From a virus, in IMG/VR virus record IMGVR_UViG_3300009370_000007, positions 43,023 to 107,022 of that record: a DNA stretch of 64,000 nt, one strand, 5' to 3'. How positions within the stretch are numbered: position 1 is the first letter of the stretch; every line of letters starts with the position of its first letter. The notes under the pieces are model-generated. The model was not told the origin of the DNA. It searched no databases and was given only the letters and a program-made list of their open reading frames with translations. Positions 1 to 64,000 of this stretch are shown here, one piece after another. A program made the position numbers and the translations under genes.

Positions 1-728
1 GCAGTTTCTTTGAGTCGTTCTATTTCTGCTCTTGCATCTTCTAATACTGCCCTTCCGTTTAATGTTACTCCACCAGGAAGTTGAACTCCTTCAAACTTTG
101 AAAGATTCATTCCCCATTGTTCTTTAAACAATGCAGTACAATAATCTCGTAGAAGTCGGTCCTGCCAAACTTCCGCATAAGCGCCTGGATCTACAGCGCG
201 ATAGGCATCTAATACGACGTATTGATCTTTATTAATATCCTTGCTCCAATTCCAATCAATAAACAATTTATCTGTTCTTCGATTAAATCGAATGGTAGGC
301 TCTCGATCAATCATATCTTGAATCATTTCAAGATTGCTCATTCTCATCCAATAATATTGCATTTCTGCTGTGGCCATCGAACCAAAAGTTCCAGTAACAT
401 CATTAAGTCTCATTTGATATTGAACATCAAAAATACTTGAATCGCTTTCAGCTCTGGCAATTTTAGTTATTCCTAAAATTGTATCTGTAGTTCCTGCGAG
501 CGACCCTTCTGTAACAGTAAGAAACTTATTGTCTAAATCTGTTTGAGTAATTTGATGAGAATAAAATACCCGTTCAACGCCATCAAAATTAAACTCCTGA
601 AAAAACTCAACGGCATCATCAATGCGATCTTCTAATTGATCGTCATCAACATTAATATCAACAACTGGCTTCCCGAGGCGTCGTAGACAATATTCTTTAA
701 ATTCTGCTCTTGTTGAAGGTTGTGCCAT
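1..728 (-). CDS. 13: T4 gp13-like neck protein (partial, C-terminus off the left edge)
   Basis: The reading frame starts with ATG at 728 and is still open at base 1, so about 242 residues are visible and the C-terminus is missing. The N-terminus (MAQPSTRAEFKEYCLRRLG, then a VDINVDDDQLEDRIDDA motif) matches the neck or head-completion protein called gp13 in T4-like marine phages. That protein joins the packaged head to the tail, and here it would act in the late virion assembly pathway. A tyrosine- and aspartate-rich core follows, with no membrane segment. It lies 4 bases after the next gene upstream and probably shares its late promoter at 1124-1131. Assignment to gp13 rather than gp14 rests on N-terminal resemblance only. 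Confidence 0.75.
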   Translation of the reverse strand, partial: MAQPSTRAEFKEYCLRRLGKPVVDINVDDDQLEDRIDDAVEFFQEFNFDGVERVFYSHQITQTDLDNKFLTVTEGSLAGTTDTILGITKIARAESDSSIFDVQYQMRLNDVTGTFGSMATAEMQYYWMRMSNLEMIQDMIDREPTIRFNRRTDKLFIDWNWSKDINKDQYVVLDAYRAVDPGAYAEVWQDRLLRDYCTALFKEQWGMNLSKFEGVQLPGGVTLNGRAVLEDARAEIERLKET

Positions 729-732
729 AGTC

Positions 733-1089
733 TTATACCTTTGTTACTTCTGGAGAAACGGTTAAAATTCCTTCTCGAATCCTTGTAATTTTAGGAGGAG
801 TGTCATTAGACACAATTTCAACATCATATACATATCTACCTTCGGTTATTGCTGAAGTGACTACATTATTCATTGAAAGTCCAACAATTCCACTCGTATT
901 AGAAACCCAAACATTAACAGATAAATTTGCAGTATGAGTAGTAGAAGAATATGATTTTCTTATTTGACCATATCCTGCTGTATAACCAGACATATTCAAT
1001 ACTGTTGTTGTTGAAGCATTTGCATAGGCAACCACGTTCGCACTAAAATCTGTCCCCTGATCTATTAATAAATTGAGTTGTTTTGCCAT
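733..1089 (-). CDS. small beta-rich virion protein
   Basis: This 118-residue protein opens with MAKQLNLLIDQGTDFSANV. It continues with a hydrophobic-polar alternation, a GYGQIRKSY segment and a C-terminal GRYVYDVEIVS...REGILTVSPEVTK pattern. The pattern 'linear-ligand QG.DF ... Y.YDVE ... G...V.PEVT' recurs in small phage structural proteins with an immunoglobulin-like or BppU-N-like fold. I infer an all-beta virion accessory protein, perhaps decorating a fibre or the neck. It is the first gene behind an exact late promoter (TATAAATA, 1124-1131) and is followed after 4 bases by the gp13-like gene. No enzymatic motif is visible. Confidence 0.6.
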   Translation of the reverse strand: MAKQLNLLIDQGTDFSANVVAYANASTTTVLNMSGYTAGYGQIRKSYSSTTHTANLSVNVWVSNTSGIVGLSMNNVVTSAITEGRYVYDVEIVSNDTPPKITRIREGILTVSPEVTKV

Positions 1090-1123
1090 GAGTTTAGCTA
1101 TTCCCCGAAAGTAATGTCTATAC

Positions 1124-1131
1124 TATTTATA
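1124..1131 (-). promoter_or_regulatory. T4-type late promoter TATAAATA
   Basis: The minus strand reads TATAAATA, identical to the T4 late-promoter -10 consensus recognised by RNA polymerase with gp55 and gp33. It sits in a 64-base intergenic gap, 35 bases before the ATG at 1089. A gp33 homologue is encoded at 56514-56738, so the required co-activator is present. It probably drives the small beta-rich protein and the gp13-like neck gene. Confidence 0.7.
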
Positions 1132-1153
1132 AGGGTACAGTATTGAGGGAGTA

Positions 1154-1483
1154 TTATGAATTTTCAGTTGGATTATGAGAAGAGGTAAAGGGACTGGTAT
1201 TCCCCCCCGGATGAAAGGTCGATAATGGAACTGCCTCCTTAACTTGTTTAACGTGCTGATACCATGTATTTGCAGTTTCAGTATCTGCCACAATTCTACC
1301 ATCATTAATATCGTGCCAAAGTTTATCAAGCTGAACTCCAATAGAACCGTATAATGCTACTCTACTATTAATTTCTTGCTGTTTTGACACCCTATTTAAT
1401 TGTTCGTCAGTAGTAGTAAATTTTCCAGGGATTCTTTTATGCGGAATAAGTGGATTTTTTATTTCTAATTTAAATTCTGCCAT
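1154..1483 (-). CDS. small conserved phage structural/assembly protein
   Basis: The protein has 109 residues, starting at ATG 1483 with an AAGG Shine-Dalgarno 12 bases upstream. The centre holds QLDKLWHDINDGRIV...TWYQHVKQVKEAVP. This 'LWHDI.dG.l......w...vk.vKeaiP' motif is common in short proteins encoded among phage tail-fibre genes, though their function is mostly unknown. The last 20 or so residues are Ser/Thr/Asn/Pro-rich and look disordered. It follows the fibre genes and precedes the late promoter at 1124-1131. A role in fibre assembly or capping is inference from position. Confidence 0.6.
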   Translation of the reverse strand: MAEFKLEIKNPLIPHKRIPGKFTTTDEQLNRVSKQQEINSRVALYGSIGVQLDKLWHDINDGRIVADTETANTWYQHVKQVKEAVPLSTFHPGGNTSPFTSSHNPTENS

Positions 1484-1498
1484 GTCATATTTTCCTTA

Positions 1499-1966
1499 TT
1501 ATTGTGGATCGCTAATCATTTCGGTAACTAGCGGTGGAGGAGGCAATGTTGCAACTTGATATTGTGCCTTATGGTATCCATATTTTTGAAATCTAATTGT
1601 ATAATTAGTTGTAGAAAACCCATTTACTGAAAATGCAAATGAAGTGTCTGTTGAGTTTGCTGTCCAGACAAATTGCTTATCCACACTAACTGCTGTCCCA
1701 GGAGCAATTCCAGTAAATACTACTCTATCGTTTCCATCAGCAAATATTCCTTGCTTATCTTGAGCAATATCTTGATGTTGAATCTTATCAAATCCTATTG
1801 GTTGACCATTGGCTGTAACCACATATTGATTTAACAAAGCAGCCCTTCGGGCAACAATAAAAGCAATTCCCTTTTTTTGTAATTTTTCTATTTTTTCTGG
1901 AGTTGCATTATCAATTGAATATAAAATAAATCCAGTATTTCTATCATATACATAAATGTTGTCCAT
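1499..1966 (-). CDS. fibre-cluster virion protein, unrecognised family
   Basis: I take the ATG at 1966 (MDNIYVYDRNTGFILYS), because it has an AAAGG sequence about 10 bases upstream and begins 20 bases after the stop of the preceding gene. An upstream in-frame ATG at 2014 would overlap that gene. The resulting 155-residue protein has a basic segment (EKIEKLQKKGIAFIVARRA) and then a beta-rich region with FVWTANSTDTSFAFSVNG. The C-terminal tail is proline-rich (TLPPPPLVTEMISDP). I do not recognise a family. Its place at the end of the fibre gene run suggests a structural or assembly role. Confidence 0.6.
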   Translation of the reverse strand: MDNIYVYDRNTGFILYSIDNATPEKIEKLQKKGIAFIVARRAALLNQYVVTANGQPIGFDKIQHQDIAQDKQGIFADGNDRVVFTGIAPGTAVSVDKQFVWTANSTDTSFAFSVNGFSTTNYTIRFQKYGYHKAQYQVATLPPPPLVTEMISDPQ

Positions 1967-1986
1967 TGATACGTCTACCTTTTCTC

Positions 1987-4900
1987 TTAATCGTGTAGTG
2001 GTTGACCCGTCCAAGGATCAATCGGCCAGTTTGGTCTTGCTGTTGTAACTCCTGCCTCATCTGTTTCAAAAGCACCAAGGGTTCCAGTAGCAGTTTGTGG
2101 TGTCGCGGGATCGTGAACAATTCCGGTTCCTTGATTAAATACTATATAGCTCACAAAGAAATAATCCCATTCTAATGGGTCAGGATACGGAGCCCCTTCA
2201 CCGTCAACTTTGTCCATTGGATTAAAATGATTAGTTGAAATTGTGGTAACTTCAGTATTTGGAACAATTGCCTCCCTATATGAAAGATACCCAGTTCGCT
2301 TACTGTCAATTTCAATCCAAGGACGATACCTAAAGTCATGTGTATTATTTATTCGAGCACCAGGGCCAACTGGAGTATCAAATCCAGTAATTTTATTTGG
2401 ATAAGTTGGTTGAATTTGATTATCAAATGTCATTGCACCATAGGCACCTCCCGATACTGATGGAACATCTTCAAAGCGCGGACTCTCAGTTGAAGCAACA
2501 GAGGCAGAGTAAGATTGAAAGTTAAATGGCTGATTTCTTCCTTCAAGTTCTCCCTTAAGGAACCACCACATACTACCATATCCATGTCTGGTATCTTCTA
2601 GACTTGCTTTATACCATAATGGATACCCATTGGGCCATAATTCCATGTTTTGAAGACAATTTGAAAAAGTCATCCACGGGGAAATTTGAGAATAGTTTCC
2701 AGTATTCTGGGTGGTATAAGTATCACTATCCCACATCTGAGTAATGAAAAAATTCTTTAATGGAACATTATCCCATAGAAAATTATCCCAGCCACCCATA
2801 TAGGAACGTGGCATATGTTCCTGCTCTGCTGGATTAATTGATTGGTTCGGTCCTTCTTCGGTCCCGCCAGTTCTCCAACCTCCCGAGGAATCTCCGGCTG
2901 GAGCGTCGATGTTAACTCCCAGTTTCCATCCATCATTGTCTTCTGGATGCCCAAAATTACTTGAAAGATTTCCTCCTGGGGTCGCATTAAGAACTCCTGG
3001 GTGGTCCCCTTGACCGGATGCAGTTGAAGACCGATTATATTTCATTTCGGCACCACCATTACCATATTGACCAATCCATGTTGGATCATTATGAGGGTTG
3101 CCCGATCCGCTTATAAATGACAAAACTGTACCACCAGTACCCCCTCCACTTGGAGTGCCAATAGGAAAATCCCAAGATTCCGGCCCTGGTGGAAAGAAAT
3201 TATAAATGTCACTTACATTAACAGAAGGAATATCACTTCGCGGAGATGTTGACGGCCAACGGCTAGCTGTGCTCGTGGCATTGCGCGCAGAACCTCTCGC
3301 AAAACCAAACATAGAAGACATCGGCATTTTGATTGGAACTGTGCTAATGCCACGATAATTATAGCTTCCTGTTTTTAAATATTCTTCAAGCATGATCCTA
3401 TGTTCCGGCGGCCAATATCGGACATCAGAAGGAGCCTCATTATCGAGCTGCATACCGTTCCGAGCCCCCGCCCACCCAGACCGAGGAAGATAATACTTAT
3501 CGCGTCCATACAAAGTCCACATATAATTACCACCCTGATTATAAGAACCAACAAAATTGGGATCATGATAGTAATCAAAAATAGAACTTCCGGCTCCGGC
3601 TGGAAACTCTGACGAATTTTCTTGAAGAGCAAGATCATGATTAAATGCTCCATGACCAGTATGTTCTTTATAGTGTCTAGTAGGCCATTCCCCCGTAAAG
3701 GGGCCATCATCATGTGCCGTGCTTGCATCCATAATATTTAATCCATGATTTGGATACTCGCCCGAGCCTGCTGAACCGTCACCAGAATAATCAGATGCAA
3801 TAATTCTTCCTCTGTCCCCTTTGCCAGTATTCCATGCATTATAATGAGCATTTGCATTGTTTGTAGAAATCATTGCATTTGAAGTTGATTTGTCGTTCCA
3901 GGCCTGAATAATTAATTTATCATTATCAACATAATATATTAGCCCCCAAGTTTTTTGTTTCCAATAGCCCGTTCTACCGGGAGTCTTATATTGAGTTTTA
4001 TTAATAGATTTATCAATTCTACGATCAATGCTTCCAAAGGGAGCATCCATTTGGGCATAACTTTGGGGAGTAAATGCATTTAAATTTGAACGGTCGAGAT
4101 TCAAATTAACGTGCCAACCATCTGGACGAACCAAGGTTTCCCATTGAGTTCTTGGATAATTATTTGGTTTTGACCGTGAGTTTATTGCGGCCCAGGGATG
4201 TTTTCCATAATGATCTCCTAGTTGATGCGTCTCTGGAGCCCCAGTAAGGTCTTCACCGACAATTTCTCCTGTGCCTACTCCAAATGACATTCCATGAATT
4301 GTCCCATGTGGAAATTCGCTCCCTGGATAATCAGGACCAGAACTATCTTGGCCTTCATCTTCTCCTGAAATTGCAGCCATATTACCATATTTAAATACAT
4401 CTGTTATCGTTCCATCAGGATTTTTTTGCACCTTTCCTTGTTGAATATAATCATCTATAAATTTTAATGATTGATGTTCTGTGTTTATTGTTCCTCCAAT
4501 TACATTTAGTTGCTTTATCCAAACAGAATCCATATATTTCAATATCTGTGAATTTGCAGAGTCGGCATAATTTGGATGAAAATGGCCTGAACTATTACAT
4601 ACTGCAAATTGTAACATTACCATAGGAATTATATTTTCTGTACCCGGAGTTTTAGATGCACTAAAATCTATAGATACATTTGTACGATTTCCTGCATGAA
4701 AAACTGGATCTCTTCTATGCTTATATCCAGCCAAGATGGCGCTTCCTTGCTGAACAACAAACATAGAGCTTTCCACATAGGTTGAACTGTCAAATATTAA
4801 ATTTCCTGAATGTGCAATCTCATTATCAGTTACATCAATGCCCGGAGCAGAAACAAACAACCCCGCTGTTCCTTTTGAAGACAAAGAATTGTTTTCTACT

Positions 4901-5199
4901 ATAATAGGAAAAAAATTTGTATTAAGCGTGAGCTGCCCGGGGATGTTAGGGTATACATCTACCCAAGGACCCTTTATCTCATCAAAACCAGTTGCAAGGA
5001 CAATTCTTTCTTCAGGGTCGCCTGAACTAGATTGCCTAAAGTGAACTTCATGGCCTATTCTCCACCCGGCAGCCTGATCTTTACTTATTGTCAAATAATA
5101 TTTGATACGAGCCGGGGAGCCTACTGCATTATCATTAGATGCAATTGTTGATTCTGTAGGAAGGTCTTTATTTCCAAGTATTATTCTAGGGATTGCCAT
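1987..5199 (-). CDS. large tail fibre-like protein, paralogue 1 of 3
   Basis: The protein has 1070 residues. Near the N-terminus is RIILGNKDLP, and about 90 residues later comes a GTAGLFVSAPGIDVTD...GNLIFDSS...FVVQQGSAIL block. The same layout starts the next two genes upstream, so this looks like a shared virion-attachment domain. The remaining 900 residues are rich in Gly, Asn, Asp, Pro, Trp and Tyr and poor in Lys, as in secreted or adhesive structural proteins. The C-terminal part (SYIVFNQGTG region) again resembles the paralogues. No catalytic motif is seen. It starts 2 bases beyond the stop of paralogue 2. I infer a receptor-binding fibre or spike; the fold of the long middle is unknown. 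Confidence 0.65.
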   Translation of the reverse strand: MAIPRIILGNKDLPTESTIASNDNAVGSPARIKYYLTISKDQAAGWRIGHEVHFRQSSSGDPEERIVLATGFDEIKGPWVDVYPNIPGQLTLNTNFFPIIVENNSLSSKGTAGLFVSAPGIDVTDNEIAHSGNLIFDSSTYVESSMFVVQQGSAILAGYKHRRDPVFHAGNRTNVSIDFSASKTPGTENIIPMVMLQFAVCNSSGHFHPNYADSANSQILKYMDSVWIKQLNVIGGTINTEHQSLKFIDDYIQQGKVQKNPDGTITDVFKYGNMAAISGEDEGQDSSGPDYPGSEFPHGTIHGMSFGVGTGEIVGEDLTGAPETHQLGDHYGKHPWAAINSRSKPNNYPRTQWETLVRPDGWHVNLNLDRSNLNAFTPQSYAQMDAPFGSIDRRIDKSINKTQYKTPGRTGYWKQKTWGLIYYVDNDKLIIQAWNDKSTSNAMISTNNANAHYNAWNTGKGDRGRIIASDYSGDGSAGSGEYPNHGLNIMDASTAHDDGPFTGEWPTRHYKEHTGHGAFNHDLALQENSSEFPAGAGSSIFDYYHDPNFVGSYNQGGNYMWTLYGRDKYYLPRSGWAGARNGMQLDNEAPSDVRYWPPEHRIMLEEYLKTGSYNYRGISTVPIKMPMSSMFGFARGSARNATSTASRWPSTSPRSDIPSVNVSDIYNFFPPGPESWDFPIGTPSGGGTGGTVLSFISGSGNPHNDPTWIGQYGNGGAEMKYNRSSTASGQGDHPGVLNATPGGNLSSNFGHPEDNDGWKLGVNIDAPAGDSSGGWRTGGTEEGPNQSINPAEQEHMPRSYMGGWDNFLWDNVPLKNFFITQMWDSDTYTTQNTGNYSQISPWMTFSNCLQNMELWPNGYPLWYKASLEDTRHGYGSMWWFLKGELEGRNQPFNFQSYSASVASTESPRFEDVPSVSGGAYGAMTFDNQIQPTYPNKITGFDTPVGPGARINNTHDFRYRPWIEIDSKRTGYLSYREAIVPNTEVTTISTNHFNPMDKVDGEGAPYPDPLEWDYFFVSYIVFNQGTGIVHDPATPQTATGTLGAFETDEAGVTTARPNWPIDPWTGQPLHD

Positions 5200-5200
5200 T

Positions 5201-6250
5201 TTATCCTGATGCTCCCGGTTCTCTATAAATTATATATCCAAGTTGAAATTTACATTCCGTACTTGCATTATAAAAATATAAATCAATTTGTGGTAGACTT
5301 CCATCTGTTGCAGTAGTATCAATTGAAGTTTGAGCCCAACAAAAATCACCGGGCATCTTCAATAAATGTGACGATCTTCTAAAAATGGGACTCGGCTGGC
5401 CGCCAACAGGAATAAAATCTCCGCCGCCTCCGGCCTCCCAGTTTTCCCAACCCGGAATTCTAATATGCGATACATCGGGGACGGTCGTGAAAACGGTAGA
5501 ATCTCCTATTGAAAACAGAGCTTCCATTACCCCCCCAACAAAAACATCGAAACCACCAATATCAATATTTTCTTGTATCATTCCAGGCCCGGCATCGGGG
5601 TCATATGGATCAAAGGTGTCGGTACTAAGTCCCCAATTTAATGCATCTTCTAAATTCTCCGGCGAAACCGGAGTTTGCCACCAAGCAAAATTAAATGCAG
5701 AAGGATCATTTGTGATACAAGTGTTACTTAAATGATATGGATGATCGTTTGGATATTGCCAAAATGCCTTTCGTCCTCCATGTTCCCATTCTCCAGTATG
5801 AAGTGGATTATATCCATTTGGAAGTCCATAACTATCTACACCATCTCCATCCCAAGAATCTGTTCCTTGTCCTCCCATTGCATCATATACGTTTGAACCA
5901 AAATCTTTTCCTAATCCAGCAGCAATAAACCATTGAACCATTACTGGAGAATCTCCTCCGGTTCCAGGGCCAGAATGGCGAGGGGCTTCAATGTCAAGTC
6001 CTTCTATTTTAAGCTCAAACGGCGTACCAAGTTCCGGCGACACGTCAAGAAGAGCACTACCCGACGCCAAAACTTGAAGAAAACCAGATTGTGTTCCATC
6101 AGTAGAAAATAACAAGTCCGTTGCATTACAAGTCAAGGCATCAAAACCAGGCCTTGAAATATAAACTCCGGTATTATCTTGACGATGATACTCTTCGGGA
6201 AAATCTCCAGTAGATGATCCAGTATTTCCAATTAAAATTCTATTGGGCAT
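5201..6250 (-). CDS. tail fibre-like protein, paralogue 2 of 3 (short form)
   Basis: This 349-residue protein starts MPNRILIGNTGSS and carries the GVYISRPGFDALTC...DLLFSTD...VLASGSALLD block at about residues 30-75, homologous to the blocks in its two neighbours. The C-terminal 60 residues (FCWAQTSID...LYFYNASTECKFQLGYIIYREPG) form a likely beta-sandwich end domain. Because it is so short, it shows best which parts are common: an N-terminal attachment block and a C-terminal cap. Its start codon overlaps the stop of the 1750-residue paralogue (TAATG), so translation is probably coupled. It is probably a virion adhesin or fibre-tip protein; function is inferred. Confidence 0.6.
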   Translation of the reverse strand: MPNRILIGNTGSSTGDFPEEYHRQDNTGVYISRPGFDALTCNATDLLFSTDGTQSGFLQVLASGSALLDVSPELGTPFELKIEGLDIEAPRHSGPGTGGDSPVMVQWFIAAGLGKDFGSNVYDAMGGQGTDSWDGDGVDSYGLPNGYNPLHTGEWEHGGRKAFWQYPNDHPYHLSNTCITNDPSAFNFAWWQTPVSPENLEDALNWGLSTDTFDPYDPDAGPGMIQENIDIGGFDVFVGGVMEALFSIGDSTVFTTVPDVSHIRIPGWENWEAGGGGDFIPVGGQPSPIFRRSSHLLKMPGDFCWAQTSIDTTATDGSLPQIDLYFYNASTECKFQLGYIIYREPGASG

Positions 6251-9200
6251 TATACATCAATTCCTCCCATAGCATCTAAATTCGCCGGAATTCTTAATAC
6301 ATAATATCTATATCTACATTTTCCTGTTGATTCATTATTGTTAACTAAATCATAACTTTGATTTTGCTTCCACACTTCAGTCCCATCTACATTATCATCA
6401 TCTCCAGAGAAATAATTTTCTTCATATTGACTGACTCCCCTTGGATGAAATATTCCCTCGGTTGCCCTACCAGGATATTCCTGTTCTTCATCATTTCCCT
6501 GTACCCATCGAACCATTGAAGAATATCCTCCGGCTGGAGATACCCCCTTAAGTGTTGGTTCATATGCCATATTTACCATTCCCCCAGGAGGCCAGAATTG
6601 AACATGACAACCATAACCAGTCCCAACTCCTAGTTCTGGCGTAGCAACTCGATATTCTGCTTCATTAAAAAAATAATAATTCTCTCCCCAGGGGTCGGAA
6701 ATGCCGTTAGGCATTAGTGGTTCATTACTACTATTGTCTTCAACTAGTATCTGCCGAGGATCTCCCCACCCCCAAAATTTTGCAGTATTACCCACAGTAT
6801 TATCTCCATCTCCTTCTGCATACCAGTTATTATTTTCATCATTATAACGGCCTCCACCTTTAGGACATATATCTGCATTATTTTGGTGCAATCTTGCATT
6901 GCGACCATATAGCATATCATCTCTACCCCATGATACTTTACCATATCGCGTCATTCGACTAGAATACGGTTTCCATCCAGATTTAAGTGCTCCAACAGCA
7001 GGAACATTAACATTTTGCATTGTTCCCATAGTACCGAATGCTTCTGCAATAGAACTATCTAATTGTGCTTGTGGAGATCCGTCGCCGGTCTCGGGGCCTC
7101 TCCAATCCGTAAATACCTCTGCTAGATATTGAGTATCTCTAGATGTGTAAACCGGCGTCTCAACTCCATCAATGAACTCTAAGCGGGTGATAATACTCTC
7201 ATTAGGATCGCGCTGACGAGCCACATGAATAGATTCGCTATTCATTGGCTCTACTGGCCAAGTTTGGGCTCCTCCCCAATCCCAAGGTGGTTTTGAATTT
7301 TGATAAAATCCAGCAGTTCCACCATAACTAAATCCGGGTAACATTTCATGACGCTGATCTCCTTCTGTTCTTCTGCCCGGAGCCACCACAGTTCCAGATA
7401 AATTTTTAAAGAAATTAGTTCCATACCAACCCCAATCACTAATATGTTCGGCAGTATAAATGCTAGGGGGCAATACTCCATTTGCAGTATGATCTTTTTG
7501 GTCCCACATTATTTCTAATGACGAGGGTTTCGGGGATTTCCCAGGAGCAGCATTTGGATCACCAGCAGCAAATTTTCTATATGTTGGTCGAGTCCAAGTG
7601 CCATGTGATTGTTCTTCGTATCCTTCTCGGCCCAAAGCCCCTCTTGCAGTAATTTCAAATTTATCGCTTCCGGCTCTAACATATGCAAATGTTCTCATTT
7701 TGAGTGTTTCTATAATCATCCATTTATAAACTGCTCCTGGGGAAACATTTATTTGAGCCAAATTTGGATACCCTTCTTGAGTTGTCTGATCGCCAACGCC
7801 GGAGTTGTCCTCTCCCATAGTGTCGGTTTTTGATACATAGTGTAAATCTCCCCAAAGACTAAAAAATCTTGGGCCCTCATTTGGTTTTTCACCAGCCACG
7901 AAACCCATTGGAGATACCATACGACCTCCCAAATAATTAGAATCTCCCCATTTTCCGTGGCCCATTGTAGGTCCGTATTCTATTCCAGTATAAAAATGAT
8001 TTTGGCGGCTGCTTACGGACTGAGGAGGATATATTGGCCTCCCGTTTTCATCTACAGATCCGTAGTCATATCCTAATGCTTCGAGTTCGGCTTGCAACGC
8101 CGCGAAGAAGACTCCGTTCGTCCCGTCAATAGGAAATCCCATTGGATGATTCACAGTAGCTCCTGTTGGGACTTGTGGCCAGCCATCCCTATAGATTCCA
8201 CGACTCCCTTCATCGCCCCAAATATTTTCAGAGGGATTCCGATTACCTCTATCGCCATTAATATTATCACCCCTAAGAAAAGGATTATCATAATCGGGTA
8301 ATGGTTCTCCTATTGGATTATTATATTGAGATTCACTTCCAGAATGCACAGATGAACCACCAATAGGATACCCAGGCCTCCATGATCTTTGTTGTCCCCA
8401 AAACATAGGAGACATAAAAGAAAAATTTTGAGTTAGAGCTTGATGGCCGGTTTCAGATAAGTCCGTTTCGCCCCAAGGAGACATGGGATGGGACTCATAT
8501 CTATGACCGTAGGCCGTGACGGACGAAGAGATATGCCTCCCCCCTTGAGGCATAAGACCAAACTGAGATGCTTGATTCAATCCCTCATGTACTGTTCCGG
8601 GTCGTGGATCAATTGGACTAAAGTGCGTGGAAGACGACCAAGGAGCGTCTGCAAGAACCTCATCGGGGTCTATCCCAGAATATCCATATGGTGGGGGCAT
8701 TCCAACTGCATTCGGACCGAACCAACGACTACGAAAAACATCTGCAAAATATTCCGCTGTCACCCCGCTTGTATCTGAAGGCATCGCGCCGGCCGAGAGG
8801 GCCCCCCATGCGCCTGCTCCATAGGTATATAATTTATTATAGGGCGTGGCGTGTGAGCCAGAAGGATAACGGCCATCATACTCAGTATCATAATCCCAAC
8901 ACGTTGGAGTTTCCAAGGCACCAGAAGGAAAAGAAACAGCACAAGGATGTTCATATATATCTTTAAAATTATTGCGACCGACTACCGGGCTATTTAATCT
9001 GGTCCAGATACCAGAAACTTTCGGTGGGCGACCAGTACCATCCCAATTAGATAATGCAAGATTTCGACCGGCAATGTCATTTTGATATTGCACATCACTC
9101 CACCAAGCATCATATCCGGGGTGCCAGGATTCCGATGGGGATGTCTCTCTTTGAGCTTTGTGATCGGGATAATCTGCTCCTTCCCCCCGATTCATAAAAT

Positions 9201-11502
9201 TGCCGAGCTTTCCAAACCAATTAGTTTTACCCGGAGGAGAAAAATCTTGACTGTGACGAAGAGTGTTTCTGTGCAGCTTATAATGATTTTCAAAAATTCC
9301 ATCCCGGCCTGTTGACTTAATTCTCCTCATTGCCCAAGAATATGACATTCCTCCATGACCACTCGGCAAAGTTGGATCAGTATGGGAACTTTTATATTCT
9401 AATAATCCCATATTAAGTTTGTTGCCCAAAGTACCACAATAAGAAATATCCAATATATTGCTTGGATATGCAACCACCGGATCTGTAGATTGCCCATCAT
9501 ATCGTTGAAATAAAATAAAAGGAATATAAGGAAGTGGATCTGCAAGATGAACAACTCCTGTTGGGCTGCTTCCTTCACTTCCCCAATCGGATCTTCCTCC
9601 TTCTGCTCCAACATCTGTTGCATCCGTTCCTACTGTGACAATTCCTGTTTGGTGAATAAGTCCAGAAAACTGCGGATCAATACCACCAACTTGCCCCGTG
9701 GCAAACTGTAAATTTTTCCATGAGTTTGGATGGGCAGGAAGCCCATATGGCACGTCGGCTTTTTTTGCTCGAATAGATGCAATTTCATAATGAGTTCCGC
9801 CAGCTTCACCACCGGCATCAGCATTAAATTGAAACCTAACTCCTGCAATTTTTGCAGGTTGAATTGTTCCTCCATAACCATTAGTAGCCGGAAGCCGTTC
9901 TCTCGCTGAAAGATATGGAAATCCATAAAGATCCGATCCATTAAGGGCACTATCATCCTTGCTATTCCAGTTCACTCCATTAGGAGTATAAACTGCATAC
10001 TCAGGCAATGTCCAATTACTAATTTCTTTTTTTGATCCAATATAAGAACTGGAAGTAGAAGACACATCAACTTCATTCGTTTTGATTAATTTATCAATTT
10101 CAGTAATGGTAATAGCTGCGCCTCCCTGAGTGTTATAACTTAAAGCTGGAGTATATCCGTAAAGGTATGTTGGTTCTCCAGCGTTCGCAACATCTACTGG
10201 GCTTTGCGTAAACACTATTCGATTAGAATTTGTAAGGGGATATTCTTCAACAAAAGCTGCTGTTACCGTGTCAACTATATTTGAATTTTTATAATGAAGT
10301 TCAAACGTATCTCCTACGTTGATTCCCGATATATCAGTTTCTCCTTTATCTCCATTTAAAATATAATAAATTAAGTCTGAATTAGTACCTTGCCATGACC
10401 AATATGCATCACGAACTTTAAATACTTTATCAGTCAGACTTGATGATGGCACACCACCACCATATGCAGGATCTATTCTAAAATCCCATTCAAGAGTTTT
10501 CCATTCCCCGGGTGTTCCGGCTTGATCTCTTTCCTTTATAGAAAGATGTTCATTAAGAGTATATGTACTATTTTTATTAAAGTGAGGAACAGATATGCTA
10601 GAATCCAAACGAGAATCATAATTATGTGGTTCAGACTGAAATGACCTACTTCGATTTACAACTACTGTATCAGAATTTAAAAGTTCTGCATACGTTATGC
10701 TCGGCGTTACATCTGGAACGGCAGCATTAGGTATAAAAGTATCATAATAATTCATAAACCCAATATCATCTGTTCCAACTGGAGGAAATGCCCAATTACA
10801 AGCAAGATAAATGAATCCCCCGGCAGTACGAGTAATTCTACTTCGATATATTATTTTTTCGCCGGATTTATCATACCCCTTTGGTATAGTCAAAATAAGA
10901 TCAACAACATCCCCCCGATACCACCAATCATCCACATCATCTGAGTAGGGCCAGGTTGCAAGTGTGGTACTAAGATCAGTTCCACTAAATTTTAATTCAA
11001 TTTCCTCTGATTGAAGTCCTTGAATTCTATAATAAGTATATTCTCCAGGCGTTGGTTCAAAGTGTCCCAATTTTGAATTCATGTAAGAATGACGAACAAC
11101 CGACACACTCATTTCACTCGTTGCCGGTTGACCGTATCTAATATTTCTCACATTCATTTCAAGAATTGGATAAGTATTTCCATCTGCTTCAAATGTATGT
11201 ATTGTATCTCCAGTCCTTTCAGTAGGCCACTCAGGACTATAAAGAAATGCGCCATCTCCAGTTTGCTTGAAGATCAGACTTCCGCCACCATTATAAACTG
11301 GGTTATTAGGATTGTCCCATTCTATGGTTGCATTCTCGGCAGTCCAACCTGTAGTTGCCTCCATCTCTGCAAAATCTTTACTGGCAGTTTCGTCAAAGGC
11401 CCCAGGGATGGACACAGCTCTCACATTGGAACCGGGTTTTGAAATCCACAGCCCATGATCTCCGGCATCATTTCTTCCTAGTATTACTCTATCAGTAGAC
11501 AT
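6250..11502 (-). CDS. very large tail fibre-like protein, paralogue 3 of 3
   Basis: The protein has 1750 residues. The N-terminus (DRVILGRNDAGDHGLWISKPGSNV) carries the same motif as the two downstream paralogues. Residues of roughly 45-330 look like beta-sandwich, carbohydrate-binding-type sequence (WTAENATIEWDNPNNPVYNG..., a repeated DTFELHYKNS pattern). From about residue 600 onward the chain is extremely rich in Gly, Pro, Trp, Tyr, Asn and His, without recognisable domains. The C-terminus (YRYYVLRIPANLDAMGG) resembles the cap of paralogue 2. It starts 20 bases after the giant fibre gene and its stop overlaps the next start. It is probably a receptor-binding adhesin; no enzyme motif was found. 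Confidence 0.65.
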   Translation of the reverse strand: MSTDRVILGRNDAGDHGLWISKPGSNVRAVSIPGAFDETASKDFAEMEATTGWTAENATIEWDNPNNPVYNGGGSLIFKQTGDGAFLYSPEWPTERTGDTIHTFEADGNTYPILEMNVRNIRYGQPATSEMSVSVVRHSYMNSKLGHFEPTPGEYTYYRIQGLQSEEIELKFSGTDLSTTLATWPYSDDVDDWWYRGDVVDLILTIPKGYDKSGEKIIYRSRITRTAGGFIYLACNWAFPPVGTDDIGFMNYYDTFIPNAAVPDVTPSITYAELLNSDTVVVNRSRSFQSEPHNYDSRLDSSISVPHFNKNSTYTLNEHLSIKERDQAGTPGEWKTLEWDFRIDPAYGGGVPSSSLTDKVFKVRDAYWSWQGTNSDLIYYILNGDKGETDISGINVGDTFELHYKNSNIVDTVTAAFVEEYPLTNSNRIVFTQSPVDVANAGEPTYLYGYTPALSYNTQGGAAITITEIDKLIKTNEVDVSSTSSSYIGSKKEISNWTLPEYAVYTPNGVNWNSKDDSALNGSDLYGFPYLSARERLPATNGYGGTIQPAKIAGVRFQFNADAGGEAGGTHYEIASIRAKKADVPYGLPAHPNSWKNLQFATGQVGGIDPQFSGLIHQTGIVTVGTDATDVGAEGGRSDWGSEGSSPTGVVHLADPLPYIPFILFQRYDGQSTDPVVAYPSNILDISYCGTLGNKLNMGLLEYKSSHTDPTLPSGHGGMSYSWAMRRIKSTGRDGIFENHYKLHRNTLRHSQDFSPPGKTNWFGKLGNFMNRGEGADYPDHKAQRETSPSESWHPGYDAWWSDVQYQNDIAGRNLALSNWDGTGRPPKVSGIWTRLNSPVVGRNNFKDIYEHPCAVSFPSGALETPTCWDYDTEYDGRYPSGSHATPYNKLYTYGAGAWGALSAGAMPSDTSGVTAEYFADVFRSRWFGPNAVGMPPPYGYSGIDPDEVLADAPWSSSTHFSPIDPRPGTVHEGLNQASQFGLMPQGGRHISSSVTAYGHRYESHPMSPWGETDLSETGHQALTQNFSFMSPMFWGQQRSWRPGYPIGGSSVHSGSESQYNNPIGEPLPDYDNPFLRGDNINGDRGNRNPSENIWGDEGSRGIYRDGWPQVPTGATVNHPMGFPIDGTNGVFFAALQAELEALGYDYGSVDENGRPIYPPQSVSSRQNHFYTGIEYGPTMGHGKWGDSNYLGGRMVSPMGFVAGEKPNEGPRFFSLWGDLHYVSKTDTMGEDNSGVGDQTTQEGYPNLAQINVSPGAVYKWMIIETLKMRTFAYVRAGSDKFEITARGALGREGYEEQSHGTWTRPTYRKFAAGDPNAAPGKSPKPSSLEIMWDQKDHTANGVLPPSIYTAEHISDWGWYGTNFFKNLSGTVVAPGRRTEGDQRHEMLPGFSYGGTAGFYQNSKPPWDWGGAQTWPVEPMNSESIHVARQRDPNESIITRLEFIDGVETPVYTSRDTQYLAEVFTDWRGPETGDGSPQAQLDSSIAEAFGTMGTMQNVNVPAVGALKSGWKPYSSRMTRYGKVSWGRDDMLYGRNARLHQNNADICPKGGGRYNDENNNWYAEGDGDNTVGNTAKFWGWGDPRQILVEDNSSNEPLMPNGISDPWGENYYFFNEAEYRVATPELGVGTGYGCHVQFWPPGGMVNMAYEPTLKGVSPAGGYSSMVRWVQGNDEEQEYPGRATEGIFHPRGVSQYEENYFSGDDDNVDGTEVWKQNQSYDLVNNNESTGKCRYRYYVLRIPANLDAMGGIDV

Positions 11503-11521
11503 ACACTATATATTCCTATAA

Positions 11522-14500
11522 TTAATCTGAAACTATGATACGAGAATTTTCACCATCGAGCGTCATTTTACCACTAGTTCCTATTCCATATTTAGATTTG
11601 AAATCTCCGAGCGTAATACTGCCTGCATTAATTTCATCAACATCCAGGGTTCCGACTGCCCTTGCGAGTTTCGGTCCTGCAAGGAAGTAATGGGCTCCTT
11701 GAGCGTTCGGGGAGATGTTGTCACCAACAGTTCCCCAGGTTCCTACTCTGGCACCAAGAGAAAATTCAACACCCACAGTCATATATGAAATTTCTGGTCT
11801 GACTGTTTGTGGAATTTGGTCTGGACTAATAATTCCACGATCTCGAATCGACCAAACTCTATTGATTTCATGCCCAGACCTTCCATATTCTACTGCTGCC
11901 CCGTTTCCTGTAAAGTTAATTTCTCTCCATCCATACTTATATCTTCCAAAATTTTTGGTTAATGGATCTGCGTCTGTTGTTCCTGCTGAATAAACACTAC
12001 CAGACACATGAGAAAGTCCGGCCGAGGGCTGATGGAATGGTTCTGTCCAGGGCCCTACAATCTTTCCACATCGGGTTCCATCGGCAGCAAAGAATTCTGC
12101 ACAGGCTCTAATGATGTTGTTTGCCTTGCCTGTACGATTCGTTCCTGCCCCATCTTGTAGAGCGCCGTACCTATCCGTATCAGTATCCCAATGATCTGGG
12201 CCCCAGATGTTTTTATCGTCGGGCCCGGGATCGACGGATCTATACCCGGGGTGATTATATCTATCAGTATTTCCGGCCTGCGGGGGTTTTGGTGTGCCAT
12301 CATGGTATAAAGTTCCATGATCCTGAGAATCAAGTTTTCTTGCCCATATTGAGAAAGAGAAAACTGTATTTGCCGGGGAGACAAGTCTTCGATTTGCCGG
12401 GTTGGTCACATCAGTTCCTACATTGGATGTAGGACCAATTGTATATCGCATTTCGTTCCGGCCGGAACCGCCGACAACGTATCCCTCCCCCATTAATTTG
12501 ACTGGATTTTGTGCTTGACCATGAGTACCAAACATTACCTTGTTGTGAGAGATCGCGACTCGCGCCCTGTCGGCCTCCCAATCAGATTGAGAACCAGTTT
12601 CCCAATCAGATTCATACCACCATCCTACGCTTCCTCCATTACTATGGTAGCCAGGGGGAAGCCATACAGACATGAACATCTTACTGTTATCTGCACTCAG
12701 GGTTACTGTTCCCCCGTCTGATGAATATGCATCAGGGTGTGTAATGTGATCTGCCCCATCCTGATAGTCAATAAGACTCCAATGCGTTCCTGCACCACCA
12801 TTGAGTCTGTTAACCTCTGCAACTGTCCAATGTAGATTTGCAGTAATAATATTGCCCGCGGCCGGGTTGAGGTACCCACTAATATCAGGATGACTATAAT
12901 CAAATGTAACATTTGCTGTACACTGGCCATCATTATGACCATTTGCCCATCTATCATAGGCACAATGCGCCCGAATCTGTTCTTCAATTCCATATCCAAT
13001 TGATTCTGTGAGTCCACTATCTACTCCTGTGACTCGATGAACTCCGGGGGATGGATACTGTAGATAACCATGAATAAAATCTGGATCAAAGATTAGATTG
13101 TTATATCCACCGAGAACTTCAAGGTGTCCTGTGAGGATGGCACCCGATCCAATAGATTGACTCGTTAATGTTCCTGCATTAATCTTTTCTCCACTAAGAC
13201 CCTCAATCATTGTGTCGGTAATCTGTACATCACCAGTATCCGCAATCATATCTGCAATTTCGCTGCCGGTGCCGCCTAGTGCTTCAATAACGGACGCATA
13301 ATTTACTGAAACATCACCAATCAATGAATTATCAGTTTCAGGTCTTCCGGCAAAGTCGCCAGCATAGGAGTCCCGTCCTGCTGATCCACGCCAAATTTCA
13401 ACTTCATGAATACTTGGTATTGTTCTAGAATCTGATGTATCGCTAGCAATATGCCAATGCTGTGGGGCCCCGCCATCGCTATCTTGGATTCCGTCAGTCT
13501 CGGCGGCACTAGTCCACCATGTATTACCCACAAAGATCCTCAATGTTCCAACAAATTGACCGACAGGATCTATGGTTGGAAGAGAAATTCCTTCTGGATT
13601 TCTTCCGGCATATTTTGCATTTGTTGGATCTTGTTGTTCTATGGTTGGAAAAAATACTGCATCAGGTCCTGTATTTGCAAGAAGCAACGGTCGAGAGTTT
13701 GCCCATGATTTTGGATCTTCAACAGAACTTACTGTAGGATAATCAGTATCAAGACCAGTAAAGACTCCTGCAACATTTGTCCAAGTTGCTCCGGGGGAAT
13801 CTGCCTTTGCTATGATTGCATATTGATATTTTGTTACTCCGTCTCGTATTCCCGTAGTAAAATCAGTAATATTCTGCCCCCAATAGATATGTATTGAAGT
13901 TGCCCAAAGATGATTATTATAATCTTCCTCATTATTAACAAATGTTGGATGTTGATTTGCTCGAAATTCAATCCAGCTATCTTCGCCATCTTTACCGTGA
14001 CGAGCACCCCGGGTCCAATGGGGTTGATGAAGATATTTGTCACCATCTGCTAATCTATCTAATATTGTTGCAGTCGTTTCATCCTCATAAACAATTCCAC
14101 CACCAGCACCACCCGACGAAGATAACTCTCTGGCCCAGTTACTACTTACCCCCGGTTGATCGACATCCGTAATAATAACATCAGAACTGTTTCGTATGGT
14201 TCTTGGAGAGGCAGGCGCGAGGGACCAAATATCAATAACATCAAAGTCGGGATCTTTAGAAACTCTTGCGTCTCCAATAACTAATATTTCTTTATCGTTC
14301 GGATAAATGTAATGCCAATCCCCTTCACCATCATCATATCTCCATGTAGACCACCCACCAGAACTATTTGCTCGACGAGCCGTGGGCTGGGCAAATGCAA
14401 AATGTCTTGATTCTCCCCCGGTGGCGGGTGAAAAAACTCCTGCCGTTCCAGATATGGCATTAGTCTGATAAAGAATGTATCCATCATCCTTTGTTCCAGT

Positions 14501-17500
14501 TATTCCAACCTTTATTGGACCATGCTTCGCTTCGGTAAGTTTGTGAACTGTAAGGTCGTCGCCAAATTCATCAGTAGTCTCTTCTCTTGTTTGAATAAAT
14601 CCATTTACTGGGGCAGCCTGGGCGTCTTGATTATATCCATGTAGATATGCATATTGGTCATTCACTTGGCTAAAGCCGGGCCCACGTTTGTTCCTAACTG
14701 AAAGGTACAAATGCCGACCATCAGTTGCGCCGGGTTGAAATGGTTTCATCCTATCAATAGTATCACCATCTTCATATACAAACCCACCAAGATCAAGATC
14801 CTGATCTCCGGGGTGAGTAATAAAGAGCCCCTGAATTTCTGGGACTGTCAATACTCGATCATAGTATCTTGCCTCGTCAAAGTTTGCTACCATCTCTTTA
14901 GATGTACCAAAGCCTGATGCAATTCCTCCAAGGTGAACATTAACCGATGGAGCAGGCTGGCTAACTGTTATAGTAGTATTGGTATTTGCATATACAAGAC
15001 CATCATCAACATTATAGATAAAGAATGATTGTTTTGATTTATTGAAATCCCAGGTTGTAACAACAAAATTCCAGGTATTCTGTTTTATGGCACCTGTTCC
15101 GGTAAATGTTCCTCGCTGGCCAGGGCTCGTTCCAAATCCAATATAATGTTCTGGTCCTCCTCCCGCTTCCCAAAACATTGCATTAGAATAATGACCGTTT
15201 GCGCGTCTATCATTAGAAGAATATTCAACCCAAAGGTCTTTTTGCTCTAGTGTGGCATAAGAACGACCTGTTTTATTAGCATTTCCAAATCTACCATAGT
15301 TAGTGTACCCAGCATCCCAAATTGCCGACTCAGTAGCTATATCATCATAGGCAATTGGTTTGAACCATACTGCAAGGGTTCGTTCTTTGGTGTCCTGTCC
15401 CCACAAGGGTTCATCCTCATCAATTAAGTCAACAATTACTCCGGCACCATCAGTTGAACTATTAATTTCGGCATTTGAAGTAAATGAATGTCCTATGATG
15501 GCATCGGTACTCCTATGGAGTTTATTGACCACATTGGCATACCCGTTTTGGTTCGTCCCCGTCACACGAACAAGTGCCGGTCCCATATCTCCTGCATAGT
15601 CATGGAAGACGTTTGCCACCAATCCCTTCGTTCCATTATAAACCTTTGTGGTGCCACCGAATGCCGGGCCACCTCGTTTCAATGCACCTTCTTTGAATGC
15701 TCCATCAAACTTCCAATGCCCCCGAAGACCGTCTGAATCTGGAGCAGCAGGAGGTTGAATTGTTCCAACCAAATACCAACCAGATTTTGCATCGGAACTT
15801 GTATTTGCAAACATATAAATTGAATTTGAAGTTCTATTTGTTGAATTTGCCTGATATACAAATTCAAGATTGAGATCCGTATTCAGCCAGCGATCTCCAT
15901 CGGGCGCAGGATTGGCAATTCCCGACTGTGTTTTTGTTGGATCAGGGCCCCAAGGATTCCAATTTCCTCCACGTTCATGCGACATTCCTTCATAGATCCG
16001 TACTGCGCCATCAGAAAGTCCACGATTCCAATTGATCGACGGACCTTCGTCGGGAGCCATGAAGAAAGTTGGTTCTAGTGCCGAAGCCCCAGCATACGAA
16101 GTATCGCCTGCGACTTGTTCTAATTGGAGTCCTGCAAAATGCCAATTTGTTATAGCACCGGGAGTTGCTGAAAGATGTTGACGAATATCAAGTCTTGGAA
16201 TAATCCGAGTAAATGTATTTGCATATAAATTGTGCGAACCTGTATCATTGGTATATTCATCAATGTCTCCGCTAAGATCAAATAACCAAGATAGACGTTT
16301 CCATTCGTTAACTGCATCGGGGCCCTGCCGTAATTGACTGAGGGAAACATCAGAATATTCCAGCCCCCAAACATAACCACCATGAAAGGCATCCAAAGAA
16401 CCATCTATGGTTGATGAATTTGCCCCAGTAAATGTGGCTCGAACACCATGACCGACTTGAGGAAGAACATCTGTTTTAACATAGGCAGAGAATAACCACT
16501 TACTTGCCTTTGGAATATTGATAGCAAAGTCGGAACCGAAACGCTTTCTGGAGTCTGTGCCCTGAAGCATTGGATTTGTTGTGTTTGCAAATGATAATGC
16601 AACACCATAATTTGGCGAGGCATTAGCAGTCACTACTACCTTTAATGTCCTTCCTCCAACGGGAGATTCTTGAGTATCATCGAAACCAACTGAGGTCACA
16701 ATACTCGAAACTTCTGTGCCCGAATCGGGGACGAGTTCAAGTGCTTGATGAGTAATCGGATAGGGTCGTTGAATTGCTGTTGCAGGAGCATGGGTTAGTG
16801 CGCCAACAATACTATAATCATCATCGCGAGAATCAAATAACGAATATCCCCGTGGCATATAATTCTTGTTGCTGCCCAAAGAAGCCAAATAATTTGTTAG
16901 AAAGAATTTACCGAATGCTCCAAGGGGGGCATAACCGGGGGTACTGCCTGCGCCAATATCATATGTATAGGTATTTGGATTAGCCCAATACCCATCCGGC
17001 CCGGGAGGAATTGTGGCACTAGTATTCTGCCACCGCGAAATGCTCCAACTATTTACTGTTGGATACCTTCCCGTATCTACCCAAATATCACCATTGGCTA
17101 CATTTGGATATGGATTAGTAGGCTGAATAAATGCTACAATTTCGTTGTCATCTAAAATTTCAACCTGTTTAAGTCTCTCTATTAATCCTCCAGAATGATC
17201 TTCACCACTACCAAGAGGTCCAAGGAGACTGTCAAGACCATCTCCGGTAGTCAATGCAGCAGTCACACTCTGAAGAGATGTTTGGGCAGTTTCAAGTCTT
17301 CCTGCATTTCCAGAAAGATTTCGCTCGATCTCAAGAACAGTCTGATCTCTTATTTCATACCAACCAGAATGTCCCTTTGTGGACTTGGGGAATTTTTGAC
17401 CAACAGCAAGATCAGCACCAGGAAACGGATTCGTCGCAGACACATAATAAAATGCTTCACAACCAAGATTCGCCGTACCTGTATCATTGGACACTGCCCA

Positions 17501-20500
17501 GACGGCACTATCATTTGCATGGTATCGGAATACCGCAAAATTATTTGCAGTATCACACCAAAAATCTCCATGAGGATCTGCAACAACTCGACCGTTTTGA
17601 TCGTAACGAGGATCAGGTCCAAAATAATTCGGATCAGTTCCCCGATGATCGGCCAAGTGGGAAATCATTGCTCTATCTGTGAGGCCCCGGCTCCAGCTCA
17701 TTCCCGGTCCTTCGTCCGAAGTAATGTAGGCGCTCGGCAATAGGGCTTCAACATCTGGATGAATTTCTTCTAATTGAAATGCATCAAAATTTATATGGGA
17801 TGCAATATGATCTATTTGAATCCCCGGAATAAGATGAGTTACATTCGCATTATGGCTCTTTGTCAAATCAATAATACATGAATATCGGTGAAATGTCACT
17901 CCATCGGTTGAAGCTGGAAGGTCAACAGCAGAAACGCTATTTGCAAAAATATGAGAAGCCGATCCCACGTTTGAAGTATACCAAGAGAATTTCAATCCAT
18001 CTGTTATTGCTGTGTCTGATTTAACATATGCAGAATAAATCCATTTTCTTCCCTTTGGTACAAGAATTCCATATTTCCTAAAGGTTGCAATATCTGGGGT
18101 TGCAACTGGTTCAGCCGCTCTGGTACTTCTGGTATTTGCAAATAGAATTTGCATATAACTAGAAGTAGTGCCAGCTATTGTCATCTTCAAACTGTTTTCG
18201 CCAATATGTCCTACTGTATCGTCAATTGTAACAGTAGTCGAGTATTGGGGAATACCAATGGCATATGGCGTATTTGATGCCTTGCTAGTCTCTGTTATTA
18301 AATAATCATAATGCTGCTCATCAAACAAAGAGATTGGGCGAGGGAAGTAGTTCTTGGATCGGTTGGTTGCCTCTAGGTATGCCTGTAGATAGAATGAACC
18401 CAGGCCAGAAATCTCATAGTCAGGCGGGCCTTCCCATCTAACCTTTTTTGTCCCTGGAGGAAATCCTGTGTCTGGATTAGTTGGATCGTAAGTAGTTTCT
18501 GAATAATTATTAACAAATGTTGACACGCTCCATGTATTCACACGATCAAAATCATCCAAAACAGAGGTATTAATCCAAACATCATTATTGCCCAATGGAG
18601 TAGGTTCAGTCGGTTGAATGAATGTTTTAATATCTCGATCTGCCTTGGCTGCTGCATCAGCAGCATCTTGAATTCCTTTAAGTGCATCGGATACTGCCGA
18701 ATAGGCTGTTGCATTAACAACATAAATTGATGCATCACGCATCTCATACCAACCCGATTTTGGATTGCTTTCGGCAAGTTTATTATTTGGATAACGGAAT
18801 ACATAGGGAGTGAGATTTGCCGTTCCAGTTCCTTGATATGTTCCAACAGCATTTTGATAATATCGGAAAAGCTGATTATTATTTGAACCGGGTTCTGTAT
18901 TAAGCCACATATCTCCATGAGGACGTTGATTCGGCTGACCCGTAGGAGTGGTTTCTGGAAGTGGTCCGTATCCTCTCCACTTTGCACTAGAAGGATAAGT
19001 CGCGACTTGGATTTGAGCCGCTGAATTTGCAAAGAAGGTAACAACCTTACCAGAAGTTTCACTATAACTTTGTAGATACATCAATCCAATTGCATTGTTC
19101 GGGGCTCGATGCCACGTTAATGTGTTGCCGCCTCCGTCTTCATGGTCAGTTGGGATCATCCCCTCCGAGTCGTGCGCTCCAGAGTTTGCAACAAAGATTG
19201 CACCGAGATTTGCTGTTCCATTTGGATTAACAGTTTTATTTTGATGAATCCAGACATCACCATTTCCTGTTGGCTTAAAATCATCAACATCTGCATTATG
19301 ATTTTCAAAGAATGCAATGATTTCTCGATCTGCTGCTGCCTGGGCGGCGCTAGCAAGAATTTCTGCCGTATAAACTTTTTTATCACGAATATCATACCAA
19401 CCGGAATTGCTGGAGGCTGTTGGAGTTTCTCCTGGTCCATGAATTGCAGCATAGGTATGAGCATGAACTCCTGTTCCTTGATATACTGCACTACTGTTTG
19501 CAAAGTATCGGAACATCATATTGTTGTTTGCACCGGCCTCAGTATTAATCCAGAAATCTCCATGTGGCTCTGGATTTGGATACCCCGAAGGAGTTATTTC
19601 TGGATTTGGACCCATAGGCCCTGGTGCTTCATTCCCATAGAATGCAACAAGTTTTCCGTCTGTAATCCTTCTTCCAAAGATGACTGCTACACCATCGGAA
19701 GGCTCTTTAAATTCAGATGCAGTTCTATTATCCCCAACCGCTTCTTCCAATTGGAATGCATCAAGATTTACAATATTGGCTGTTCGTTTTATTTGAATCC
19801 CTGGAATAATATGAGTAGAATTTGCGCTATCGCCACTCGTTAAATCAATAACACATTCATATCGAGTAAAAACTGTTTCATTATCCTGTTCTATAAGATC
19901 GAAAGCAGAGGAAGTAGCCGGGTATCCAGATGCGTCATACTCACCATTTAAGCCCAAAATATGAGAAGCCGAACCTACATTTGAGGTATACCAAGAAAAT
20001 TTTAATCCACTTGCCAGGGCTTCATTCGATTTAACATAGGCAGAATAAATCCATTTTTTCCCCTTTGGAATAGGAATACCATATTCTCTAAAGGTTGCAA
20101 TATCTGGAGTTGCTCTAGCCAAAACATCACTTTCAGTATTTGCAAACAAAATTTGTAACATAGTACCGGAAGAACCAACAGTTGTTAATTTTAGACTGTT
20201 TTCTCCAATATGTCCTACTGTATCATCAAGAGTAACTGAACCATAGGCATCGTTAAATGTACCAATGACATATGGTATGTCTGATGCCTGTGAATCCTCT
20301 GTTATTAAATAGTCATAAGTCGGTGCATCAAATAACGAAAGTCCACGCGGCATAATATTTGTCCCACGATTAAATTTGCCCAGGACCCCAGCCGCGTAAC
20401 TTTCGAGATACATTCTTCCGATGGCACTATCTGGAGCAGTATTCCAATAAAGTATTTGTCCATCGCGGGTGACGCCAGTATCAATTGAAGGATATTCTCC

Positions 20501-23500
20501 TGCCATTGAAAGTGTATTTGCAATAAAGATTGCATTCAGATTCTTTATTCCTGTTGAGTCAATAACCTTATCTGTTTGAATCCATACATCGCCATTTCCC
20601 GTTGGAGTAAATGTACTAACAACTGTATCGGAGTCATAGAAGAATGCAAGAATTTCTCTATCGGCAGCATATTGGGCAGCCTTGCCTGCACTAAGGGCGC
20701 TAAGTGAAAGCGCGTTAACAGAATCTATTGCAGAATAACGAACCTCATACCATCCAGATTTTGCCTCTGCATATTGAGATGGTGGCACACCAAAGGTTCC
20801 CCCGGATGGAACATTCTTATATGGTGCTAATTGCTGACCATATTCTCCGTCTAATGTTCCGTGGTATCCTCCGTTATTATAATAATATAAATCAGAAACA
20901 AGATTTGCAGAACCAGTTCCATCATACACAGCAGAATTATTTGCATGATAACGATATAGTGTATTATTGTTTGCAGTATTATACCAAAGATCACCATGAG
21001 GGTCTGCATTAGGAATCTGAGTTTCCCCATCAGAAAAGACAGGACTTAAAGTTGGGTCAGGACCATTATAACGATACTTCTCTATGTCGGTCGGGGCAGA
21101 TCCATCAATAGTCCTACGTCCATGTGGCTGAATATATGTAAAGACCTTGCCGTCAGAAAGCCCCTTTAAATTAGTAAGTCCTACAAAGCTGTCAGCAGAC
21201 ATATAGTCAGAGGGTTTGGGGTTTTGTGATTCTATAGAAACTTCTTCTAATTGAAATCCATCATAATATACCGTCTTTGAACCAGCAAGAGTTGGTTTTA
21301 ATTTTAGTATAATTTTATTTAATTCGTCCTTTGGAGATACTGATAAATCAAGAATTACATATTGTCTCAACCAGCCCCGCAAACCTGCTGTAGTTAGATT
21401 GCTAATATTAGTGGCAGTATCAGTAACAACATTGGCATCTTTGGTATAATCTTTAGAGTTTTCGGCAACAATACCGGCAACCTCAGAAACGCCTCCAGCC
21501 GAATCCGTTTCTTTTGAAAAATATGAAAGTATCCACTTCTTTCCCTCTGGAATATCAATTCCATATTTTTCAAAAGTTGTAGTGTCAGGAGTTCCTGTTG
21601 CAGTTGTATTTGAAAATATAATATCATATGATCCGGCACTTCCCGATGCAACTTTTAGACTACGAGGACTGTTCCAAAATTTTGTAGAATCTAAACTAAC
21701 TGTCCAACTACCACTTGCATCATAAGTTATTGCAAAATCTTTTAGAGATCTACGATTTGCCGTATCTATAGAATAAGCAGCTTCGGGTGGAGTTCCCCCA
21801 AATAATGAAAGTTCAGTTGGAATATAATTCTTCGTTCCAGACTTGGCTTCTGCAAATAACTGAAGATAAAGATCCCCCATGAATCCAGCCGATTGATTCC
21901 CCATAGTAGCATGGTCATTGGCATTATACCAAATTCCTGCGCTGCCAGCATCAGTATTTTGCCAACGAGAAACAATCCAACTATTTGCAGGGCCTCTATT
22001 CGTATCAATCCAGATGTCTCCATTGCCCGTTGCAATTGGTTCACTATCTGAGAAAAATCCTACAACAAAATGATCTGCTGATGCTGCCTTTAATAGACCT
22101 TGATTGGCTGTTAATTCAATTCTTTCTAATTGATTATTCGCAAACAAGGCAAGATTATATGCATTTGCAGCAAGGCTATTTGCTGCATAGGCAACTGCAT
22201 TTACCGCAAGAATAGATAAGTCTTTTCCTTCATACCAACCAGTCTTAGAAGAAGCTCTATTAAATTCATTTGTATAATAAACCGTTTGGGCCCAGGTTCC
22301 TGCATTGTCCTCGCCGAGCCCCCAAGTTTTGGAGAATGATGTATTTGTTAAATATACAAATGCAGCAGTATTATTAGACGTATTAAACCAAAGGTCGCCT
22401 CTTGGATTTGGATTAGCTGTTCCATCTTCCGATATTGCAACATTAGGTCCATAGGTAGGGGCGGGTTGATGTGGGTATGGATACTGATGATCCCAAAAAA
22501 TTAATGATCTTCGATCTGCAACATTTTGGGCAGCATAGGATTGTAGATAAATTCGACCAAAGGCATCGTTTGGAGCATGACGCCATGCAAGTGCTGTGGT
22601 ATGATCGGCTGGTGTATTGGCAAATCCACCAATAGAATTTTGCCAACGATGAATTGCCTTTGTGCTTAGAGTTCCATCGGGAAGAACGGTTTTGTCATCG
22701 CCACCAGTATTTGCATTAATCCAAACATCACCATATTGGGCAGTCAGATGTTTCCATGAACCAGCATAGAAGGTATCTGTATCTTGTGCGTCGGTATAAA
22801 TGGTAACTTCATGGAGGCTTGCATTTGCAGCAAGACGTTGGGCTTCTCTTGCTGCTGCGTCGGCATTGGAAATGTCAATTCCCAGCTTAATAAGTTCCTC
22901 TTCAAGTGTAAGACTTCCAACAGAACTTCCAGATACTTGGAGAGCCGAGTTGGCAATAATGTTAACATCTATTTCACACCATGCACTCGGATCATCGTCT
23001 ATCGTTCCGCTATAGGCTTCGGCTCCTCCATCGGCCCCAATGCCGGGAGTTCCTACAAGAATATATGAGGCATTACTCTGAAAACCTAATGTTGCCGTGT
23101 CTGTATTTCCGGCACCAAAGACAGTATTCGATGCACCACAACGTACCATTGCTTCTAATAATTTGCCACCCTTTGTTGTTGGGGTTCCATAACGATTATC
23201 TCTTAGTTCACCTGAACCAATAATAAAAACATAACAATTTGGCCCTAACAGATTCAAGTCGTCTGCCAACTTGTCGGCATTCGTATGATTATCTGGAGTT
23301 GTTATATTATAACGCCAACGCAGAGGGGTGACTCCCAGTGCTGCGGGAACTGTTTGAATTCCATTTTCAGTTGAAGAAGCTGGTGCGTTCGGCATCATTG
23401 TGGTATCACCATCATCAATCGTTGCACCACGGAAACCACCAACTACTCGATCCCAAATATATACGTCAAACTCTCCTTGGTCTGCCAGTTTAGTGGCCCC

Positions 23501-25843
23501 GGTATCAACCCAATATCTAGCGGTGGCGCTTTCAGCAGCTTCAGGATACAAACCAAAACCATAGGTTGGTATACTAGGATCTGCAAATGGAGCCATATTA
23601 GCTGGATCATCAAAGCCGTTGGTTATATTTTTTCCGCCTTGAGAAATAAGTCTAAAGGAATAATGATCTTTTTTCCATGAAGGATCTTCAACTTCGCGAA
23701 GCCTTAAAGATTCAACATCGAGATGCTGGTCTGTTTGATGAAAAGCATTGGTAATTTGCAGACCAACACTCATCATTTTGGTACCCGATGTTGGATAATA
23801 ACGATAGAAATATTGAGTATGTCCAGATGCAGTTAGAGTAACTTCATCAGCAGTTATTACCCGATTTCCAGTTACAGTATTTGCAGAACCACCACCATAA
23901 GAAATATGAGTTTTAGTTTTATCATCTAAATCAGCATCATATTCCACAATCCGCAATATGGGCGCTGTAACATCCGACCCGGAGCTGACCTTTGCACTAT
24001 ATGTAATTGCCCAATGTGTTTCTCCGGGTTTTAATGCAATGGCAGGAGTCACAACACCAACGGTCTTATCTGACACAGAGGCAAATGCAGTATTTGAAAT
24101 TCGTAGAACTCGATTTCCTCTGAATCTTGGATCTGGATTTACATATCCATAGACATCTTCACTATATGATGATGTTGCATCATATCTAAATGCCTCAAGT
24201 CCAGCGGGAACCCATCTTCGCTTGTTTCCATGCTGCGCGAACTTCCCTATATTAAAATTCCAATTCTTGAATGCCATTTCACCAGCAGTTGTCAGATCAG
24301 TTCCTTGGGTATCATCTAAAAATTGTTCTTCAATCCAATCCAGAGAAGCACTAAAATTGGAAATAGACGCGCTTTCAACATGAGTTGCATTTGTAGAAAT
24401 AGTACCTAAAGCAAGATATTCTTCTGGGGAGGGAAGAACAGTCCATTCATCTGCCCCGCTAACATACATCCACCCAAGCTCAAGTTCGTTAATAGCCATT
24501 TTGAAATCATCACCATGACCGTGATTTCCAATACTATCGGAATCATAAGGATTCGTTGTATCGGATCTCCAAATAACCCACGCATCCGTATTTCCGGCAA
24601 TTGAATTAACAACCCCGGGAATAACATTCTGCCGAGTCCCGTCAACGCCAACAGTGAATCCGTTTTTTGTCGCAGAAGGTTCGCCATCTGAACCAAAGGA
24701 ATGAACCCAAAGATATTTGGCAGTATCCACATTAAATTTACTATGGTTTAGTTTAAATCCTAATGCGGGAGAATTAATATCAACTGTGGACGTAACATTT
24801 TCCAGTACATTAATTCGACTTCCATGAGAACTTAAAGCAGTCTGAAGAGATCCGGCGGGGCCACCGCCGCCGCGAATAATAGGTTGATTATCACCATCAT
24901 AGATAATAATTCCACCCGCCTGTATATTTCCATCCTTATCAATATGCCATCCCGAGCCGGGAGTAGATTGATTCCACGAAATGCTATGAATTACATTTGC
25001 AACCTTTTGATTTGTGACAGTCAGGTCTTTAATGAATGCACCAAAAATAGAGCCTTCGTTATCAATTCTTAAACTTGGATGATTGAAATCAAATATAATA
25101 TTATCATATTTAATTGAACTTATGCCTGTTGCCAAACTAGTCTCAGGTGTTGGATAGGTTAGTGTTCCATCTGTTGCATCTGTTCCCGTTAACCCACGAC
25201 AAGGATCAAGTTCAATTCTAATTCCAATAATTTCTTTATCTTTAGGAGTGACAGCCCTCCAATTAATAGTCTGCCACACATTAAGAGTGTGGTCGGGAGC
25301 AATTGGAGCAACAAAAGTAGTGGAGCCCTTTGAGTCTTTATTTGCTGCATCTCGATAGGAAAGCGTAATTGAAATTCCAGGGGTTCCATCTGTATATGAA
25401 TCTAATTTATAACTATAACTTCCCGTAAGGAATATATTCTGATAGAGTGGTTCATGATTTTCGCCCTGGCCATCAAAGTCAATATTACGATACCAATAAT
25501 TTGTAGATCCTGTATTTTCAAAATCTACACTATAGGCACCAGTAAAGGCGTCTGTACTTCTGGACCAATTTGATCCGACAGCCGTCCATCCATCGGCAGG
25601 CGAAGAGGGGTCTGCCCATTGATTAAATCGAGGATTAAATCCATAGATGGTTGCAGAATCTTGCTGGGTGTCTGTATCCCTATCAACAATGAGAGCATCT
25701 GCGGTGATAGTGCCAGCAACATGAAAGGTAGAGTTAGGAGATGCCGTATGAATACCAACACGGCCATCATACCCAACAGAAATTGATGGTTTGGTTGCCT
25801 CAAAGGTGGATCTAAATTGTGTATTACCAATAAATTGCGGCAA
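11522..25843 (-). CDS. giant modular tail fibre protein (4773 residues)
   Basis: This single frame of 14.3 kb starts with TTG at 25843, with AAGGA 8 bases upstream and no in-frame ATG nearby. The N-terminus has a fibre-type motif (VGIHTASPNSTFHVAGTI). About residues 1030-3370 hold six tandem modules built from the blocks NGDVWI-T, FRY-ANSSAVY-GTG and SGWYE-RD, separated by Ala-rich helical linkers and carbohydrate-binding-like beta domains. Residues of about 3370-3680 form a LamG/concanavalin-like domain (GLRGHWKFDG, RTLAVWFKPI, NTWNFVVTTWD, MVANFDEARYYDRVLT). The end (INAGTLTSQSIGSG..., DVDEINAGSITLGDF) resembles the C-terminal part of central tail-fibre proteins. I infer a long host-recognition fibre. 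A protein this long is exceptional for a phage, but the frame shows no interruption. Confidence 0.8.
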   Translation of the reverse strand: MPQFIGNTQFRSTFEATKPSISVGYDGRVGIHTASPNSTFHVAGTITADALIVDRDTDTQQDSATIYGFNPRFNQWADPSSPADGWTAVGSNWSRSTDAFTGAYSVDFENTGSTNYWYRNIDFDGQGENHEPLYQNIFLTGSYSYKLDSYTDGTPGISITLSYRDAANKDSKGSTTFVAPIAPDHTLNVWQTINWRAVTPKDKEIIGIRIELDPCRGLTGTDATDGTLTYPTPETSLATGISSIKYDNIIFDFNHPSLRIDNEGSIFGAFIKDLTVTNQKVANVIHSISWNQSTPGSGWHIDKDGNIQAGGIIIYDGDNQPIIRGGGGPAGSLQTALSSHGSRINVLENVTSTVDINSPALGFKLNHSKFNVDTAKYLWVHSFGSDGEPSATKNGFTVGVDGTRQNVIPGVVNSIAGNTDAWVIWRSDTTNPYDSDSIGNHGHGDDFKMAINELELGWMYVSGADEWTVLPSPEEYLALGTISTNATHVESASISNFSASLDWIEEQFLDDTQGTDLTTAGEMAFKNWNFNIGKFAQHGNKRRWVPAGLEAFRYDATSSYSEDVYGYVNPDPRFRGNRVLRISNTAFASVSDKTVGVVTPAIALKPGETHWAITYSAKVSSGSDVTAPILRIVEYDADLDDKTKTHISYGGGSANTVTGNRVITADEVTLTASGHTQYFYRYYPTSGTKMMSVGLQITNAFHQTDQHLDVESLRLREVEDPSWKKDHYSFRLISQGGKNITNGFDDPANMAPFADPSIPTYGFGLYPEAAESATARYWVDTGATKLADQGEFDVYIWDRVVGGFRGATIDDGDTTMMPNAPASSTENGIQTVPAALGVTPLRWRYNITTPDNHTNADKLADDLNLLGPNCYVFIIGSGELRDNRYGTPTTKGGKLLEAMVRCGASNTVFGAGNTDTATLGFQSNASYILVGTPGIGADGGAEAYSGTIDDDPSAWCEIDVNIIANSALQVSGSSVGSLTLEEELIKLGIDISNADAAAREAQRLAANASLHEVTIYTDAQDTDTFYAGSWKHLTAQYGDVWINANTGGDDKTVLPDGTLSTKAIHRWQNSIGGFANTPADHTTALAWRHAPNDAFGRIYLQSYAAQNVADRRSLIFWDHQYPYPHQPAPTYGPNVAISEDGTANPNPRGDLWFNTSNNTAAFVYLTNTSFSKTWGLGEDNAGTWAQTVYYTNEFNRASSKTGWYEGKDLSILAVNAVAYAANSLAANAYNLALFANNQLERIELTANQGLLKAASADHFVVGFFSDSEPIATGNGDIWIDTNRGPANSWIVSRWQNTDAGSAGIWYNANDHATMGNQSAGFMGDLYLQLFAEAKSGTKNYIPTELSLFGGTPPEAAYSIDTANRRSLKDFAITYDASGSWTVSLDSTKFWNSPRSLKVASGSAGSYDIIFSNTTATGTPDTTTFEKYGIDIPEGKKWILSYFSKETDSAGGVSEVAGIVAENSKDYTKDANVVTDTATNISNLTTAGLRGWLRQYVILDLSVSPKDELNKIILKLKPTLAGSKTVYYDGFQLEEVSIESQNPKPSDYMSADSFVGLTNLKGLSDGKVFTYIQPHGRRTIDGSAPTDIEKYRYNGPDPTLSPVFSDGETQIPNADPHGDLWYNTANNNTLYRYHANNSAVYDGTGSANLVSDLYYYNNGGYHGTLDGEYGQQLAPYKNVPSGGTFGVPPSQYAEAKSGWYEVRYSAIDSVNALSLSALSAGKAAQYAADREILAFFYDSDTVVSTFTPTGNGDVWIQTDKVIDSTGIKNLNAIFIANTLSMAGEYPSIDTGVTRDGQILYWNTAPDSAIGRMYLESYAAGVLGKFNRGTNIMPRGLSLFDAPTYDYLITEDSQASDIPYVIGTFNDAYGSVTLDDTVGHIGENSLKLTTVGSSGTMLQILFANTESDVLARATPDIATFREYGIPIPKGKKWIYSAYVKSNEALASGLKFSWYTSNVGSASHILGLNGEYDASGYPATSSAFDLIEQDNETVFTRYECVIDLTSGDSANSTHIIPGIQIKRTANIVNLDAFQLEEAVGDNRTASEFKEPSDGVAVIFGRRITDGKLVAFYGNEAPGPMGPNPEITPSGYPNPEPHGDFWINTEAGANNNMMFRYFANSSAVYQGTGVHAHTYAAIHGPGETPTASSNSGWYDIRDKKVYTAEILASAAQAAADREIIAFFENHNADVDDFKPTGNGDVWIHQNKTVNPNGTANLGAIFVANSGAHDSEGMIPTDHEDGGGNTLTWHRAPNNAIGLMYLQSYSETSGKVVTFFANSAAQIQVATYPSSAKWRGYGPLPETTPTGQPNQRPHGDMWLNTEPGSNNNQLFRYYQNAVGTYQGTGTANLTPYVFRYPNNKLAESNPKSGWYEMRDASIYVVNATAYSAVSDALKGIQDAADAAAKADRDIKTFIQPTEPTPLGNNDVWINTSVLDDFDRVNTWSVSTFVNNYSETTYDPTNPDTGFPPGTKKVRWEGPPDYEISGLGSFYLQAYLEATNRSKNYFPRPISLFDEQHYDYLITETSKASNTPYAIGIPQYSTTVTIDDTVGHIGENSLKMTIAGTTSSYMQILFANTRSTRAAEPVATPDIATFRKYGILVPKGRKWIYSAYVKSDTAITDGLKFSWYTSNVGSASHIFANSVSAVDLPASTDGVTFHRYSCIIDLTKSHNANVTHLIPGIQIDHIASHINFDAFQLEEIHPDVEALLPSAYITSDEGPGMSWSRGLTDRAMISHLADHRGTDPNYFGPDPRYDQNGRVVADPHGDFWCDTANNFAVFRYHANDSAVWAVSNDTGTANLGCEAFYYVSATNPFPGADLAVGQKFPKSTKGHSGWYEIRDQTVLEIERNLSGNAGRLETAQTSLQSVTAALTTGDGLDSLLGPLGSGEDHSGGLIERLKQVEILDDNEIVAFIQPTNPYPNVANGDIWVDTGRYPTVNSWSISRWQNTSATIPPGPDGYWANPNTYTYDIGAGSTPGYAPLGAFGKFFLTNYLASLGSNKNYMPRGYSLFDSRDDDYSIVGALTHAPATAIQRPYPITHQALELVPDSGTEVSSIVTSVGFDDTQESPVGGRTLKVVVTANASPNYGVALSFANTTNPMLQGTDSRKRFGSDFAINIPKASKWLFSAYVKTDVLPQVGHGVRATFTGANSSTIDGSLDAFHGGYVWGLEYSDVSLSQLRQGPDAVNEWKRLSWLFDLSGDIDEYTNDTGSHNLYANTFTRIIPRLDIRQHLSATPGAITNWHFAGLQLEQVAGDTSYAGASALEPTFFMAPDEGPSINWNRGLSDGAVRIYEGMSHERGGNWNPWGPDPTKTQSGIANPAPDGDRWLNTDLNLEFVYQANSTNRTSNSIYMFANTSSDAKSGWYLVGTIQPPAAPDSDGLRGHWKFDGAFKEGALKRGGPAFGGTTKVYNGTKGLVANVFHDYAGDMGPALVRVTGTNQNGYANVVNKLHRSTDAIIGHSFTSNAEINSSTDGAGVIVDLIDEDEPLWGQDTKERTLAVWFKPIAYDDIATESAIWDAGYTNYGRFGNANKTGRSYATLEQKDLWVEYSSNDRRANGHYSNAMFWEAGGGPEHYIGFGTSPGQRGTFTGTGAIKQNTWNFVVTTWDFNKSKQSFFIYNVDDGLVYANTNTTITVSQPAPSVNVHLGGIASGFGTSKEMVANFDEARYYDRVLTVPEIQGLFITHPGDQDLDLGGFVYEDGDTIDRMKPFQPGATDGRHLYLSVRNKRGPGFSQVNDQYAYLHGYNQDAQAAPVNGFIQTREETTDEFGDDLTVHKLTEAKHGPIKVGITGTKDDGYILYQTNAISGTAGVFSPATGGESRHFAFAQPTARRANSSGGWSTWRYDDGEGDWHYIYPNDKEILVIGDARVSKDPDFDVIDIWSLAPASPRTIRNSSDVIITDVDQPGVSSNWARELSSSGGAGGGIVYEDETTATILDRLADGDKYLHQPHWTRGARHGKDGEDSWIEFRANQHPTFVNNEEDYNNHLWATSIHIYWGQNITDFTTGIRDGVTKYQYAIIAKADSPGATWTNVAGVFTGLDTDYPTVSSVEDPKSWANSRPLLLANTGPDAVFFPTIEQQDPTNAKYAGRNPEGISLPTIDPVGQFVGTLRIFVGNTWWTSAAETDGIQDSDGGAPQHWHIASDTSDSRTIPSIHEVEIWRGSAGRDSYAGDFAGRPETDNSLIGDVSVNYASVIEALGGTGSEIADMIADTGDVQITDTMIEGLSGEKINAGTLTSQSIGSGAILTGHLEVLGGYNNLIFDPDFIHGYLQYPSPGVHRVTGVDSGLTESIGYGIEEQIRAHCAYDRWANGHNDGQCTANVTFDYSHPDISGYLNPAAGNIITANLHWTVAEVNRLNGGAGTHWSLIDYQDGADHITHPDAYSSDGGTVTLSADNSKMFMSVWLPPGYHSNGGSVGWWYESDWETGSQSDWEADRARVAISHNKVMFGTHGQAQNPVKLMGEGYVVGGSGRNEMRYTIGPTSNVGTDVTNPANRRLVSPANTVFSFSIWARKLDSQDHGTLYHDGTPKPPQAGNTDRYNHPGYRSVDPGPDDKNIWGPDHWDTDTDRYGALQDGAGTNRTGKANNIIRACAEFFAADGTRCGKIVGPWTEPFHQPSAGLSHVSGSVYSAGTTDADPLTKNFGRYKYGWREINFTGNGAAVEYGRSGHEINRVWSIRDRGIISPDQIPQTVRPEISYMTVGVEFSLGARVGTWGTVGDNISPNAQGAHYFLAGPKLARAVGTLDVDEINAGSITLGDFKSKYGIGTSGKMTLDGENSRIIVSD
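15740..22740 (-). repeat. six tandem modules inside the giant fibre gene
   Basis: Six units of roughly 230-500 codons follow one another, with approximate boundaries at 22740, 22080, 20645, 19318, 18628, 17145 and 15740. Each begins with an 'I.FI.P / NGDVWI.T' block, then a 'RWQNT / W..APN.AIG..YLQSY' block, then 'PHGD.W.NT..NN...FRY.AN', and ends with 'SGWYE.RD' plus an Ala-rich linker. Longer units add a 200-residue insertion (MPRGLSLFD...HIGENSLK...KGKKWIYSAYVKS). Units 3 and 5 are similar even at nucleotide level (17951-18225 against 19961-20229), which points to recent duplication. Confidence 0.8.
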
Positions 25844-25854
25844 TTCGATATTCC

Positions 25855-26109
25855 TTATAGCTTATCAATAATAGTCTGAAGAAGAGACTTGACTTCCCCC
25901 ATATCGTTCTTCAAAATATTAATTTCGTCTTTCATACTATTTATTTCATTTTCAGCAGTTTTGCTACGCTCGAATTGCTTGCGGCGAATTAAATGTTGTT
26001 TAAATTTATTTAAATCAGAAGGAAGGAGAGCATTGTTAGTTGGATCTTTAACAAAAGAAGAATTCTCTGTTTTTAAAAGCCGATCTTCATCTAGTTCATC
26101 ATTTCTCAT
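25855..26109 (-). CDS. small coiled-coil protein between two giant structural genes
   Basis: The protein has 84 residues and is strongly charged. Residues 1-35 are polar (MRNDELDEDRLLKTENSS...), and residues 35-84 form a regular heptad pattern (RRKQFERSKTAENEINSMKDEINILKNDMGEVKSLLQTIIDKL) typical of a coiled coil. It lies 12 bases upstream of the giant fibre TTG start and 10 bases after the DUF4815 gene. A trimerisation or chaperone role for the adjoining fibre is possible but is inference. I recognise no family. Confidence 0.6.
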   Translation of the reverse strand: MRNDELDEDRLLKTENSSFVKDPTNNALLPSDLNKFKQHLIRRKQFERSKTAENEINSMKDEINILKNDMGEVKSLLQTIIDKL

Positions 26110-26118
26110 AATAGCCTT

Positions 26119-29100
26119 TTAAGTTAAAGCAATTGCTCTTAAATCTCTAATCACAGGAGTCTTATTTCCTGTAGAATCATCAGAGTGCATCACTAATTTA
26201 ATTGCAAATGTTTGGAAAGTATCATACGAATCCTCATATTTTCCTTCATAGGCAATGCGTTCGCCGGGTGTTCCATATTCATATTCTGACACAGGAAGCA
26301 TATCAACACTTTCAGGTGAACTGGGTTTAAGATCAAACCGCCCACTAGATTGAGGCTGAAGCCTGACCCAAGATTTTTGATCGAACGTGTCTGGATCTTC
26401 GGCAGCAAGAACTTTATAATAAACATGAATATTAGTTCCAATTGGTTTGTGTGCAGTAACATAAACCTTAAGATCCCTTGCGTCAAATCCCTTTCTTAAA
26501 TTTACTCTCCGAGTAATATATCGGAAATCTGCATTTCCACCAGAAGGAGAAGTTTCTCCCATATATGTAAATTCTGCATTGACCGTGGGGCTTCCCGTCT
26601 TATTTACCCAAAGTGGATTACTATGATAACCAGAACCAGCGTTTGTTAGTTCATATGTAGCAACACCATTGTCACCAGAATTATCAGTAAGAACTGTAAT
26701 CAATCCTCCTGTTCCTCCACCTCCGACTGCCTCATAGGTATCATCAACTGTTGAGCTGTTGTCTCTGCCATCAGAAATCTTTTCAATTTGAGAATACTTT
26801 AATTCGCCATTATTAATCTTATGTTCAGTATATGACAATTTAACTTGCGTTGGATCAATCATCGGACTAGTAAAATCAGTACCCTCAGAAGTCAGTCTTG
26901 CCTTTACTTCAAATGTACCAAACTCGTTTGCAGGAAAATCATCATCATTTCTTAATTTAAGTGCCTCAGTTAAAGTTTCATATGTGGAATTTGGAACAAG
27001 ATCATCGTAGGCACCATAATTACCATCCTCATCCTGTCCGCGATATTGATAAGAAATGTCTGTTTGAGTTGGTTCCATGTCAGTAAGTCGAACTGCAAAT
27101 GTATGAATGGTACTATTTCCGGTTGCCATTTGCTCGCCCGCTCTTAACGTGAGCGTGGCATCAGAATTTGAGAATTTACATCTGCGAAGTCTAAACATTA
27201 TGTCTGAATATGGATCTTGTTTCCAAGGAGAATGTGGGGCTCCTTGAATATCAGATTTAAACATTGTTCCACCAACTTGATCTGAAGTTGTTGCGAGAAT
27301 TGAATTTTCATGTCCACCAATAGGAACGGCTCCTGTATCAATTCCTGTTCCTACTAGATTTTCTCTTGAATCTGCCGTCCATAATTTATACTTATCGCTG
27401 GCAGAAGAAACAACAAAGCAGTAAGTTTTTCCTGGCATTAAATATGCCGGAGCATCAAATTTAAATGAAGTCCAAGTTGATGCCTTTGTCATATCTGGAA
27501 CTTGATTTCTTGTGCCGTCTGGACTTTCTATGTATGGGTCTGCGTCTGTAATAACAACTTCATCAGCAGTAAGTTCTGCCCATGCATGAGAACCACCACC
27601 CACAGATAAAATGACATTATCAGGAAAATTATTAACCATTGGTCTAATATCTACCCTAACTGGAAGGTCTGCGTCTCCTCCTCCCTTAGTAGACCCAACA
27701 ACTGAAACTTGTGTATTTGGTTTATCGGCAAAGAATAAATCTATTCCAGAAAGCCAAACTCCACCTTGAGCCATTCCGGTTGATGGTATAGTAAATGATT
27801 GTGCCAACGGATCTTGCCATTGTCCCTCCATTGCCCCAACTACTGTGCTCATTGCGGCATCTTGTGTGGCTTGTATATGGCCCTTGAATACAGTCTCAAT
27901 AAGATCAGGATCTGTTGTAACATTTGCCTGGGCATTGAGCTTGCCATGTGTAATCCAATTAAGAGCTTTACTATGATAAAGATCCCCTGCCGTAAGAGAA
28001 ATAGTAGGAGGAATAAGATCACCTGTTTTTTGATTAACGCTGCCTATACCATGCTGTGTAATAACAATATCAGTAATACAACCACCCGAGGTAATGCAAT
28101 ATCCCTCAACGCCGTCAACATCCCCTCCAGTAAATTTAACTCCAGGGAAATTAAAAGTTCCTGTCTCCGTTCCAAGTCCAAAATAATTATAATCCTTTGC
28201 CTCTTGAGAATCCTTGTGAACAATCTTTCCCCAAACATTATCTCCACGGAATTCCCCCGAGCCAGTTTCCCAGGGATGAGTTCCGCCACAAGAAGTTGAG
28301 CCGCCGGGAATAGTCACATCACTAACAATAGCAAATACTCCTTCGCCTCCATCTGATGTAGTACGAAGGGGATATATACCATCAGCTTCTAATGGATTAT
28401 TTGCAATCTCATGAAAATTTGCTTTTTCAAGTTTTGTGAAGTATTTCGTCGTCGAGACAACAGCATCTCTTGTTGTTTCTGTCCAACCTTCGGCTGAATA
28501 CTCTCCATGAGCAAAACTGGTTGTGTATATTGGATTATTATCTCCACGATTTGAAATTGAAAAAGTTCTCGCACCATATGGAAACATAATTTTTTCAGGA
28601 TTAAATGGTAAATGGAACATTCCAAAAAATTCACCATGTCTATTTGTATATGGAACATTTCCACAACCAACAGGAAGTCCGCGATAATCAGAATATAGAT
28701 TATTGGCTACGGGAGCCGCAGCCTTATTAATTATGGTATATGTCGAGCCAGTCGTGGGAGCATCTGACTCGACAATTTCCCGAGAATACGCATATCCCTT
28801 CTTGGCTCCGCTATCTATATACCTATCAATCATGAAAGAGGTTCCCTCACCCGGAGCTTTGACAACTCTTCCATTAGAATCTTTTTGAGGAACTCCTCGA
28901 ACAATATTAACCTGAGTTTGACCCGCAATCATTTCATTTGTGTCTAACGCTCCGGCACCAGTAAGAGGATAATAACCAAAGGAATTTGAAGTATAGATTT
29001 CGGCGTCTGGAGCAAGTTTAATCCAGCCTCCTCGATCTGTTCCAAGATCATTTTTCAATGTTGCATGAGAACCAAAGCGCCTATTGTCTGTATTTGCATC

Positions 29101-32100
29101 TTGCAGCTTTCCAGTAAAGTGACCGTTTCTTTGAAAGGCCAGATTATCTACTACAACTTCTGCACCAGAAGTCTTTCCCTTAAGAATTGCTGTGCTGGAA
29201 CTAAGATATTTTCCCGCCATCCCGCCAGTTTCATAAAATAAATCTTCTGCCATATTATCATGAGACGTTCCCGACGATGGGTCATGATTAACAGTAGGAA
29301 CAATATAGGCAACCGGGTAGCGTTGAACAATCTTGTCTTCAGGCTTTCCTGTTGCATTATTTGGATCTTCAACATAATGCTCATTATATCGAATAGCAAG
29401 CAACGTGGCTCGTCCTTTAAGATTTGCAGCACTTACACTTGGACTATAAATTTCAACTGTTTCATATTCTGTCGGCTTATCTGCATTCCAACCATTCTGC
29501 ACAGAAAATTTAGTTGTTGGTTCATTAATATAAATTTCATTGGCTCTTGATACATATCGAGAAACACTTAGATCGCCAAAAAAGGAATACACCTTAGAAT
29601 ATGGCTTAAGGCCTTTGGCTTCAATAATAATATCTCTATCTCTCATATAACTTTGATGCGCATACTTAGTTCCACCCGCGCCGCCAATTAGTTGAGAAGA
29701 ATCTACTGCCGACATCATAAGTCTATAGTCTGAATAAGATTGAACCGATCCGGCAGGCAGGGTTGCAGATTGAGGACCTGACTCTAAAGTTGCCCCCGGC
29801 GGGGCAATTCCGCCTTCGCTTCCTGTTTCATTTTTATAAAGCCACCCGCCGCGAGAGCGCCAAGGATCGTCATAATAATATGTCGGATGAGTAGAAATAT
29901 CAACCGAAAGTTCTAGTGTTGCCGAAGGATCATATATTCCTTTAATTTCACCAATTTCAACAGCATGAGCCGTTCCGGCTTGTGTTGGCAAATCAGCATA
30001 ACCCGCCGGAGTTTGAAAATTATCTTGGGCTCCAGTTAAATCAATTTGTAGGGGGTCAGGATTGTGTGTCATATCCATCCAACGATCATCTGATGGTGTT
30101 AACTTAATAGTTCCAGAAAAACTTCTTGCAGCAAATGGATTAACTGGCATTGGAGTGGTAGCAAGTGGCTGCTCAATCCAGGCAGTATTAGAATAGTTAA
30201 ACAATACTGTATTACAAGTACCATGTCTCCGAATTCCACTACTTGAAGATTCGTCAACCTTAAAATCTATTTTATTAAGAGTCTTTTGAAATGGTAACAA
30301 AACCTGCTTCACGGGATCAACACAGAATGTTCCGCGAGTATCCCTATTATATACATCAACTTCTGAAGTTCCTTCAAAATTAACTACTAAAATTCCATTC
30401 TTAAACCGATCCATTCCATCAGCGCCAGTTATCACCATATCGGATGTATTTTTTTCTAGTGCATTTAGGGCAACATAATATTCAACATTTTTTAATCTAT
30501 TATCTAATCGAGAAATATCTTCCATTGTATATCTTTGCCGACTAAGTAATTTGACATCAACGTCATCAAGAGACTTTGTAAATGGTTTAACATTAACATA
30601 GGCCAATGTCATAAAGCCCTCGGCATATTGACTAAGAGAATCGTTTGTCTCTTCAGATCGAGGTCGGGGCAATGGTCGAGGAGAAGGCCTTCCCTTTAAT
30701 CTTGTAAACTTCCCATGCCCAGTAACAATTAAGCTATCAATTCGTCCCAAATAGCGCAATACATATGCCGTAATTGGAAGCGGACTAGAGTTTTCATGAA
30801 AATCTCCAAGCTCTGCATCAAAGCTCCGATTCCAAGTAGATTCAAATGAAGTTAAAGCAATGCCAGCTTGATATTTTGTATTTGCAGCAAAATCATCTAT
30901 TTTTCTGACTGGTCTAAAATCAAGAACGTCTCTAAGGGAAACACGACTTCCATCAGTCCTATTGACAAATGTTGGAATATCACTATAAGAAATTTCAGCA
31001 TTTACATATGGTGTAGTACCACTTGTGACTTGAATAAATCTAGTAGAATCATTTGCTGCCTCAATTCGTTCTCCCTTATCAAAAATAGTATTTCCATTAA
31101 AGGCAGAAACTCCATATAATCTTAATGCATAATTTCCATCGCCAGTAGGGGTACTTCTTTGAGTATCATAAACATACCCAGTTACCCGAGAATTTGCACC
31201 CCGAACTTTTTCATTAACGTGCAAAGTTCCAGCCCAATGAGTATCTTCAGTTCGATTATGAAAAACATCGGTAACGTGCTTATATGAATCAATAGAAAAA
31301 TATGATGGGTTTAATGTATCCGAATCCCAATAATCAACAATGGCAAGAACTTCACCCAAATCTTTAAGATTTCCCTCGGCATCCTGCCTTAAAGTCAAGG
31401 TAGCATGGTCATAGATATGTCCCTTTTGTCCGTTATCAAAATCAAACCAATTTGTAATGTCTTTTGCAGTAGAATCTATTCGAGTTGGGTTCACAGGAAG
31501 ACTGGTTCCTTCCGACATCATTGCCCAAACAGTAACATTATAGGCATCAGCAATTCCAAGAGAAATTGTATCTGTATGATCGTTTGCAGCAAGAGAATAA
31601 TCAGCATAATTTCTTGGAACTCCCGAAGCCTCTACACTTCTAATTATAGTGTGCCCTGTTGATGGCGAAGAGGAAGGGAAATTTATATGTGCATCAATAT
31701 CACTATGTCCCCGATGAGAATGAAAATGGGTTGAATTTTGTAACTGAAGAGACTTTAATTTAGCAGAGGCATTTCTAATTTGAACAGGAGCAACTACTCG
31801 AATGTTTGCATCGGCGGCCGCCTGGGTTGTATCAGAAATTGCAATTACTACTCTGGGATACTGTGTAGCGGCGGATGCCGAGCTATCTCCCGTTTGAGGA
31901 GTAACCGTAAATGAACTGGCATTAATTGTCTTACCAGTATCTTTATTAAAGACCGTCCAAAAATATTGTTTGGACGCAATTCCGCCAGCATCACCACCTA
32001 ATGTGGTTGTGCCTATAGGCAAAAATTCTTCAGAATGTTTGGTTTGACTTCCAGCAGTCTGATCCCAATATTGATTATCACCATAATATCCTTCATGTGG

Positions 32101-34746
32101 AAGAAGAGAATACGATCCGCTAGAAAGAGCAAAATCAAAAGTTCGAGTCGTAACAAACGATACATTTCCATGAGGATGATCGGCAGTTCGCCAAGAGGTA
32201 TGGAATGTTTGGGCGCTACGAATTCCTTCTTCTCGCATTGTAACAAAAGCCCGAGTTTCAGAAGAATTAAAGATAGCCTCTCCGGGCTCTCTCTTGGTTC
32301 TTTCAGAATCGTAAGCTACAGTATCTCCGGTGAGCCCAGAAACAATATCAATATTCCATAAGGTTTTTGGATTTATTGACGAGGCTCCAAATTTAATTGT
32401 ATTTGCAAAATGATTCGTATATCCTTCATTAACATCAGAAACAACTGATCGAGCCTGCTTAATTCCCAAACTAATTACATATTCATGATCGACATCTGGG
32501 TCAGCACTAAGTTCTCTATCCAAGACCAACAATCTTGGACGACCAATTATCCCATTACCCTCAAAATGATTTTTTGCATCGGCTCCGTTATTAATTTGCG
32601 TATTTGCTGCAATAGCATTATTTCCACAATACCCAATAACTGTCCTCACTTCACTAGTATAGTCCGGGTTTCTTATTGTCTTTTCATCATCAGTAAATTC
32701 GGAACCTTTAGTGACCTTTATTGCTGACCCAACATAACTGTCGTTCCATTCCGAACAGGTGTTTGCATCCAACATAATCGTTCGACGCGAAGAATATCCT
32801 CCTGTTGATCTCCTGAGCCACAGGTCTGGTGGGCTGGGGTTAGTTGAGCCGGCCGACCAATCTCCCTCAACAGTAATTGTAGTAGAAGTAGAAACTAAGA
32901 CTGGAATATTTCTTAATTGATATTCTCCATCTGCATTACCATTTACTGTAATTGTATCTCCCGTGGACGTATCATCCTTAAGAAGAGGAGTTGTATACTC
33001 TCCAATTGGATCTGGATTTGAATTTGCAAACCCATGCCAGTATCGAGCGTCGGCATGACTAGCATGGCGACCAGAAACGTCTATTGTAAATGTTGTGTTT
33101 GCGGGGTTTCCTAGTGCTGTATCGGCAGCAGTAACAGAAACTCCTGTAACTTTCAATATATTTGGTTGACTAACTTTTCCTGAAACCTTACTTGGTCGTA
33201 CATCAGTCAAGTAAAGCCGATAAACATTTCCCTGTTCTCGGCCTCTATACCGTCTCCCCCTCTTCGTTGCTGCCTCATCGTATGCAAACCCCTGAACTCT
33301 GGCTGTTGCTGCCAATGTTGAATTCCAAGCATTTGCATTTTTGGTTGAATGCTTTACAACTAAATCATGTTTTTGAGAATGTAAATAAAGAAGTTCGTCG
33401 GCTGCCAATCCGCCTTGAGAAACATTAAATAAACCATTAGCATTTTCGGCAAGATGGTCAGAATTAACTGCAACACCATCATCCCCAGTACCAAAGGGAT
33501 TGGTATTTCCGGCGTCATACACCAAAACAAAATTTCCAGGTTCATACAATGAAGTTTCAGTCAACGCAGGTGCCAGATTAAAGTCTCTTGCTTTTGGAAA
33601 TTTTACTTTTTTGGTTCGTTGAGTTCTAATTTCATGTCCCTTTACATATGCTGTGCCGGGGGCAAGTTCAACTATGAAATTAGGATCATCTTTATTAATA
33701 AGTTCCCGTTTGGATGGCTGAAATGGTTTAACTGTATAGTTTCCACTTTCATCATACGTTCGTCTTGCAAAGATGGCTTCTATGGCACTATATTGAGGAT
33801 ACTCAACGTGCCAAACTAAATGTCCTTCTTCAATTTCTGCAATTGGAAACCACTCATGCTGTGGAGTATTATCTAAAAGCTGTCCATCACCAACCTTGGT
33901 AAGTTTTAGGTTAATTCGTTTGCGGTCAGCGCCGGGGGCTGTAAAATTAGAAAATCCAGAAGCAGGATCATATAATGATGCGTCGTCTTTTGAAGTAATT
34001 ATTTCTTCAGTAACCTTAAACCCTACTCTATAAGTTGGATTATTATGATATTTACTTAAAACAATACTCTGCTTATCTGATTGAACAAATTGTCCCTTAT
34101 AATAATAAACTCCCTCATCGACATCATATACGGCACAATTCCCAGAATGAATTCTGTGATTTTTAGATGTTACGGGTATTGATTTTCCATTGAGGTCTTT
34201 ACCACCCGGCTCTCCCCAAGGAAGAGTTGTTGCCTGAGCAGATACTAGTGATTGATCTTCCCCAGTTGGATCAAACACATAAATTCTAGTTGAATGTCCG
34301 AATCCCTTTGTACTATCCCAATCTGTAGGTTCTATGTCATAAGTAATAAACAAGGTATCTGGCTCTGCAATGGTATCATTGACTCCAGTTCCTACTCGGG
34401 GAGCAACATTACGAATAGTTGCAACAATTGTGCCTTCCCTATTTCTGATCTTTTTACCAACCCACCCAGAAACATCTATATCAACTCCATCCGGCCCATA
34501 TCTATCCAATGCAAGATATTGAATTTGATCTTCTTGATGACGATACATTGGCTCGCCCTTGAACACTCGGGAGCCATCCTTGAAAATATGTTGCCCTTGC
34601 CGTTCAATTTGATTCTGTAAAATACTCTGAAGTTGAGTTAATTCTCTTGCCTGTACGGCACGGCCTGGGCGAAATAAAATCTTTAAAAATTTCTTGGCTT
34701 CATCATAATCATCATAGTATGGAAATTTGTTGTAGTCGATTGCCAT
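26119..34746 (-). CDS. DUF4815-type virion structural protein, very long (2875 residues)
   Basis: The N-terminus (YYDDYDEAKKFLKILFRPG, then AVQARELTQLQSILQNQIE and HIFKDGSRVFKG) is the hallmark of the DUF4815 family of T4-like phage tail or baseplate proteins. The family also usually carries a QDPLAQSFT motif, seen here about residue 2320 (WQDPLAQSFTIPSTGMAQGGVWLSGIDLFF). The middle 1500 residues are beta-rich with many Gly, Asn and Thr. The end (RINLRKGFDARDLKVYVTAHKP, FAIKLVMHSD) is probably a terminal beta domain. It lies directly after the gp8-like gene with a 21-base gap, so a place at the baseplate periphery or fibre base is likely. It is much longer than members I recall. Confidence 0.8.
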   Translation of the reverse strand: MAIDYNKFPYYDDYDEAKKFLKILFRPGRAVQARELTQLQSILQNQIERQGQHIFKDGSRVFKGEPMYRHQEDQIQYLALDRYGPDGVDIDVSGWVGKKIRNREGTIVATIRNVAPRVGTGVNDTIAEPDTLFITYDIEPTDWDSTKGFGHSTRIYVFDPTGEDQSLVSAQATTLPWGEPGGKDLNGKSIPVTSKNHRIHSGNCAVYDVDEGVYYYKGQFVQSDKQSIVLSKYHNNPTYRVGFKVTEEIITSKDDASLYDPASGFSNFTAPGADRKRINLKLTKVGDGQLLDNTPQHEWFPIAEIEEGHLVWHVEYPQYSAIEAIFARRTYDESGNYTVKPFQPSKRELINKDDPNFIVELAPGTAYVKGHEIRTQRTKKVKFPKARDFNLAPALTETSLYEPGNFVLVYDAGNTNPFGTGDDGVAVNSDHLAENANGLFNVSQGGLAADELLYLHSQKHDLVVKHSTKNANAWNSTLAATARVQGFAYDEAATKRGRRYRGREQGNVYRLYLTDVRPSKVSGKVSQPNILKVTGVSVTAADTALGNPANTTFTIDVSGRHASHADARYWHGFANSNPDPIGEYTTPLLKDDTSTGDTITVNGNADGEYQLRNIPVLVSTSTTITVEGDWSAGSTNPSPPDLWLRRSTGGYSSRRTIMLDANTCSEWNDSYVGSAIKVTKGSEFTDDEKTIRNPDYTSEVRTVIGYCGNNAIAANTQINNGADAKNHFEGNGIIGRPRLLVLDRELSADPDVDHEYVISLGIKQARSVVSDVNEGYTNHFANTIKFGASSINPKTLWNIDIVSGLTGDTVAYDSERTKREPGEAIFNSSETRAFVTMREEGIRSAQTFHTSWRTADHPHGNVSFVTTRTFDFALSSGSYSLLPHEGYYGDNQYWDQTAGSQTKHSEEFLPIGTTTLGGDAGGIASKQYFWTVFNKDTGKTINASSFTVTPQTGDSSASAATQYPRVVIAISDTTQAAADANIRVVAPVQIRNASAKLKSLQLQNSTHFHSHRGHSDIDAHINFPSSSPSTGHTIIRSVEASGVPRNYADYSLAANDHTDTISLGIADAYNVTVWAMMSEGTSLPVNPTRIDSTAKDITNWFDFDNGQKGHIYDHATLTLRQDAEGNLKDLGEVLAIVDYWDSDTLNPSYFSIDSYKHVTDVFHNRTEDTHWAGTLHVNEKVRGANSRVTGYVYDTQRSTPTGDGNYALRLYGVSAFNGNTIFDKGERIEAANDSTRFIQVTSGTTPYVNAEISYSDIPTFVNRTDGSRVSLRDVLDFRPVRKIDDFAANTKYQAGIALTSFESTWNRSFDAELGDFHENSSPLPITAYVLRYLGRIDSLIVTGHGKFTRLKGRPSPRPLPRPRSEETNDSLSQYAEGFMTLAYVNVKPFTKSLDDVDVKLLSRQRYTMEDISRLDNRLKNVEYYVALNALEKNTSDMVITGADGMDRFKNGILVVNFEGTSEVDVYNRDTRGTFCVDPVKQVLLPFQKTLNKIDFKVDESSSSGIRRHGTCNTVLFNYSNTAWIEQPLATTPMPVNPFAARSFSGTIKLTPSDDRWMDMTHNPDPLQIDLTGAQDNFQTPAGYADLPTQAGTAHAVEIGEIKGIYDPSATLELSVDISTHPTYYYDDPWRSRGGWLYKNETGSEGGIAPPGATLESGPQSATLPAGSVQSYSDYRLMMSAVDSSQLIGGAGGTKYAHQSYMRDRDIIIEAKGLKPYSKVYSFFGDLSVSRYVSRANEIYINEPTTKFSVQNGWNADKPTEYETVEIYSPSVSAANLKGRATLLAIRYNEHYVEDPNNATGKPEDKIVQRYPVAYIVPTVNHDPSSGTSHDNMAEDLFYETGGMAGKYLSSSTAILKGKTSGAEVVVDNLAFQRNGHFTGKLQDANTDNRRFGSHATLKNDLGTDRGGWIKLAPDAEIYTSNSFGYYPLTGAGALDTNEMIAGQTQVNIVRGVPQKDSNGRVVKAPGEGTSFMIDRYIDSGAKKGYAYSREIVESDAPTTGSTYTIINKAAAPVANNLYSDYRGLPVGCGNVPYTNRHGEFFGMFHLPFNPEKIMFPYGARTFSISNRGDNNPIYTTSFAHGEYSAEGWTETTRDAVVSTTKYFTKLEKANFHEIANNPLEADGIYPLRTTSDGGEGVFAIVSDVTIPGGSTSCGGTHPWETGSGEFRGDNVWGKIVHKDSQEAKDYNYFGLGTETGTFNFPGVKFTGGDVDGVEGYCITSGGCITDIVITQHGIGSVNQKTGDLIPPTISLTAGDLYHSKALNWITHGKLNAQANVTTDPDLIETVFKGHIQATQDAAMSTVVGAMEGQWQDPLAQSFTIPSTGMAQGGVWLSGIDLFFADKPNTQVSVVGSTKGGGDADLPVRVDIRPMVNNFPDNVILSVGGGSHAWAELTADEVVITDADPYIESPDGTRNQVPDMTKASTWTSFKFDAPAYLMPGKTYCFVVSSASDKYKLWTADSRENLVGTGIDTGAVPIGGHENSILATTSDQVGGTMFKSDIQGAPHSPWKQDPYSDIMFRLRRCKFSNSDATLTLRAGEQMATGNSTIHTFAVRLTDMEPTQTDISYQYRGQDEDGNYGAYDDLVPNSTYETLTEALKLRNDDDFPANEFGTFEVKARLTSEGTDFTSPMIDPTQVKLSYTEHKINNGELKYSQIEKISDGRDNSSTVDDTYEAVGGGGTGGLITVLTDNSGDNGVATYELTNAGSGYHSNPLWVNKTGSPTVNAEFTYMGETSPSGGNADFRYITRRVNLRKGFDARDLKVYVTAHKPIGTNIHVYYKVLAAEDPDTFDQKSWVRLQPQSSGRFDLKPSSPESVDMLPVSEYEYGTPGERIAYEGKYEDSYDTFQTFAIKLVMHSDDSTGNKTPVIRDLRAIALT

Positions 34747-34767
34747 TCGTATTTCTGCCTTTATTAA

Positions 34768-36474
34768 TTAAAATTCAAAAACTAGTTTAAATGTTTCATA
34801 TTGATTATCATACCTATTAACTGCCGTAATATTTTCCAAATAAATGACTTCACCTGAATATTTAGTCAATTGTTCTGGATAAACTGCTATAGTATTTTGA
34901 GAAACTTTGCCTCTAATATTTATATTAACTGCATTTGAACTAAGAATTTGAGCAAGATCCCCGCCGGAATTTTTGATATATTGCCCATTTGCAAATGTTC
35001 CTTCTGTTCCAACAAGAGACAATGTAGAATTTTTAGATTCCTGCTGACCCACTCTCCATACAATTCCTGTTGCCGAATTATTCGCATTAATAATCGTTGT
35101 GTCCGCAGGATACTTAGTATTGAGAGTTGAATAACTGTCCACCAATCCATTAAAAAATAAATGAGTTCTTAAATCATACAACGATCCAATTGCATTTTTT
35201 CCAGTTCTTGGATCAATTGGATTTCTGAGCAAACCCATCTGCTGAAACTCCATTCCGTAATCTGGAGAAATTTTATCATCAGAAGAACCACCCAATGGAG
35301 TTGATCCACTAACAATTACATATTTGGCATTAAGCTCTTCAAAAGAATCATATCCATGTCCACTCGGAGGAGGAATATACACATTTGCAAAAGCACCACC
35401 CCCATTTGCAGAATATGAATCATTTGTAAGAGCATCCCATCTATGGGCAATGTTTGCTGTCAGTTGGGTATTTGAATATCCACTTCCAATATTTCCAACC
35501 GAAATAGAAATCACATTTCCTTTTGGATTAACATTGGCAATTGCACTAAATCGTTTTCCGCCTCTGTCGTTTTGTAAAATAACTTCAGGACCAATTGCGA
35601 TTTTATCTCCGGCGGCAACAGTTGGTTTTGCAGCAGTTAATATTTGAACTTCTGCTGCCGAACTCTTATAATCAATAATTTTTGAAATTTGACCCGTTGC
35701 CAACCCAGAAGTAAACATTACTGCACAATTATTAAAATAATCATCTGGAATGGAAGCCTTTACTGGATCATCATCTTTCCAACCAATAGTAAGAATACTT
35801 CCATTGGTAGTTTTTGAAACCACATTTGCATTCTCTAAGGACACACCAGTCGTTCCATTTGCCCAGGCGGCACCACGGTAATTATTTCCCATTCCGAGCA
35901 AACTATTTGCATTATATAAAGGAATATTTAGAATTGATCCAGCAACAGCAGCGGCGGCAACTGTCTGATTTGTCTTAACTGGAATCACATTTGCAGTTGC
36001 AAAACTGTACCAATCATTTTCAGAAATTGTATACATATATTTCCATGTATATCCATCATATTCTTTATATGGAGCCAAATCTCTTTGAGTTGGTTTTACT
36101 GTAGATTTCGAGTCTCCATTATTATCTAGACACTTATAGACATCTCGATTGTTTGATCCTGCAAGAACATAATATCCATTTGCAGTTCCTAATGTAGAAG
36201 TATTTGATTTATACTGCTCATATAGTGTCTGTGTTGTCCAATTAATTCTTTTGATTCCTTGGGCAACCTTGTCTGACGTAACTCGAAATGCCCCGGCCAT
36301 ATGATTCCAAACTGATCTTGCTTCGTCTACTGTGTCGCTAGCTGAATCTGGAGTTTCCGGGGTTGTCCAGGCCGTCGGCTTTCCAATAAAAAAATAAATG
36401 GAATCTGTCTCAAATGACTTTGAAAAAGCATTCGCAGCAAAAACTCCAAATTTTTTGGGAACGAGTGTGGGCAT
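34768..36474 (-). CDS. 8: gp8-like baseplate wedge protein
   Basis: The protein has 568 residues, with start ATG 36474 preceded by TTAGGAGA. It shows the pattern of gp8 in marine T4-like phages: an N-terminal FAKSFETDSIYFFIGKPTAW-type segment, an INWTTQTLYEQYKSN segment, and around residue 110-150 YVLAGSNNRDVYKCLDNNGDSKSTVKPT followed by YDGYTWKYMYTISENDW. The C-terminus (GEVIYLENITAVNRYDNQYETFKLVFEF) is also family-like. gp8 forms part of the baseplate wedge with gp6, gp7, gp10, gp25 and gp53 in T4. T4 gp8 is shorter (334 residues), so the marine form is extended. The link to T4 gp8 itself is from memory of family annotation. Confidence 0.7.
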   Translation of the reverse strand: MPTLVPKKFGVFAANAFSKSFETDSIYFFIGKPTAWTTPETPDSASDTVDEARSVWNHMAGAFRVTSDKVAQGIKRINWTTQTLYEQYKSNTSTLGTANGYYVLAGSNNRDVYKCLDNNGDSKSTVKPTQRDLAPYKEYDGYTWKYMYTISENDWYSFATANVIPVKTNQTVAAAAVAGSILNIPLYNANSLLGMGNNYRGAAWANGTTGVSLENANVVSKTTNGSILTIGWKDDDPVKASIPDDYFNNCAVMFTSGLATGQISKIIDYKSSAAEVQILTAAKPTVAAGDKIAIGPEVILQNDRGGKRFSAIANVNPKGNVISISVGNIGSGYSNTQLTANIAHRWDALTNDSYSANGGGAFANVYIPPPSGHGYDSFEELNAKYVIVSGSTPLGGSSDDKISPDYGMEFQQMGLLRNPIDPRTGKNAIGSLYDLRTHLFFNGLVDSYSTLNTKYPADTTIINANNSATGIVWRVGQQESKNSTLSLVGTEGTFANGQYIKNSGGDLAQILSSNAVNINIRGKVSQNTIAVYPEQLTKYSGEVIYLENITAVNRYDNQYETFKLVFEF

Positions 36475-36498
36475 TATATCTCCTAATTACTCTACTAT

Positions 36499-39400
36499 TT
36501 AGTCGCCAATTTCTGGAGGCAATGCGGTTTTGTATGGATGAGTTCCAGTATTATCTCTTTGATTTAATTTATCAGTTAATCCATATTTGTGGGCAAGGTA
36601 TCCTTCTATCTTGGCAATTTGATTATTGGCCAACTTCTTATTGAATACAAGAATTTCTGCAATTTGTCCATCATACGGATTATATGCATCTCCATAAAAA
36701 CTTGTATAGTCCATTCGTCTGGCTCCACCAACGGATGTTACGAGACTGTCAGATTCTGCTTCATTAAGCCCGTCCTTTGTTAAGTTATACCAAGTATTAT
36801 CAGACTCACTAACACCCCAAGCGCTACCAAAGTCAAGTCTACTATTAGTATTACTAACCAAAAGACCATTAATATGAAAATTAATTGCCTCGGTTGGAAC
36901 AGTAGTTGATGCTCCATTGTGAGCATATTCAGAATATCCAAATATATTCCATTCATTAGTATTGGCAATTTGATTGCCTTCAAATGCCACATTTGCTTTT
37001 GGTTCAATATTAATAAAACCACCAGATGCCGTAGACTTTGCTTGAGTGACAAGTGATCCATTTCTAGTAAAGGCAGTCAATCCTATAGAAAGGTCTATTC
37101 CACCCGACCCTCCAGCCGTAGGATTTCCCACCTTGCCAGCACCAGAAGAAATGAGTTGTAAATTACTGGTATAATTTAGAGAATTTGCATGAAGGCTTCC
37201 CTTACAAACCACAAAAACCGACCATGAATTTGCAACAGGTCTGGCAAGAGCATTACTATTACCGAGATGAGTATTTGCCATAAGAATACTCGAAACACTA
37301 TCTCGTCGTTGGGGGCTCCATCGGTATGTGTTTGCCTGCAATCCTCTTCGACCACCACCAACGTCTGCACCAGACATTCCATGATGGGTATCTACAGACC
37401 AACTTTGTGCATTTACAGTAGGGCCCTGAAAATGAATTGCTGGATGACCATTAACTGCATTGGCAAGATATAATGGAGGGCGAACAAAATAAAGATCATC
37501 GTCTCCAGCCATGTAGGCAGAACTCGGATTGTTTCCATCCGTACCATGAGTATTTGAATATAAATGATGCTCATTGATCGAACTATCATTCCATGACATA
37601 ACATTTGCACCATTCATTCCGGGCAAAGCATAGCTAGTAGGTCGGTATCGAACATCAGAAGAATCGTGTGTTGCATTTCCATACAGACCATGAACGCTAG
37701 AATCATAATGCTCCAACTGAATGCCGTCAACATAATGAGTAATGTCAACTCCAGTTTCAATAGATCCATTAAAATCTAATCGAATGGCTAGTTTGGTGTC
37801 ATCAATTCCACTTAAATCTATAATTCCTTGAACACGTTCCCATGTATTATTTGCCTGCATCTTAGTAATAGGAAATTGGAATACTGCACTCGGATAACCC
37901 CTTCCTCCATAATTATTTCCTGTTGCAACATAGAGTTCTCCAGTATTCCCCGGAAGATGATTGCTTCCGGTGGCTTGAACATAATCATTGTTGTCGGTCT
38001 TCCAATAGGCACTAAATAACCATTTTGTATTTGCAGTAATGGCTGTCTGAAAATAAGATTGATTGGCTGCGATTAAATTTGTTCCAGAATTTATATATGG
38101 ATTTCCGGTTATATAGGCATATCCATAAGCAGGGGAACCTGAGCTGCCCCCGGTCACCACAGCCTTAAGGGAAGTATTTCCAAATAAGAAAGAATCGTTA
38201 TCCAAACTAATTGTGGCATTCTGGCTAAACAATGTTGGTAATGAATTTACTTCCCAATTTGAATATCCAACTTTAAATAAATTCTTTGTGTCATTTATTC
38301 CGGGGACATTTACTCCAAAGTCTAGATTATCTGCCGTTATTGCATCTGCCTTCCACCATGATGCAAGGGAGTCTAGTTGGTCGGGAGAAAAGGAATCTTC
38401 CATATTTGTAGAAATTCTAGAAAATAACTCTAATATAATAATATTCTGGGCGCGGCCACCTATCTCATCCTGTCCGCTACGATCAGCCGCATAAACAATA
38501 CGATTTCCTTGCGAAAGAGAATTATGCCAATCAAGACCATAAATAGCAGAATCCCCTTCTTGACCATGACGATTTCCATCACTAAATAAAGTTTGATTCA
38601 ACCCATCCGAATCCATTATAAAAAGTTTATTCCCTGCTGTCGGATAAGATTCTCTTTCTGAAACAAATGCAATATAGTTGCCGTCTGGTGACCACACAGG
38701 AGAATGATTATCTCCATAATTTCCAGAAGATATTGGACCTTCTTTATTAGTAAGCCGTTTTAAATCAGTTCCATTCTTATCTATTGTATAAATTTCGTGT
38801 CCGGTTCCTCCTGCGTCTGAATTAAACACAATCCTTTCTCCATCTGGCGAGTATCGTGGATTCTGAATTGTGCCGCCGTCGCTATAAATTAGATTTTCTA
38901 CAATGGTGCTAGGTCCTGAGGAAACCGTATAAATTTCATAATTGCCAGATCGAGTAGAAACAAATACTATCCCTGTCTGGCCCATGGGTCCGAAACCAGT
39001 AAGGCCGGTCGTCTCCCAACTGGACATCCAATCCACACCAGAATCATCCGTAAGTTCAGTTACAGATGTACCATCTGGATTTACTTTATATACATTATAA
39101 TTACTTCCATCATGTCTCGTAAAAGTAAGTTGGTCACCAGTCGGTTTCCACCCCGGAAATGAATCATTTCCTGTAGTGATTTGAGTAATACCACTACCAT
39201 CTGCATTCATAATATGAATTCCATCTGGGTCGTTGCTCCCACCATAATAAAATGCAATTTGAGTTCCATCGGGGGACCATGCAGGACCTCTTTCCATACC
39301 TGTATAACTGGTAGTAGGAGTATTAGTGATGTTAATCCTATCACCGGGGCGAACATCATTCAACAAATAAGAAGTATTAAGAAAAGAATTCTGAAGTTTA

Positions 39401-41286
39401 TTCCCAAACATCTCCGTTCCAACAGGATGGACTGACTCCTTTACAAATCCTTGATACTCTGCAAGTTCTTTTTCACTCTTAATTTCATAGGCATAGTCAT
39501 GTCGATATGTATTGTCTTGGATATAGGCACTCTTAGTTGAAAGCAATCCAGTTTCCCCAATAAATTCTCCGGCATCAGCAATTGCCGAAAGCTCTTCAAT
39601 CTTTACATAGTCAATTTGAGTAATATCAGCTCCACCATTTATATTGGTTTCAATTCTGGGTCTAATATAATCAACGTAATAATTTAATTCAACTGGAGAA
39701 TCAACAGAATAATATGTTCTTGTTGCACTCGATCCTCCATAATCGCCTATTGCACCAAATGTTGCATTAGTGTCAAATCCGCCCGAACCATTCGCAGTCG
39801 TCTGAATACCTTGGGGCACTTTTCCTTGTATGTGAGTTTCATAAACAAACCATTCTGGAGATAACGGAATCCCATTAACCAACAAATCATGTTGAGAATA
39901 TGATAATGTATCTTTATTAGTTGTGCTATTAGAAAATGCAACAACTTTATTTTGAGCAGGAAAATAGCGAGCAGCATGGCCAGCAAGACTAATTTTATTT
40001 TTTTGAATTCCTTGAATTCCCCATCTATTCCTAGATGCTCTTAGGCCTTCGCTTCCTGTGTCATACCAATCTCCATCTGGGTAAACGATTGAGGATGTAT
40101 TTCCAGATTTTGCATAGTCTCTTGCTCGAACGGTCATTCGATATAGTTTTGTTGGATCATATGGAATATTTTGAGTATGAATTAAATCTACAGAATCCCA
40201 ATCTTCTCCCGATGCTATCCAAGAACTATCTGGAGCAAAATTATTTCCTATTTGAAGAACCCTTCCACCAGAAACATTATCTTCGGCAACAAATTGAATA
40301 ACTCCATTTCCTTGATAATTAAACCAAAACCCAGTATTGGAAACTCCACCCAAGGTAGAATTTCCAACTCCAGTCAAATAAATTGGAATTGGATGAGAAG
40401 CCAAATTAACAGTATTCCCTCCCGGCCCCCAAGGAACATTAAACGATGCATTCGATAATGGTCCGCGATTATCATCGGGCGAAATGAAAAACATAGAATT
40501 TGGATAGGTACTAAAATCATCAAAGAAAACTGTGTTGGATACAATAGGAAGAATCTTGGCAACTACATTTGCCTTTCCATCGGCACTTCCAGTAAAAATA
40601 TTTTCATGAATTTGAAATGTTCCAAGCATTGAATCTGTATTTAAATACAAAGTAGTTTTATGAACTTCTTTTGAGGAAAGATATTCAGGATCATAAAGAG
40701 AAGAATTTGCAGCAAAGGGGGGTGCCGGGTGAGCGACGGCTCGTTCAACAACTGCCGTGGCCCCAGAAGATTCTCCAGTAATTTTTCTATTTTCCATAAT
40801 GGCACTATTGGCTGGTGCCGTAATAAACATCTTCTTTTCAGCAATCCAATTCCCACCACTGGCCAATAGCAAATCTACTTTCGGATAATATAATTCAACA
40901 TCTTCCCCATATATAACTCGAAATAAAAATTTAAATGAATCTTCGGAACCCTTTGTATGATAAAAATCTAATAGTCTCTTATAAAGAGTTCTACGATTAA
41001 TACCCGAATCTGTAATTTTGGACGGAAGAGTTGGAGAAAACTCTTTACGAGTTGATTCTAAAAATAACTCAAAATCTGTATAGTCGGGATCGCGATAATC
41101 CACCAATTTTTTGGATGCATATAGAGGGCCAGCCATATCGGATACTGCGGTTGGCTGTTCCATAAATGCATAGTATTTCTCTAAAAAAGTAATAAATTTT
41201 GGATGTTTGGCCCGAACAAATTCGGGAAGCTGCTCAGATACAACTAAAGAAATTTTATTTGTGTTTGCGGTATTCGCATTTGCCAT
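36499..41286 (-). CDS. chimeric baseplate protein with TolB-like propeller and LamG-like domain
   Basis: The protein has 1595 residues. Residues 1 to about 240 match a conserved marine T4-like baseplate domain (LPEFVRAKHPKFITFLEKYYAF, RLLDFYHTKGSEDSFKFLFR, YGEDVELYYPK). About 260-600 look like carbohydrate-binding beta sandwiches. About 655-955 contain six tandem WD40-like PD40 blades (AWSPDGTQIAF...IHIMNADGSGITQIT; RYSPDGERIVF...IYTIDKNGTDLKRLT; VWSPDGNYIAF...LFIMDSDG), the signature of a TolB-type propeller. From about 970 to the end there is a LamG-like lectin domain ending YDGQIAEILVFNKKLANNQ and IEGYLAHKYGLTD. It lies between gp6 and the gp8-like gene, the position of gp7/gp10-type wedge proteins. 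The propeller probably binds a ligand or another virion protein; this is inference. Confidence 0.8.
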   Translation of the reverse strand: MANANTANTNKISLVVSEQLPEFVRAKHPKFITFLEKYYAFMEQPTAVSDMAGPLYASKKLVDYRDPDYTDFELFLESTRKEFSPTLPSKITDSGINRRTLYKRLLDFYHTKGSEDSFKFLFRVIYGEDVELYYPKVDLLLASGGNWIAEKKMFITAPANSAIMENRKITGESSGATAVVERAVAHPAPPFAANSSLYDPEYLSSKEVHKTTLYLNTDSMLGTFQIHENIFTGSADGKANVVAKILPIVSNTVFFDDFSTYPNSMFFISPDDNRGPLSNASFNVPWGPGGNTVNLASHPIPIYLTGVGNSTLGGVSNTGFWFNYQGNGVIQFVAEDNVSGGRVLQIGNNFAPDSSWIASGEDWDSVDLIHTQNIPYDPTKLYRMTVRARDYAKSGNTSSIVYPDGDWYDTGSEGLRASRNRWGIQGIQKNKISLAGHAARYFPAQNKVVAFSNSTTNKDTLSYSQHDLLVNGIPLSPEWFVYETHIQGKVPQGIQTTANGSGGFDTNATFGAIGDYGGSSATRTYYSVDSPVELNYYVDYIRPRIETNINGGADITQIDYVKIEELSAIADAGEFIGETGLLSTKSAYIQDNTYRHDYAYEIKSEKELAEYQGFVKESVHPVGTEMFGNKLQNSFLNTSYLLNDVRPGDRINITNTPTTSYTGMERGPAWSPDGTQIAFYYGGSNDPDGIHIMNADGSGITQITTGNDSFPGWKPTGDQLTFTRHDGSNYNVYKVNPDGTSVTELTDDSGVDWMSSWETTGLTGFGPMGQTGIVFVSTRSGNYEIYTVSSGPSTIVENLIYSDGGTIQNPRYSPDGERIVFNSDAGGTGHEIYTIDKNGTDLKRLTNKEGPISSGNYGDNHSPVWSPDGNYIAFVSERESYPTAGNKLFIMDSDGLNQTLFSDGNRHGQEGDSAIYGLDWHNSLSQGNRIVYAADRSGQDEIGGRAQNIIILELFSRISTNMEDSFSPDQLDSLASWWKADAITADNLDFGVNVPGINDTKNLFKVGYSNWEVNSLPTLFSQNATISLDNDSFLFGNTSLKAVVTGGSSGSPAYGYAYITGNPYINSGTNLIAANQSYFQTAITANTKWLFSAYWKTDNNDYVQATGSNHLPGNTGELYVATGNNYGGRGYPSAVFQFPITKMQANNTWERVQGIIDLSGIDDTKLAIRLDFNGSIETGVDITHYVDGIQLEHYDSSVHGLYGNATHDSSDVRYRPTSYALPGMNGANVMSWNDSSINEHHLYSNTHGTDGNNPSSAYMAGDDDLYFVRPPLYLANAVNGHPAIHFQGPTVNAQSWSVDTHHGMSGADVGGGRRGLQANTYRWSPQRRDSVSSILMANTHLGNSNALARPVANSWSVFVVCKGSLHANSLNYTSNLQLISSGAGKVGNPTAGGSGGIDLSIGLTAFTRNGSLVTQAKSTASGGFINIEPKANVAFEGNQIANTNEWNIFGYSEYAHNGASTTVPTEAINFHINGLLVSNTNSRLDFGSAWGVSESDNTWYNLTKDGLNEAESDSLVTSVGGARRMDYTSFYGDAYNPYDGQIAEILVFNKKLANNQIAKIEGYLAHKYGLTDKLNQRDNTGTHPYKTALPPEIGD

Positions 41287-41303
41287 TATATTTTCAATTC
41301 CTA

Positions 41304-43124
41304 TTAATAGTTAGGCGAAAGATTATCATTAGTAATTTTCAAATCATCAATCATTGTGGTGGTTAAATCTTTATCTAAAATAGTGAGAATAGAATTTTCT
41401 TTTGAAAATATATTTGTGTTTTTTGGAATGACAGTAATACTAATTACCCTGGTTCCATCTGCAATTGCAGTTGGAGCAAAATTCTCAAGGACTACCACTC
41501 CAGTTGTATAGTCGATTGTTCCTGCACTTCGACTAATCACGACGAGTGATCCATCAGAATTTCTTGAAAATATACCAACCATGCCATTAAAATCTTGCAA
41601 AAAACAATTTGCATAGCCAGCATAATTGAAGTATGTCGATACAATAACTGACATATGCGATGAATGGGGATGATATATTTCATTATTAAAATTTATTGTA
41701 TAATACAAACTCGTATTTAATGTGGGCAGGATTTCCTTTCTCAAACGAACCGACACAGAACTATTTTTAATTCCAATATTGGTGGCATCAATCTTTTTTA
41801 ATAAATTTGAATGTCTAAAATAATTATCAAACTTATTCAAATCTGTCAGGGCAAATCCAGTCACGGTCGTTGTTACATCAGACTTTAATTGGGCCCATTT
41901 TCTAGTTGTTGCCCTTTTATCATAAGTAACTTCTGCATTTAAAACCAAATACATATACTCAGGATCAACAAATACTGGTTCTACAGTAACCATATTTCTG
42001 CTGCTCAGGGCAGTTTTAATATTTTCTTTTTCTAGCCTAGATAAATTAAATCCTTCCTTCACCTTAATTGCAATATAAACTTTTCCATATGAAGGAGGAT
42101 TGTTTTCTTCTCCTCCCCAAACTTTAATTGCATCAATCGAAGGATAATCATTAATTAGTTGTGTTTTATAATCCTGAGAAGTTACTATTCTTTTTTGAGT
42201 TTCAAATCCTCTTGGGGCCTTCAGTTTAATTGAATGTGTTGATTCTCTCGATGTCCCCCCTGATGCCGGATTTGCAAGATTACTAAGAACAAATGTTGGA
42301 TTTTTTCCTGCAATGTTTTGGGCAGCAGTAAACTCCCTTGTATAATTTCCTTCGACCCCAAGTAGAGAAATGCCATAATCAATTTTAACCGCATCCCCAA
42401 CATCAATTGCCATTCCAACTATACCGTCTCCAAAGAAAATTTGAAATAGTTCATCGTCTCCCTCTTGAAGAAAATATACTTTGCTATTGGAATCAAGTTC
42501 TGTATAATCAGAAGCCAAATTATATTTTTCGCCATTTACAGTAACATCTAATGATCGAGTATCCACATTTATATTTGGAATTGTGAACAACTCATTTTCT
42601 GTTCCAGCAGCTACTTTGGAATATGTCAGCAATACCCCTTCTCTAATGGGAACTGACTTTGCAATGTAGGTTGTTGTTAATCCAGATCGCTTTGCAGTAA
42701 CAGCCTCAGTTGTTGTAAAAATATGAAGTTTCTCATTAATAGTAGATCCAACTTTGTGTCCTTTTGCAATAGTAATTTCGGCTGCACCAGAAGAAACATC
42801 TTCAATAGTAATATCAACTACTGCCTCGGCTCCTGCCCTAGAATGAGGAACATAACCAAGTTGTTTTGCTCTGGATACAACATTGGATCGAATAGTTGCA
42901 CTATCCAAAAACATTTCGCTGGCCAACATATTTGTATAGAATGCATTATAATGTGTATTATATGCAAGAATATCTAAAAGAACTGCCATACCAGAACTCT
43001 CGAAATTATAATCTGTAAATTCATCTTGACCACTCAAGTAATCTTTGAGTGCCTCTTTAATAAGATCAAAATCAAGTTCTGTAACTTTTAATTTATTTGT
43101 TGCTGTTGTATTAATTGTTGCCAT
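41304..43124 (-). CDS. 6: baseplate wedge subunit gp6
   Basis: The protein has 606 residues, close to the T4 gp6 length of 660. The N-terminal region carries the gp6/J-like signature of contractile systems: LKVTELDFDLIKEALKDYL, FESSGMAVLLDILAYNTHYNAFY, then MFLDSATIRSNVVSRAKQLGYVP. The centre has YYTREFTAAQNI-type beta structure and the FETQKRIVTSQDYKTQLINDYPSI-KVWGGEENNP segment common to baseplate J family proteins. gp6 dimers form the inner ring that ties baseplate wedges together. The start codon overlaps the stop of gp25 (TAATG), so the two are translationally coupled, as expected for partners in the wedge core. Confidence 0.92.
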   Translation of the reverse strand: MATINTTATNKLKVTELDFDLIKEALKDYLSGQDEFTDYNFESSGMAVLLDILAYNTHYNAFYTNMLASEMFLDSATIRSNVVSRAKQLGYVPHSRAGAEAVVDITIEDVSSGAAEITIAKGHKVGSTINEKLHIFTTTEAVTAKRSGLTTTYIAKSVPIREGVLLTYSKVAAGTENELFTIPNINVDTRSLDVTVNGEKYNLASDYTELDSNSKVYFLQEGDDELFQIFFGDGIVGMAIDVGDAVKIDYGISLLGVEGNYTREFTAAQNIAGKNPTFVLSNLANPASGGTSRESTHSIKLKAPRGFETQKRIVTSQDYKTQLINDYPSIDAIKVWGGEENNPPSYGKVYIAIKVKEGFNLSRLEKENIKTALSSRNMVTVEPVFVDPEYMYLVLNAEVTYDKRATTRKWAQLKSDVTTTVTGFALTDLNKFDNYFRHSNLLKKIDATNIGIKNSSVSVRLRKEILPTLNTSLYYTINFNNEIYHPHSSHMSVIVSTYFNYAGYANCFLQDFNGMVGIFSRNSDGSLVVISRSAGTIDYTTGVVVLENFAPTAIADGTRVISITVIPKNTNIFSKENSILTILDKDLTTTMIDDLKITNDNLSPNY

Positions 43125-43513
43125 TATCGTGCTCTCTCCAATAAAAATTCGAGTTTTCGTTCAACAGGAGAATTAATAATAAAAAACTTCAGAAAAACAT
43201 AATATCCATTTAAATTTGGCTTTGCGTCTACCTTTACTTCCGTTAAATCGACTCTTGGCTCAAAGGTATTAATTGCATCTTTAATAATTTCAATTAAATC
43301 TAATGCAAAAGTAGGATGAATTGGTTCAAATAATGTACGATTAATATCTGATCCAAATTGAGGATTAAATGGTCTTTCATATCTATCTGTAAACAACAAA
43401 TATTGTACTGCGCGTAGGATGGCAGCATCGTCCGTCTTCACATTTAAGTTTCCAGTATTTGGATTAGCGACAAAATCTAAATCTAGATCCCTGTAAGATT
43501 GTGCATACGGCAA
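43124..43513 (-). CDS. 25: baseplate wedge subunit gp25 (TTG start)
   Basis: The protein has 129 residues and starts with TTG at 43513. AAAAGGAG lies 7 bases upstream and no in-frame ATG is available (MPYAQSYRDLDLDF). The gp25 family pattern is clear: AILRAVQYLLFTDRYERPFNPQFGSDINRTLFEP, then IEIIKDAINTFEPRVDLTEVKV. gp25 connects sheath initiation to the gp6-gp53 wedge core and is conserved down to type VI secretion systems. A late promoter (43535-43542) sits 22 bases ahead, and the stop overlaps the start of gp6. Confidence 0.93.
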   Translation of the reverse strand: MPYAQSYRDLDLDFVANPNTGNLNVKTDDAAILRAVQYLLFTDRYERPFNPQFGSDINRTLFEPIHPTFALDLIEIIKDAINTFEPRVDLTEVKVDAKPNLNGYYVFLKFFIINSPVERKLEFLLERAR

Positions 43514-43534
43514 TGGTCAACTCCTTTTCTTTAC

Positions 43535-43542
43535 TATTTATA
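43535..43542 (-). promoter_or_regulatory. T4-type late promoter TATAAATA
   Basis: This is an exact TATAAATA on the minus strand, in the 47-base gap between the needle gene and gp25 and 22 bases before the TTG start at 43513. With initiation a few bases downstream, the leader would be very short and would hold little more than the AAAAGGAG ribosome-binding site. It is expected to drive gp25, gp6 and the following baseplate and fibre genes. Confidence 0.75.
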
Positions 43543-43560
43543 CATTACTTTGCGCTGAAA

Positions 43561-44715
43561 TTATCCTGGGACTTTCAATGCTCCAACGGCTGCTGCTCTC
43601 CCGGCGATACCCTCGCTGTAGGCTTTTCCTTCAGCAACACCGACCATTCCATCCCAATTGCCCCGAATCGTATCTTCTTCATCAATTGCTCCTATATCCA
43701 CTCCAGTAACATCTGCCATCGTAATTATTCCCTTGGCTCCGATCATCATATCAGCCCCAGAAGACACTAATATAGGACCTACTGTAGACATAAGAGTTAA
43801 ATGAGATGCTGTAACCTTTGCGCCGGCCGGAGAAAATACATTAATTCCAAGTGTAGTTACAGGATTTCCTGTGGCAAATATATCAACATCTTGTGCTGTA
43901 AATAAAGAACAACTTCCAGTCACCTGAATTTTACAAGATCCAACAACATTAAGAGAGTCGTCCCCAAGAACAGCAGTAAAATTGTCCTTGACCACCTTTG
44001 TTACCTTGCCGCCGTCAGGATGAATCTCATAAAAGGTTCCTGTCCTATGGGATTCCTTGATGCGTTCGGCTCCGGGGGTGTCATCAACTTCTCGAATGTG
44101 TCCGCTCTCGCTTTCTTCTACTGTATTAAATGGATACTTTGCAGCGTATGGGGACATCGGTTCTATTTTAAATCCCTTCATAGTAATAACTGCGGTAAGA
44201 CCGTATGATTGTGCTTCTGTAATAGTATTTTTAGTTATTCCCCTCGCCAATCTAGGAGTATTCATTTCTCCTTCATCTAATGGATAATAATCAGAAGCCG
44301 GGGCATTCATGGCAAAAAGAGGCGTCATTAAAACTTTTGCCTTTTGGGGTTGGCCAGGAATGGGTTGCCCGGCCCCGGCTCGATCATCAGAAAATCCTTG
44401 GGTCCCAGGAGTTCTTGCTGGATTAGCAGAAATAACAGTCTCACCACTTCCAGAGAAACCCCCCATAATTCCAGCACTAACAGCAGTACCAATAGCTGCA
44501 CCTCCAACACCACCTCCCAAAATTGCACTAGTGGCTCCTCCAGCCAAAGAAGCAGCCTGAGACTCTAAGGTTCCTTGGACTGACCCCACCATCCCATTAA
44601 GAGAATCAGTTGCTCCCAAAACCGAAGTAGGCTGATACCCAGGAGGCAACTCACCATAATGAAGATCCTCAGGTCCTGATGGAGTATAAAAAATATCTTC
44701 AGGGTTGCGTATCAT
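43561..44715 (-). CDS. gp5 C-terminal needle-like baseplate hub protein
   Basis: The protein has 384 residues. Residues of about 45-85 are a Gly/Ala zipper (ASLAGGATSAILGGGVGG). The second half holds TFYEIHPDGGKVTKVVKDNF, followed by three octads of the gp5 beta-helix form VxGxxxxx (VLGDDSLN, VVGSCKIQ, VTGSCSLF). It then has beta-rich sequence ending DEEDTIRGNWDGMVG. This is the pattern of the T4 gp5 C-terminal needle, but without OB-fold or lysozyme domains. The OB fold is encoded by the next gene upstream (44737-45603), so gp5 appears split into two proteins. It is expected to be the membrane-puncturing needle at the hub tip. Confidence 0.7.
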   Translation of the reverse strand: MIRNPEDIFYTPSGPEDLHYGELPPGYQPTSVLGATDSLNGMVGSVQGTLESQAASLAGGATSAILGGGVGGAAIGTAVSAGIMGGFSGSGETVISANPARTPGTQGFSDDRAGAGQPIPGQPQKAKVLMTPLFAMNAPASDYYPLDEGEMNTPRLARGITKNTITEAQSYGLTAVITMKGFKIEPMSPYAAKYPFNTVEESESGHIREVDDTPGAERIKESHRTGTFYEIHPDGGKVTKVVKDNFTAVLGDDSLNVVGSCKIQVTGSCSLFTAQDVDIFATGNPVTTLGINVFSPAGAKVTASHLTLMSTVGPILVSSGADMMIGAKGIITMADVTGVDIGAIDEEDTIRGNWDGMVGVAEGKAYSEGIAGRAAAVGALKVPG

Positions 44716-44736
44716 TTTGTAATCTCCCTTCTCCTA

Positions 44737-45603
44737 TTAGCCAATCCAATAATCTGAGTAATCGGAAGTATCAATAGACTCTGATGAATCAAACAAATCT
44801 GAAACGGTATCCGTCGCGTCTTCAACAAACCCTTCAACTGCTTCTCCCACAGTATCCCCCACCTCTCCAATGACCGTCTCTGCTTTTACAATTACTCCTT
44901 CAGCCCACGTTGTTGCAGTTTCTCCCCACTGTTCAACAACAATCGTTGCGGGCTCAACAAGATTCATTGCGTCGTCCCATAATTCTTCTCCGGCTTCTGT
45001 TACTACTCCTACAGCTTCATCCACCAATCCTTCAAATGCTTCTGTAAATTCTTGAACTACGCCCTCAACTGCTCCAACAATAGGATCTATTACTGCACTA
45101 ACTGTATCTTCCACAAAACCAACAACAGTATCTACCTGCTCTTCAACAAAAGCAGTGGCCACTGCCACCTGTTCGGTCAAAGCACCAAGAACAGGAATGT
45201 CGGCTGTAACTGTGGCAGCAAGGGGAACAGCAGCAGTCAACGGACCTGCAACTGCAATTGCCGTACTTACCATGCTCATGGCTGAGAAATCTCCCGCTTC
45301 ACCCGCAATATCATTTCGTCCTGTATTAATTGCCCCCAACATCACTCGGTCTTGTGCTTCTATCCCATCCCTAAAAAATCCCAGAACTCTTGTTCCGGGT
45401 TTGAGTCCAAAAATCTTACTTGGGCTATTTAAAGGCAGCATAGGATATGCCCAAGGAAGATCCCTTGTTGGAACATCTCCTTTATTTCCACTATCCCAAC
45501 CAAGACATCGAACTCGACACCTTCCAATGGCAAGCGGATCAGTATTGTCCTCGACAACACCTTCCCACCAAACAAATCCTTCAACTCCAAATCCAGTTTT
45601 CAT
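44737..45603 (-). CDS. 5: gp5-like OB-fold baseplate hub protein with acidic helical tail
   Basis: The protein has 288 residues. Residues 1 to about 95 match the gp5 OB domain: FVWWEGVVEDNTDPLAIGRC, RVRCLGWDSGNKG, PTRDLPWAYPMLPLNSPS, and a VLGFFRDGIEAQDRVMLGAINTG block. The rest (about 105-280) is a low-complexity Val/Ala/Glu/Thr sequence with almost no basic residues (EEQVDTVVGFVEDTVSAVID and similar), probably long amphipathic helices. T4 gp5 has a lysozyme domain at that place; none is visible here. It lies between the gp27-like hub and the needle gene. Presumably it sits on the gp27-like trimer as in T4. Confidence 0.78.
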   Translation of the reverse strand: MKTGFGVEGFVWWEGVVEDNTDPLAIGRCRVRCLGWDSGNKGDVPTRDLPWAYPMLPLNSPSKIFGLKPGTRVLGFFRDGIEAQDRVMLGAINTGRNDIAGEAGDFSAMSMVSTAIAVAGPLTAAVPLAATVTADIPVLGALTEQVAVATAFVEEQVDTVVGFVEDTVSAVIDPIVGAVEGVVQEFTEAFEGLVDEAVGVVTEAGEELWDDAMNLVEPATIVVEQWGETATTWAEGVIVKAETVIGEVGDTVGEAVEGFVEDATDTVSDLFDSSESIDTSDYSDYWIG

Positions 45604-45607
45604 AAGA

Positions 45608-46909
45608 CTACCCCGTCCAGCCTGGATCTGGTAATTTAGACGAAAACGAATCAGTAGAAAGTTCCATAGTCATTGTATGATTAGGAGAATTTTCAAGTGC
45701 AGCAATGGTATGGCGAAGTGCAGTAATCAAATATTTTCCAGTTAAATACTTGTCCGCTGATGGAGCAACATCCTCCCCACCGGAAGCCTCATATGCGGGA
45801 AAAGAAAACGTAACAACATCTCCAACTGCCCTACCAGTATTCCCCGGAACAACTACTTCTGCCATAACACTATTTAATTGTTGAAATTGAGATTTTCTCT
45901 CCATTATAACCTCGTCCAAATGATTCCCCTCATCATCTTCTCCAAAGGCATTAAGTTGCTTTGGGAGCAAAGTAACATGACTGGTAACAAAATCCCCAAG
46001 TATCTCATTGTTTGTTAACTTTGATTTATTTAAATGACTAAAATCATCAAAGGTATCCGCATAATTAAAATACTTGGTATCAATTTTTCGATTTACTAAA
46101 TCATTAGAAATTAATTTTCCTGAAAACATTCCACGCTGAAGTCCAGCTATTGAATCTGGAGAAGATATAAATTTATACGATTCAGCATTATAAAAATCTG
46201 CCGTCATTTTATTTTCTTTCGCATCAGCCATGTTTTTAATTCCATAAAAGTAACTAGCCAAAGGAGGAGTGCTGAATAAAGTTTCCATTGAAACAAAAAC
46301 AAAGGCATCTCTCCGTTCAAAAAATACATAGTTCGCTCCGCCATGTTTATCAGATTTAGCTCCCTTTGCGAGCCAATTCAAAGTAAAAAAAGGAGTCCAA
46401 CTAGGAACAAGAACACTTCTGGTAAATGTTGTAGGCTCAACGACAATTTTTTTATTTCGTACTGGTTCAAGATAATCTTTATATACTTGCTCGGCAATAT
46501 CAGAGAGAAGTTTGGTTTTATATGCCTTACTAATTTTCAATCCAGTAGAATAAATTTTTTCTGGAGATGAAAAATGTAGAACGTAACCAATTTGACCATC
46601 TCCTAGCGGACCCCTATCTGAAATTTTATAAATTCTACCTTCAACTTTTAAAGCATCTTCATTTTCAAGAGACGGAGTAATAATTTCAATTTCAATTTTT
46701 TCATTTCCAACCAAAGGTGCCTTTCCAATTAAATTTAAAGAATCTGCAATGAAGATTGCCCCTGTAACACAATCCTCATAGATGTCTTCAAAAATATCAA
46801 TAGTTTGATACATATGCTCAAGTCGAAATGAATCACCAGAAGAAGAAATTATTCTTAATTTTTTTATTCTTACATCACCAGGACGTTGGGCTCTATTCTC
46901 TTCCGCCAT
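45608..46909 (-). CDS. 27: gp27-like baseplate hub protein
   Basis: The protein has 433 residues against 391 in T4 gp27. It has an N-terminal IDIFEDIYEDCVTGAIFIADS segment, then LVGNEKIEIEI and GRIYKISDRGPLG...YVLHFSSPEKIY, and later SVLVPSWTPFFTLNWLAK. The C-terminal part ends in a VVTFSFPAY...KYLITALRHTI segment. This is the hub layout shared by T4 gp27, VgrG and lambda gpL-like proteins. The hub forms a trimer below the tail tube and carries gp5. It lies directly upstream of the OB-fold gp5 gene with a 4-base gap. Confidence 0.8.
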   Translation of the reverse strand: MAEENRAQRPGDVRIKKLRIISSSGDSFRLEHMYQTIDIFEDIYEDCVTGAIFIADSLNLIGKAPLVGNEKIEIEIITPSLENEDALKVEGRIYKISDRGPLGDGQIGYVLHFSSPEKIYSTGLKISKAYKTKLLSDIAEQVYKDYLEPVRNKKIVVEPTTFTRSVLVPSWTPFFTLNWLAKGAKSDKHGGANYVFFERRDAFVFVSMETLFSTPPLASYFYGIKNMADAKENKMTADFYNAESYKFISSPDSIAGLQRGMFSGKLISNDLVNRKIDTKYFNYADTFDDFSHLNKSKLTNNEILGDFVTSHVTLLPKQLNAFGEDDEGNHLDEVIMERKSQFQQLNSVMAEVVVPGNTGRAVGDVVTFSFPAYEASGGEDVAPSADKYLTGKYLITALRHTIAALENSPNHTMTMELSTDSFSSKLPDPGWTG

Positions 46910-46913
46910 ATTA

Positions 46914-47537
46914 TTACCTTACCTTACTTCTCACCAAGGCCTCAAATTCTTCCTCAAATTGTGGCAAGTAATCTCGACGTAACAATTTAATAGTTCGTCG
47001 CTTATCATTTTCAGCAATCTCATAATCATATTGCATAACTTCCTTTCTCGCCTGTTCTACATTAAAATCATATGGTGCTGCTCCAGTACCATAAGAATAA
47101 GTAAAATCTTCTGGAACTTCAATTCCAGATTCTAGGACAACATCCCCTTGAGTATATCCAAACGAAGAATCGGGAGCAAGAAGCTCGCGAGTTTCATAAT
47201 GATGAATCTTTGACATGGCAGAAGAAACCGATCCATATTTGTTTGCTATATAAGATTTCAATTCTTTATCAGATAACATCCAATCAAATTTTGGATCTAC
47301 AATATCATTAAAAAGAAGAACCACCCAAGTAAAATCAGTTGATCCATAATATTTCCATGCAACAATCTCTGGAGTCTGGCCTTCCATTACATCATAAGTA
47401 TAAAATATGGCCCTATCTGATTTTGCTTCTAATCGAGCCCGAACACTAGTAAAAATATTAGTAACCACCTTTGATTGCATTGAATCATCAAAGGCACCAT
47501 ATCGTATGGTAGGAATTGTTCTAAAATATTTTGCCAT
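46914..47537 (-). CDS. 53: baseplate wedge subunit gp53
   Basis: The protein has 207 residues (T4 gp53 has 196). It contains FYTYDVMEGQTPEIVAWKYYGSTDFTWVVLLFND, followed by DPKFDWMLSDKELKSYI, the central signature of gp53. The C-terminal third is basic (ENDKRRTIKLLRRDYLPQFEEEF). In T4, gp53 clamps adjacent wedges together with gp6 and gp25. The gene lies 2 bases after the gp48/54-like gene and 4 bases before the hub gene, so a single late transcript is likely. Confidence 0.88.
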   Translation of the reverse strand: MAKYFRTIPTIRYGAFDDSMQSKVVTNIFTSVRARLEAKSDRAIFYTYDVMEGQTPEIVAWKYYGSTDFTWVVLLFNDIVDPKFDWMLSDKELKSYIANKYGSVSSAMSKIHHYETRELLAPDSSFGYTQGDVVLESGIEVPEDFTYSYGTGAAPYDFNVEQARKEVMQYDYEIAENDKRRTIKLLRRDYLPQFEEEFEALVRSKVR

Positions 47538-47539
47538 AT

Positions 47540-48820
47540 TTAATATCCACCCTTCGCGCCATCAGCCTGCTGAAAATCAGCCTTGGTCATTTGCTCTAGT
47601 TCAACAAAATTAAGAGTCAAATCAGTTTCAACAGGATGACCATCATAAAATGTTGCATTAACTCCCGCACCTGCATAATTTACATCAACACTTGTGCAGG
47701 CGCACATTCTAATTTTATGAAGTTTTGCTTGATTCCAATATTCGATACCAAATTGATTTGGATATTGCCAAAAGGCTCCATAAGAGGAACTTTCGTAAAA
47801 AGAAGGAGCAGAATAAAATTTAAATGCTCGAATAATAGCCTGAACTTCATTGGCTTCTTTTTGATTTCTAGGAGAAAACTTAAAGGTGAATGAAAAATTT
47901 CTAAATTCAACTCCATTAAAAAATTGTTCCATGTGAGGATTGACTGCAATCTTATCGTATTCCTTTAATCCCAGTTGAACAAGCGATTCCTGCCCAATTA
48001 TTCCGGCTGCTTTTTGAAGCCCAGCTATGGCTGCGCTGCCGGTGCCAGTCCCAACAGCAGATCCCGCAATTTCCCAACCAGAAGCTCCCCGCTTAAATTG
48101 CTTCACTCCTTGTTTTATCATCGCCCCAACCTGGCCAAGTTCTCCTGCGGCCCAATTTGCACGATAACTTTCATTTATTTGATGGGGCATATACAAAATA
48201 ATTTGTCCAATACTTTGTTTACTGAATCCACTCAACCCACCAAGACCAGATGCAATTGCTCCAATGCTTCCTGGCAAATCCGCTATTCCTCCAAGTTGAC
48301 CCATTCCCTCGTCCACAAACCCCCCGATGGTGGCACTTCCTAAATCCCCCAACCCAACAGCAGAAGTTACGCTATCCATTGCTCCACCGACAGCACCAGT
48401 AACAGAATCAACGGCTCCTGTTACTGCGTTAACTGCTCCGCCAACAGCATTAAGAGCACCAGAAATTCCTCCTCCAATAGCAGAACCCACATCACTATTT
48501 TTAATTTCACTAAGAACATTATTTAAAAATCCGCCTTCGGTGTTTTCTTCTGGGGAATTTCTTCCAGAAGATTTAAGTTTTGCTCCATGAACAGAGTGAA
48601 CAGTAAAGCGAACAAAATGTCCCTCTTCAGGGCCCTCGACATCTAATGGGTATCTTAAGTTTAGTCTAGCAAATTTATCCGTATGTAGGCCTACAAATTG
48701 CCCAGAGCCGGTTACGCCTTCAAAGGCTCCACTAAAATCAGCATAGGCTTCTTTGGCTCCAGCGACGAGGCCTCCCCCTCCTCCTTCTGCCGAATCTCCC
48801 GTTACATCTCCTTCACTCAT
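47540..48820 (-). CDS. baseplate tail-tube initiator/cap protein (gp48/gp54-like)
   Basis: The protein has 426 residues. Near the N-terminus is LNLRYPLDVEGPEEGHFVRF. About residues 100-200 are a Gly/Ala/Val repeat (GGAVNAVTGAVDSVTGAVG and similar). The C-terminal 150 residues show FSFTFKFSPRNQKEANEVQ, IIRAFKFYSAPSF, PNQFGIEYWN, LHKIRMCACTSVDVNYAG and DGHPVETDLTLNFVELE. That C-terminal pattern is the tube-like fold of T4 gp48 and gp54, which seat the tail tube on the baseplate. I cannot decide between the two. It is the first gene of the leftward baseplate operon. Confidence 0.75.
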   Translation of the reverse strand: MSEGDVTGDSAEGGGGGLVAGAKEAYADFSGAFEGVTGSGQFVGLHTDKFARLNLRYPLDVEGPEEGHFVRFTVHSVHGAKLKSSGRNSPEENTEGGFLNNVLSEIKNSDVGSAIGGGISGALNAVGGAVNAVTGAVDSVTGAVGGAMDSVTSAVGLGDLGSATIGGFVDEGMGQLGGIADLPGSIGAIASGLGGLSGFSKQSIGQIILYMPHQINESYRANWAAGELGQVGAMIKQGVKQFKRGASGWEIAGSAVGTGTGSAAIAGLQKAAGIIGQESLVQLGLKEYDKIAVNPHMEQFFNGVEFRNFSFTFKFSPRNQKEANEVQAIIRAFKFYSAPSFYESSSYGAFWQYPNQFGIEYWNQAKLHKIRMCACTSVDVNYAGAGVNATFYDGHPVETDLTLNFVELEQMTKADFQQADGAKGGY

Positions 48821-48856
48821 TTCTTCCCCTTTTAACTTAAAAAATAGACCTACATA

Positions 48857-48864
48857 TATTTATG
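48857..48864 (-). promoter_or_regulatory. possible late promoter CATAAATA in the divergent intergenic region
   Basis: The minus strand reads CATAAATA, one mismatch from TATAAATA, 37 bases before the gp48/54-like ATG at 48820. It overlaps the first codon of gp4 on the plus strand. The gap between the two divergent genes is only 41 bases, so late transcription to the left must start in or beside it. I see no equally good octamer for the plus strand. Confidence 0.4.
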
Positions 48865-49317
48865 GCATATAAAGGAAAATGGCGACCAAAGAATATAGAA
48901 AAGTACGAAGGCAATCATGCAAAAATTGTATATCGCTCTTTATGGGAACGTCAGGCCTTTAAGTGGTGTGACGCCAACCCAAAGGTAGTAAAGTGGAGCA
49001 GCGAGAGCGTGATAGTCCCATACATCTCAAAGACCGATGGTAGACGGCATCGGTACTATGTGGATTTAAAAATAACCTATGATACTGGAAAAACTATTCT
49101 TGTTGAAATTAAACCCAAACGCCAAACCAAACCCCCCAAAAAGAAAACAAAAAAAACCAGAAGGTATATCACAGAAGTTATGGCATACGGAAAAAATACA
49201 TCTAAGTGGGAATATGCAGAAGAGTTTGCAAAATCCCGGGGGTGGGAATTTCAAATATGGACAGAGGACACATTAAAAGAATTGGGCATCAAAATACTTA
49301 AAAATTCTAATAAATAG
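48862..49317 (+). CDS. 4: gp4 head-completion protein, PD-(D/E)XK nuclease fold
   Basis: The protein has 151 residues, as in T4 gp4/gp50 (150). The N-terminus MAYKGKWRPKNIEKYEGN and the YRSLWERQAFKWCDANPKVVKWSSE segment are diagnostic. The nuclease core RYYVDLKI...TILVEIKPK has the D...ExK layout of TnsA-like enzymes, followed by a Lys-rich stretch (KRQTKPPKKKTKK). T4 gp4 is needed to complete filled heads before tail joining. The start has no clear Shine-Dalgarno sequence (upstream TACATATATTT), which is unusual next to its neighbours. Confidence 0.88.
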   Translation: MAYKGKWRPKNIEKYEGNHAKIVYRSLWERQAFKWCDANPKVVKWSSESVIVPYISKTDGRRHRYYVDLKITYDTGKTILVEIKPKRQTKPPKKKTKKTRRYITEVMAYGKNTSKWEYAEEFAKSRGWEFQIWTEDTLKELGIKILKNSNK

Positions 49318-49321
49318 TAAT

Positions 49322-49945
49322 ATGGCAACAGAAAGCGCATTCACTACTATTCTTCATTCCGGTCGAGGGATAAAGAAAACAGAAGAAGCCAGGGAATGGT
49401 ATAGACGCCAAGCTGGACGAGTCAGAAGAGGCCAACAAAGAACAAGACCAAATCAATTGCTCTTGGACGCAAAGGCAAGAGGAACTCTAAGACAAAGACT
49501 GAGAATGCCATTTATGATTGGCAATATGTATATGTTTAGATATAACCCAAAATTAAGAGAATCTCTTAATTATTATGACACTCTTCCTCTGGTATTTCCC
49601 ATTGAACAATATGAAGATGGATTTTTGGCAATCAATATGCATTATCTTTTTCCAAAATACAGAGCAATACTAATGGATAAATTGTATCCTCTACTAAGAA
49701 ACAATAGAATGGACGAAACAACTCGACTTAGACTTACATATGAACTTCTAAATGGGACAAGAAAGTATAAATATTTCAAACCATGTCTTCATCGGTATTT
49801 GAGAGAGCAAGTTGAATCGAGATATATTCAGATTCCAGTTGAAGAATGGGACATTGCATTATTTCTTCCGACAGACCGATTTAAAAAAGCCACAAGAAGA
49901 AAGGTCTGGGCACAATCAAGAAAGGACATATTCTTAGGAAGGTAA
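49322..49945 (+). CDS. conserved T4-like phage protein of unknown function
   Basis: The protein has 207 residues with a very basic N-terminal third (ARGWYRR...RRGQQRTRPN-like composition). It then has a hydrophobic core with GNMYMFRYNPKLRESLNYYDTLPLVFPIE and a YEDGFLAINMHYLFPKYRA segment. I have seen the 'M..Y.Y.PK....L.yYD..PLV.P' pattern in many large tailed phages, always near head- and tail-completion genes, but I know no function. It follows gp4 by 4 bases. A role in DNA-end or connector assembly would fit the basic region and the position, but is only inference. Confidence 0.6.
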   Translation: MATESAFTTILHSGRGIKKTEEAREWYRRQAGRVRRGQQRTRPNQLLLDAKARGTLRQRLRMPFMIGNMYMFRYNPKLRESLNYYDTLPLVFPIEQYEDGFLAINMHYLFPKYRAILMDKLYPLLRNNRMDETTRLRLTYELLNGTRKYKYFKPCLHRYLREQVESRYIQIPVEEWDIALFLPTDRFKKATRRKVWAQSRKDIFLGR

Positions 49946-49957
49946 GGAAAAATTTAA

Positions 49958-50692
49958 ATGAACATAAATCAATTTAAAGCAAGTTTAAGGGGACAGCACT
50001 TAGCCTCTCCTTCAAACTTTAGAGTAATGTTCTCCGGGGGAGTTTTAAAGAGTGGACCGGCGAGGGCAATTGCATTTCAATGTAACCAGGCCCAACTGCC
50101 TGGGCAATCTTTTGCCACCAACGAAATTAGAACATACGGACCTATTCGCAAAATGCCATATTCTTTTATCTATGACGATCTTCAATTGGGAATTTATTGC
50201 ACAGAAGACATGGATGTAAAGAGAACCTTTGATGATTGGATGAATGCCGTTGGAGACAACATAACTGGTGATTTTAATTATTATAGCAATTATACTACGG
50301 ACATTGACATTGAACAATTAGATAGTAAGGGAAGAGTTACATATGCAATTAAAGTCTTGGAGGCATATCCGATGATGGTTCAGCCCCTTGCATTAGATTA
50401 TTCTCAATCAAATTCATTTCATAATTTACCAGTAACATTTGCATTCCGCAAATGGAGGGAAGAGCCAATTCCACTCAACCCCTTTGCGAGCAATCTTAAT
50501 ATTAACTCTCTTTATCCAAATTTTGATATTTCATCAACCCTAGATAGATTTGGAGTTGCTGTTGTTAGTCGAGCAGAAGGACAGGTTTCTGCTAAAATTG
50601 AACAAGGAATTAGTTTTGCAGGATCAGTTGCATCTGCATCAACATCAACAAACAAAACACACTCATCTGATAATTATTTTATTAACAATTAA
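49958..50692 (+). CDS. tail-tube fold protein (gp19/gp54-like)
   Basis: The protein has 244 residues. Features of the tube fold are FQCNQAQLPGQSFATNEIRTYG, IYDDLQLGIYCTEDMDVKRTFDDWM, YYSNYTTDIDIEQLDSKG, YAIKVLEAYPMMVQPLALDY and NLPVTFAFRKW. This is the layout of T4 gp19 and of the tube-like baseplate proteins gp48 and gp54. T4 gp19 has 163 residues, so this is longer, with a Ser/Thr/Asn-rich tail of about 50 residues. It could be the tail-tube initiator (gp54) or a second tube protein; the main gp19 is not in this window. The ribosome site is AAGGAAAAATTTAA before ATG. Confidence 0.65.
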   Translation: MNINQFKASLRGQHLASPSNFRVMFSGGVLKSGPARAIAFQCNQAQLPGQSFATNEIRTYGPIRKMPYSFIYDDLQLGIYCTEDMDVKRTFDDWMNAVGDNITGDFNYYSNYTTDIDIEQLDSKGRVTYAIKVLEAYPMMVQPLALDYSQSNSFHNLPVTFAFRKWREEPIPLNPFASNLNINSLYPNFDISSTLDRFGVAVVSRAEGQVSAKIEQGISFAGSVASASTSTNKTHSSDNYFINN

Positions 50693-50721
50693 TTGCAATT
50701 ACCTTGGAGGAATAACACATT

Positions 50722-51450
50722 ATGGCATTACCGAAACTTGATGTACCGATACATGAATTGACTTTACCATCGACCGGAGAAAAACTTAAATACCGACCCT
50801 TTCTAGTAAAAGAACAAAAGATTCTTTTCATGGCAAACGAAGGGGAAGACTCAAAAGAAATGGTAGATTCTTTACGCCAAATCATAACCAATTGTTGCAT
50901 TGACGACATAGAAGTAGAAGACCTTCCAATTTTTGATATAGAATATATTTTTCTACAACTGCGATCTAAGTCTGTTGGGGAACAATCTACTCTACAATTT
51001 AAGTGTCAAAATGTCATGGAAGAAAGCACTTGTGGTGGAATTGTTGAAATGAATTTAGATTTATCAAAAATTAAAGTTCATAAAGACAAAAAGCATAATC
51101 CTAAAATTCAACTAACAAAAGACCTTGGGATGATTATGAGATACCCAAAAATTGAATTGTTATCTGAAATTGAAGGGCTGACTGAAGGAAAAGAGGATAT
51201 GAATGAAATTCTAAAAATTATTGTTAAATGTATTGATAACATTTATGATTCTGATAATGTATACAGCGCAAAAGACCATACCCTAGAAGAACTAGAAGAA
51301 TTCCTTTTAGGAATGACCCAAGATCAATTTGAAAAAATTCAACTCTTCTTCGAGACAATGCCAAAACTAAAGGAAAATGTTAAATATAAGTGCAACAAAT
51401 GTGGCTTAGAAGATGCAGTTGATTTGGAGGGACTGCAAAGTTTTTTTTAG
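50722..51450 (+). CDS. 26: gp26-like baseplate hub/tail assembly chaperone (zero-frame product)
   Basis: The protein has 242 residues. It has the gp26-family pattern KYRPFLVKEQKILFMANEG, then DLPIFDIEYIFLQLRSKSVGE. There are two possible zinc-binding cysteine pairs (KCQNVMEESTC and CNKCG). The frame ends at TAG 51448-51450 directly after eight T residues. A -1 shift there would add 64 residues, giving a 306-residue product ending at 51641. The gene immediately precedes the tape measure, where lambda-like phages encode the G and G-T chaperones. I infer that it keeps the tape measure soluble and assembled during baseplate and tail building. A ribosome site (CTTGGAGGAATAACAC) precedes the ATG. 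Confidence 0.82.
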   Translation: MALPKLDVPIHELTLPSTGEKLKYRPFLVKEQKILFMANEGEDSKEMVDSLRQIITNCCIDDIEVEDLPIFDIEYIFLQLRSKSVGEQSTLQFKCQNVMEESTCGGIVEMNLDLSKIKVHKDKKHNPKIQLTKDLGMIMRYPKIELLSEIEGLTEGKEDMNEILKIIVKCIDNIYDSDNVYSAKDHTLEELEEFLLGMTQDQFEKIQLFFETMPKLKENVKYKCNKCGLEDAVDLEGLQSFF

Positions 51451-51471
51451 TAGGGCTATCTCACGATAGCC
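51441..51471 (+). promoter_or_regulatory. candidate programmed -1 ribosomal frameshift signal
   Basis: In the zero frame the end of gene 26 reads AGT TTT TTT TAG, giving the slippery heptamer T TTT TTT at 51441-51447. A 6-base spacer (TAGTAG) follows, then a perfect 7-bp hairpin GGCTATC-TCAC-GATAGCC (51454-51471), extendable by a G-U pair. Heptamer, spacer and hairpin fit the usual bacterial -1 frameshift arrangement. Shifting by -1 gives an uninterrupted frame to TAA at 51639-51641. Confidence 0.7.
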
Positions 51472-51641
51472 TTGATAATTATTATAAGGTTAATTTTGCA
51501 ATGATGCAGGATCATAAATATACTTTAAGCGATTTAGATAATATGATTCCTTGGGAACGAGAACTTTATGTTGCATTTTTACTTGCTCATTTAGAAGAAG
51601 AAAGAAAAAGAACAGAAGCCCAAAACGCAAAATTTAAGTAA
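51447..51641 (+). CDS. -1 frame extension of the gp26-like chaperone (gp51/T-like)
   Basis: The extension reads LVGLSHDSLDNYYKVNFAMM, then a YTLSDLDNMIPWERELYVAFLL segment and a charged helical end (AHLEEERKRTEAQNAKFK). Similar sequences (NYY..NF..M..H.YSL..l..M.PWER..YV..L...eEE) sit just before tape-measure genes in other myophages. It has no convincing start of its own: the first internal ATG pair (51501) has only a weak AAGG 11 bases upstream. Production as a C-terminal extension by frameshifting therefore seems more likely than separate translation. A separate 46-residue gp51-like protein remains possible. Confidence 0.65.
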   Translation, partial: LVGLSHDSLDNYYKVNFAMMQDHKYTLSDLDNMIPWERELYVAFLLAHLEEERKRTEAQNAKFK

Positions 51642-51656
51642 AGGAATATAAATTTA

Positions 51657-53621
51657 ATGGCCCTTCCTAACCCAGCAGCAGCAGTAGATAAAAAAACCCA
51701 GGCATCCAACGATCAGCTTCTTAAATTAACTCAAGAAATGCTAAAGCTCTTGGACGTGATTGCAGAGGCCACAGATGTTGCAGCAGATGAACAAGAAGTA
51801 ATTGAAGAGCAAACCTCAAAAACTGCAAAAATAGAAGCAGCAATGCTTCGTATCAAAAAGCTAGAAGTTACCAAAAATATAGCCAAAACTCTCTGGCAAA
51901 GAAAAGTAAATCAGGCATTAATCAAAAGAGAAAAACAAAAATTCAATATGATGATACGGCAATCTGCCTCGTTATCTCATATTGAACAACATCTTACTGG
52001 ATTTTCCGAAGGCATTGTAGGCCTTCCCGCAATTCTGGACACAAACATGAGAGGAATTACTTCTCAAATTGGAGATTTTACTCTGAAAGTGGCTGGTGGA
52101 TTTGGATTAATGAGAAAGGCCGGAGAAACTGCTGCGAAATGGACAAAGGGCGGATTTAATAAATTGTTCGGTCAAGGAGAAAAGAGAGCCAAAAAAGAAG
52201 AAGAAGGAAAACTCAAAGCAGTCGAAAATGATCGAGAAAATCGAAGGTTTTGGGGAAAAATGCTTGATGCCCTTGGCAGCATAAAGGGAGAAAAAGGAAA
52301 AAAAGAAGACAATATTTGGGGGAAACTGTTTCAGGCGGTTGTTCTGTTGGGAACTTTTCTTATGGCATGGTTCGCTGGATTATTCACAGAACTTGATAAT
52401 CAATTATTGGCACTAAGAGCATGGATAAGGCAGACCTGGGTTGGTAAGTTAGTATTAAGACTAAAGAAGATTCAAAAACTTGGAATAGGAGGACTGGTTA
52501 CAAGAATTTTGGCTCCCTTTGAAAAAATTATACTATGGATAAAGGGAAAATGGCTAAAGGCTACTGAAGGCATATCAACAATGTGGACGAAACTTACAAC
52601 CAATTTGACAAAATGGTTTCCAAAACTTTCTAAAATTATAAATCCAATCCTGGGTATTGGTCCACGACTTTTAGGATTATTGGCTAAGGTTGCCTGGCCC
52701 CTTACGATATTACTTATGGCATGGGAGGCTATTAAGGGATTTATGAAAGGGTGGGAAAAATATGCCACGGGAGGATTCTGGGATGGTGTAATGGGCGGAA
52801 TTCTTGGGGCCTTTGAAGGTATATTAAGATTTTTTACTGATGACCTTTTAAACTTAGCAAAAGACGTTGTTGCATGGCTTCTAGGAAAATTTGGCTGGAC
52901 AGACCTAGAAGCGAAGCTAGATTCATTTGAATTCAATATTTCTGGAATAGTAACTGGTTGGTTAACTTCTGCGATAAATTGGATATATGGCCTCTTTGGA
53001 TTAACACCATTAGGAGTTCCAGCCGAAGGAACTTTTCCAGAAGATGAAGATTGGACATTATCGGGAATGTTAAATAGTGTCTGGGAAGGAATTAAAGATT
53101 GGTTTCTTGACATGATTAATTGGAAAAAGGTTAGAGCAGAAATGATGGCAGGGAAAGCGACAAATGCCGATGGAACCAAAATCAATGGAATGGGTGATAT
53201 AATAATGTACTTCATTGACCAATTTGTTAACTGGTTTTCAGAATTTCTTAGTTTTGATTTTGGAAAAGTACAGGAATGGTTCTTTACTAAAATGGGCTCA
53301 ATGGGAGACACTCTTCGTGGATGGTTAGGAGGAGACACCGACGAGGCGGGAAAAACAAAGGGAATAAGCCCATCAGAAACACAAGGACTTCTTGATAAAG
53401 TAAACTCCTATGCTGATAGAATTATGACCCAACATGATTTAATCAATGGGCTTCAGAAGCAAATTAATGAATTAACAGCGGCATATGACAATGCAAGAGC
53501 GACAGCGGGAGGCGGGGCGATTGCAGTTACAAATTCAAGTGGAGGAACTGTAACCCAAGTTGCAATGCAAGGAACTCCTAATGTGCGGAATACCGCTGCA
53601 ATGAATGGGGATGTAAAATAA
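51657..53621 (+). CDS. 29: tail tape measure protein (gp29-like)
   Basis: The protein has 654 residues (T4 gp29 has 590). The N-terminal 130 residues are a charged helical region (LLKLTQEMLKLLDVI...EEQTSKTAKIEAAMLRIKKLE). The central part has hydrophobic helices (LFQAVVLLGTFLMAWFAGLF; LAKVAWPLTILLMAWEAIKG) among Trp- and Lys-rich amphipathic stretches, and the C-terminus is a coiled coil plus a Gly/Ala tail. Helices, membrane-like segments and the place right after the chaperone gene fit a tape measure that sets tail length and may later enter the host membrane. Sequence identity to T4 gp29 is not obvious by eye. It is the last gene of the rightward operon, with a terminator 23 bases downstream. 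Confidence 0.75.
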   Translation: MALPNPAAAVDKKTQASNDQLLKLTQEMLKLLDVIAEATDVAADEQEVIEEQTSKTAKIEAAMLRIKKLEVTKNIAKTLWQRKVNQALIKREKQKFNMMIRQSASLSHIEQHLTGFSEGIVGLPAILDTNMRGITSQIGDFTLKVAGGFGLMRKAGETAAKWTKGGFNKLFGQGEKRAKKEEEGKLKAVENDRENRRFWGKMLDALGSIKGEKGKKEDNIWGKLFQAVVLLGTFLMAWFAGLFTELDNQLLALRAWIRQTWVGKLVLRLKKIQKLGIGGLVTRILAPFEKIILWIKGKWLKATEGISTMWTKLTTNLTKWFPKLSKIINPILGIGPRLLGLLAKVAWPLTILLMAWEAIKGFMKGWEKYATGGFWDGVMGGILGAFEGILRFFTDDLLNLAKDVVAWLLGKFGWTDLEAKLDSFEFNISGIVTGWLTSAINWIYGLFGLTPLGVPAEGTFPEDEDWTLSGMLNSVWEGIKDWFLDMINWKKVRAEMMAGKATNADGTKINGMGDIIMYFIDQFVNWFSEFLSFDFGKVQEWFFTKMGSMGDTLRGWLGGDTDEAGKTKGISPSETQGLLDKVNSYADRIMTQHDLINGLQKQINELTAAYDNARATAGGGAIAVTNSSGGTVTQVAMQGTPNVRNTAAMNGDVK

Positions 53622-53643
53622 TAAAAACAAAAGGCCGTAAAAA

Positions 53644-53672
53644 AGGGGGGCTACCAAAAAGGCAACCCCCCT
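53644..53672. terminator. bidirectional terminator between convergent operons
   Basis: A 7-bp G/C arm pair (AGGGGGG and CCCCCCT, 53644-53650 and 53666-53672) encloses a short imperfect inner stem and an A5 loop. On the plus strand it is followed by AATTTTATT and on the minus strand by TTTTTTACGG. It lies between the tape measure (ending 53621, plus) and gp32 (ending 53697, minus), so it can stop both transcripts. Confidence 0.85.
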
Positions 53673-53696
53673 AATTTTATTGGACTATGTTAAAGA

Positions 53697-54590
53697 CTAA
53701 ACGTCTTCTGCCAACTTGCTGAAGTATGACAAATTATCATCATCTCCATTATTATCAGAAGTCTCCAATGCAGGAGCAGCTTCGACCGCACGCGACGGTG
53801 CAGGCTGAACATACTCTCTCTCTTCAACTTCATTCGACGGAGCAGAATTTCCAATGACTCGTTCAAAACGAGACTTCAATTCCGCATACTCCTTGAACTG
53901 ATCGGGAGCAACAAGAGCTTCCAAAGAATACTCCTTCTTCCAAATCTGTTCAAGCTCTCCATCGTCATCCAACAATGCCGAAGGACTGGCAAACTCTGAC
54001 TTGTCATAGTTACGGAATCCCGCAACCTGACGGGCGCGCAACTTAAAGTCGGCACCTTCCCACAAATCAAAAGGATTCACGGGAGTCTCGTCATCAAACT
54101 CCGGGTGCATGGTATCCTTGATCTTGTCATGGATCTTCTTTCCGTACTGATACAGAAAGACCTTGCCCTCGTTCTCAGGATTCGCAGGATCGCTCACTAC
54201 ATAGATATTTGAAAAATATTGTAGCTTACGCTTCTGCTTGCGAGCAGTTTCCTTGTCTGCATCGACACCAGAGTTCCAGAGTCGAGTATTATACTCGGAC
54301 ACCGGATCTTTCTTTCCGAGAGTGGTCAACGATTTCTCGATATACCAACCACCCGGTCCCTGGAATCCATGAGTGAACAAGCGAACCCACGGAATATCCT
54401 CACCATCCGGTGCAGGAAGAAACCGAAGAACTGCATGGCCGTTTCCAGCCTTGTCCACAGTCAGCTTCCAAATGCGATCATCTCCGTTGGAACCCCGTTC
54501 GGTTCGTGTGTTGCTATTGAGCTTTTCAATCTCTTTGGTGAGACTGTCAATGCTCTTCTTGCGATTCTTTTTTAATTGACTAAATGACAT
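53697..54590 (-). CDS. 32: single-stranded DNA-binding protein gp32
   Basis: The protein has 297 residues (T4 gp32 has 301). The basic N-terminal B domain (FSQLKKNRKKSIDSLTKEIE) mediates cooperativity in T4. The core has WKLTVDKAGNGHAVLRFLPAP, WVRLFTHGFQGPGGWYIEKS, YFSNIYVVSDPANPENEGKVFLYQYGKKI and VAGFRNYDKSEF. The acidic C-terminal tail (SDNNGDDDNLSYFSKLAEDV) is the usual partner-binding A domain. No cysteine is present, so the zinc site of T4 gp32 is lost. gp59, its loading partner, is encoded just upstream. It coats single-stranded DNA in replication, recombination and repair. Confidence 0.95.
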   Translation of the reverse strand: MSFSQLKKNRKKSIDSLTKEIEKLNSNTRTERGSNGDDRIWKLTVDKAGNGHAVLRFLPAPDGEDIPWVRLFTHGFQGPGGWYIEKSLTTLGKKDPVSEYNTRLWNSGVDADKETARKQKRKLQYFSNIYVVSDPANPENEGKVFLYQYGKKIHDKIKDTMHPEFDDETPVNPFDLWEGADFKLRARQVAGFRNYDKSEFASPSALLDDDGELEQIWKKEYSLEALVAPDQFKEYAELKSRFERVIGNSAPSNEVEEREYVQPAPSRAVEAAPALETSDNNGDDDNLSYFSKLAEDV

Positions 54591-54636
54591 ATATTTCTCC
54601 TTGTATTATTTTGTCGTATTGTCGTATCCAATATTC

Positions 54637-54846
54637 CTAAAGTGCTTCAGGAATATCTTCATTTTTATTTAGTAATCTATTATGAATTAATTCATCTGCC
54701 TCCTTTGCATAATTTTGATACTCATCCAAAACTTCTCGTTGCTTTTGAATAACTTCTACACAACGATCAATCTGATCCTTCAGAATTTTGTTTTCTGCCT
54801 TGAGTAAACGAATCTTTCTTCTCGATTGAAAAAATTCTTTAATCAT
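54637..54846 (-). CDS. small coiled-coil protein between gp59 and gp32
   Basis: The protein has 69 residues and is almost entirely helical, with heptads (RRKIRLLKAENKILKDQIDRCVEVIQKQREVLDEY). Its start overlaps the end of gp59 by 8 bases, so the two are probably translationally coupled. I recognise no family. Position in the gp59-gp32 unit suggests a role linked to replication, but this is inference. Confidence 0.6.
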   Translation of the reverse strand: MIKEFFQSRRKIRLLKAENKILKDQIDRCVEVIQKQREVLDEYQNYAKEADELIHNRLLNKNEDIPEAL

Positions 54847-55447
54847 TTGTTACAAACTCCTCCTGTAATATTTTCTTAAATTTACCAGAATCTATTTTTA
54901 AAAAGGGACGATACTTACAAAGATAAAAGTATGCATCACCCCAGACCAACTCGTCATCAATTTCTCTGTCCCACTTCTCAAAGCAATTCAATACTGAATC
55001 AATTCCAATTAGCGTCTCGGCATCCACTTCTCCACGCTCATACATAGTAAAAAGAGGCGGGTGCTGACCCTCGGAACATTCAAACAATTCATCAAATGTA
55101 CCGTCCCAAGAGTCAGCAACCCTAGAAACATTTTCCTTAAATAGATAAGATAGGGATTCCTGTTTCTTCTTCCATTTCGTATATCGAGCTTCTGCCTTGA
55201 CTCCAACCAGATCCCGAATCCAAAACTGTCGATCCTCGGTCATGTTGGCAATCAAATAATTCACCAACTCATCAACCCGATTAAATTTCTTTGCGAGTTT
55301 CTCAAAGAAGATTCGATCACGTCGCAACTTAAAAGATCCCTCGTTGGGCCTGACCTTCCCGTGATATTTAAAATAATCATATTCCTTTTTATTGAAATGA
55401 AACTTCAATGCAAGATAAGTCTGGTAGACATCAAAACTCGATACCAT
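54839..55447 (-). CDS. 59: gp59 loader of the replicative helicase
   Basis: The protein has 202 residues (T4 gp59 has 217). It matches the family in VYQTYLALKFHFNKKEYDYFKYHGKV, RRDRIFFEKLAKKFNRVDELVNYLIANM, DRQFWIRDLVG and the C-terminal FEKWDREIDDELVWGDAYFYLCKYRPFLKI. T4 gp59 binds fork DNA and gp32 and loads the gp41 helicase. The gene overlaps the preceding one by 17 bases and the small coiled-coil gene by 8, and gp32 follows, so partners are co-expressed. Confidence 0.88.
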   Translation of the reverse strand: MVSSFDVYQTYLALKFHFNKKEYDYFKYHGKVRPNEGSFKLRRDRIFFEKLAKKFNRVDELVNYLIANMTEDRQFWIRDLVGVKAEARYTKWKKKQESLSYLFKENVSRVADSWDGTFDELFECSEGQHPPLFTMYERGEVDAETLIGIDSVLNCFEKWDREIDDELVWGDAYFYLCKYRPFLKIDSGKFKKILQEEFVTND

Positions 55448-56504
55448 GTTTATTATCCCACTCTTCCAGATATTTAACTAACACATCCCGATGCGGAGTC
55501 ATTCCGCGATACTCAAGAACATCTTTGGGTGTGGTTAGTATAGCAGAAAGCAATCCAGAACACAAGTCCTTATCGCGACAAATTTGTTCAATATAATGCA
55601 AATAAGTTCTAATTGTAAATATAATATCCCCGTTATCAATTTTCTTTAGTGTCTGGCGCTCCACTCGGATGAACGTGTGGGGAACATCTTCCTCGGTGAC
55701 TGGCGGCGAGGGATGTCGCGGATATGCCCTATTCAATAATCCCGAAGTTGAATATGTCCAATTAAATCTTTCTACTGGCTTATCCTTTTCCATCTCATCC
55801 ATCTTCTTGGTAACTATATCACCAATAGCCTCATTGATCTGGGGAACCGGAGAGTGAATTTCATCCAGCGGCTTACCAATCTTATCCCTCAATGACCAAT
55901 GCGAAGGAAAACACACAGAACCCGCAATGAGAACCCAACCCTCGTCGCGACGACGAAGAATACAAACATCCTCTTGGATCGCTCGCGTCAAAAGCTCAAG
56001 ACCATACTTGGAAGTATAGTTTTGCGTTGCATTAGAAGGCAGAAGATCAGCTTGAGGTCCACCATAGTAACACCTGTACAAAGTGTTTTCATCTTTTCCC
56101 CTATTGTCACGATCTAACTGAAAGAGACTCCGATCACTATTGTTCCATTCAAGCTGCCCATAATTAGGATTGTGCCCAATGGTTCTTGTACTCATATATG
56201 GAAATTCAATATCAACAAGATCCAACCATGCCGCGAGCGCAGCCCACTTATGGGCAGGCGAAGTCTTCTTCTTGTTAATATCCTGATACACCACACCGCG
56301 ATGCTTTTCAAAAAGCATATTCTTCATCGCAATATAATAAGGATAGAAACAATCAAAATGAAAAATTTCTTCATTTTCAATTGGCTTCATACCAACATCT
56401 AGGTTTCCCTTGCCGTTTGCATAGGGAGTAAACACGGGAGCCACCAATTCACTATATGCAGCGTGGTGAATCCCCTGCCCATGTTTCGGGGTCGTACTAT
56501 TCAT
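55431..56504 (-). CDS. DUF3445 / haem-dependent oxidative N-demethylase-like protein
   Basis: The protein has 357 residues, full length for the family. Diagnostic blocks are VLIAGSVCFPSHWSLRDKIG and KPLDEIHSPVPQ (about 192-222), FNWTYS (247-252), and FIRVERQTLKKID...IIFTIRTYL (about 278-302). Known members of this family bind haem in a PAS-like fold and act in NADH-dependent N-demethylation of dimethylamine, releasing formaldehyde used with tetrahydrofolate; the partner flavin and iron-sulfur subunits are not seen in this window. In a phage this would be an auxiliary metabolic gene, perhaps for nitrogen or C1 units. It lies between gp33 and gp59 and overlaps gp59 by 17 bases, so it is an established member of the operon. 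Activity is not proven. Confidence 0.8.
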   Translation of the reverse strand: MNSTTPKHGQGIHHAAYSELVAPVFTPYANGKGNLDVGMKPIENEEIFHFDCFYPYYIAMKNMLFEKHRGVVYQDINKKKTSPAHKWAALAAWLDLVDIEFPYMSTRTIGHNPNYGQLEWNNSDRSLFQLDRDNRGKDENTLYRCYYGGPQADLLPSNATQNYTSKYGLELLTRAIQEDVCILRRRDEGWVLIAGSVCFPSHWSLRDKIGKPLDEIHSPVPQINEAIGDIVTKKMDEMEKDKPVERFNWTYSTSGLLNRAYPRHPSPPVTEEDVPHTFIRVERQTLKKIDNGDIIFTIRTYLHYIEQICRDKDLCSGLLSAILTTPKDVLEYRGMTPHRDVLVKYLEEWDNKHGIEF

Positions 56505-56513
56505 TTTGTTTTT

Positions 56514-56738
56514 TTAAAAAGGAAGTCTAGAAGTCTTTTCTATAAAATTAAGATTCTGTGCTTCGACTCTTAGTTTCTCTCTGATATTTTCATTAACCAA
56601 TTTTGCAACAGATTCAATCTCTACACCATTCTTTTCTGCATGGTATACGATTGCATCCATATAGGACATCTCTGTTCCCTTTACAATTCCTTCAATTTCC
56701 TTTGAGAAATTGTTTGCTGCGTTCCTACGATATGCCAT
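56514..56738 (-). CDS. 33: gp33 late-transcription co-activator
   Basis: The protein has 74 residues, a short form compared with T4 gp33 (112). It shows the family core FSKEIEGIVKGTEMSYMDAIVYHAEKNGVEIESVAKLVNENI and a C-terminal LNFIEKTSRLPF. In T4 the C-terminal hydrophobic motif binds the gp45 sliding clamp, and gp33 occupies the beta-flap of RNA polymerase, letting gp55 start at TATAAATA. Exact late octamers found in this window support that role. A gp55 gene is not seen here. It lies between the lysin and DUF3445 genes. Confidence 0.85.
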   Translation of the reverse strand: MAYRRNAANNFSKEIEGIVKGTEMSYMDAIVYHAEKNGVEIESVAKLVNENIREKLRVEAQNLNFIEKTSRLPF

Positions 56739-56744
56739 AATATA

Positions 56745-57356
56745 TCACCTTCCATAAAATATATGATCGTCAATCTTGGCGATCATCACCTTCTTCTTTG
56801 CCCACGACGGATTAACATAATCCGCGTGATAGTGAAATGCTTCGCCGAGGTTATCATCCACCGCAATCTTTCCATACATCACTTCAGATGCAACCTCTAC
56901 TGCCAGTTTCCACGCCTTGGATTTCTTATTGGGTATATCATGCACACCATCCCAGTACCAAGAAAACTGCATCTTTTGTTTGACCACATCACATACTGTG
57001 TCCGGCCAACCCGGATTATTTACACGATTCATTACAACCTTTGCGACTGCCACCATTCCTGCACGACTCTGATTGCTGGCTTCAAAATAAATGTTCTGTG
57101 CCATACAATAAAGCTCAGAAGATTCCTCAATAGCCTCTGCTTCCATCTTGTGTTCTTGATTCTTATATAAATCTGGAACAATAGAAGGAGCCTTCTTCTT
57201 TTCTGCTGATGGAGGAGTATGCAAAATCATACTGACCACATGACTTTGAACCTGTGGACTCTGACTCTTTCGCCATTCATAGCCAACCATAAACACACAA
57301 AAGGTGTAAAGTGAAAATGTAAATACTGTAGCAATACCTATTGCCAAATCTCTCAT
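56745..57356 (-). CDS. SleB-type cell-wall hydrolase with N-terminal membrane anchor (endolysin)
   Basis: I take ATG 57356; an in-frame TTG lies 6 bases upstream. The 203-residue protein has a hydrophobic segment at about residues 3-25 (IGIATVFTFSLYTFCVFMVG) that could be a signal anchor. A proline/lysine-rich linker follows, then a Hydrolase_2 (SleB/CwlJ) domain: CMAQNIYFEASNQSRAGMVAVAKVVMNRV, WPDTVCDVVKQKMQFSWYWDG, and FHYHADYVNPSW. The Glu in YFEA is the expected catalytic residue. The family cleaves peptidoglycan glycan strands. With its anchor it resembles signal-arrest-release endolysins. The start overlaps the stop of a 42-residue membrane protein (ATGA). Confidence 0.85.
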   Translation of the reverse strand: MRDLAIGIATVFTFSLYTFCVFMVGYEWRKSQSPQVQSHVVSMILHTPPSAEKKKAPSIVPDLYKNQEHKMEAEAIEESSELYCMAQNIYFEASNQSRAGMVAVAKVVMNRVNNPGWPDTVCDVVKQKMQFSWYWDGVHDIPNKKSKAWKLAVEVASEVMYGKIAVDDNLGEAFHYHADYVNPSWAKKKVMIAKIDDHIFYGR

Positions 57357-57481
57357 ACGCAACCCCTAAAAATAAATGAAAGTAATATAATAAAATACAA
57401 CATTATAACAAACGGATCTTTAAAAATATCAGCAAACCCATCTTCAGAAAGTGTCTCAATTACTGTTCTTATGAATCTCAT
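57353..57481 (-). CDS. 42-residue single-span membrane protein, possible holin or lysis partner
   Basis: This small frame (MRFIRTVIETLSEDGFADIF, then KDPFVIMLYFIILLSFIFRGCV) has a soluble N-terminal half and one hydrophobic segment of about 15-17 residues near the C-terminus. Its start lies 26 bases inside the end of the nuclease gene, and its stop overlaps the ATG of the lysin (ATGA). That arrangement is typical for translational coupling and fills the otherwise empty gap. Small membrane proteins encoded beside endolysins are often holins or antiholins. The ribosome site is weak (AGAGTAAG), so expression is not certain. Confidence 0.5.
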   Translation of the reverse strand: MRFIRTVIETLSEDGFADIFKDPFVIMLYFIILLSFIFRGCV

Positions 57482-58136
57482 TAAATTGTCTTACTCTTCG
57501 ATCTAACTGTAAAATCCAAGGCCCAACCTTCTCTTTAAATATCTGAGGTTCAGACCCCTCTACCATAATTGCAACTACCATATCTTTAATTGGAAACCCC
57601 GTCATCTCATAGAACATGGCGGCATAGGCAGCGCATTGAATAAAATAATCTTCGACCCATTCTTTTCTCTTGGGTTTACTTGAAGTTTTAAAATCTAGAA
57701 CTACTGGAACCCCGTCCCACTCGGCAATACAATCAACTCGTCCTGCAACTTGAAACCGATCAGACCACAATGCAACCTCTTGGGCATATATCTTATCTAA
57801 ACTTTCATCCAATATAGGCTTGAGAGTATTAAACATCTCAATTGCATCAGGCATCACACCCCGAATAGCTTCGCCGTCGTTGTTTAAATAATCTTCACAA
57901 ATTTTATGAACTACTGTTCCTCTGCCAGATGCAAATTTAGAAATTCTATTTGCTTCTTCATCTCCTACCCTGGCTCGCCATCGGGCGAGCGACTTTTTCT
58001 TCTCCGGGTTTGCAGAAAGAATAGACGTAATAGATGGATACTTTCCATTCTCTGTGTCATAAAACCTTAAGCCATCCTCATAAAAAGTCCTTACATTTTG
58101 TTTTGGCAATTCAACTGGTGATTCATGAATAAACAT
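57456..58136 (-). CDS. RecB/Cas4-like PD-(D/E)XK nuclease
   Basis: The protein has 226 residues. Motifs in order: GRGTVVHKICEDYL (conserved His near the N-terminus), GRVDCIAEWDGVPVVLDFKTSSKPK (the D...DxK catalytic centre), and FIQCAAYAAMF (the QxxxY motif of RecB-family nucleases). The family includes phage exonucleases and Cas4. Similar proteins are common in marine T4-like phages, where they probably act in recombination or host DNA breakdown. No CRISPR array or other cas gene is present, so a Cas4 role is not indicated. It lies 6 bases downstream of the first FmdB-type gene. Confidence 0.82.
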   Translation of the reverse strand: MFIHESPVELPKQNVRTFYEDGLRFYDTENGKYPSITSILSANPEKKKSLARWRARVGDEEANRISKFASGRGTVVHKICEDYLNNDGEAIRGVMPDAIEMFNTLKPILDESLDKIYAQEVALWSDRFQVAGRVDCIAEWDGVPVVLDFKTSSKPKRKEWVEDYFIQCAAYAAMFYEMTGFPIKDMVVAIMVEGSEPQIFKEKVGPWILQLDRRVRQFNEIHKNSN

Positions 58137-58142
58137 AATATA

Positions 58143-58484
58143 CTACCATCCTTTCTCTCTATCTAATTCATTGTGTCCTTTATAGGTATCGGGAATTCCT
58201 TCCCTTTGAAGTTTTTGAAGTGGTCGCCACCCCTTGCCGTCTCGACCGGCATGGGGATGTTCTGCATTAATCTTTGCAATAACTTCTTTATATGTATCAT
58301 CTGTGGTTCGCACACCAATATTTACTGGATCTACGGTTGGGGGAGTCCCCAACATTATTTGTCTAACCTTTTTCTTGCCACAATTAGGACATTTCCTGCG
58401 AGTAGGTTTCTTGCGATCATCCATACGAATCAATTCATCGAATTGGAATTCGCAGTCCTTACATTCATAGTCATAAAGTGGCAT
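58143..58484 (-). CDS. FmdB-family zinc ribbon protein (long form)
   Basis: The protein has 113 residues. The N-terminal 45 residues form the FmdB zinc ribbon: MPLYDYECKDCEFQFDELI...RRKCPNCGKKKVRQIM, with two CxxC pairs. The remaining half is polar, with a HPHAGRDGKGWRPLQKLQREGIP segment that is probably disordered or basic. FmdB-type ribbons are often small regulators, but phage versions are of unknown function. A shorter paralogue ends 11 bases upstream. Expression from the late octamer at 58721-58728 is possible. Confidence 0.75.
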   Translation of the reverse strand: MPLYDYECKDCEFQFDELIRMDDRKKPTRRKCPNCGKKKVRQIMLGTPPTVDPVNIGVRTTDDTYKEVIAKINAEHPHAGRDGKGWRPLQKLQREGIPDTYKGHNELDREKGW

Positions 58485-58495
58485 TTAAATTATCC

Positions 58496-58681
58496 TTACT
58501 TATCATAATGCTTTGGCGTCCAACCATCCCCAGAAAGAACGAACGAAGTATTCCCAATAAGAATCTTCAACGCATTCTTCTTTTTACACTCTGGGCACTT
58601 TCGTTTTTTCTTTGCATTAATATTTTGAAGAGCTTCAAAAGTATATTTGCAATACTTACATTCATATTCATATATGGGCAT
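58496..58681 (-). CDS. FmdB-family zinc ribbon protein (short form)
   Basis: The protein has 61 residues: MPIYEYECKYCKYTFEALQN, a Lys/Arg-rich spacer, then KCPECKKKNALKILIGNTSF. This gives the same two CxxC pairs as the neighbour at 58143-58484. The two probably arose by duplication. Its start overlaps the stop of a 39-residue frame (TAATG). The function is unknown; a nucleic-acid-binding or transcription-linked role is inferred from the zinc ribbon and the basic spacer. Confidence 0.75.
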   Translation of the reverse strand: MPIYEYECKYCKYTFEALQNINAKKKRKCPECKKKNALKILIGNTSFVLSGDGWTPKHYDK

Positions 58682-58800
58682 TAATTTTTCTTTCGCTGAA
58701 TTTCTCGCAGATCACCAAAATATTTATAATTCCTAATTGCAATTACTTCCATCATATTCCGCGTATAACAATTTAAAATTTTATTAAACAACCACATCAT
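58681..58800 (-). CDS. 39-residue basic small protein
   Basis: This short frame (MMWLFNKILNCYTRNMMEVI, then AIRNYKYFGDLREIQRKKN) has a strong ribosome-binding site (AGAGGAAATAGGAA before ATG 58800), and its stop overlaps the start of the short FmdB gene (TAATG). It fills the 134-base gap after pyrB. It contains the late octamer at 58721-58728 within its codons. I recognise no family. Confidence 0.5.
   Translation of the reverse strand: MMWLFNKILNCYTRNMMEVIAIRNYKYFGDLREIQRKKN
58721..58728 (-). promoter_or_regulatory. T4-type late promoter TATAAATA inside a small gene
   Basis: This is an exact TATAAATA on the minus strand, 40 bases before the short FmdB ATG at 58681. It lies inside the 39-residue frame, so it could be a chance match in codons for Tyr-Lys-Tyr. 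The distance to the next start is similar to that of the promoter at 1124-1131, so late expression of the FmdB pair, nuclease and lysin genes is plausible. Confidence 0.45.
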
Positions 58801-58815
58801 TTCCTATTTCCTCTT

Positions 58816-59757
58816 CTATATATAAATCTCTCTCCGAAGAACCCTTAACAACAATGCCATACGAATATATAGTCCATTTTTAGCTTGCCTAAAATATGCT
58901 GCCCTCGGATCAGAATCAACTTCAACTGAAATTTCTCCCAGTCTAGGGAGCGGGTGTAAAATTCTTGCATCTGGTTTCATCATTCTCAACACAGCACCAT
59001 CAATCTTATACCGATGGGCAATCCTTTGATACTTCTCAAATAGCTCAAATGATCCTGACCTGAATCTTTCCTTTTGAAGTCGAGTCTGATAAAAAATATC
59101 AACCTCTGATGCAATGTCCTTCAGCCGATGACAGGTACTCCAACTAACATTATGTTTGTCAAAATGCTCGATCAATTCCGGTTTCATTTGCACAAACTTC
59201 GGAGCCACCAAATAGATATGTCCTATATCATATTTAGTCAACAAATATGCAAGTGAATGAATTGTTCTTCCATAATTCAAATCACCAATCAGCGCAATCC
59301 TCTTACCGTCGATTCCATTACATTCATCTTCAATAGTATAAAGATCAATCAATGCCTGAGTCGGATGTTGTCCTGCACCATCTCCAGCATTAATAATCGG
59401 GACAGAACTAACCTCGGCTGCGCGCTCTACAGATCCCTCTTCCGAATGACGAAGAACAATCACATCAGAATACTCAGACACAACCCGAATAGTATCTTCT
59501 AGAATTTCTCCCTTTGCAGCAGAAGAAAACTGTTCGGCATTTTCTGTAGAAAGAACATTGCCGCCCAATTTGAACATTGCAGACTCAAACGAAAATCGAG
59601 TTCGCGTTGATGGCTCATAAAAAAGCGATGCCATTATCGGTCTATTAATTTTTAACTCTGGTAATTTATTATTTGTTTTAAGCCAAAAAGTGGCTTCAAA
59701 AATTTCATTAAGAAATGACTTATCAAACTGTTGGGCCTTCAAAATATGCATACTCAA
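58816..59757 (-). CDS. pyrB: aspartate carbamoyltransferase, catalytic chain
   Basis: The protein has 313 residues, the normal length of bacterial PyrB (about 311). It catalyses carbamoyl phosphate plus aspartate to carbamoyl aspartate, the first committed step of pyrimidine synthesis. Substrate-binding residues all appear in place: STRTR (50-54), the Lys of SSAAKGE (82), LRH (Arg 103), QHPTQALIDLYTI (His 131), GDLNYGRTIHSLA (Arg 164), QTRLQKER (Arg 226, Gln 228) and HPLPR (268-272). No regulatory chain (PyrI) is nearby, so a simple trimer is likely. In a phage it is a metabolic gene that could raise UTP/CTP/dTTP supply. It sits in the replication/transcription operon between small phage genes. 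Confidence 0.93.
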   Translation of the reverse strand: MSMHILKAQQFDKSFLNEIFEATFWLKTNNKLPELKINRPIMASLFYEPSTRTRFSFESAMFKLGGNVLSTENAEQFSSAAKGEILEDTIRVVSEYSDVIVLRHSEEGSVERAAEVSSVPIINAGDGAGQHPTQALIDLYTIEDECNGIDGKRIALIGDLNYGRTIHSLAYLLTKYDIGHIYLVAPKFVQMKPELIEHFDKHNVSWSTCHRLKDIASEVDIFYQTRLQKERFRSGSFELFEKYQRIAHRYKIDGAVLRMMKPDARILHPLPRLGEISVEVDSDPRAAYFRQAKNGLYIRMALLLRVLRREIYI

Positions 59758-59766
59758 ATATTGCTC

Positions 59767-60000
59767 CTATTTAAAAATCCAGGCATAAAAAACATACAAC
59801 CAACCAAAACATCCATGAAGAATTGCCCATAGAACACTATGATTATACTGCCATGACATAACAATTGCCAAAACTACTCCAATAAGACTAAACACTCTAT
59901 ACACTCTCTTTTCAAACCTCGACAACACATCTTGTGTCTTTTGATTATGGTCTTGCCATCCAGAAGGCATGAATCTACTCCAACCCGTATCCACCTTCAA
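59767..60000 (-). CDS. small membrane protein with two predicted spans
   Basis: The protein has 77 residues. A polar N-terminal part (MKVDTGWSRFMPSGWQDHNQ...) is followed by two hydrophobic segments (VFSLIGVVLAIVMSW and SVLWAILHGCFGWLYVFYAW) around a short YNH turn. Similar small proteins with a 'W..NHS..WAILHG..GW.YV.Y' pattern are frequent in marine phages; I know no function. A holin-like role is possible because of size and two spans, but it does not adjoin the lysin. Its start overlaps the sigma-like gene by 26 bases. Confidence 0.65.
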   Translation of the reverse strand: MKVDTGWSRFMPSGWQDHNQKTQDVLSRFEKRVYRVFSLIGVVLAIVMSWQYNHSVLWAILHGCFGWLYVFYAWIFK

Positions 60001-60289
60001 CTAGAGCATCACGAACCTTATTTAAAGCACGGTTCTCAAGTTGGCGAACTCGTTCTATAGAAACCGGCAATCCAGTTTCAATATTAACAATCTTATTGCG
60101 AACTTCGTCAAAAGTTCTCCCCTCATAACTATGCAAAATAAGAATCCTAGATTCACGATGGGGAAGTTTAGCCATTTCCTCAAAGGCCTTTCCCAAAGTT
60201 TCTTTACGAAGAAAATGCTGAAGCGGAGAAAGAGATTCCTCATCAACGATATTTTCCGGGTTAATTTTTTCTACGGGTTGCCAGTTCAT
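59975..60289 (-). CDS. stand-alone sigma-70 region 4-like protein
   Basis: The protein has 104 residues. Residues of about 21-50 (SPLQHFLRKETLGKAFEEMA, then KLPHRESRILIL) match region 4.1. Residues of about 57-95 (GRTFDEVRNKI...GLPVSIERVRQLENRALNKVRDAL) match the helix-turn-helix of region 4.2, including the RxRQLE.RALNK recognition-helix pattern of RpoD. No regions 2 or 3 are present, and there is no room for them. Such a protein could contact the RNA polymerase beta-flap or a -35 element. T4 gp55 is different: it resembles region 2 and lacks region 4. Ribosome site TAGGAGCAAAAA precedes ATG 60289. Confidence 0.75.
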   Translation of the reverse strand: MNWQPVEKINPENIVDEESLSPLQHFLRKETLGKAFEEMAKLPHRESRILILHSYEGRTFDEVRNKIVNIETGLPVSIERVRQLENRALNKVRDALVEGGYGLE

Positions 60290-60317
60290 TTTTTGCTCCT
60301 ATCATTATATAGCATTT

Positions 60318-60596
60318 TTATAAGCCTAATCGTTGCCGATCCTTTTCCTCCGAACACTCTTCGCAGGCGTATAGGGCTTTTGATTTCACTCGTTCATATT
60401 CGCCGTCAATAAAAACTCGGCGAACTTGATTCACAGGTTCCTCACAAAAGTCACAAACAAAATCTGCAAGATATTCTTCCTGTGTGTTCTTTGCACCACC
60501 TCTAGGTTCCCGGCGATCCTTCATCGGACCACCAGAGCGGAGGCAGGCATCCATCGCATTATAATCGCGAGGCTTATTAGGTTTCTTGTTCGCCAA
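60318..60596 (-). CDS. small zinc-binding protein (TTG start)
   Basis: I take TTG 60596 because AAGGAG lies 6 bases upstream; a longer in-frame start would overlap the preceding gene further. The 92-residue protein starts MANKKPNKPRDYNAMDACLR, with a Gly/Arg-rich stretch (SGGPMKDRREPRGGAKN). It then has FVCDFCEEPV...YACEECSEEK, two CxxC pairs that should bind zinc. I recognise no family. It overlaps the upstream gene by 20 bases and precedes the sigma-like gene by 28 bases. Confidence 0.6.
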   Translation of the reverse strand: MANKKPNKPRDYNAMDACLRSGGPMKDRREPRGGAKNTQEEYLADFVCDFCEEPVNQVRRVFIDGEYERVKSKALYACEECSEEKDRQRLGL

Positions 60597-60837
60597 GATT
60601 ATCTCCTTCGTGGAATCCACACTTGGGGCAAATATCATTCATAATTCCGCGTGAACAAAAATCAATATTTCCCTCTTTGTTTACAAAACGACTGAGAGTA
60701 CCGTCATTAACCAAATACTCCAACGTCCCCTTCATTCCAATTTCAATTCCATTACTTCGACCAAAATAAAAATTAATACAGGCAGCAGCTATGACCGTTG
60801 CCAATAAAACCATTTCAAGAATTGTTAAATCCAACAA
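60577..60837 (-). CDS. membrane-anchored small protein with CxxC (TTG start)
   Basis: The start TTG at 60837 has AAGGA 8 bases upstream; the first in-frame ATG is 8 codons later and lacks a ribosome site. The 86-residue protein has a hydrophobic segment at about residues 4-24 (LTILEMVLLATVIAAACINF). A soluble part ends in CPKCGFHEGDN, which could bind metal with one more ligand such as the Cys at FCSRG. It is the first gene behind the late octamer at 60859-60866. No family is recognised. Confidence 0.6.
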   Translation of the reverse strand: MLDLTILEMVLLATVIAAACINFYFGRSNGIEIGMKGTLEYLVNDGTLSRFVNKEGNIDFCSRGIMNDICPKCGFHEGDNLGEQET

Positions 60838-60858
60838 ACCAATATTCCTTAAATAAAA

Positions 60859-60866
60859 TATTTATA
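60859..60866 (-). promoter_or_regulatory. T4-type late promoter TATAAATA directly behind a terminator
   Basis: This is an exact TATAAATA on the minus strand, 22 bases before the TTG start at 60837, the same spacing as the gp25 promoter. It begins 7 bases after the terminator stem, so the U-tract of the terminator (CTTTTTTATAAATA) runs into the promoter. This separates upstream transcription from late transcription of the genes below 60837. Confidence 0.7.
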
Positions 60867-60872
60867 AAAAAG

Positions 60873-60897
60873 ACCGGGGAGTGGCAAGCTCCCCGGT
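60873..60897 (-). terminator. rho-independent terminator of the structured RNA
   Basis: A perfect 9-bp stem (ACCGGGGAG and CTCCCCGGT) with a 7-base loop (60873-60881 and 60889-60897) is followed on the minus strand by CTTTTTTATAAAT, a good U-tract. The plus strand has only TTTCGATTTC behind it, so termination is mainly for leftward transcripts coming through 61325-60909. Confidence 0.85.
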
Positions 60898-60908
60898 TTC
60901 GATTTCTT

Positions 60909-61325
60909 ATGACAGAACCCATTGAATGTCCAAGCAATCTATTTTTAATTAGATAGGAGAGTACGAGCGTTATCATTTACGCCAAAGCTGGAAATCATTG
61001 TCAATAAAGGTCTATGGTTGTGCCACCAACCTACTTTATTATAATTAAGACACGATCTTTCTTTGACTAAGCTCGCCTTTCTTATCGGTGCCAGTCACCG
61101 TCCCATTCGGGAAGACCCGTTGTCATCCCTGCCTTAGAATACTACTTCACAGACAGCAAAGTTTAGCCCCAACGAGATAGGGCAACTTACCAACTCTTCC
61201 ACGGGATCGCGATAATCCACTTCGCTACTAACCACAGTTATGGTGTTGGCTACTCGGCTCCCTTGGTAAGAAACTCCTTATATATTATTAGTATACTGGG
61301 TTCAGTATCGTTAAGGTTCTGTCAC
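60909..61325 (-). ncRNA. candidate structured noncoding RNA (about 417 nt)
   Basis: The 506 bases between 60838 and 61343 hold no plausible gene. The ends are complementary: TGACAGAACC (61324-61315 on the minus strand) pairs perfectly with GGTTCTGTCA (60919-60910), and G-U pairs extend it at both sides. Inside are an 8-bp long-range helix (61186-61193 with 61263-61270) and hairpins CGGTG/CACCG (61086-61100), TCCC/GGGA (61101-61112), GGTTG/CAACC (61016-61031), GCCC/GGGC (61066-61083... i.e. 61166-61183 in the GTTTAGCCCC region) and ATACTG/CAGTAT (61293-61308). A terminator follows 11 bases after the closing helix. Together this suggests a stable RNA made leftward. It lacks motifs I know for tmRNA, RNase P RNA, 6S RNA, SRP RNA or tRNA. 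The class is unknown. Confidence 0.6.
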
Positions 61326-61343
61326 GATATTCTCCTGCTATGA

Positions 61344-61547
61344 TTATGAATACACTTCATCTTCATAAAGTTCTTCGTAATAAGTATCATACTCTTGATT
61401 TGTAGTCATATCCTTGATTAACTTTTCTGCATCTCGGCGGCGGTTGCGTCTCTTTTTGTTTGAGTTTTTCTTCCCACCGGCCCAAAACTGTTTCTCATCT
61501 AGATAGTCATCGAACTGCTCTTTCTTATTACGGTTCTTCTTCGACAT
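61344..61547 (-). CDS. small basic/acidic protein downstream of RNase H
   Basis: The protein has 67 residues. The N-terminal two thirds are very basic (KKNRNKKEQF..., GGKKNSNKKRRNRRRDAEKL), and the end is acidic and Tyr-rich (YDTYYEELYEDEVYS). It starts 3 bases after the RNase H stop and ends just before the candidate RNA. It is probably nucleic-acid binding or a ribosome/RNA-associated protein by composition. I recognise no family. Confidence 0.55.
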   Translation of the reverse strand: MSKKNRNKKEQFDDYLDEKQFWAGGKKNSNKKRRNRRRDAEKLIKDMTTNQEYDTYYEELYEDEVYS

Positions 61548-61550
61548 TGT

Positions 61551-62399
61551 TTAAAACTCCTGTATATTTTCCATTAGTAGTTTAAGATTATGTTTCACGA
61601 AGTAGTTGAATAGATTACTTCGATCCGCAGGCTCTTTGGAATACTGATCCAAAATTTCCTTGGATACATCTTCCGGTATACATTCCAAATCAATCAATTG
61701 CTCGTTCCTACGATAGCCGCGCAACATCGCGTCATCGCAAAAATCTTCTGGGTTGGATACCAACCAACCCTCTACTTTTTTAGTTGAAATTGGGCGTTGT
61801 CTTTTACCGGAGAGAAGTACATCATCGGCACTCAGAAAATTCGGAATGCCGTCGCCTCGATCTCCGCGTAGGATCTGTTCTTTAAGAAACTCGCCAGCCT
61901 TTTTGGTTTTGAGAAACTTCTTTTGAACAGGTGCATACTGATCCACATTTAAAATCTTTTGCAGTTGCATAAAATCTTTGTCGCCTGATAAAATCAAAGT
62001 TGGTTCAAACGGACTCTTATTCAAGACAATTGTTCCAATAATATCATCGGCTTCTGCACTGTCCACATCGACAACCTTATATGGAAAATAATCTTTCAGT
62101 TCGTCTCTAATTTTATTTAGCGTTTCAAAGATTTCGTTCCAATTCAAACCGGACTGTGTTCGATCTCTCTTGCGTCCTGCTTTGTAATAAGGAAAAAGTG
62201 TTTTTCTCCAATAATTTCTTCCATCACAACAGATCACAGGCTCCCCGTACTTCTCCCCAAACTTAACCTTATAGGCTCGGATAGAATTGAGAACCATATG
62301 TCGAATCAAATCTTCATTGATCTCTGCATTCTTATTATATGTGTTTATACTTACCATTAAATTGCTAATGGCAACTTGATTGTAGTCTACTAAAATCAT
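61551..62399 (-). CDS. rnh: T4-type RNase H (5'-3' exonuclease / flap nuclease)
   Basis: The protein has 282 residues (T4 RNase H has 305). The FEN/PIN-type acidic centre is visible: VDYNQVAISN at the N-terminus, VICCDGRNYWRKTLFPYYKAGRKRDR, VDSAEADDIIGTI and LILSGDKDFMQLQ. A helical C-terminal part follows (FNYFVKHNLKLLMENIQEF). T4 RNase H removes RNA primers on the lagging strand and interacts with gp32, which is encoded about 7 kb downstream in the same direction. Its start overlaps the stop of the next gene upstream (TAATG). Confidence 0.9.
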   Translation of the reverse strand: MILVDYNQVAISNLMVSINTYNKNAEINEDLIRHMVLNSIRAYKVKFGEKYGEPVICCDGRNYWRKTLFPYYKAGRKRDRTQSGLNWNEIFETLNKIRDELKDYFPYKVVDVDSAEADDIIGTIVLNKSPFEPTLILSGDKDFMQLQKILNVDQYAPVQKKFLKTKKAGEFLKEQILRGDRGDGIPNFLSADDVLLSGKRQRPISTKKVEGWLVSNPEDFCDDAMLRGYRRNEQLIDLECIPEDVSKEILDQYSKEPADRSNLFNYFVKHNLKLLMENIQEF

Positions 62400-62653
62400 T
62401 ACTTGAGCCTTTTACCTAAGAATGGAATGAATAGAATTGGAACCAATGTCCCAAGCACCACTCCAAGAATCATGGGTTGGAGTGCAGGATCAAACACACA
62501 CCCCAATCCATCTGAAATAGAGTTTCCGATTGCTGCACCAAAGACAGCACCCTTAACTCCACTTCCTTCAAAATACTTTTCAATTTCCAGACCTGTTACG
62601 GCACCGAAAATAAGAACAGCATTGTCTACGAACCCAAAAATAAAACCATCCAT
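62399..62653 (-). CDS. small membrane protein, glycine-zipper type
   Basis: The protein has 84 residues. It has hydrophobic segments DGFIFGFVDNAVLIFGAVTG, GAVFGAAIGNSISDGLG and PMILGVVLGTLVPILFIPF, giving two or three membrane passes with GxxxG-type spacing, and a basic end (GKRLK). Very similar short proteins (MDG..FGF.DN.VLI.GA.TGLEIEK) occur in marine T4-like phages; I know no function. TAATG overlaps join it to both neighbours, so it is a fixed part of the RNase H unit. Confidence 0.65.
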   Translation of the reverse strand: MDGFIFGFVDNAVLIFGAVTGLEIEKYFEGSGVKGAVFGAAIGNSISDGLGCVFDPALQPMILGVVLGTLVPILFIPFLGKRLK

Positions 62654-63753
62654 TACTGTACCACCCTCACAATTACTGTGTCCTTTCCAATGCGACCTGT
62701 GACCTTGGATTCCTTGGCATTGATTCCATCCATCAACTTTCGCAACTTCACTTTACCACCAGAGACAACATCGGGAAGAACCTTTTCCGGCTTACGAATC
62801 TTCTTCTTAAACGAATCCGTCTCATCCCAATCGTAGAGCGTGGTTCCCTTGACCACCATTCCACGGGTAGAGGTATACTTGTGCAAGAAACGATCCTTGG
62901 TGTTAAACAGCCAAACCTGTGACGCATCCATCAGATTAGTCGGATCAACGCTAACGATCTTGTAGTCGTCGTCCTTGACCTTGTACTTCACCTTGGAAGT
63001 CACATCACGAACCGACTTCACCTTCCGCTTACGCGGCTTCCGGTTTGCCTTGGCTAGACTACCAAAAGTCTCGGCATCGTTAACAAGTTCATTAATGAAC
63101 TTTCGATACTTCTTCAACTTCGGTTTGGTCAAGAAAGAATAACCCTCTGCCAGATCGTCATCATCTCCGGCAATGACATCTTCAATCTCATCCAACACTC
63201 CCGCATAATGATTCTTGATGCGCGAAGCATGAACACCCTTGACTTCCTTCTTCTGCAACCACTTGAAGAGATTGAACTTGGACTTACATCCGTCCACAAG
63301 GAACTCGTCCACCTCAAATTCAATCTCACCGATCAAATCACCAGCGACGGCCCGAATGCGTTCCTGAATATTGGGAACATATACTTTCTTCTTTGCTGAT
63401 TGAATAACACCCTTCTCGGCAAGGATCTCATTGCCCTTCTGGACAATCTCGATCACGCGACCATCGGTTCGTCGCTTCCAGTCTTCATCCTGAAGACCAC
63501 GCGAGAGCATCCGGGCAACAGACCCCCAGGAAGAAGACACCCAGACTTGTGCCGCCTTTACCGCCGGGACAATCGCCGGGTCGATATTCTTGGCATATTC
63601 AATAAAATAGGATCTCAATATATTTGTTGAAATTTGATTATGATGATACCAACTCAGGGCATCATCCCGAACGTCCGCCTCGACCTCTCCGTCGAATGTG
63701 GGTTCGTCATCTACTACGGGAACCCTACGCCGGGTCACCTTCTTACGAGCCAT
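62653..63753 (-). CDS. conserved basic phage protein of unknown function
   Basis: The protein has 366 residues with a basic start (MARKKVTRRRVPVVDDEPTF) and a Lys/Arg-rich centre (AKANRKPRKRKVKSVRDVTSKV). The segment LRSYFIEYAKNIDP...VSSSWGSVARMLSRG is helical. The last 100 residues (YKIVSVDPTNLMDASQVWLFNTKDRFLHKYTS...VKGTTLYDWDE) are probably a beta domain, recurring in T4-like marine phages. DNA- or RNA-binding is likely from composition. It is the first gene behind a strong early-type promoter (63786-63813), with ribosome site AAAAGGAGAG. Confidence 0.6.
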   Translation of the reverse strand: MARKKVTRRRVPVVDDEPTFDGEVEADVRDDALSWYHHNQISTNILRSYFIEYAKNIDPAIVPAVKAAQVWVSSSWGSVARMLSRGLQDEDWKRRTDGRVIEIVQKGNEILAEKGVIQSAKKKVYVPNIQERIRAVAGDLIGEIEFEVDEFLVDGCKSKFNLFKWLQKKEVKGVHASRIKNHYAGVLDEIEDVIAGDDDDLAEGYSFLTKPKLKKYRKFINELVNDAETFGSLAKANRKPRKRKVKSVRDVTSKVKYKVKDDDYKIVSVDPTNLMDASQVWLFNTKDRFLHKYTSTRGMVVKGTTLYDWDETDSFKKKIRKPEKVLPDVVSGGKVKLRKLMDGINAKESKVTGRIGKDTVIVRVVQ

Positions 63754-63785
63754 TACAGAACTCTCCTTTTAAAAGTTACCCCCAT

Positions 63786-63813
63786 AGTATAGCACCGGAG
63801 GAGGCAGAGTCAA
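63786..63813 (-). promoter_or_regulatory. sigma-70 promoter with extended -10
   Basis: The minus strand reads TTGACT, 16 bases, TATACT, with TGC directly before the -10 hexamer (TGnTATACT, an extended -10). It ends about 33 bases before the ATG at 63753, with AAAAGGAGAG between. It is the best host-type promoter in the window and should drive early transcription of the unknown protein, the membrane protein, RNase H and the following unit. Confidence 0.8.
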
Positions 63814-63877
63814 GGGTTATTTGTTAAATAGAAAAACTTTTTTATTCATTAAATATAGTGAAGTTAATTAATTAAAT

Positions 63878-64000
63878 TTAATCACCTTTTATAATACGAT
63901 AACTGTCTTCTTCAAAATGTTCTGTAGAAAACTCAAAGAGTTCTGAATCCTCTATGGCTTCCATTTGGTGACGCAGCCCCGGATAAACATAAAAATTTTC
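63878..64000 (-). CDS. cupin-family protein (partial, N-terminus off the right edge)
   Basis: Only the last 40 codons are inside the window: ENFYVYPGLRHQMEAIEDSE, then LFEFSTEHFEEDSYRIIKGD, stop TAA at 63878-63880. The pattern 'P...H...A.ed..LfE.ST.H...D..R' is that of small cupins related to sugar-phosphate isomerases or sugar-nucleotide enzymes. Function cannot be fixed without the rest. No clear terminator separates it from the promoter at 63786-63813; the gap is AT-rich. Confidence 0.6.
   Translation of the reverse strand, partial: ENFYVYPGLRHQMEAIEDSELFEFSTEHFEEDSYRIIKGD

Follow-up and report, generated by a model that had tools for sequence, protein, structure and literature searches.

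A free-standing sigma-70 region 4 protein in a T4-like phage that also encodes gp55 and gp33

Late transcription in phage T4 is the textbook example of a split sigma, in which gp55 stands for region 2 and gp33, an unrelated protein, mimics sigma domain 4. The docking site of gp33 on the beta-flap of RNA polymerase is the same as that of sigma domain 4, and the combination of gp55 and gp33 has been termed a split sigma (PMC2988020). Phage proteins annotated as "Sigma70_r4 domain containing" are found in BFVD; neither the domain nor the existence of region-4-only proteins in phages is new.

The DNA analysed here, a stretch of 64,000 bases referred to below as the window, spans positions 43023-107022 of a virus record that is 107,022 bases long. 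This record is a fragment of a T4-like genome, with 43-55% identity between its gp23, gp20, gp17, gp46 and uvsW and their counterparts in cyanophage S-RSM4. The minus strand of the window includes an ORF of 4,773 aa (11522-25843), and other giant ORFs reach 2,875 and 1,750 aa, all of them probably encoding tail or fibre proteins. No tRNA was found within the whole window, nor any RNA family in the area described below.

Three proteins of interest for late transcription are encoded by this phage: gp55, gp33 and, additionally, a true sigma domain 4. A T4 relative carrying a detached, true sigma domain 4 would be a natural test of the competition between flap occupants and, in the same phage, of whether gp55 still works with a true region 4. 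The broader significance is modest, taking into account that a single lineage is concerned, that the evidence is sequence-based, and that region-4-only proteins occur in other phages.

The region 4 protein, its predicted fold and its distribution

The gene for the stand-alone sigma-70 region 4 protein (59975..60289, minus strand) encodes 104 aa and starts with an ATG that has a GGAG ribosome-binding site a short way upstream. Its product matches Pfam Sigma70_r4 (PF04545) with an E-value of 5.6e-10 and 39 bits (curated cut-off, 24.1), this being the only Pfam family that exceeds its own cut-off on this ORF. In NCBIfam, 34 families match at E<=1, and the best 25 of these 34 are sigma factors throughout, headed by RpoH (28.5 bits, residues 29-97); the alignments fall on the C-terminal ends of the sigma factors, which is the place of region 4. 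The best PHROG match is phrog_351, RNA polymerase sigma factor. Judged by these profiles, the region 4 match is confirmed as real and lies far above chance. No trace of regions 2 or 3 was detected in the 104-aa protein with the Pfam and NCBIfam profiles, and the matches in Pfam, NCBIfam and PHROG bear out the first-pass annotation, according to which the protein is confined to regions 4.1 and 4.2. An identical copy of the sequence exists in an independent contig (L001/L010).

Other assignments were considered and rejected. A complete sigma factor is ruled out, as only region 4 matches and Sigma70_r2 is absent at this gene and present at gp55 alone. A better match to a plain helix-turn-helix (HTH) regulator, named beforehand as a result that would refute the reading, was sought in Pfam and NCBIfam, and no such family appeared either in Pfam at E<=1 or among the best 25 of the 34 NCBIfam families. 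Membership in the gp33 family (phrog_254) was also discarded, given that only sigma or unknown PHROG families match and that gp33 is a separate gene.

Prediction from the single sequence gave a poor model (pLDDT 53), and an AlphaFold2 model built on an alignment of 27 viral region 4 stretches was used instead (pLDDT 84 overall, 92-97 in the core). In this model, a poorly modelled N-terminus (residues 1-21) is followed by helices at 22-40, 44-55, 60-66 and 78-98, with region 4.1 at about 37-57, the HTH of region 4.2 at about 59-97 and, within the latter, a 7-residue insertion at about 67-75. The fold was assigned on probability, TM-score and the Z-scores of a second-look aligner, the Foldseek E-values being all >0.001. 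The top structures were sigma domains 4 (sigma-E, sigma-L and sigma-A), with Z of 10-11: 6dv9_F was matched with Z 11.3 and 1.9 A over 76 residues; 2h27_A, region 4 of sigma-E on -35 DNA, with Z 10.8 and 2.6 A over 71 residues; and domain 4 of Thermus sigma-A with about Z 10. The protein is thus predicted to have the domain 4 fold, with the helices of 4.1 and the HTH of 4.2, a match that is not independent of the sequence result because the alignment behind the model held region 4 sequences.

Within region 4.2, E79, R80, R82, Q83, E85 and A88, invariant in 30 viral sequences, are kept; E79, R80, R82 and Q83 belong to the recognition helix, most of whose residues are retained. Departures from the consensus are H53, in place of a near-invariant Arg of region 4.1, and I78, at a position where Arg is usual. 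Moreover, the conserved Thr and the ERVRQ motif are separated by 20 residues, versus 13 in 61 of the 69 viral region 4s scored; this is the longest genuine spacing among the 69, the single longer value (38, in L176) being due to a misplaced motif. Isolated bridge residues at positions 68 and 75 give the insertion the appearance of a small hairpin in the model, and it may change the way in which DNA is read. The unusual points of this protein are its coexistence with gp55 and gp33, and the seven-residue HTH insertion, which was unseen in the comparison set.

Homologues of the ORF were found neither among 50,697 phage records at E<=0.01 (weak matches alone appeared at E<=10) nor, by a peptide-pattern scan, among 84,980 species genomes. 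In IMG/VR, a single contig matches; it is near-identical, sharing 99.85% identity with the window across 4,740 bases. Contig L010 (1-8522) runs past the end of the window into a cluster that, as read from the sequences, resembles nucleotide-sugar and glycan genes, and it differs from the window at 61500-61560, where one of the differences is an indel close to the gap that separates the ORF at 61344-61547 from the RNase H gene.

Across a further 98 related records, Sigma70_r4 never exceeded its cut-off; as many of these records are fragments, this means rarity of region 4 among relatives and not its absence. In the syntenic relative L073/L074, different ORFs lie between the same anchor genes. 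Taking into account these two results, the region 4 gene is accessory cargo of one T4-like lineage, and a region 4 beside gp55 and gp33 was seen in no other record searched. T4 itself (L152, NC_000866 168763-168873) gave a sub-threshold Sigma70_r4 score of 20.9 bits in an unrelated frame of 312 aa, probably rIIB.

Proteins of the same general kind appeared in a motif scan of IMG/VR. Among the matches listed there are ORFs of about 95-112 aa with complete 4.1 and 4.2 (L201, L230, L171, L183, L209, L225) and ORFs of about 62-108 aa with 4.2 only (e.g., L168, L222, L173). In this region-4-only set, the T4-type Gp23 capsid gene was found in 0 of 26 records tested, and Sigma70_r2 in 0 of 22.

Locus, late promoters and the gp55 and gp33 genes

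All genes from 60837 down to 54637 lie on the minus strand. The first gene of the unit (60577..60837, minus strand; 86 aa) has a weak homologue in L073. It is followed, just 5' of the region 4 gene, by a Cys-rich protein of 106 aa (60318..60638, minus strand) without a sigma family match in Pfam or PHROG and, just 3', by the ORF of a small membrane protein (59767..60000, minus strand), which has a 52% homologue in locus L014, there without a region 4 neighbour. The variable segment ends with pyrB, the aspartate carbamoyltransferase catalytic chain (58816..59757, minus strand; TIGR00670, 322 bits). The nearest cellular match found for pyrB was a Latescibacterota MAG (58%), followed by Tumebacillus (55-57%), and no clear host signal was obtained from this comparison.

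Further downstream, two adjacent small zinc-ribbon proteins (58143-58484 and 58496-58681, minus strand) match phage transcriptional regulator families, including FmdB-like ones, and an endolysin-like hydrolase (56745-57362, minus strand; phrog_938, E 1.2e-25) adjoins gp33 on its upstream side. The gp33-type late-transcription coactivator itself (56514..56738, minus strand) has 74 aa and matches phrog_254 with an E-value of 4.7e-19. The region 4 gene had been described as near gp33; it is on the same strand, although 3.2 kb upstream, with at least six genes between them.

The gene for gp55 lies outside the window, at 21157-21759 of the record, about 81 kb from the region 4 gene. Its 200-aa product is of region 2 type, with 54% identity to gp55 of S-RSM4 over the alignment and a sub-threshold score of 16.9 bits against Sigma70_r2, and no region 4 was found in it by profile search. 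Thus, the phage of the region 4 protein has both a gp55 devoid of region 4 and a gp33, the two T4 components from which the first-pass annotation had argued. A search for the sliding clamp, gp45, came up empty in both the record and the near-identical contig, each of which is a fragment. By gp55, the nearest relative found is a 5.8-kb contig (L274; 91% identical), and the region 4 locus falls beyond its length.

An exact T4-type late -10, TATAAATA, is predicted at 60859..60866 (minus strand), with 21 nt separating it from the first gene of the unit. A strong predicted intrinsic terminator (60873..60897, minus strand), with 9 pairs, 7 of them G-C, and a T tract that abuts this late -10 at 60866, ends the preceding unit. 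A second exact copy of the late -10 (58721..58728, minus strand) heads the zinc-ribbon/exonuclease/endolysin/gp33 module, and in the relative L073 a late -10 is equally placed before the gp33 module, at 8874. Of the 12 exact occurrences in the record as a whole, 7 precede a gene start by no more than 120 nt, compared with 12% for all 8-mers built from the same letters. Late consensus sequences that closely resemble one another have been described in phages of the T4 type, cyanophage S-PM2 among them (PMC2988020). The region 4 gene is probably expressed late, from a promoter of gp55 type.

Since separate exact late -10 elements head the two modules (60866 and 58728), the proposal that the region 4 gene shares an operon with gp33 is doubtful, and the two genes probably belong to different primary units. 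Read-through from the region 4 unit into the gp33 module is possible, because no minus-strand terminator is predicted between the two genes. Earlier expression is also possible, taking into account a TATAAT-like sequence, with a TG upstream of it, that is present directly before the region 4 gene.

Possible roles of a free sigma domain 4

The explanation that we favour, tentatively and at somewhat under an even chance, is that of a late-made, flap-docking free sigma domain 4, which would compete with host sigma-4 or gp33, or modulate promoters in a limited way. The free-standing domain would be produced late from its gp55-type promoter and would dock on the tip of the beta-flap of RNA polymerase, the site of host sigma domain 4 and gp33. 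Once docked, it would displace host sigma-4 or modulate the gp33-bound polymerase, and it could possibly contribute contacts with DNA at a restricted group of promoters. That it would compete for the flap can be soundly inferred, because the beta-flap is the docking site of both gp33 and sigma domain 4 (PMC2988020). By such a mechanism, the protein may fine-tune RNA polymerase late in infection. Given that its own promoter appears late and that the searched relatives do without the gene, it would be dispensable for the onset of late transcription.

The computed part of this explanation consists of the complete region 4, the coexistence with gp55 and gp33, and the exact late -10 heading the unit. 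Against it, H53, I78 and the HTH insertion depart from consensus, the late promoter is a prediction made from the sequence, and most of the relatives searched are fragments. Flap competition or limited promoter modulation is nevertheless preferred to plain DNA binding, a split sigma, a remnant or a decoy.

Unlikely, although the foremost of the alternatives, is a plain DNA-binding regulator, in which the region 4 fold would act as an ordinary operator-binding HTH without docking on RNA polymerase. The HTH and its recognition helix are kept, the hairpin-like insertion could add DNA contacts, and other phages have 4.2-only proteins lacking any 4.1 (L168, L222, L173). However, the complete 4.1 retained here would be superfluous for a pure HTH, and the profiles matched belong to sigma factors, HTH regulator families being absent from Pfam at E<=1 and from the best 25 NCBIfam families.

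It had also been suggested that the protein might supply -35 contacts to a split sigma. In a true split sigma of the SigO/RsoA kind, it would pair with gp55, as region 2, and read a -35 at a special class of promoters. The phage does have a region 2 protein without region 4 and a region 4 protein without region 2, a precedent is known (PMC8103513), and the name has been given to gp55 and gp33 themselves (PMC2988020). When the seven late promoters were searched for a shared -35 6-mer, the best score was 29/42, equalled by 27% of shuffles, so that no shared element beyond chance was found, in a set of seven sequences that has little power. The search took in late promoters alone, early and middle promoters, like early and replication genes, being mostly outside the record. 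As these seven promoters share no -35, a split sigma of gp55 plus region 4 is unlikely at ordinary late promoters, and this part of the suggestion finds no support there. In addition, gp33 is also encoded and would be expected on the flap, and related phages do without the region 4 protein. A split sigma restricted to a special promoter class is regarded as rather improbable.

A slightly lower probability is given to the gene being a leftover of an acquired sigma factor, now decaying or neutral. The sporadic presence in a single lineage, and the deviation of H53 and the HTH insertion from consensus, are what such a remnant might leave; by contrast, the ORF is intact, with a start and a ribosome-binding site, is tightly packed with its neighbours, is identical in two contigs and retains the six most constrained residues, and the ORF just 5' of it has no sigma family match.

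Lower still, and quite improbable, stands a switchable split sigma, in which gp55 would have alternative flap partners: gp33 at clamp-activated late promoters without a -35, or sigma domain 4 at a separate class with an upstream element. The poorest prospects are those of a decoy that would bind an anti-sigma factor of the host, or some other regulator that recognises region 4, and so free or redirect the host sigma: several anti-sigma factors and activators target region 4 on its own, and the fold matches include solved region 4 complexes with RslA, RsdA and WhiB1, but no sequence feature indicates such a partner.

Comparison with known systems

With domain 4 of RpoH, FliA/WhiG, RpoD and ECF sigma factors, the phage protein has in common the complete 4.1 and 4.2, the same modelled fold and the recognition-helix core ERVRQ-E--AL. 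Unlike these bacterial factors, it lacks regions 1-3, contains a 7-residue HTH insertion and carries I78 and H53 where Arg is usual. Like T4 gp33, it is a small protein in a gp55-bearing phage and would be expected to be a rival for the same flap site. However, gp33 does not resemble sigma in sequence, nor does it recognise specific DNA sequences (PMC2988020), whereas the phage protein is a true sigma homologue, and the phage carries its gp33 as a separate gene.

As in SigO-RsoA of Bacillus subtilis, sigma 2-type and sigma 4-type functions reside on separate polypeptides. SigO and RsoA have been shown to act together, whereas gp55 is encoded here about 81 kb away and the pairing is putative. 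Other region-4-only phage proteins (IMG/VR L201, L230, L171, L209, L225, and BFVD entries) resemble it in having about 80-140 aa and region 4 alone; the IMG/VR records of this kind that were tested differ in being without Gp23 and Sigma70_r2 and in their normal HTH spacing.

Finally, P7 of phage Xp10 is a different protein from the one described here and is not known to be a sigma homologue. P7 binds the beta-flap and displaces sigma (PMC3985653), and it is in the kind of effect proposed, displacement of the host sigma via the flap, that the region 4 protein would resemble it.

What the first reader, a model, noticed from the sequence alone, without database searches (positions are those of the whole stretch)
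60870..61343. Candidate new structured phage RNA closed by a 10-bp terminal helix
A 506-base gene-free stretch in an otherwise packed genome holds a perfect 10-nt inverted match at its two ends (60910-60919 and 61315-61324), an 8-bp internal long-range helix, several hairpins and a strong terminator right after. Phage noncoding RNAs of this size are few, and I cannot match it to tmRNA, RNase P, 6S, SRP or tRNA motifs.
Basis: partly seen in the sequence, partly recalled or inferred. Interest (0 to 1): 0.8.

Follow-up and report, generated by a model that had tools for sequence, protein, structure and literature searches.

The report
New conserved structured RNA in phages
A 400-letter gap between genes of an uncultured T4-type phage encodes a large folded RNA that nine related phages keep by changing both partners of its base pairs together; it matches no known RNA family, so it is a new phage RNA whose job is still to be found.

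Summary
The finding holds and is strengthened. The gene-free stretch 60838-61343 of this T4-type virus record encodes, on the minus strand, a roughly 400-nt structured RNA ending at an intrinsic terminator. I found eight further versions at the same place (exonuclease, small basic ORF, RNA, terminator) in uncultured phage contigs, 49-54% identical to the window's. On an alignment of those eight, made without the window, 87 proposed pairs are kept in 94% of cells (36-47% when slid) and 24 pairs show compensatory changes (2-10 when slid). The window forms 48 of 51 homologous pairs tested, 24 with both bases changed. A new feature: the terminator's loop is complementary to an upstream hairpin loop (GGUAC/GUACC in all relatives, GUGGCA/UGCCAC in the window), so the terminator seems to be a docked part of the fold. 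No Rfam 15 family matches. Carriers form one exonuclease clade, and a more distant relative lacks the RNA. Most likely it is a trans-acting structural RNA resembling GOLLD and ROOL in kind, not in sequence. Transcription, function and oligomerisation are untested.

The parts
60866..61270 (-). conserved core of the structured RNA, from helix H2 to the T-run of the terminator; the true 5' end is unknown and may lie up to about 61325
   Evidence: covariation in 9 homologs; profile matches across the whole core
61263..61270 (-).
   Evidence: pairs with 61186-61193; other homologs CCGTGAAT/ATTCACGG, TTATATTC/GAATATGT
61186..61193 (-). H2 3' strand TTGGTAAG
61221..61254 (-). most conserved block AGUAGC-N-AA-[hairpin H4 ACCA/UGGU]-UAGUAGCGAA; the AGUA...GAA arrangement resembles a sarcin-ricin type internal loop (inference)
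   Evidence: found with patterns in independent contigs; H4 pairs covary
61204..61218 (-). hairpin H5 GGAT/ATCC
   Evidence: homologs GAGGC/GCCTT, CGGA/TCCG, GAGAT/GTCTC
61166..61183 (-). hairpin H6 GCCC/GGGC
   Evidence: GCCG/CGGC or CGGT in relatives
61121..61155 (-). H7 TGTC/GACA enclosing the GAAGUAGUAUUC hairpin (H8)
   Evidence: TTGTT/GACAG, TTATT/AGTAG, TTGTC/GACGG in relatives
61101..61112 (-). hairpin H9 TCCC-GAAT-GGGA
   Evidence: GCTC-GGA-GAGC and ACTC-GGA-GAGT in relatives
61086..61100 (-). hairpin H10 CGGTG-ACTGG-CACCG with invariant loop ACUGG
   Evidence: CGGCT-ACTGG-AGCCG in relatives
61003..61040 (-). H14 AATAAAG/CTTTATT enclosing hairpin H15
   Evidence: TTGTG/CACAG in relatives
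61016..61031 (-). hairpin H15 GGTTG-GTGGCA-CAACC; loop GTGGCA (61021-61026) is one half of the loop-loop pairing
   Evidence: relatives GTGTTC-GGGTAC-GAATGC
60873..60897 (-). intrinsic terminator hairpin, 9 bp, followed by CTTTTTT; loop region TGCCAC (60881-60886) is the other half of the loop-loop pairing
   Evidence: terminator scan; complementarity to H15 loop; relatives carry GTACC in the terminator loop
61314..61325 (-).
   Evidence: not conserved in relatives
60909..60920 (-).
   Evidence: not conserved in relatives
61551..62399 (-). upstream gene: T4-type RNase H / 5'-3' exonuclease, the syntenic anchor
   Evidence: Pfam PF02739, PF09293
61344..61547 (-). small ORF, basic first half and acidic end, directly before the RNA in the carriers examined
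   Evidence: no Pfam or PHROG match
60577..60837 (-). next gene downstream (86 aa, hydrophobic N terminus); in several relatives another gene (150-171 aa) lies between the RNA and its homolog

Best explanation
It is a trans-acting, compactly folded structural RNA of about 400 nt. It is transcribed leftward at the end of the exonuclease operon and stops at its own intrinsic terminator (inferred; no promoter or transcript shown). A 5' domain (H1-H5, centred on AGUAGC/AGUAGCGAA) and a 3' domain (H9, H10, H13-H15, H17) form by covarying helices (shown by comparison). The terminator hairpin, once made, docks its loop onto the loop of hairpin H15 about 120-140 nt upstream by a 5-6 bp kissing interaction (strong inference from one clean compensatory switch). 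This ties down the 3' end and completes the tertiary fold. The finished RNA then works as a scaffold, binding a protein or further copies of itself in the infected cell, rather than as a message or a switch (inferred).
For: Eight homologs at the same gene position. In the pairs compared window by window the RNA keeps 0.89-1.00 DNA identity over most of its core while coding DNA on either side falls to 0.76-0.83 and 0.22-0.70. In the 8-sequence alignment 87 pairs have 94.1% of cells paired and 24 pairs with two-sided changes, against 36-47% and 2-10 when partners are slid, and 0 of 500 shuffles reach either value; RNAalifold on its own finds 28 such pairs. The window, absent from that alignment, forms 48 of 51 homologous pairs I tabulated by hand, 24 changed on both sides against L066. 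Loop-loop: GGUAC/GUACC in all eight relatives; GUGGCA/UGCCAC in the window, each unique in the window RNA. Single-base indels and short open frames exclude coding. The window has the RNA without the gene that follows it in relatives, which speaks against a leader for that gene.
Against: No transcript data. No conserved promoter was found before the RNA, so it may be only the 3' untranslated end of the operon message. It always follows the same upstream ORF. The loop-loop switch is one evolutionary event between otherwise invariant groups. In the window the sixth kissing pair would compete with the terminator's closing G-C pair. The window helix table was aligned by hand. RNAalifold offers an alternative to H1.
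Confidence: 0.65

Rival explanations
1. A cis-acting 3' untranslated element of the exonuclease operon: the knotted 3' end, with the terminator docked, protects the upstream message from 3' exonucleases or steers its processing.
For: Directly downstream of the same small ORF in the carriers; no separate promoter recognised; docking of the terminator loop would guard a 3' end.
Against: Far larger and more elaborate than needed to guard a 3' end; the 5' domain is as conserved as the 3' domain; the more distant phage L111 has the same upstream genes without any RNA.
Confidence: 0.2
2. A regulatory leader (riboswitch or attenuator): the folded RNA controls whether the terminator is read through into the downstream gene.
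For: A structured RNA ending in an intrinsic terminator is the classical layout; the terminator stem-loop is identical in the seven relatives aligned.
Against: The downstream gene differs: relatives have a 150-171 aa gene that the window lacks. The loop-loop pairing supports the terminator rather than competing with it. No conserved antiterminator partner for the terminator stem was noticed.
Confidence: 0.08
3. A strongly diverged member of a known large phage RNA class (GOLLD, ROOL or similar).
For: Same kind: large, phage-borne, many helices, loop-loop contacts (PMC12286853 describes kissing loops in ROOL and GOLLD).
Against: No Rfam 15 match even with permissive filters, in the window or in the homologs L066 and L089.
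Confidence: 0.04
4. Not a functional RNA: a decayed gene, intergenic filler or chance folding.
For: Both strands fold better than shuffles by similar margins.
Against: Conserved position, DNA conservation above the flanking genes and compensatory changes well beyond shuffled and slid controls.
Confidence: 0.01

Closest known systems
GOLLD RNA
   Same: large phage/prophage RNA with many helices and loop-loop contacts, seen in marine metagenomes (PMC12286853)
   Different: GOLLD often exceeds 800 nt and lies near tRNA islands; no covariance-model match here; here the terminator hairpin itself is a partner in a loop-loop contact
ROOL RNA
   Same: phage-borne large RNA of unknown function, no protein partner known, conserved kissing loops (PMC12286853)
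   Different: no covariance-model match; this RNA lies beside the T4-type rnh gene rather than near a tRNA island
wcaG, manA and PhotoRC-II motifs of cyanophages
   Same: structured RNAs found in marine cyanophages by comparative genomics (PMC2864571)
   Different: manA lies in potential 5' UTRs of metabolic genes (PMC2864571); no Rfam match here
phi29 pRNA
   Same: phage RNA whose copies join by loop-loop pairing (established knowledge)
   Different: much shorter, part of the packaging motor of Bacillus phages; no Rfam match here

Membership tests
GOLLD / ROOL / OLE (large ornate RNAs) | match to the family's Rfam covariance model | tested here: not met
   cmscan of the window and of L066, L070, L089, L093 at gathering threshold, and with permissive E-value on the window region, L066 and L089
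GOLLD / ROOL / OLE (large ornate RNAs) | homo-oligomeric RNA-only complex | not testable with these tools
   needs mass photometry or cryo-EM
GOLLD / ROOL / OLE (large ornate RNAs) | location near a tRNA gene or island (GOLLD and ROOL, often, not always) | tested here: inconclusive
   no tRNA in the window; in relatives the nearest ARAGORN-called tRNA is about 1.6-2.6 kb downstream
tmRNA / tRNA | ARAGORN or covariance-model detection | tested here: not met
RNase P, 6S, SRP RNA, group I/II intron | match to Rfam covariance models | tested here: not met
structured noncoding RNA (general kind) | compensatory base changes beyond controls | tested here: met
   24 two-sided pairs, against 2-10 when slid; 0 of 500 shuffles as high
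structured noncoding RNA (general kind) | a discrete transcript | not testable with these tools
   needs infection RNA-seq; host uncultured
riboswitch / cis leader | constant association with one downstream gene or pathway | tested here: not met
   downstream gene differs between the window and relatives

The most novel reading that the evidence does not exclude
The terminator-loop/H15-loop pairing works between molecules, so that each finished transcript plugs its 3' terminator into the next one and the RNA builds a ring or cage: a self-assembling phage RNA in which the transcription terminator is the assembly connector.
Probability: 0.2. Interest if true: 0.92.

Novelty: new variant of a known kind. 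Interest (0 to 1): 0.74.

Why it matters
Large structured phage RNAs are few, and those known (GOLLD, ROOL) turned out to build RNA-only cages of unknown purpose. This is a further, apparently unrelated family with a ready alignment and structure model. It also shows a transcription terminator hairpin that appears to have been recruited into the tertiary fold through a covarying loop-loop contact, which gives a precise and cheap test: swap the two loops.

Tried and rejected
Rfam at gathering and at permissive thresholds: only chance-level hits. Search of cultured phage records with the window, L066 and L089 RNAs: no homolog. The 10-bp terminal helix as the defining closing helix: not conserved. 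By eye I first put window helix CTTACCAA/TTGGTAAG in the place of H1; the MAFFT alignment of the 5' domain places it at H2, one column off register. Helices AGGUC/GAUCCU and CCCU/AGGG of my first model were replaced by helices RNAalifold found, which raised the paired cells from 91.6 to 94.1%. A late-promoter reading of TATAAATA at 60859-60866: the motif is no more frequent in the window than chance (6 found, 6.2 expected), so it is not evidence. A CsrA-sponge reading (many GGA): GGA in the H9 and H10 loops is absent from the window. Of the pattern hits, L071-L076, L078-L088, L090-L092, L094-L098 and L100-L105 are chance matches, many in long open frames, as are L114-L116. Remote homologs in other T4-type contigs with the RNA model: none. 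Other genomes of the Nitrospinota phylum: none beyond the contig already found.

Full report
Setting. The window is bases 43023-107022 of a 107-kb IMG/VR virus record. Genes near the finding are those of a T4-type phage: RNase H/5'-3' exonuclease, late-transcription coactivator (56514-56738), and a sigma-70 region 4 protein (59975-60289). The nearest cultured exonucleases are 51-54% identical (Methylophilales phage Melnitz and cyanophages), so no close cultured relative is in the collection searched.

The observation. The 506-base gap, the 10-nt inverted match, the 8-bp internal helix and the terminator are all there. Folding energy of the minus strand is below that of shuffles (z -3.06), but the plus strand is similar (z -2.94), so energy alone proves little. 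Rfam and ARAGORN find nothing.

Homologs. An identical copy lies in a second contig of the same or a nearly identical phage (L002/L065). Searching with the downstream 106-aa protein brought in L066 and L067, in which the same order of genes holds a non-coding stretch of the same size. Their most similar block, AGTAGC-N-AA...TAGTAGCGAA, was then used as a pattern; with a second pattern from the H9/H10 region it yielded L070, L089, L093, L099 and L106 from IMG/VR, and L113 from a metagenome-assembled genome labelled Nitrospinota. A last, looser pattern found no others. Where the contig reaches far enough, the RNA lies after the exonuclease and a small basic ORF and ends in a terminator. Identity of the window RNA to the others is 49-54%; L089/L093 against the L066 group 66-68%.

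The RNA is under selection as RNA. Between L070 and L066/L067 the core is 0.89-1.00 identical in 100-base windows while the genes before and after fall to 0.76-0.83 and 0.22-0.70. Indels of one and two bases and open frames of at most 30-97 codons between stops speak against a protein. On the 8-sequence MAFFT alignment (window not included) the final model has 87 pairs; 94.1% of cells pair and 24 pairs have a two-sided change. Sliding the partners by one to three columns leaves 36-47% and 2-10; none of 500 shuffles reaches the observed numbers. RNAalifold, given no structure, finds 28 pairs with two-sided changes. The shuffles do not respect relatedness, so the slid controls carry more of the argument. 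Some changes separate very close relatives: pair 1 of H2 is U-A in L070 and C-G in L113, and pair 1 of H4 occurs as A-U, G-U, G-C and C-G within the L066 group.

The window as an independent test. With only about half of its bases shared, the window forms 48 of 51 homologous pairs in ten elements tabulated by hand, 24 of them with both bases different from L066. The covariance model of the 5' domain finds it at E 3e-15, though the window was one of the nine sequences the model was built from.

The terminator is part of the fold. In all eight relatives the loop of hairpin H15 reads GGGUAC and the terminator loop GUACCU. In the window the H15 loop is GUGGCA and the terminator loop holds UGCCAC. 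Both are complementary over five or six pairs, and four of the five core pairs differ on both sides. By a simple count (about six registers times 4^-5) a match of five in two such loops arises by chance in under 1% of cases (own estimate). I know of no phage RNA described with a terminator loop docked on an upstream hairpin loop; a paper search for the combination gave nothing, which is weak evidence.

Distribution. Carriers form one clade in an exonuclease tree (support 92/92; window; L089+L093; the L066 group) (L113 has no exonuclease on its contig). More distant T4-type phages show no gene-free stretch of this size directly after the corresponding genes, and L111 has exonuclease, DUF6433-type gene and basic ORF followed after 15 bases by the next gene, an empty site. 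The RNA was found once per record searched. The host is unknown; the Nitrospinota label rests on the binning of one 5-kb contig, and the other 76 genomes of that phylum searched have no match.

How it may work. Shown: a conserved secondary structure, its position, and a terminator-like hairpin. Strongly inferred: the loop-loop contact. Inferred: transcription, action in trans, scaffold role. The absence in the window of the gene that follows the RNA in relatives, and the terminator between them, speak against a leader. The constant upstream neighbour leaves a cis role as 3' UTR open (rival, 0.2). Whether the contact joins two parts of one molecule or two molecules cannot be told from sequence.

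Novelty. No Rfam 15 family matches the RNA in the window or in the homologs scanned, and none of the papers found describes it (open-licence papers only). It resembles GOLLD and ROOL in kind (PMC12286853) but fails the covariance-model test, the one defining test that could be run.

Noticed in passing
58816-59757 (-): The phage encodes an aspartate/ornithine carbamoyltransferase-type protein (PF02729 + PF00185), an unusual metabolic gene for a T4-type phage.
   Followed up: partly
59975-60289 (-): A 104-aa protein with a sigma-70 region 4 match and no other sigma domain; a possible promoter-recognition factor.
   Followed up: partly
61344-61547 (-) and its homologs in L066, L089, L093, L111: Small ORF before the RNA: arginine/lysine-rich first half (KKRRNRRRD, KRETRRERRKNKR), acidic end, no family match. 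It also occurs in L111, which lacks the RNA, so it is not an obligatory partner.
   Followed up: partly
L113 (DUZG01000082.1): A contig binned in a Nitrospinota metagenome-assembled genome carries the RNA: a weak hint that the hosts are marine nitrite oxidisers.
   Followed up: partly
L066 2800-2860: The L066 group carries two further hairpins (TTTTCGTTTCC..GGAAGCGAGAAAA and AGTGGCAA..TTGCCACT) between the upstream ORF and the core RNA; L089 and L093 lack them.
   Followed up: no
RNA core of all homologs: AGUAG is the commonest 5-mer over five of the RNAs compared, including the diverged window copy; it occurs 3-4 times in each RNA, at several conserved places; possibly a repeated tertiary or protein-binding motif.
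   Followed up: partly
L066 4634-4764: Rfam tRNA match of 131 nt (44.5 bits) not called by ARAGORN: a tRNA-like gene with a long insertion, perhaps an intron.
   Followed up: no
L099 11559-11634: ARAGORN calls a tRNA with a four-base anticodon (atga).
   Followed up: no
11522-25843 and 26119-34746 (-): Very long ORFs of 4773 and 2875 aa, presumably structural or tail-fibre proteins.
   Followed up: no
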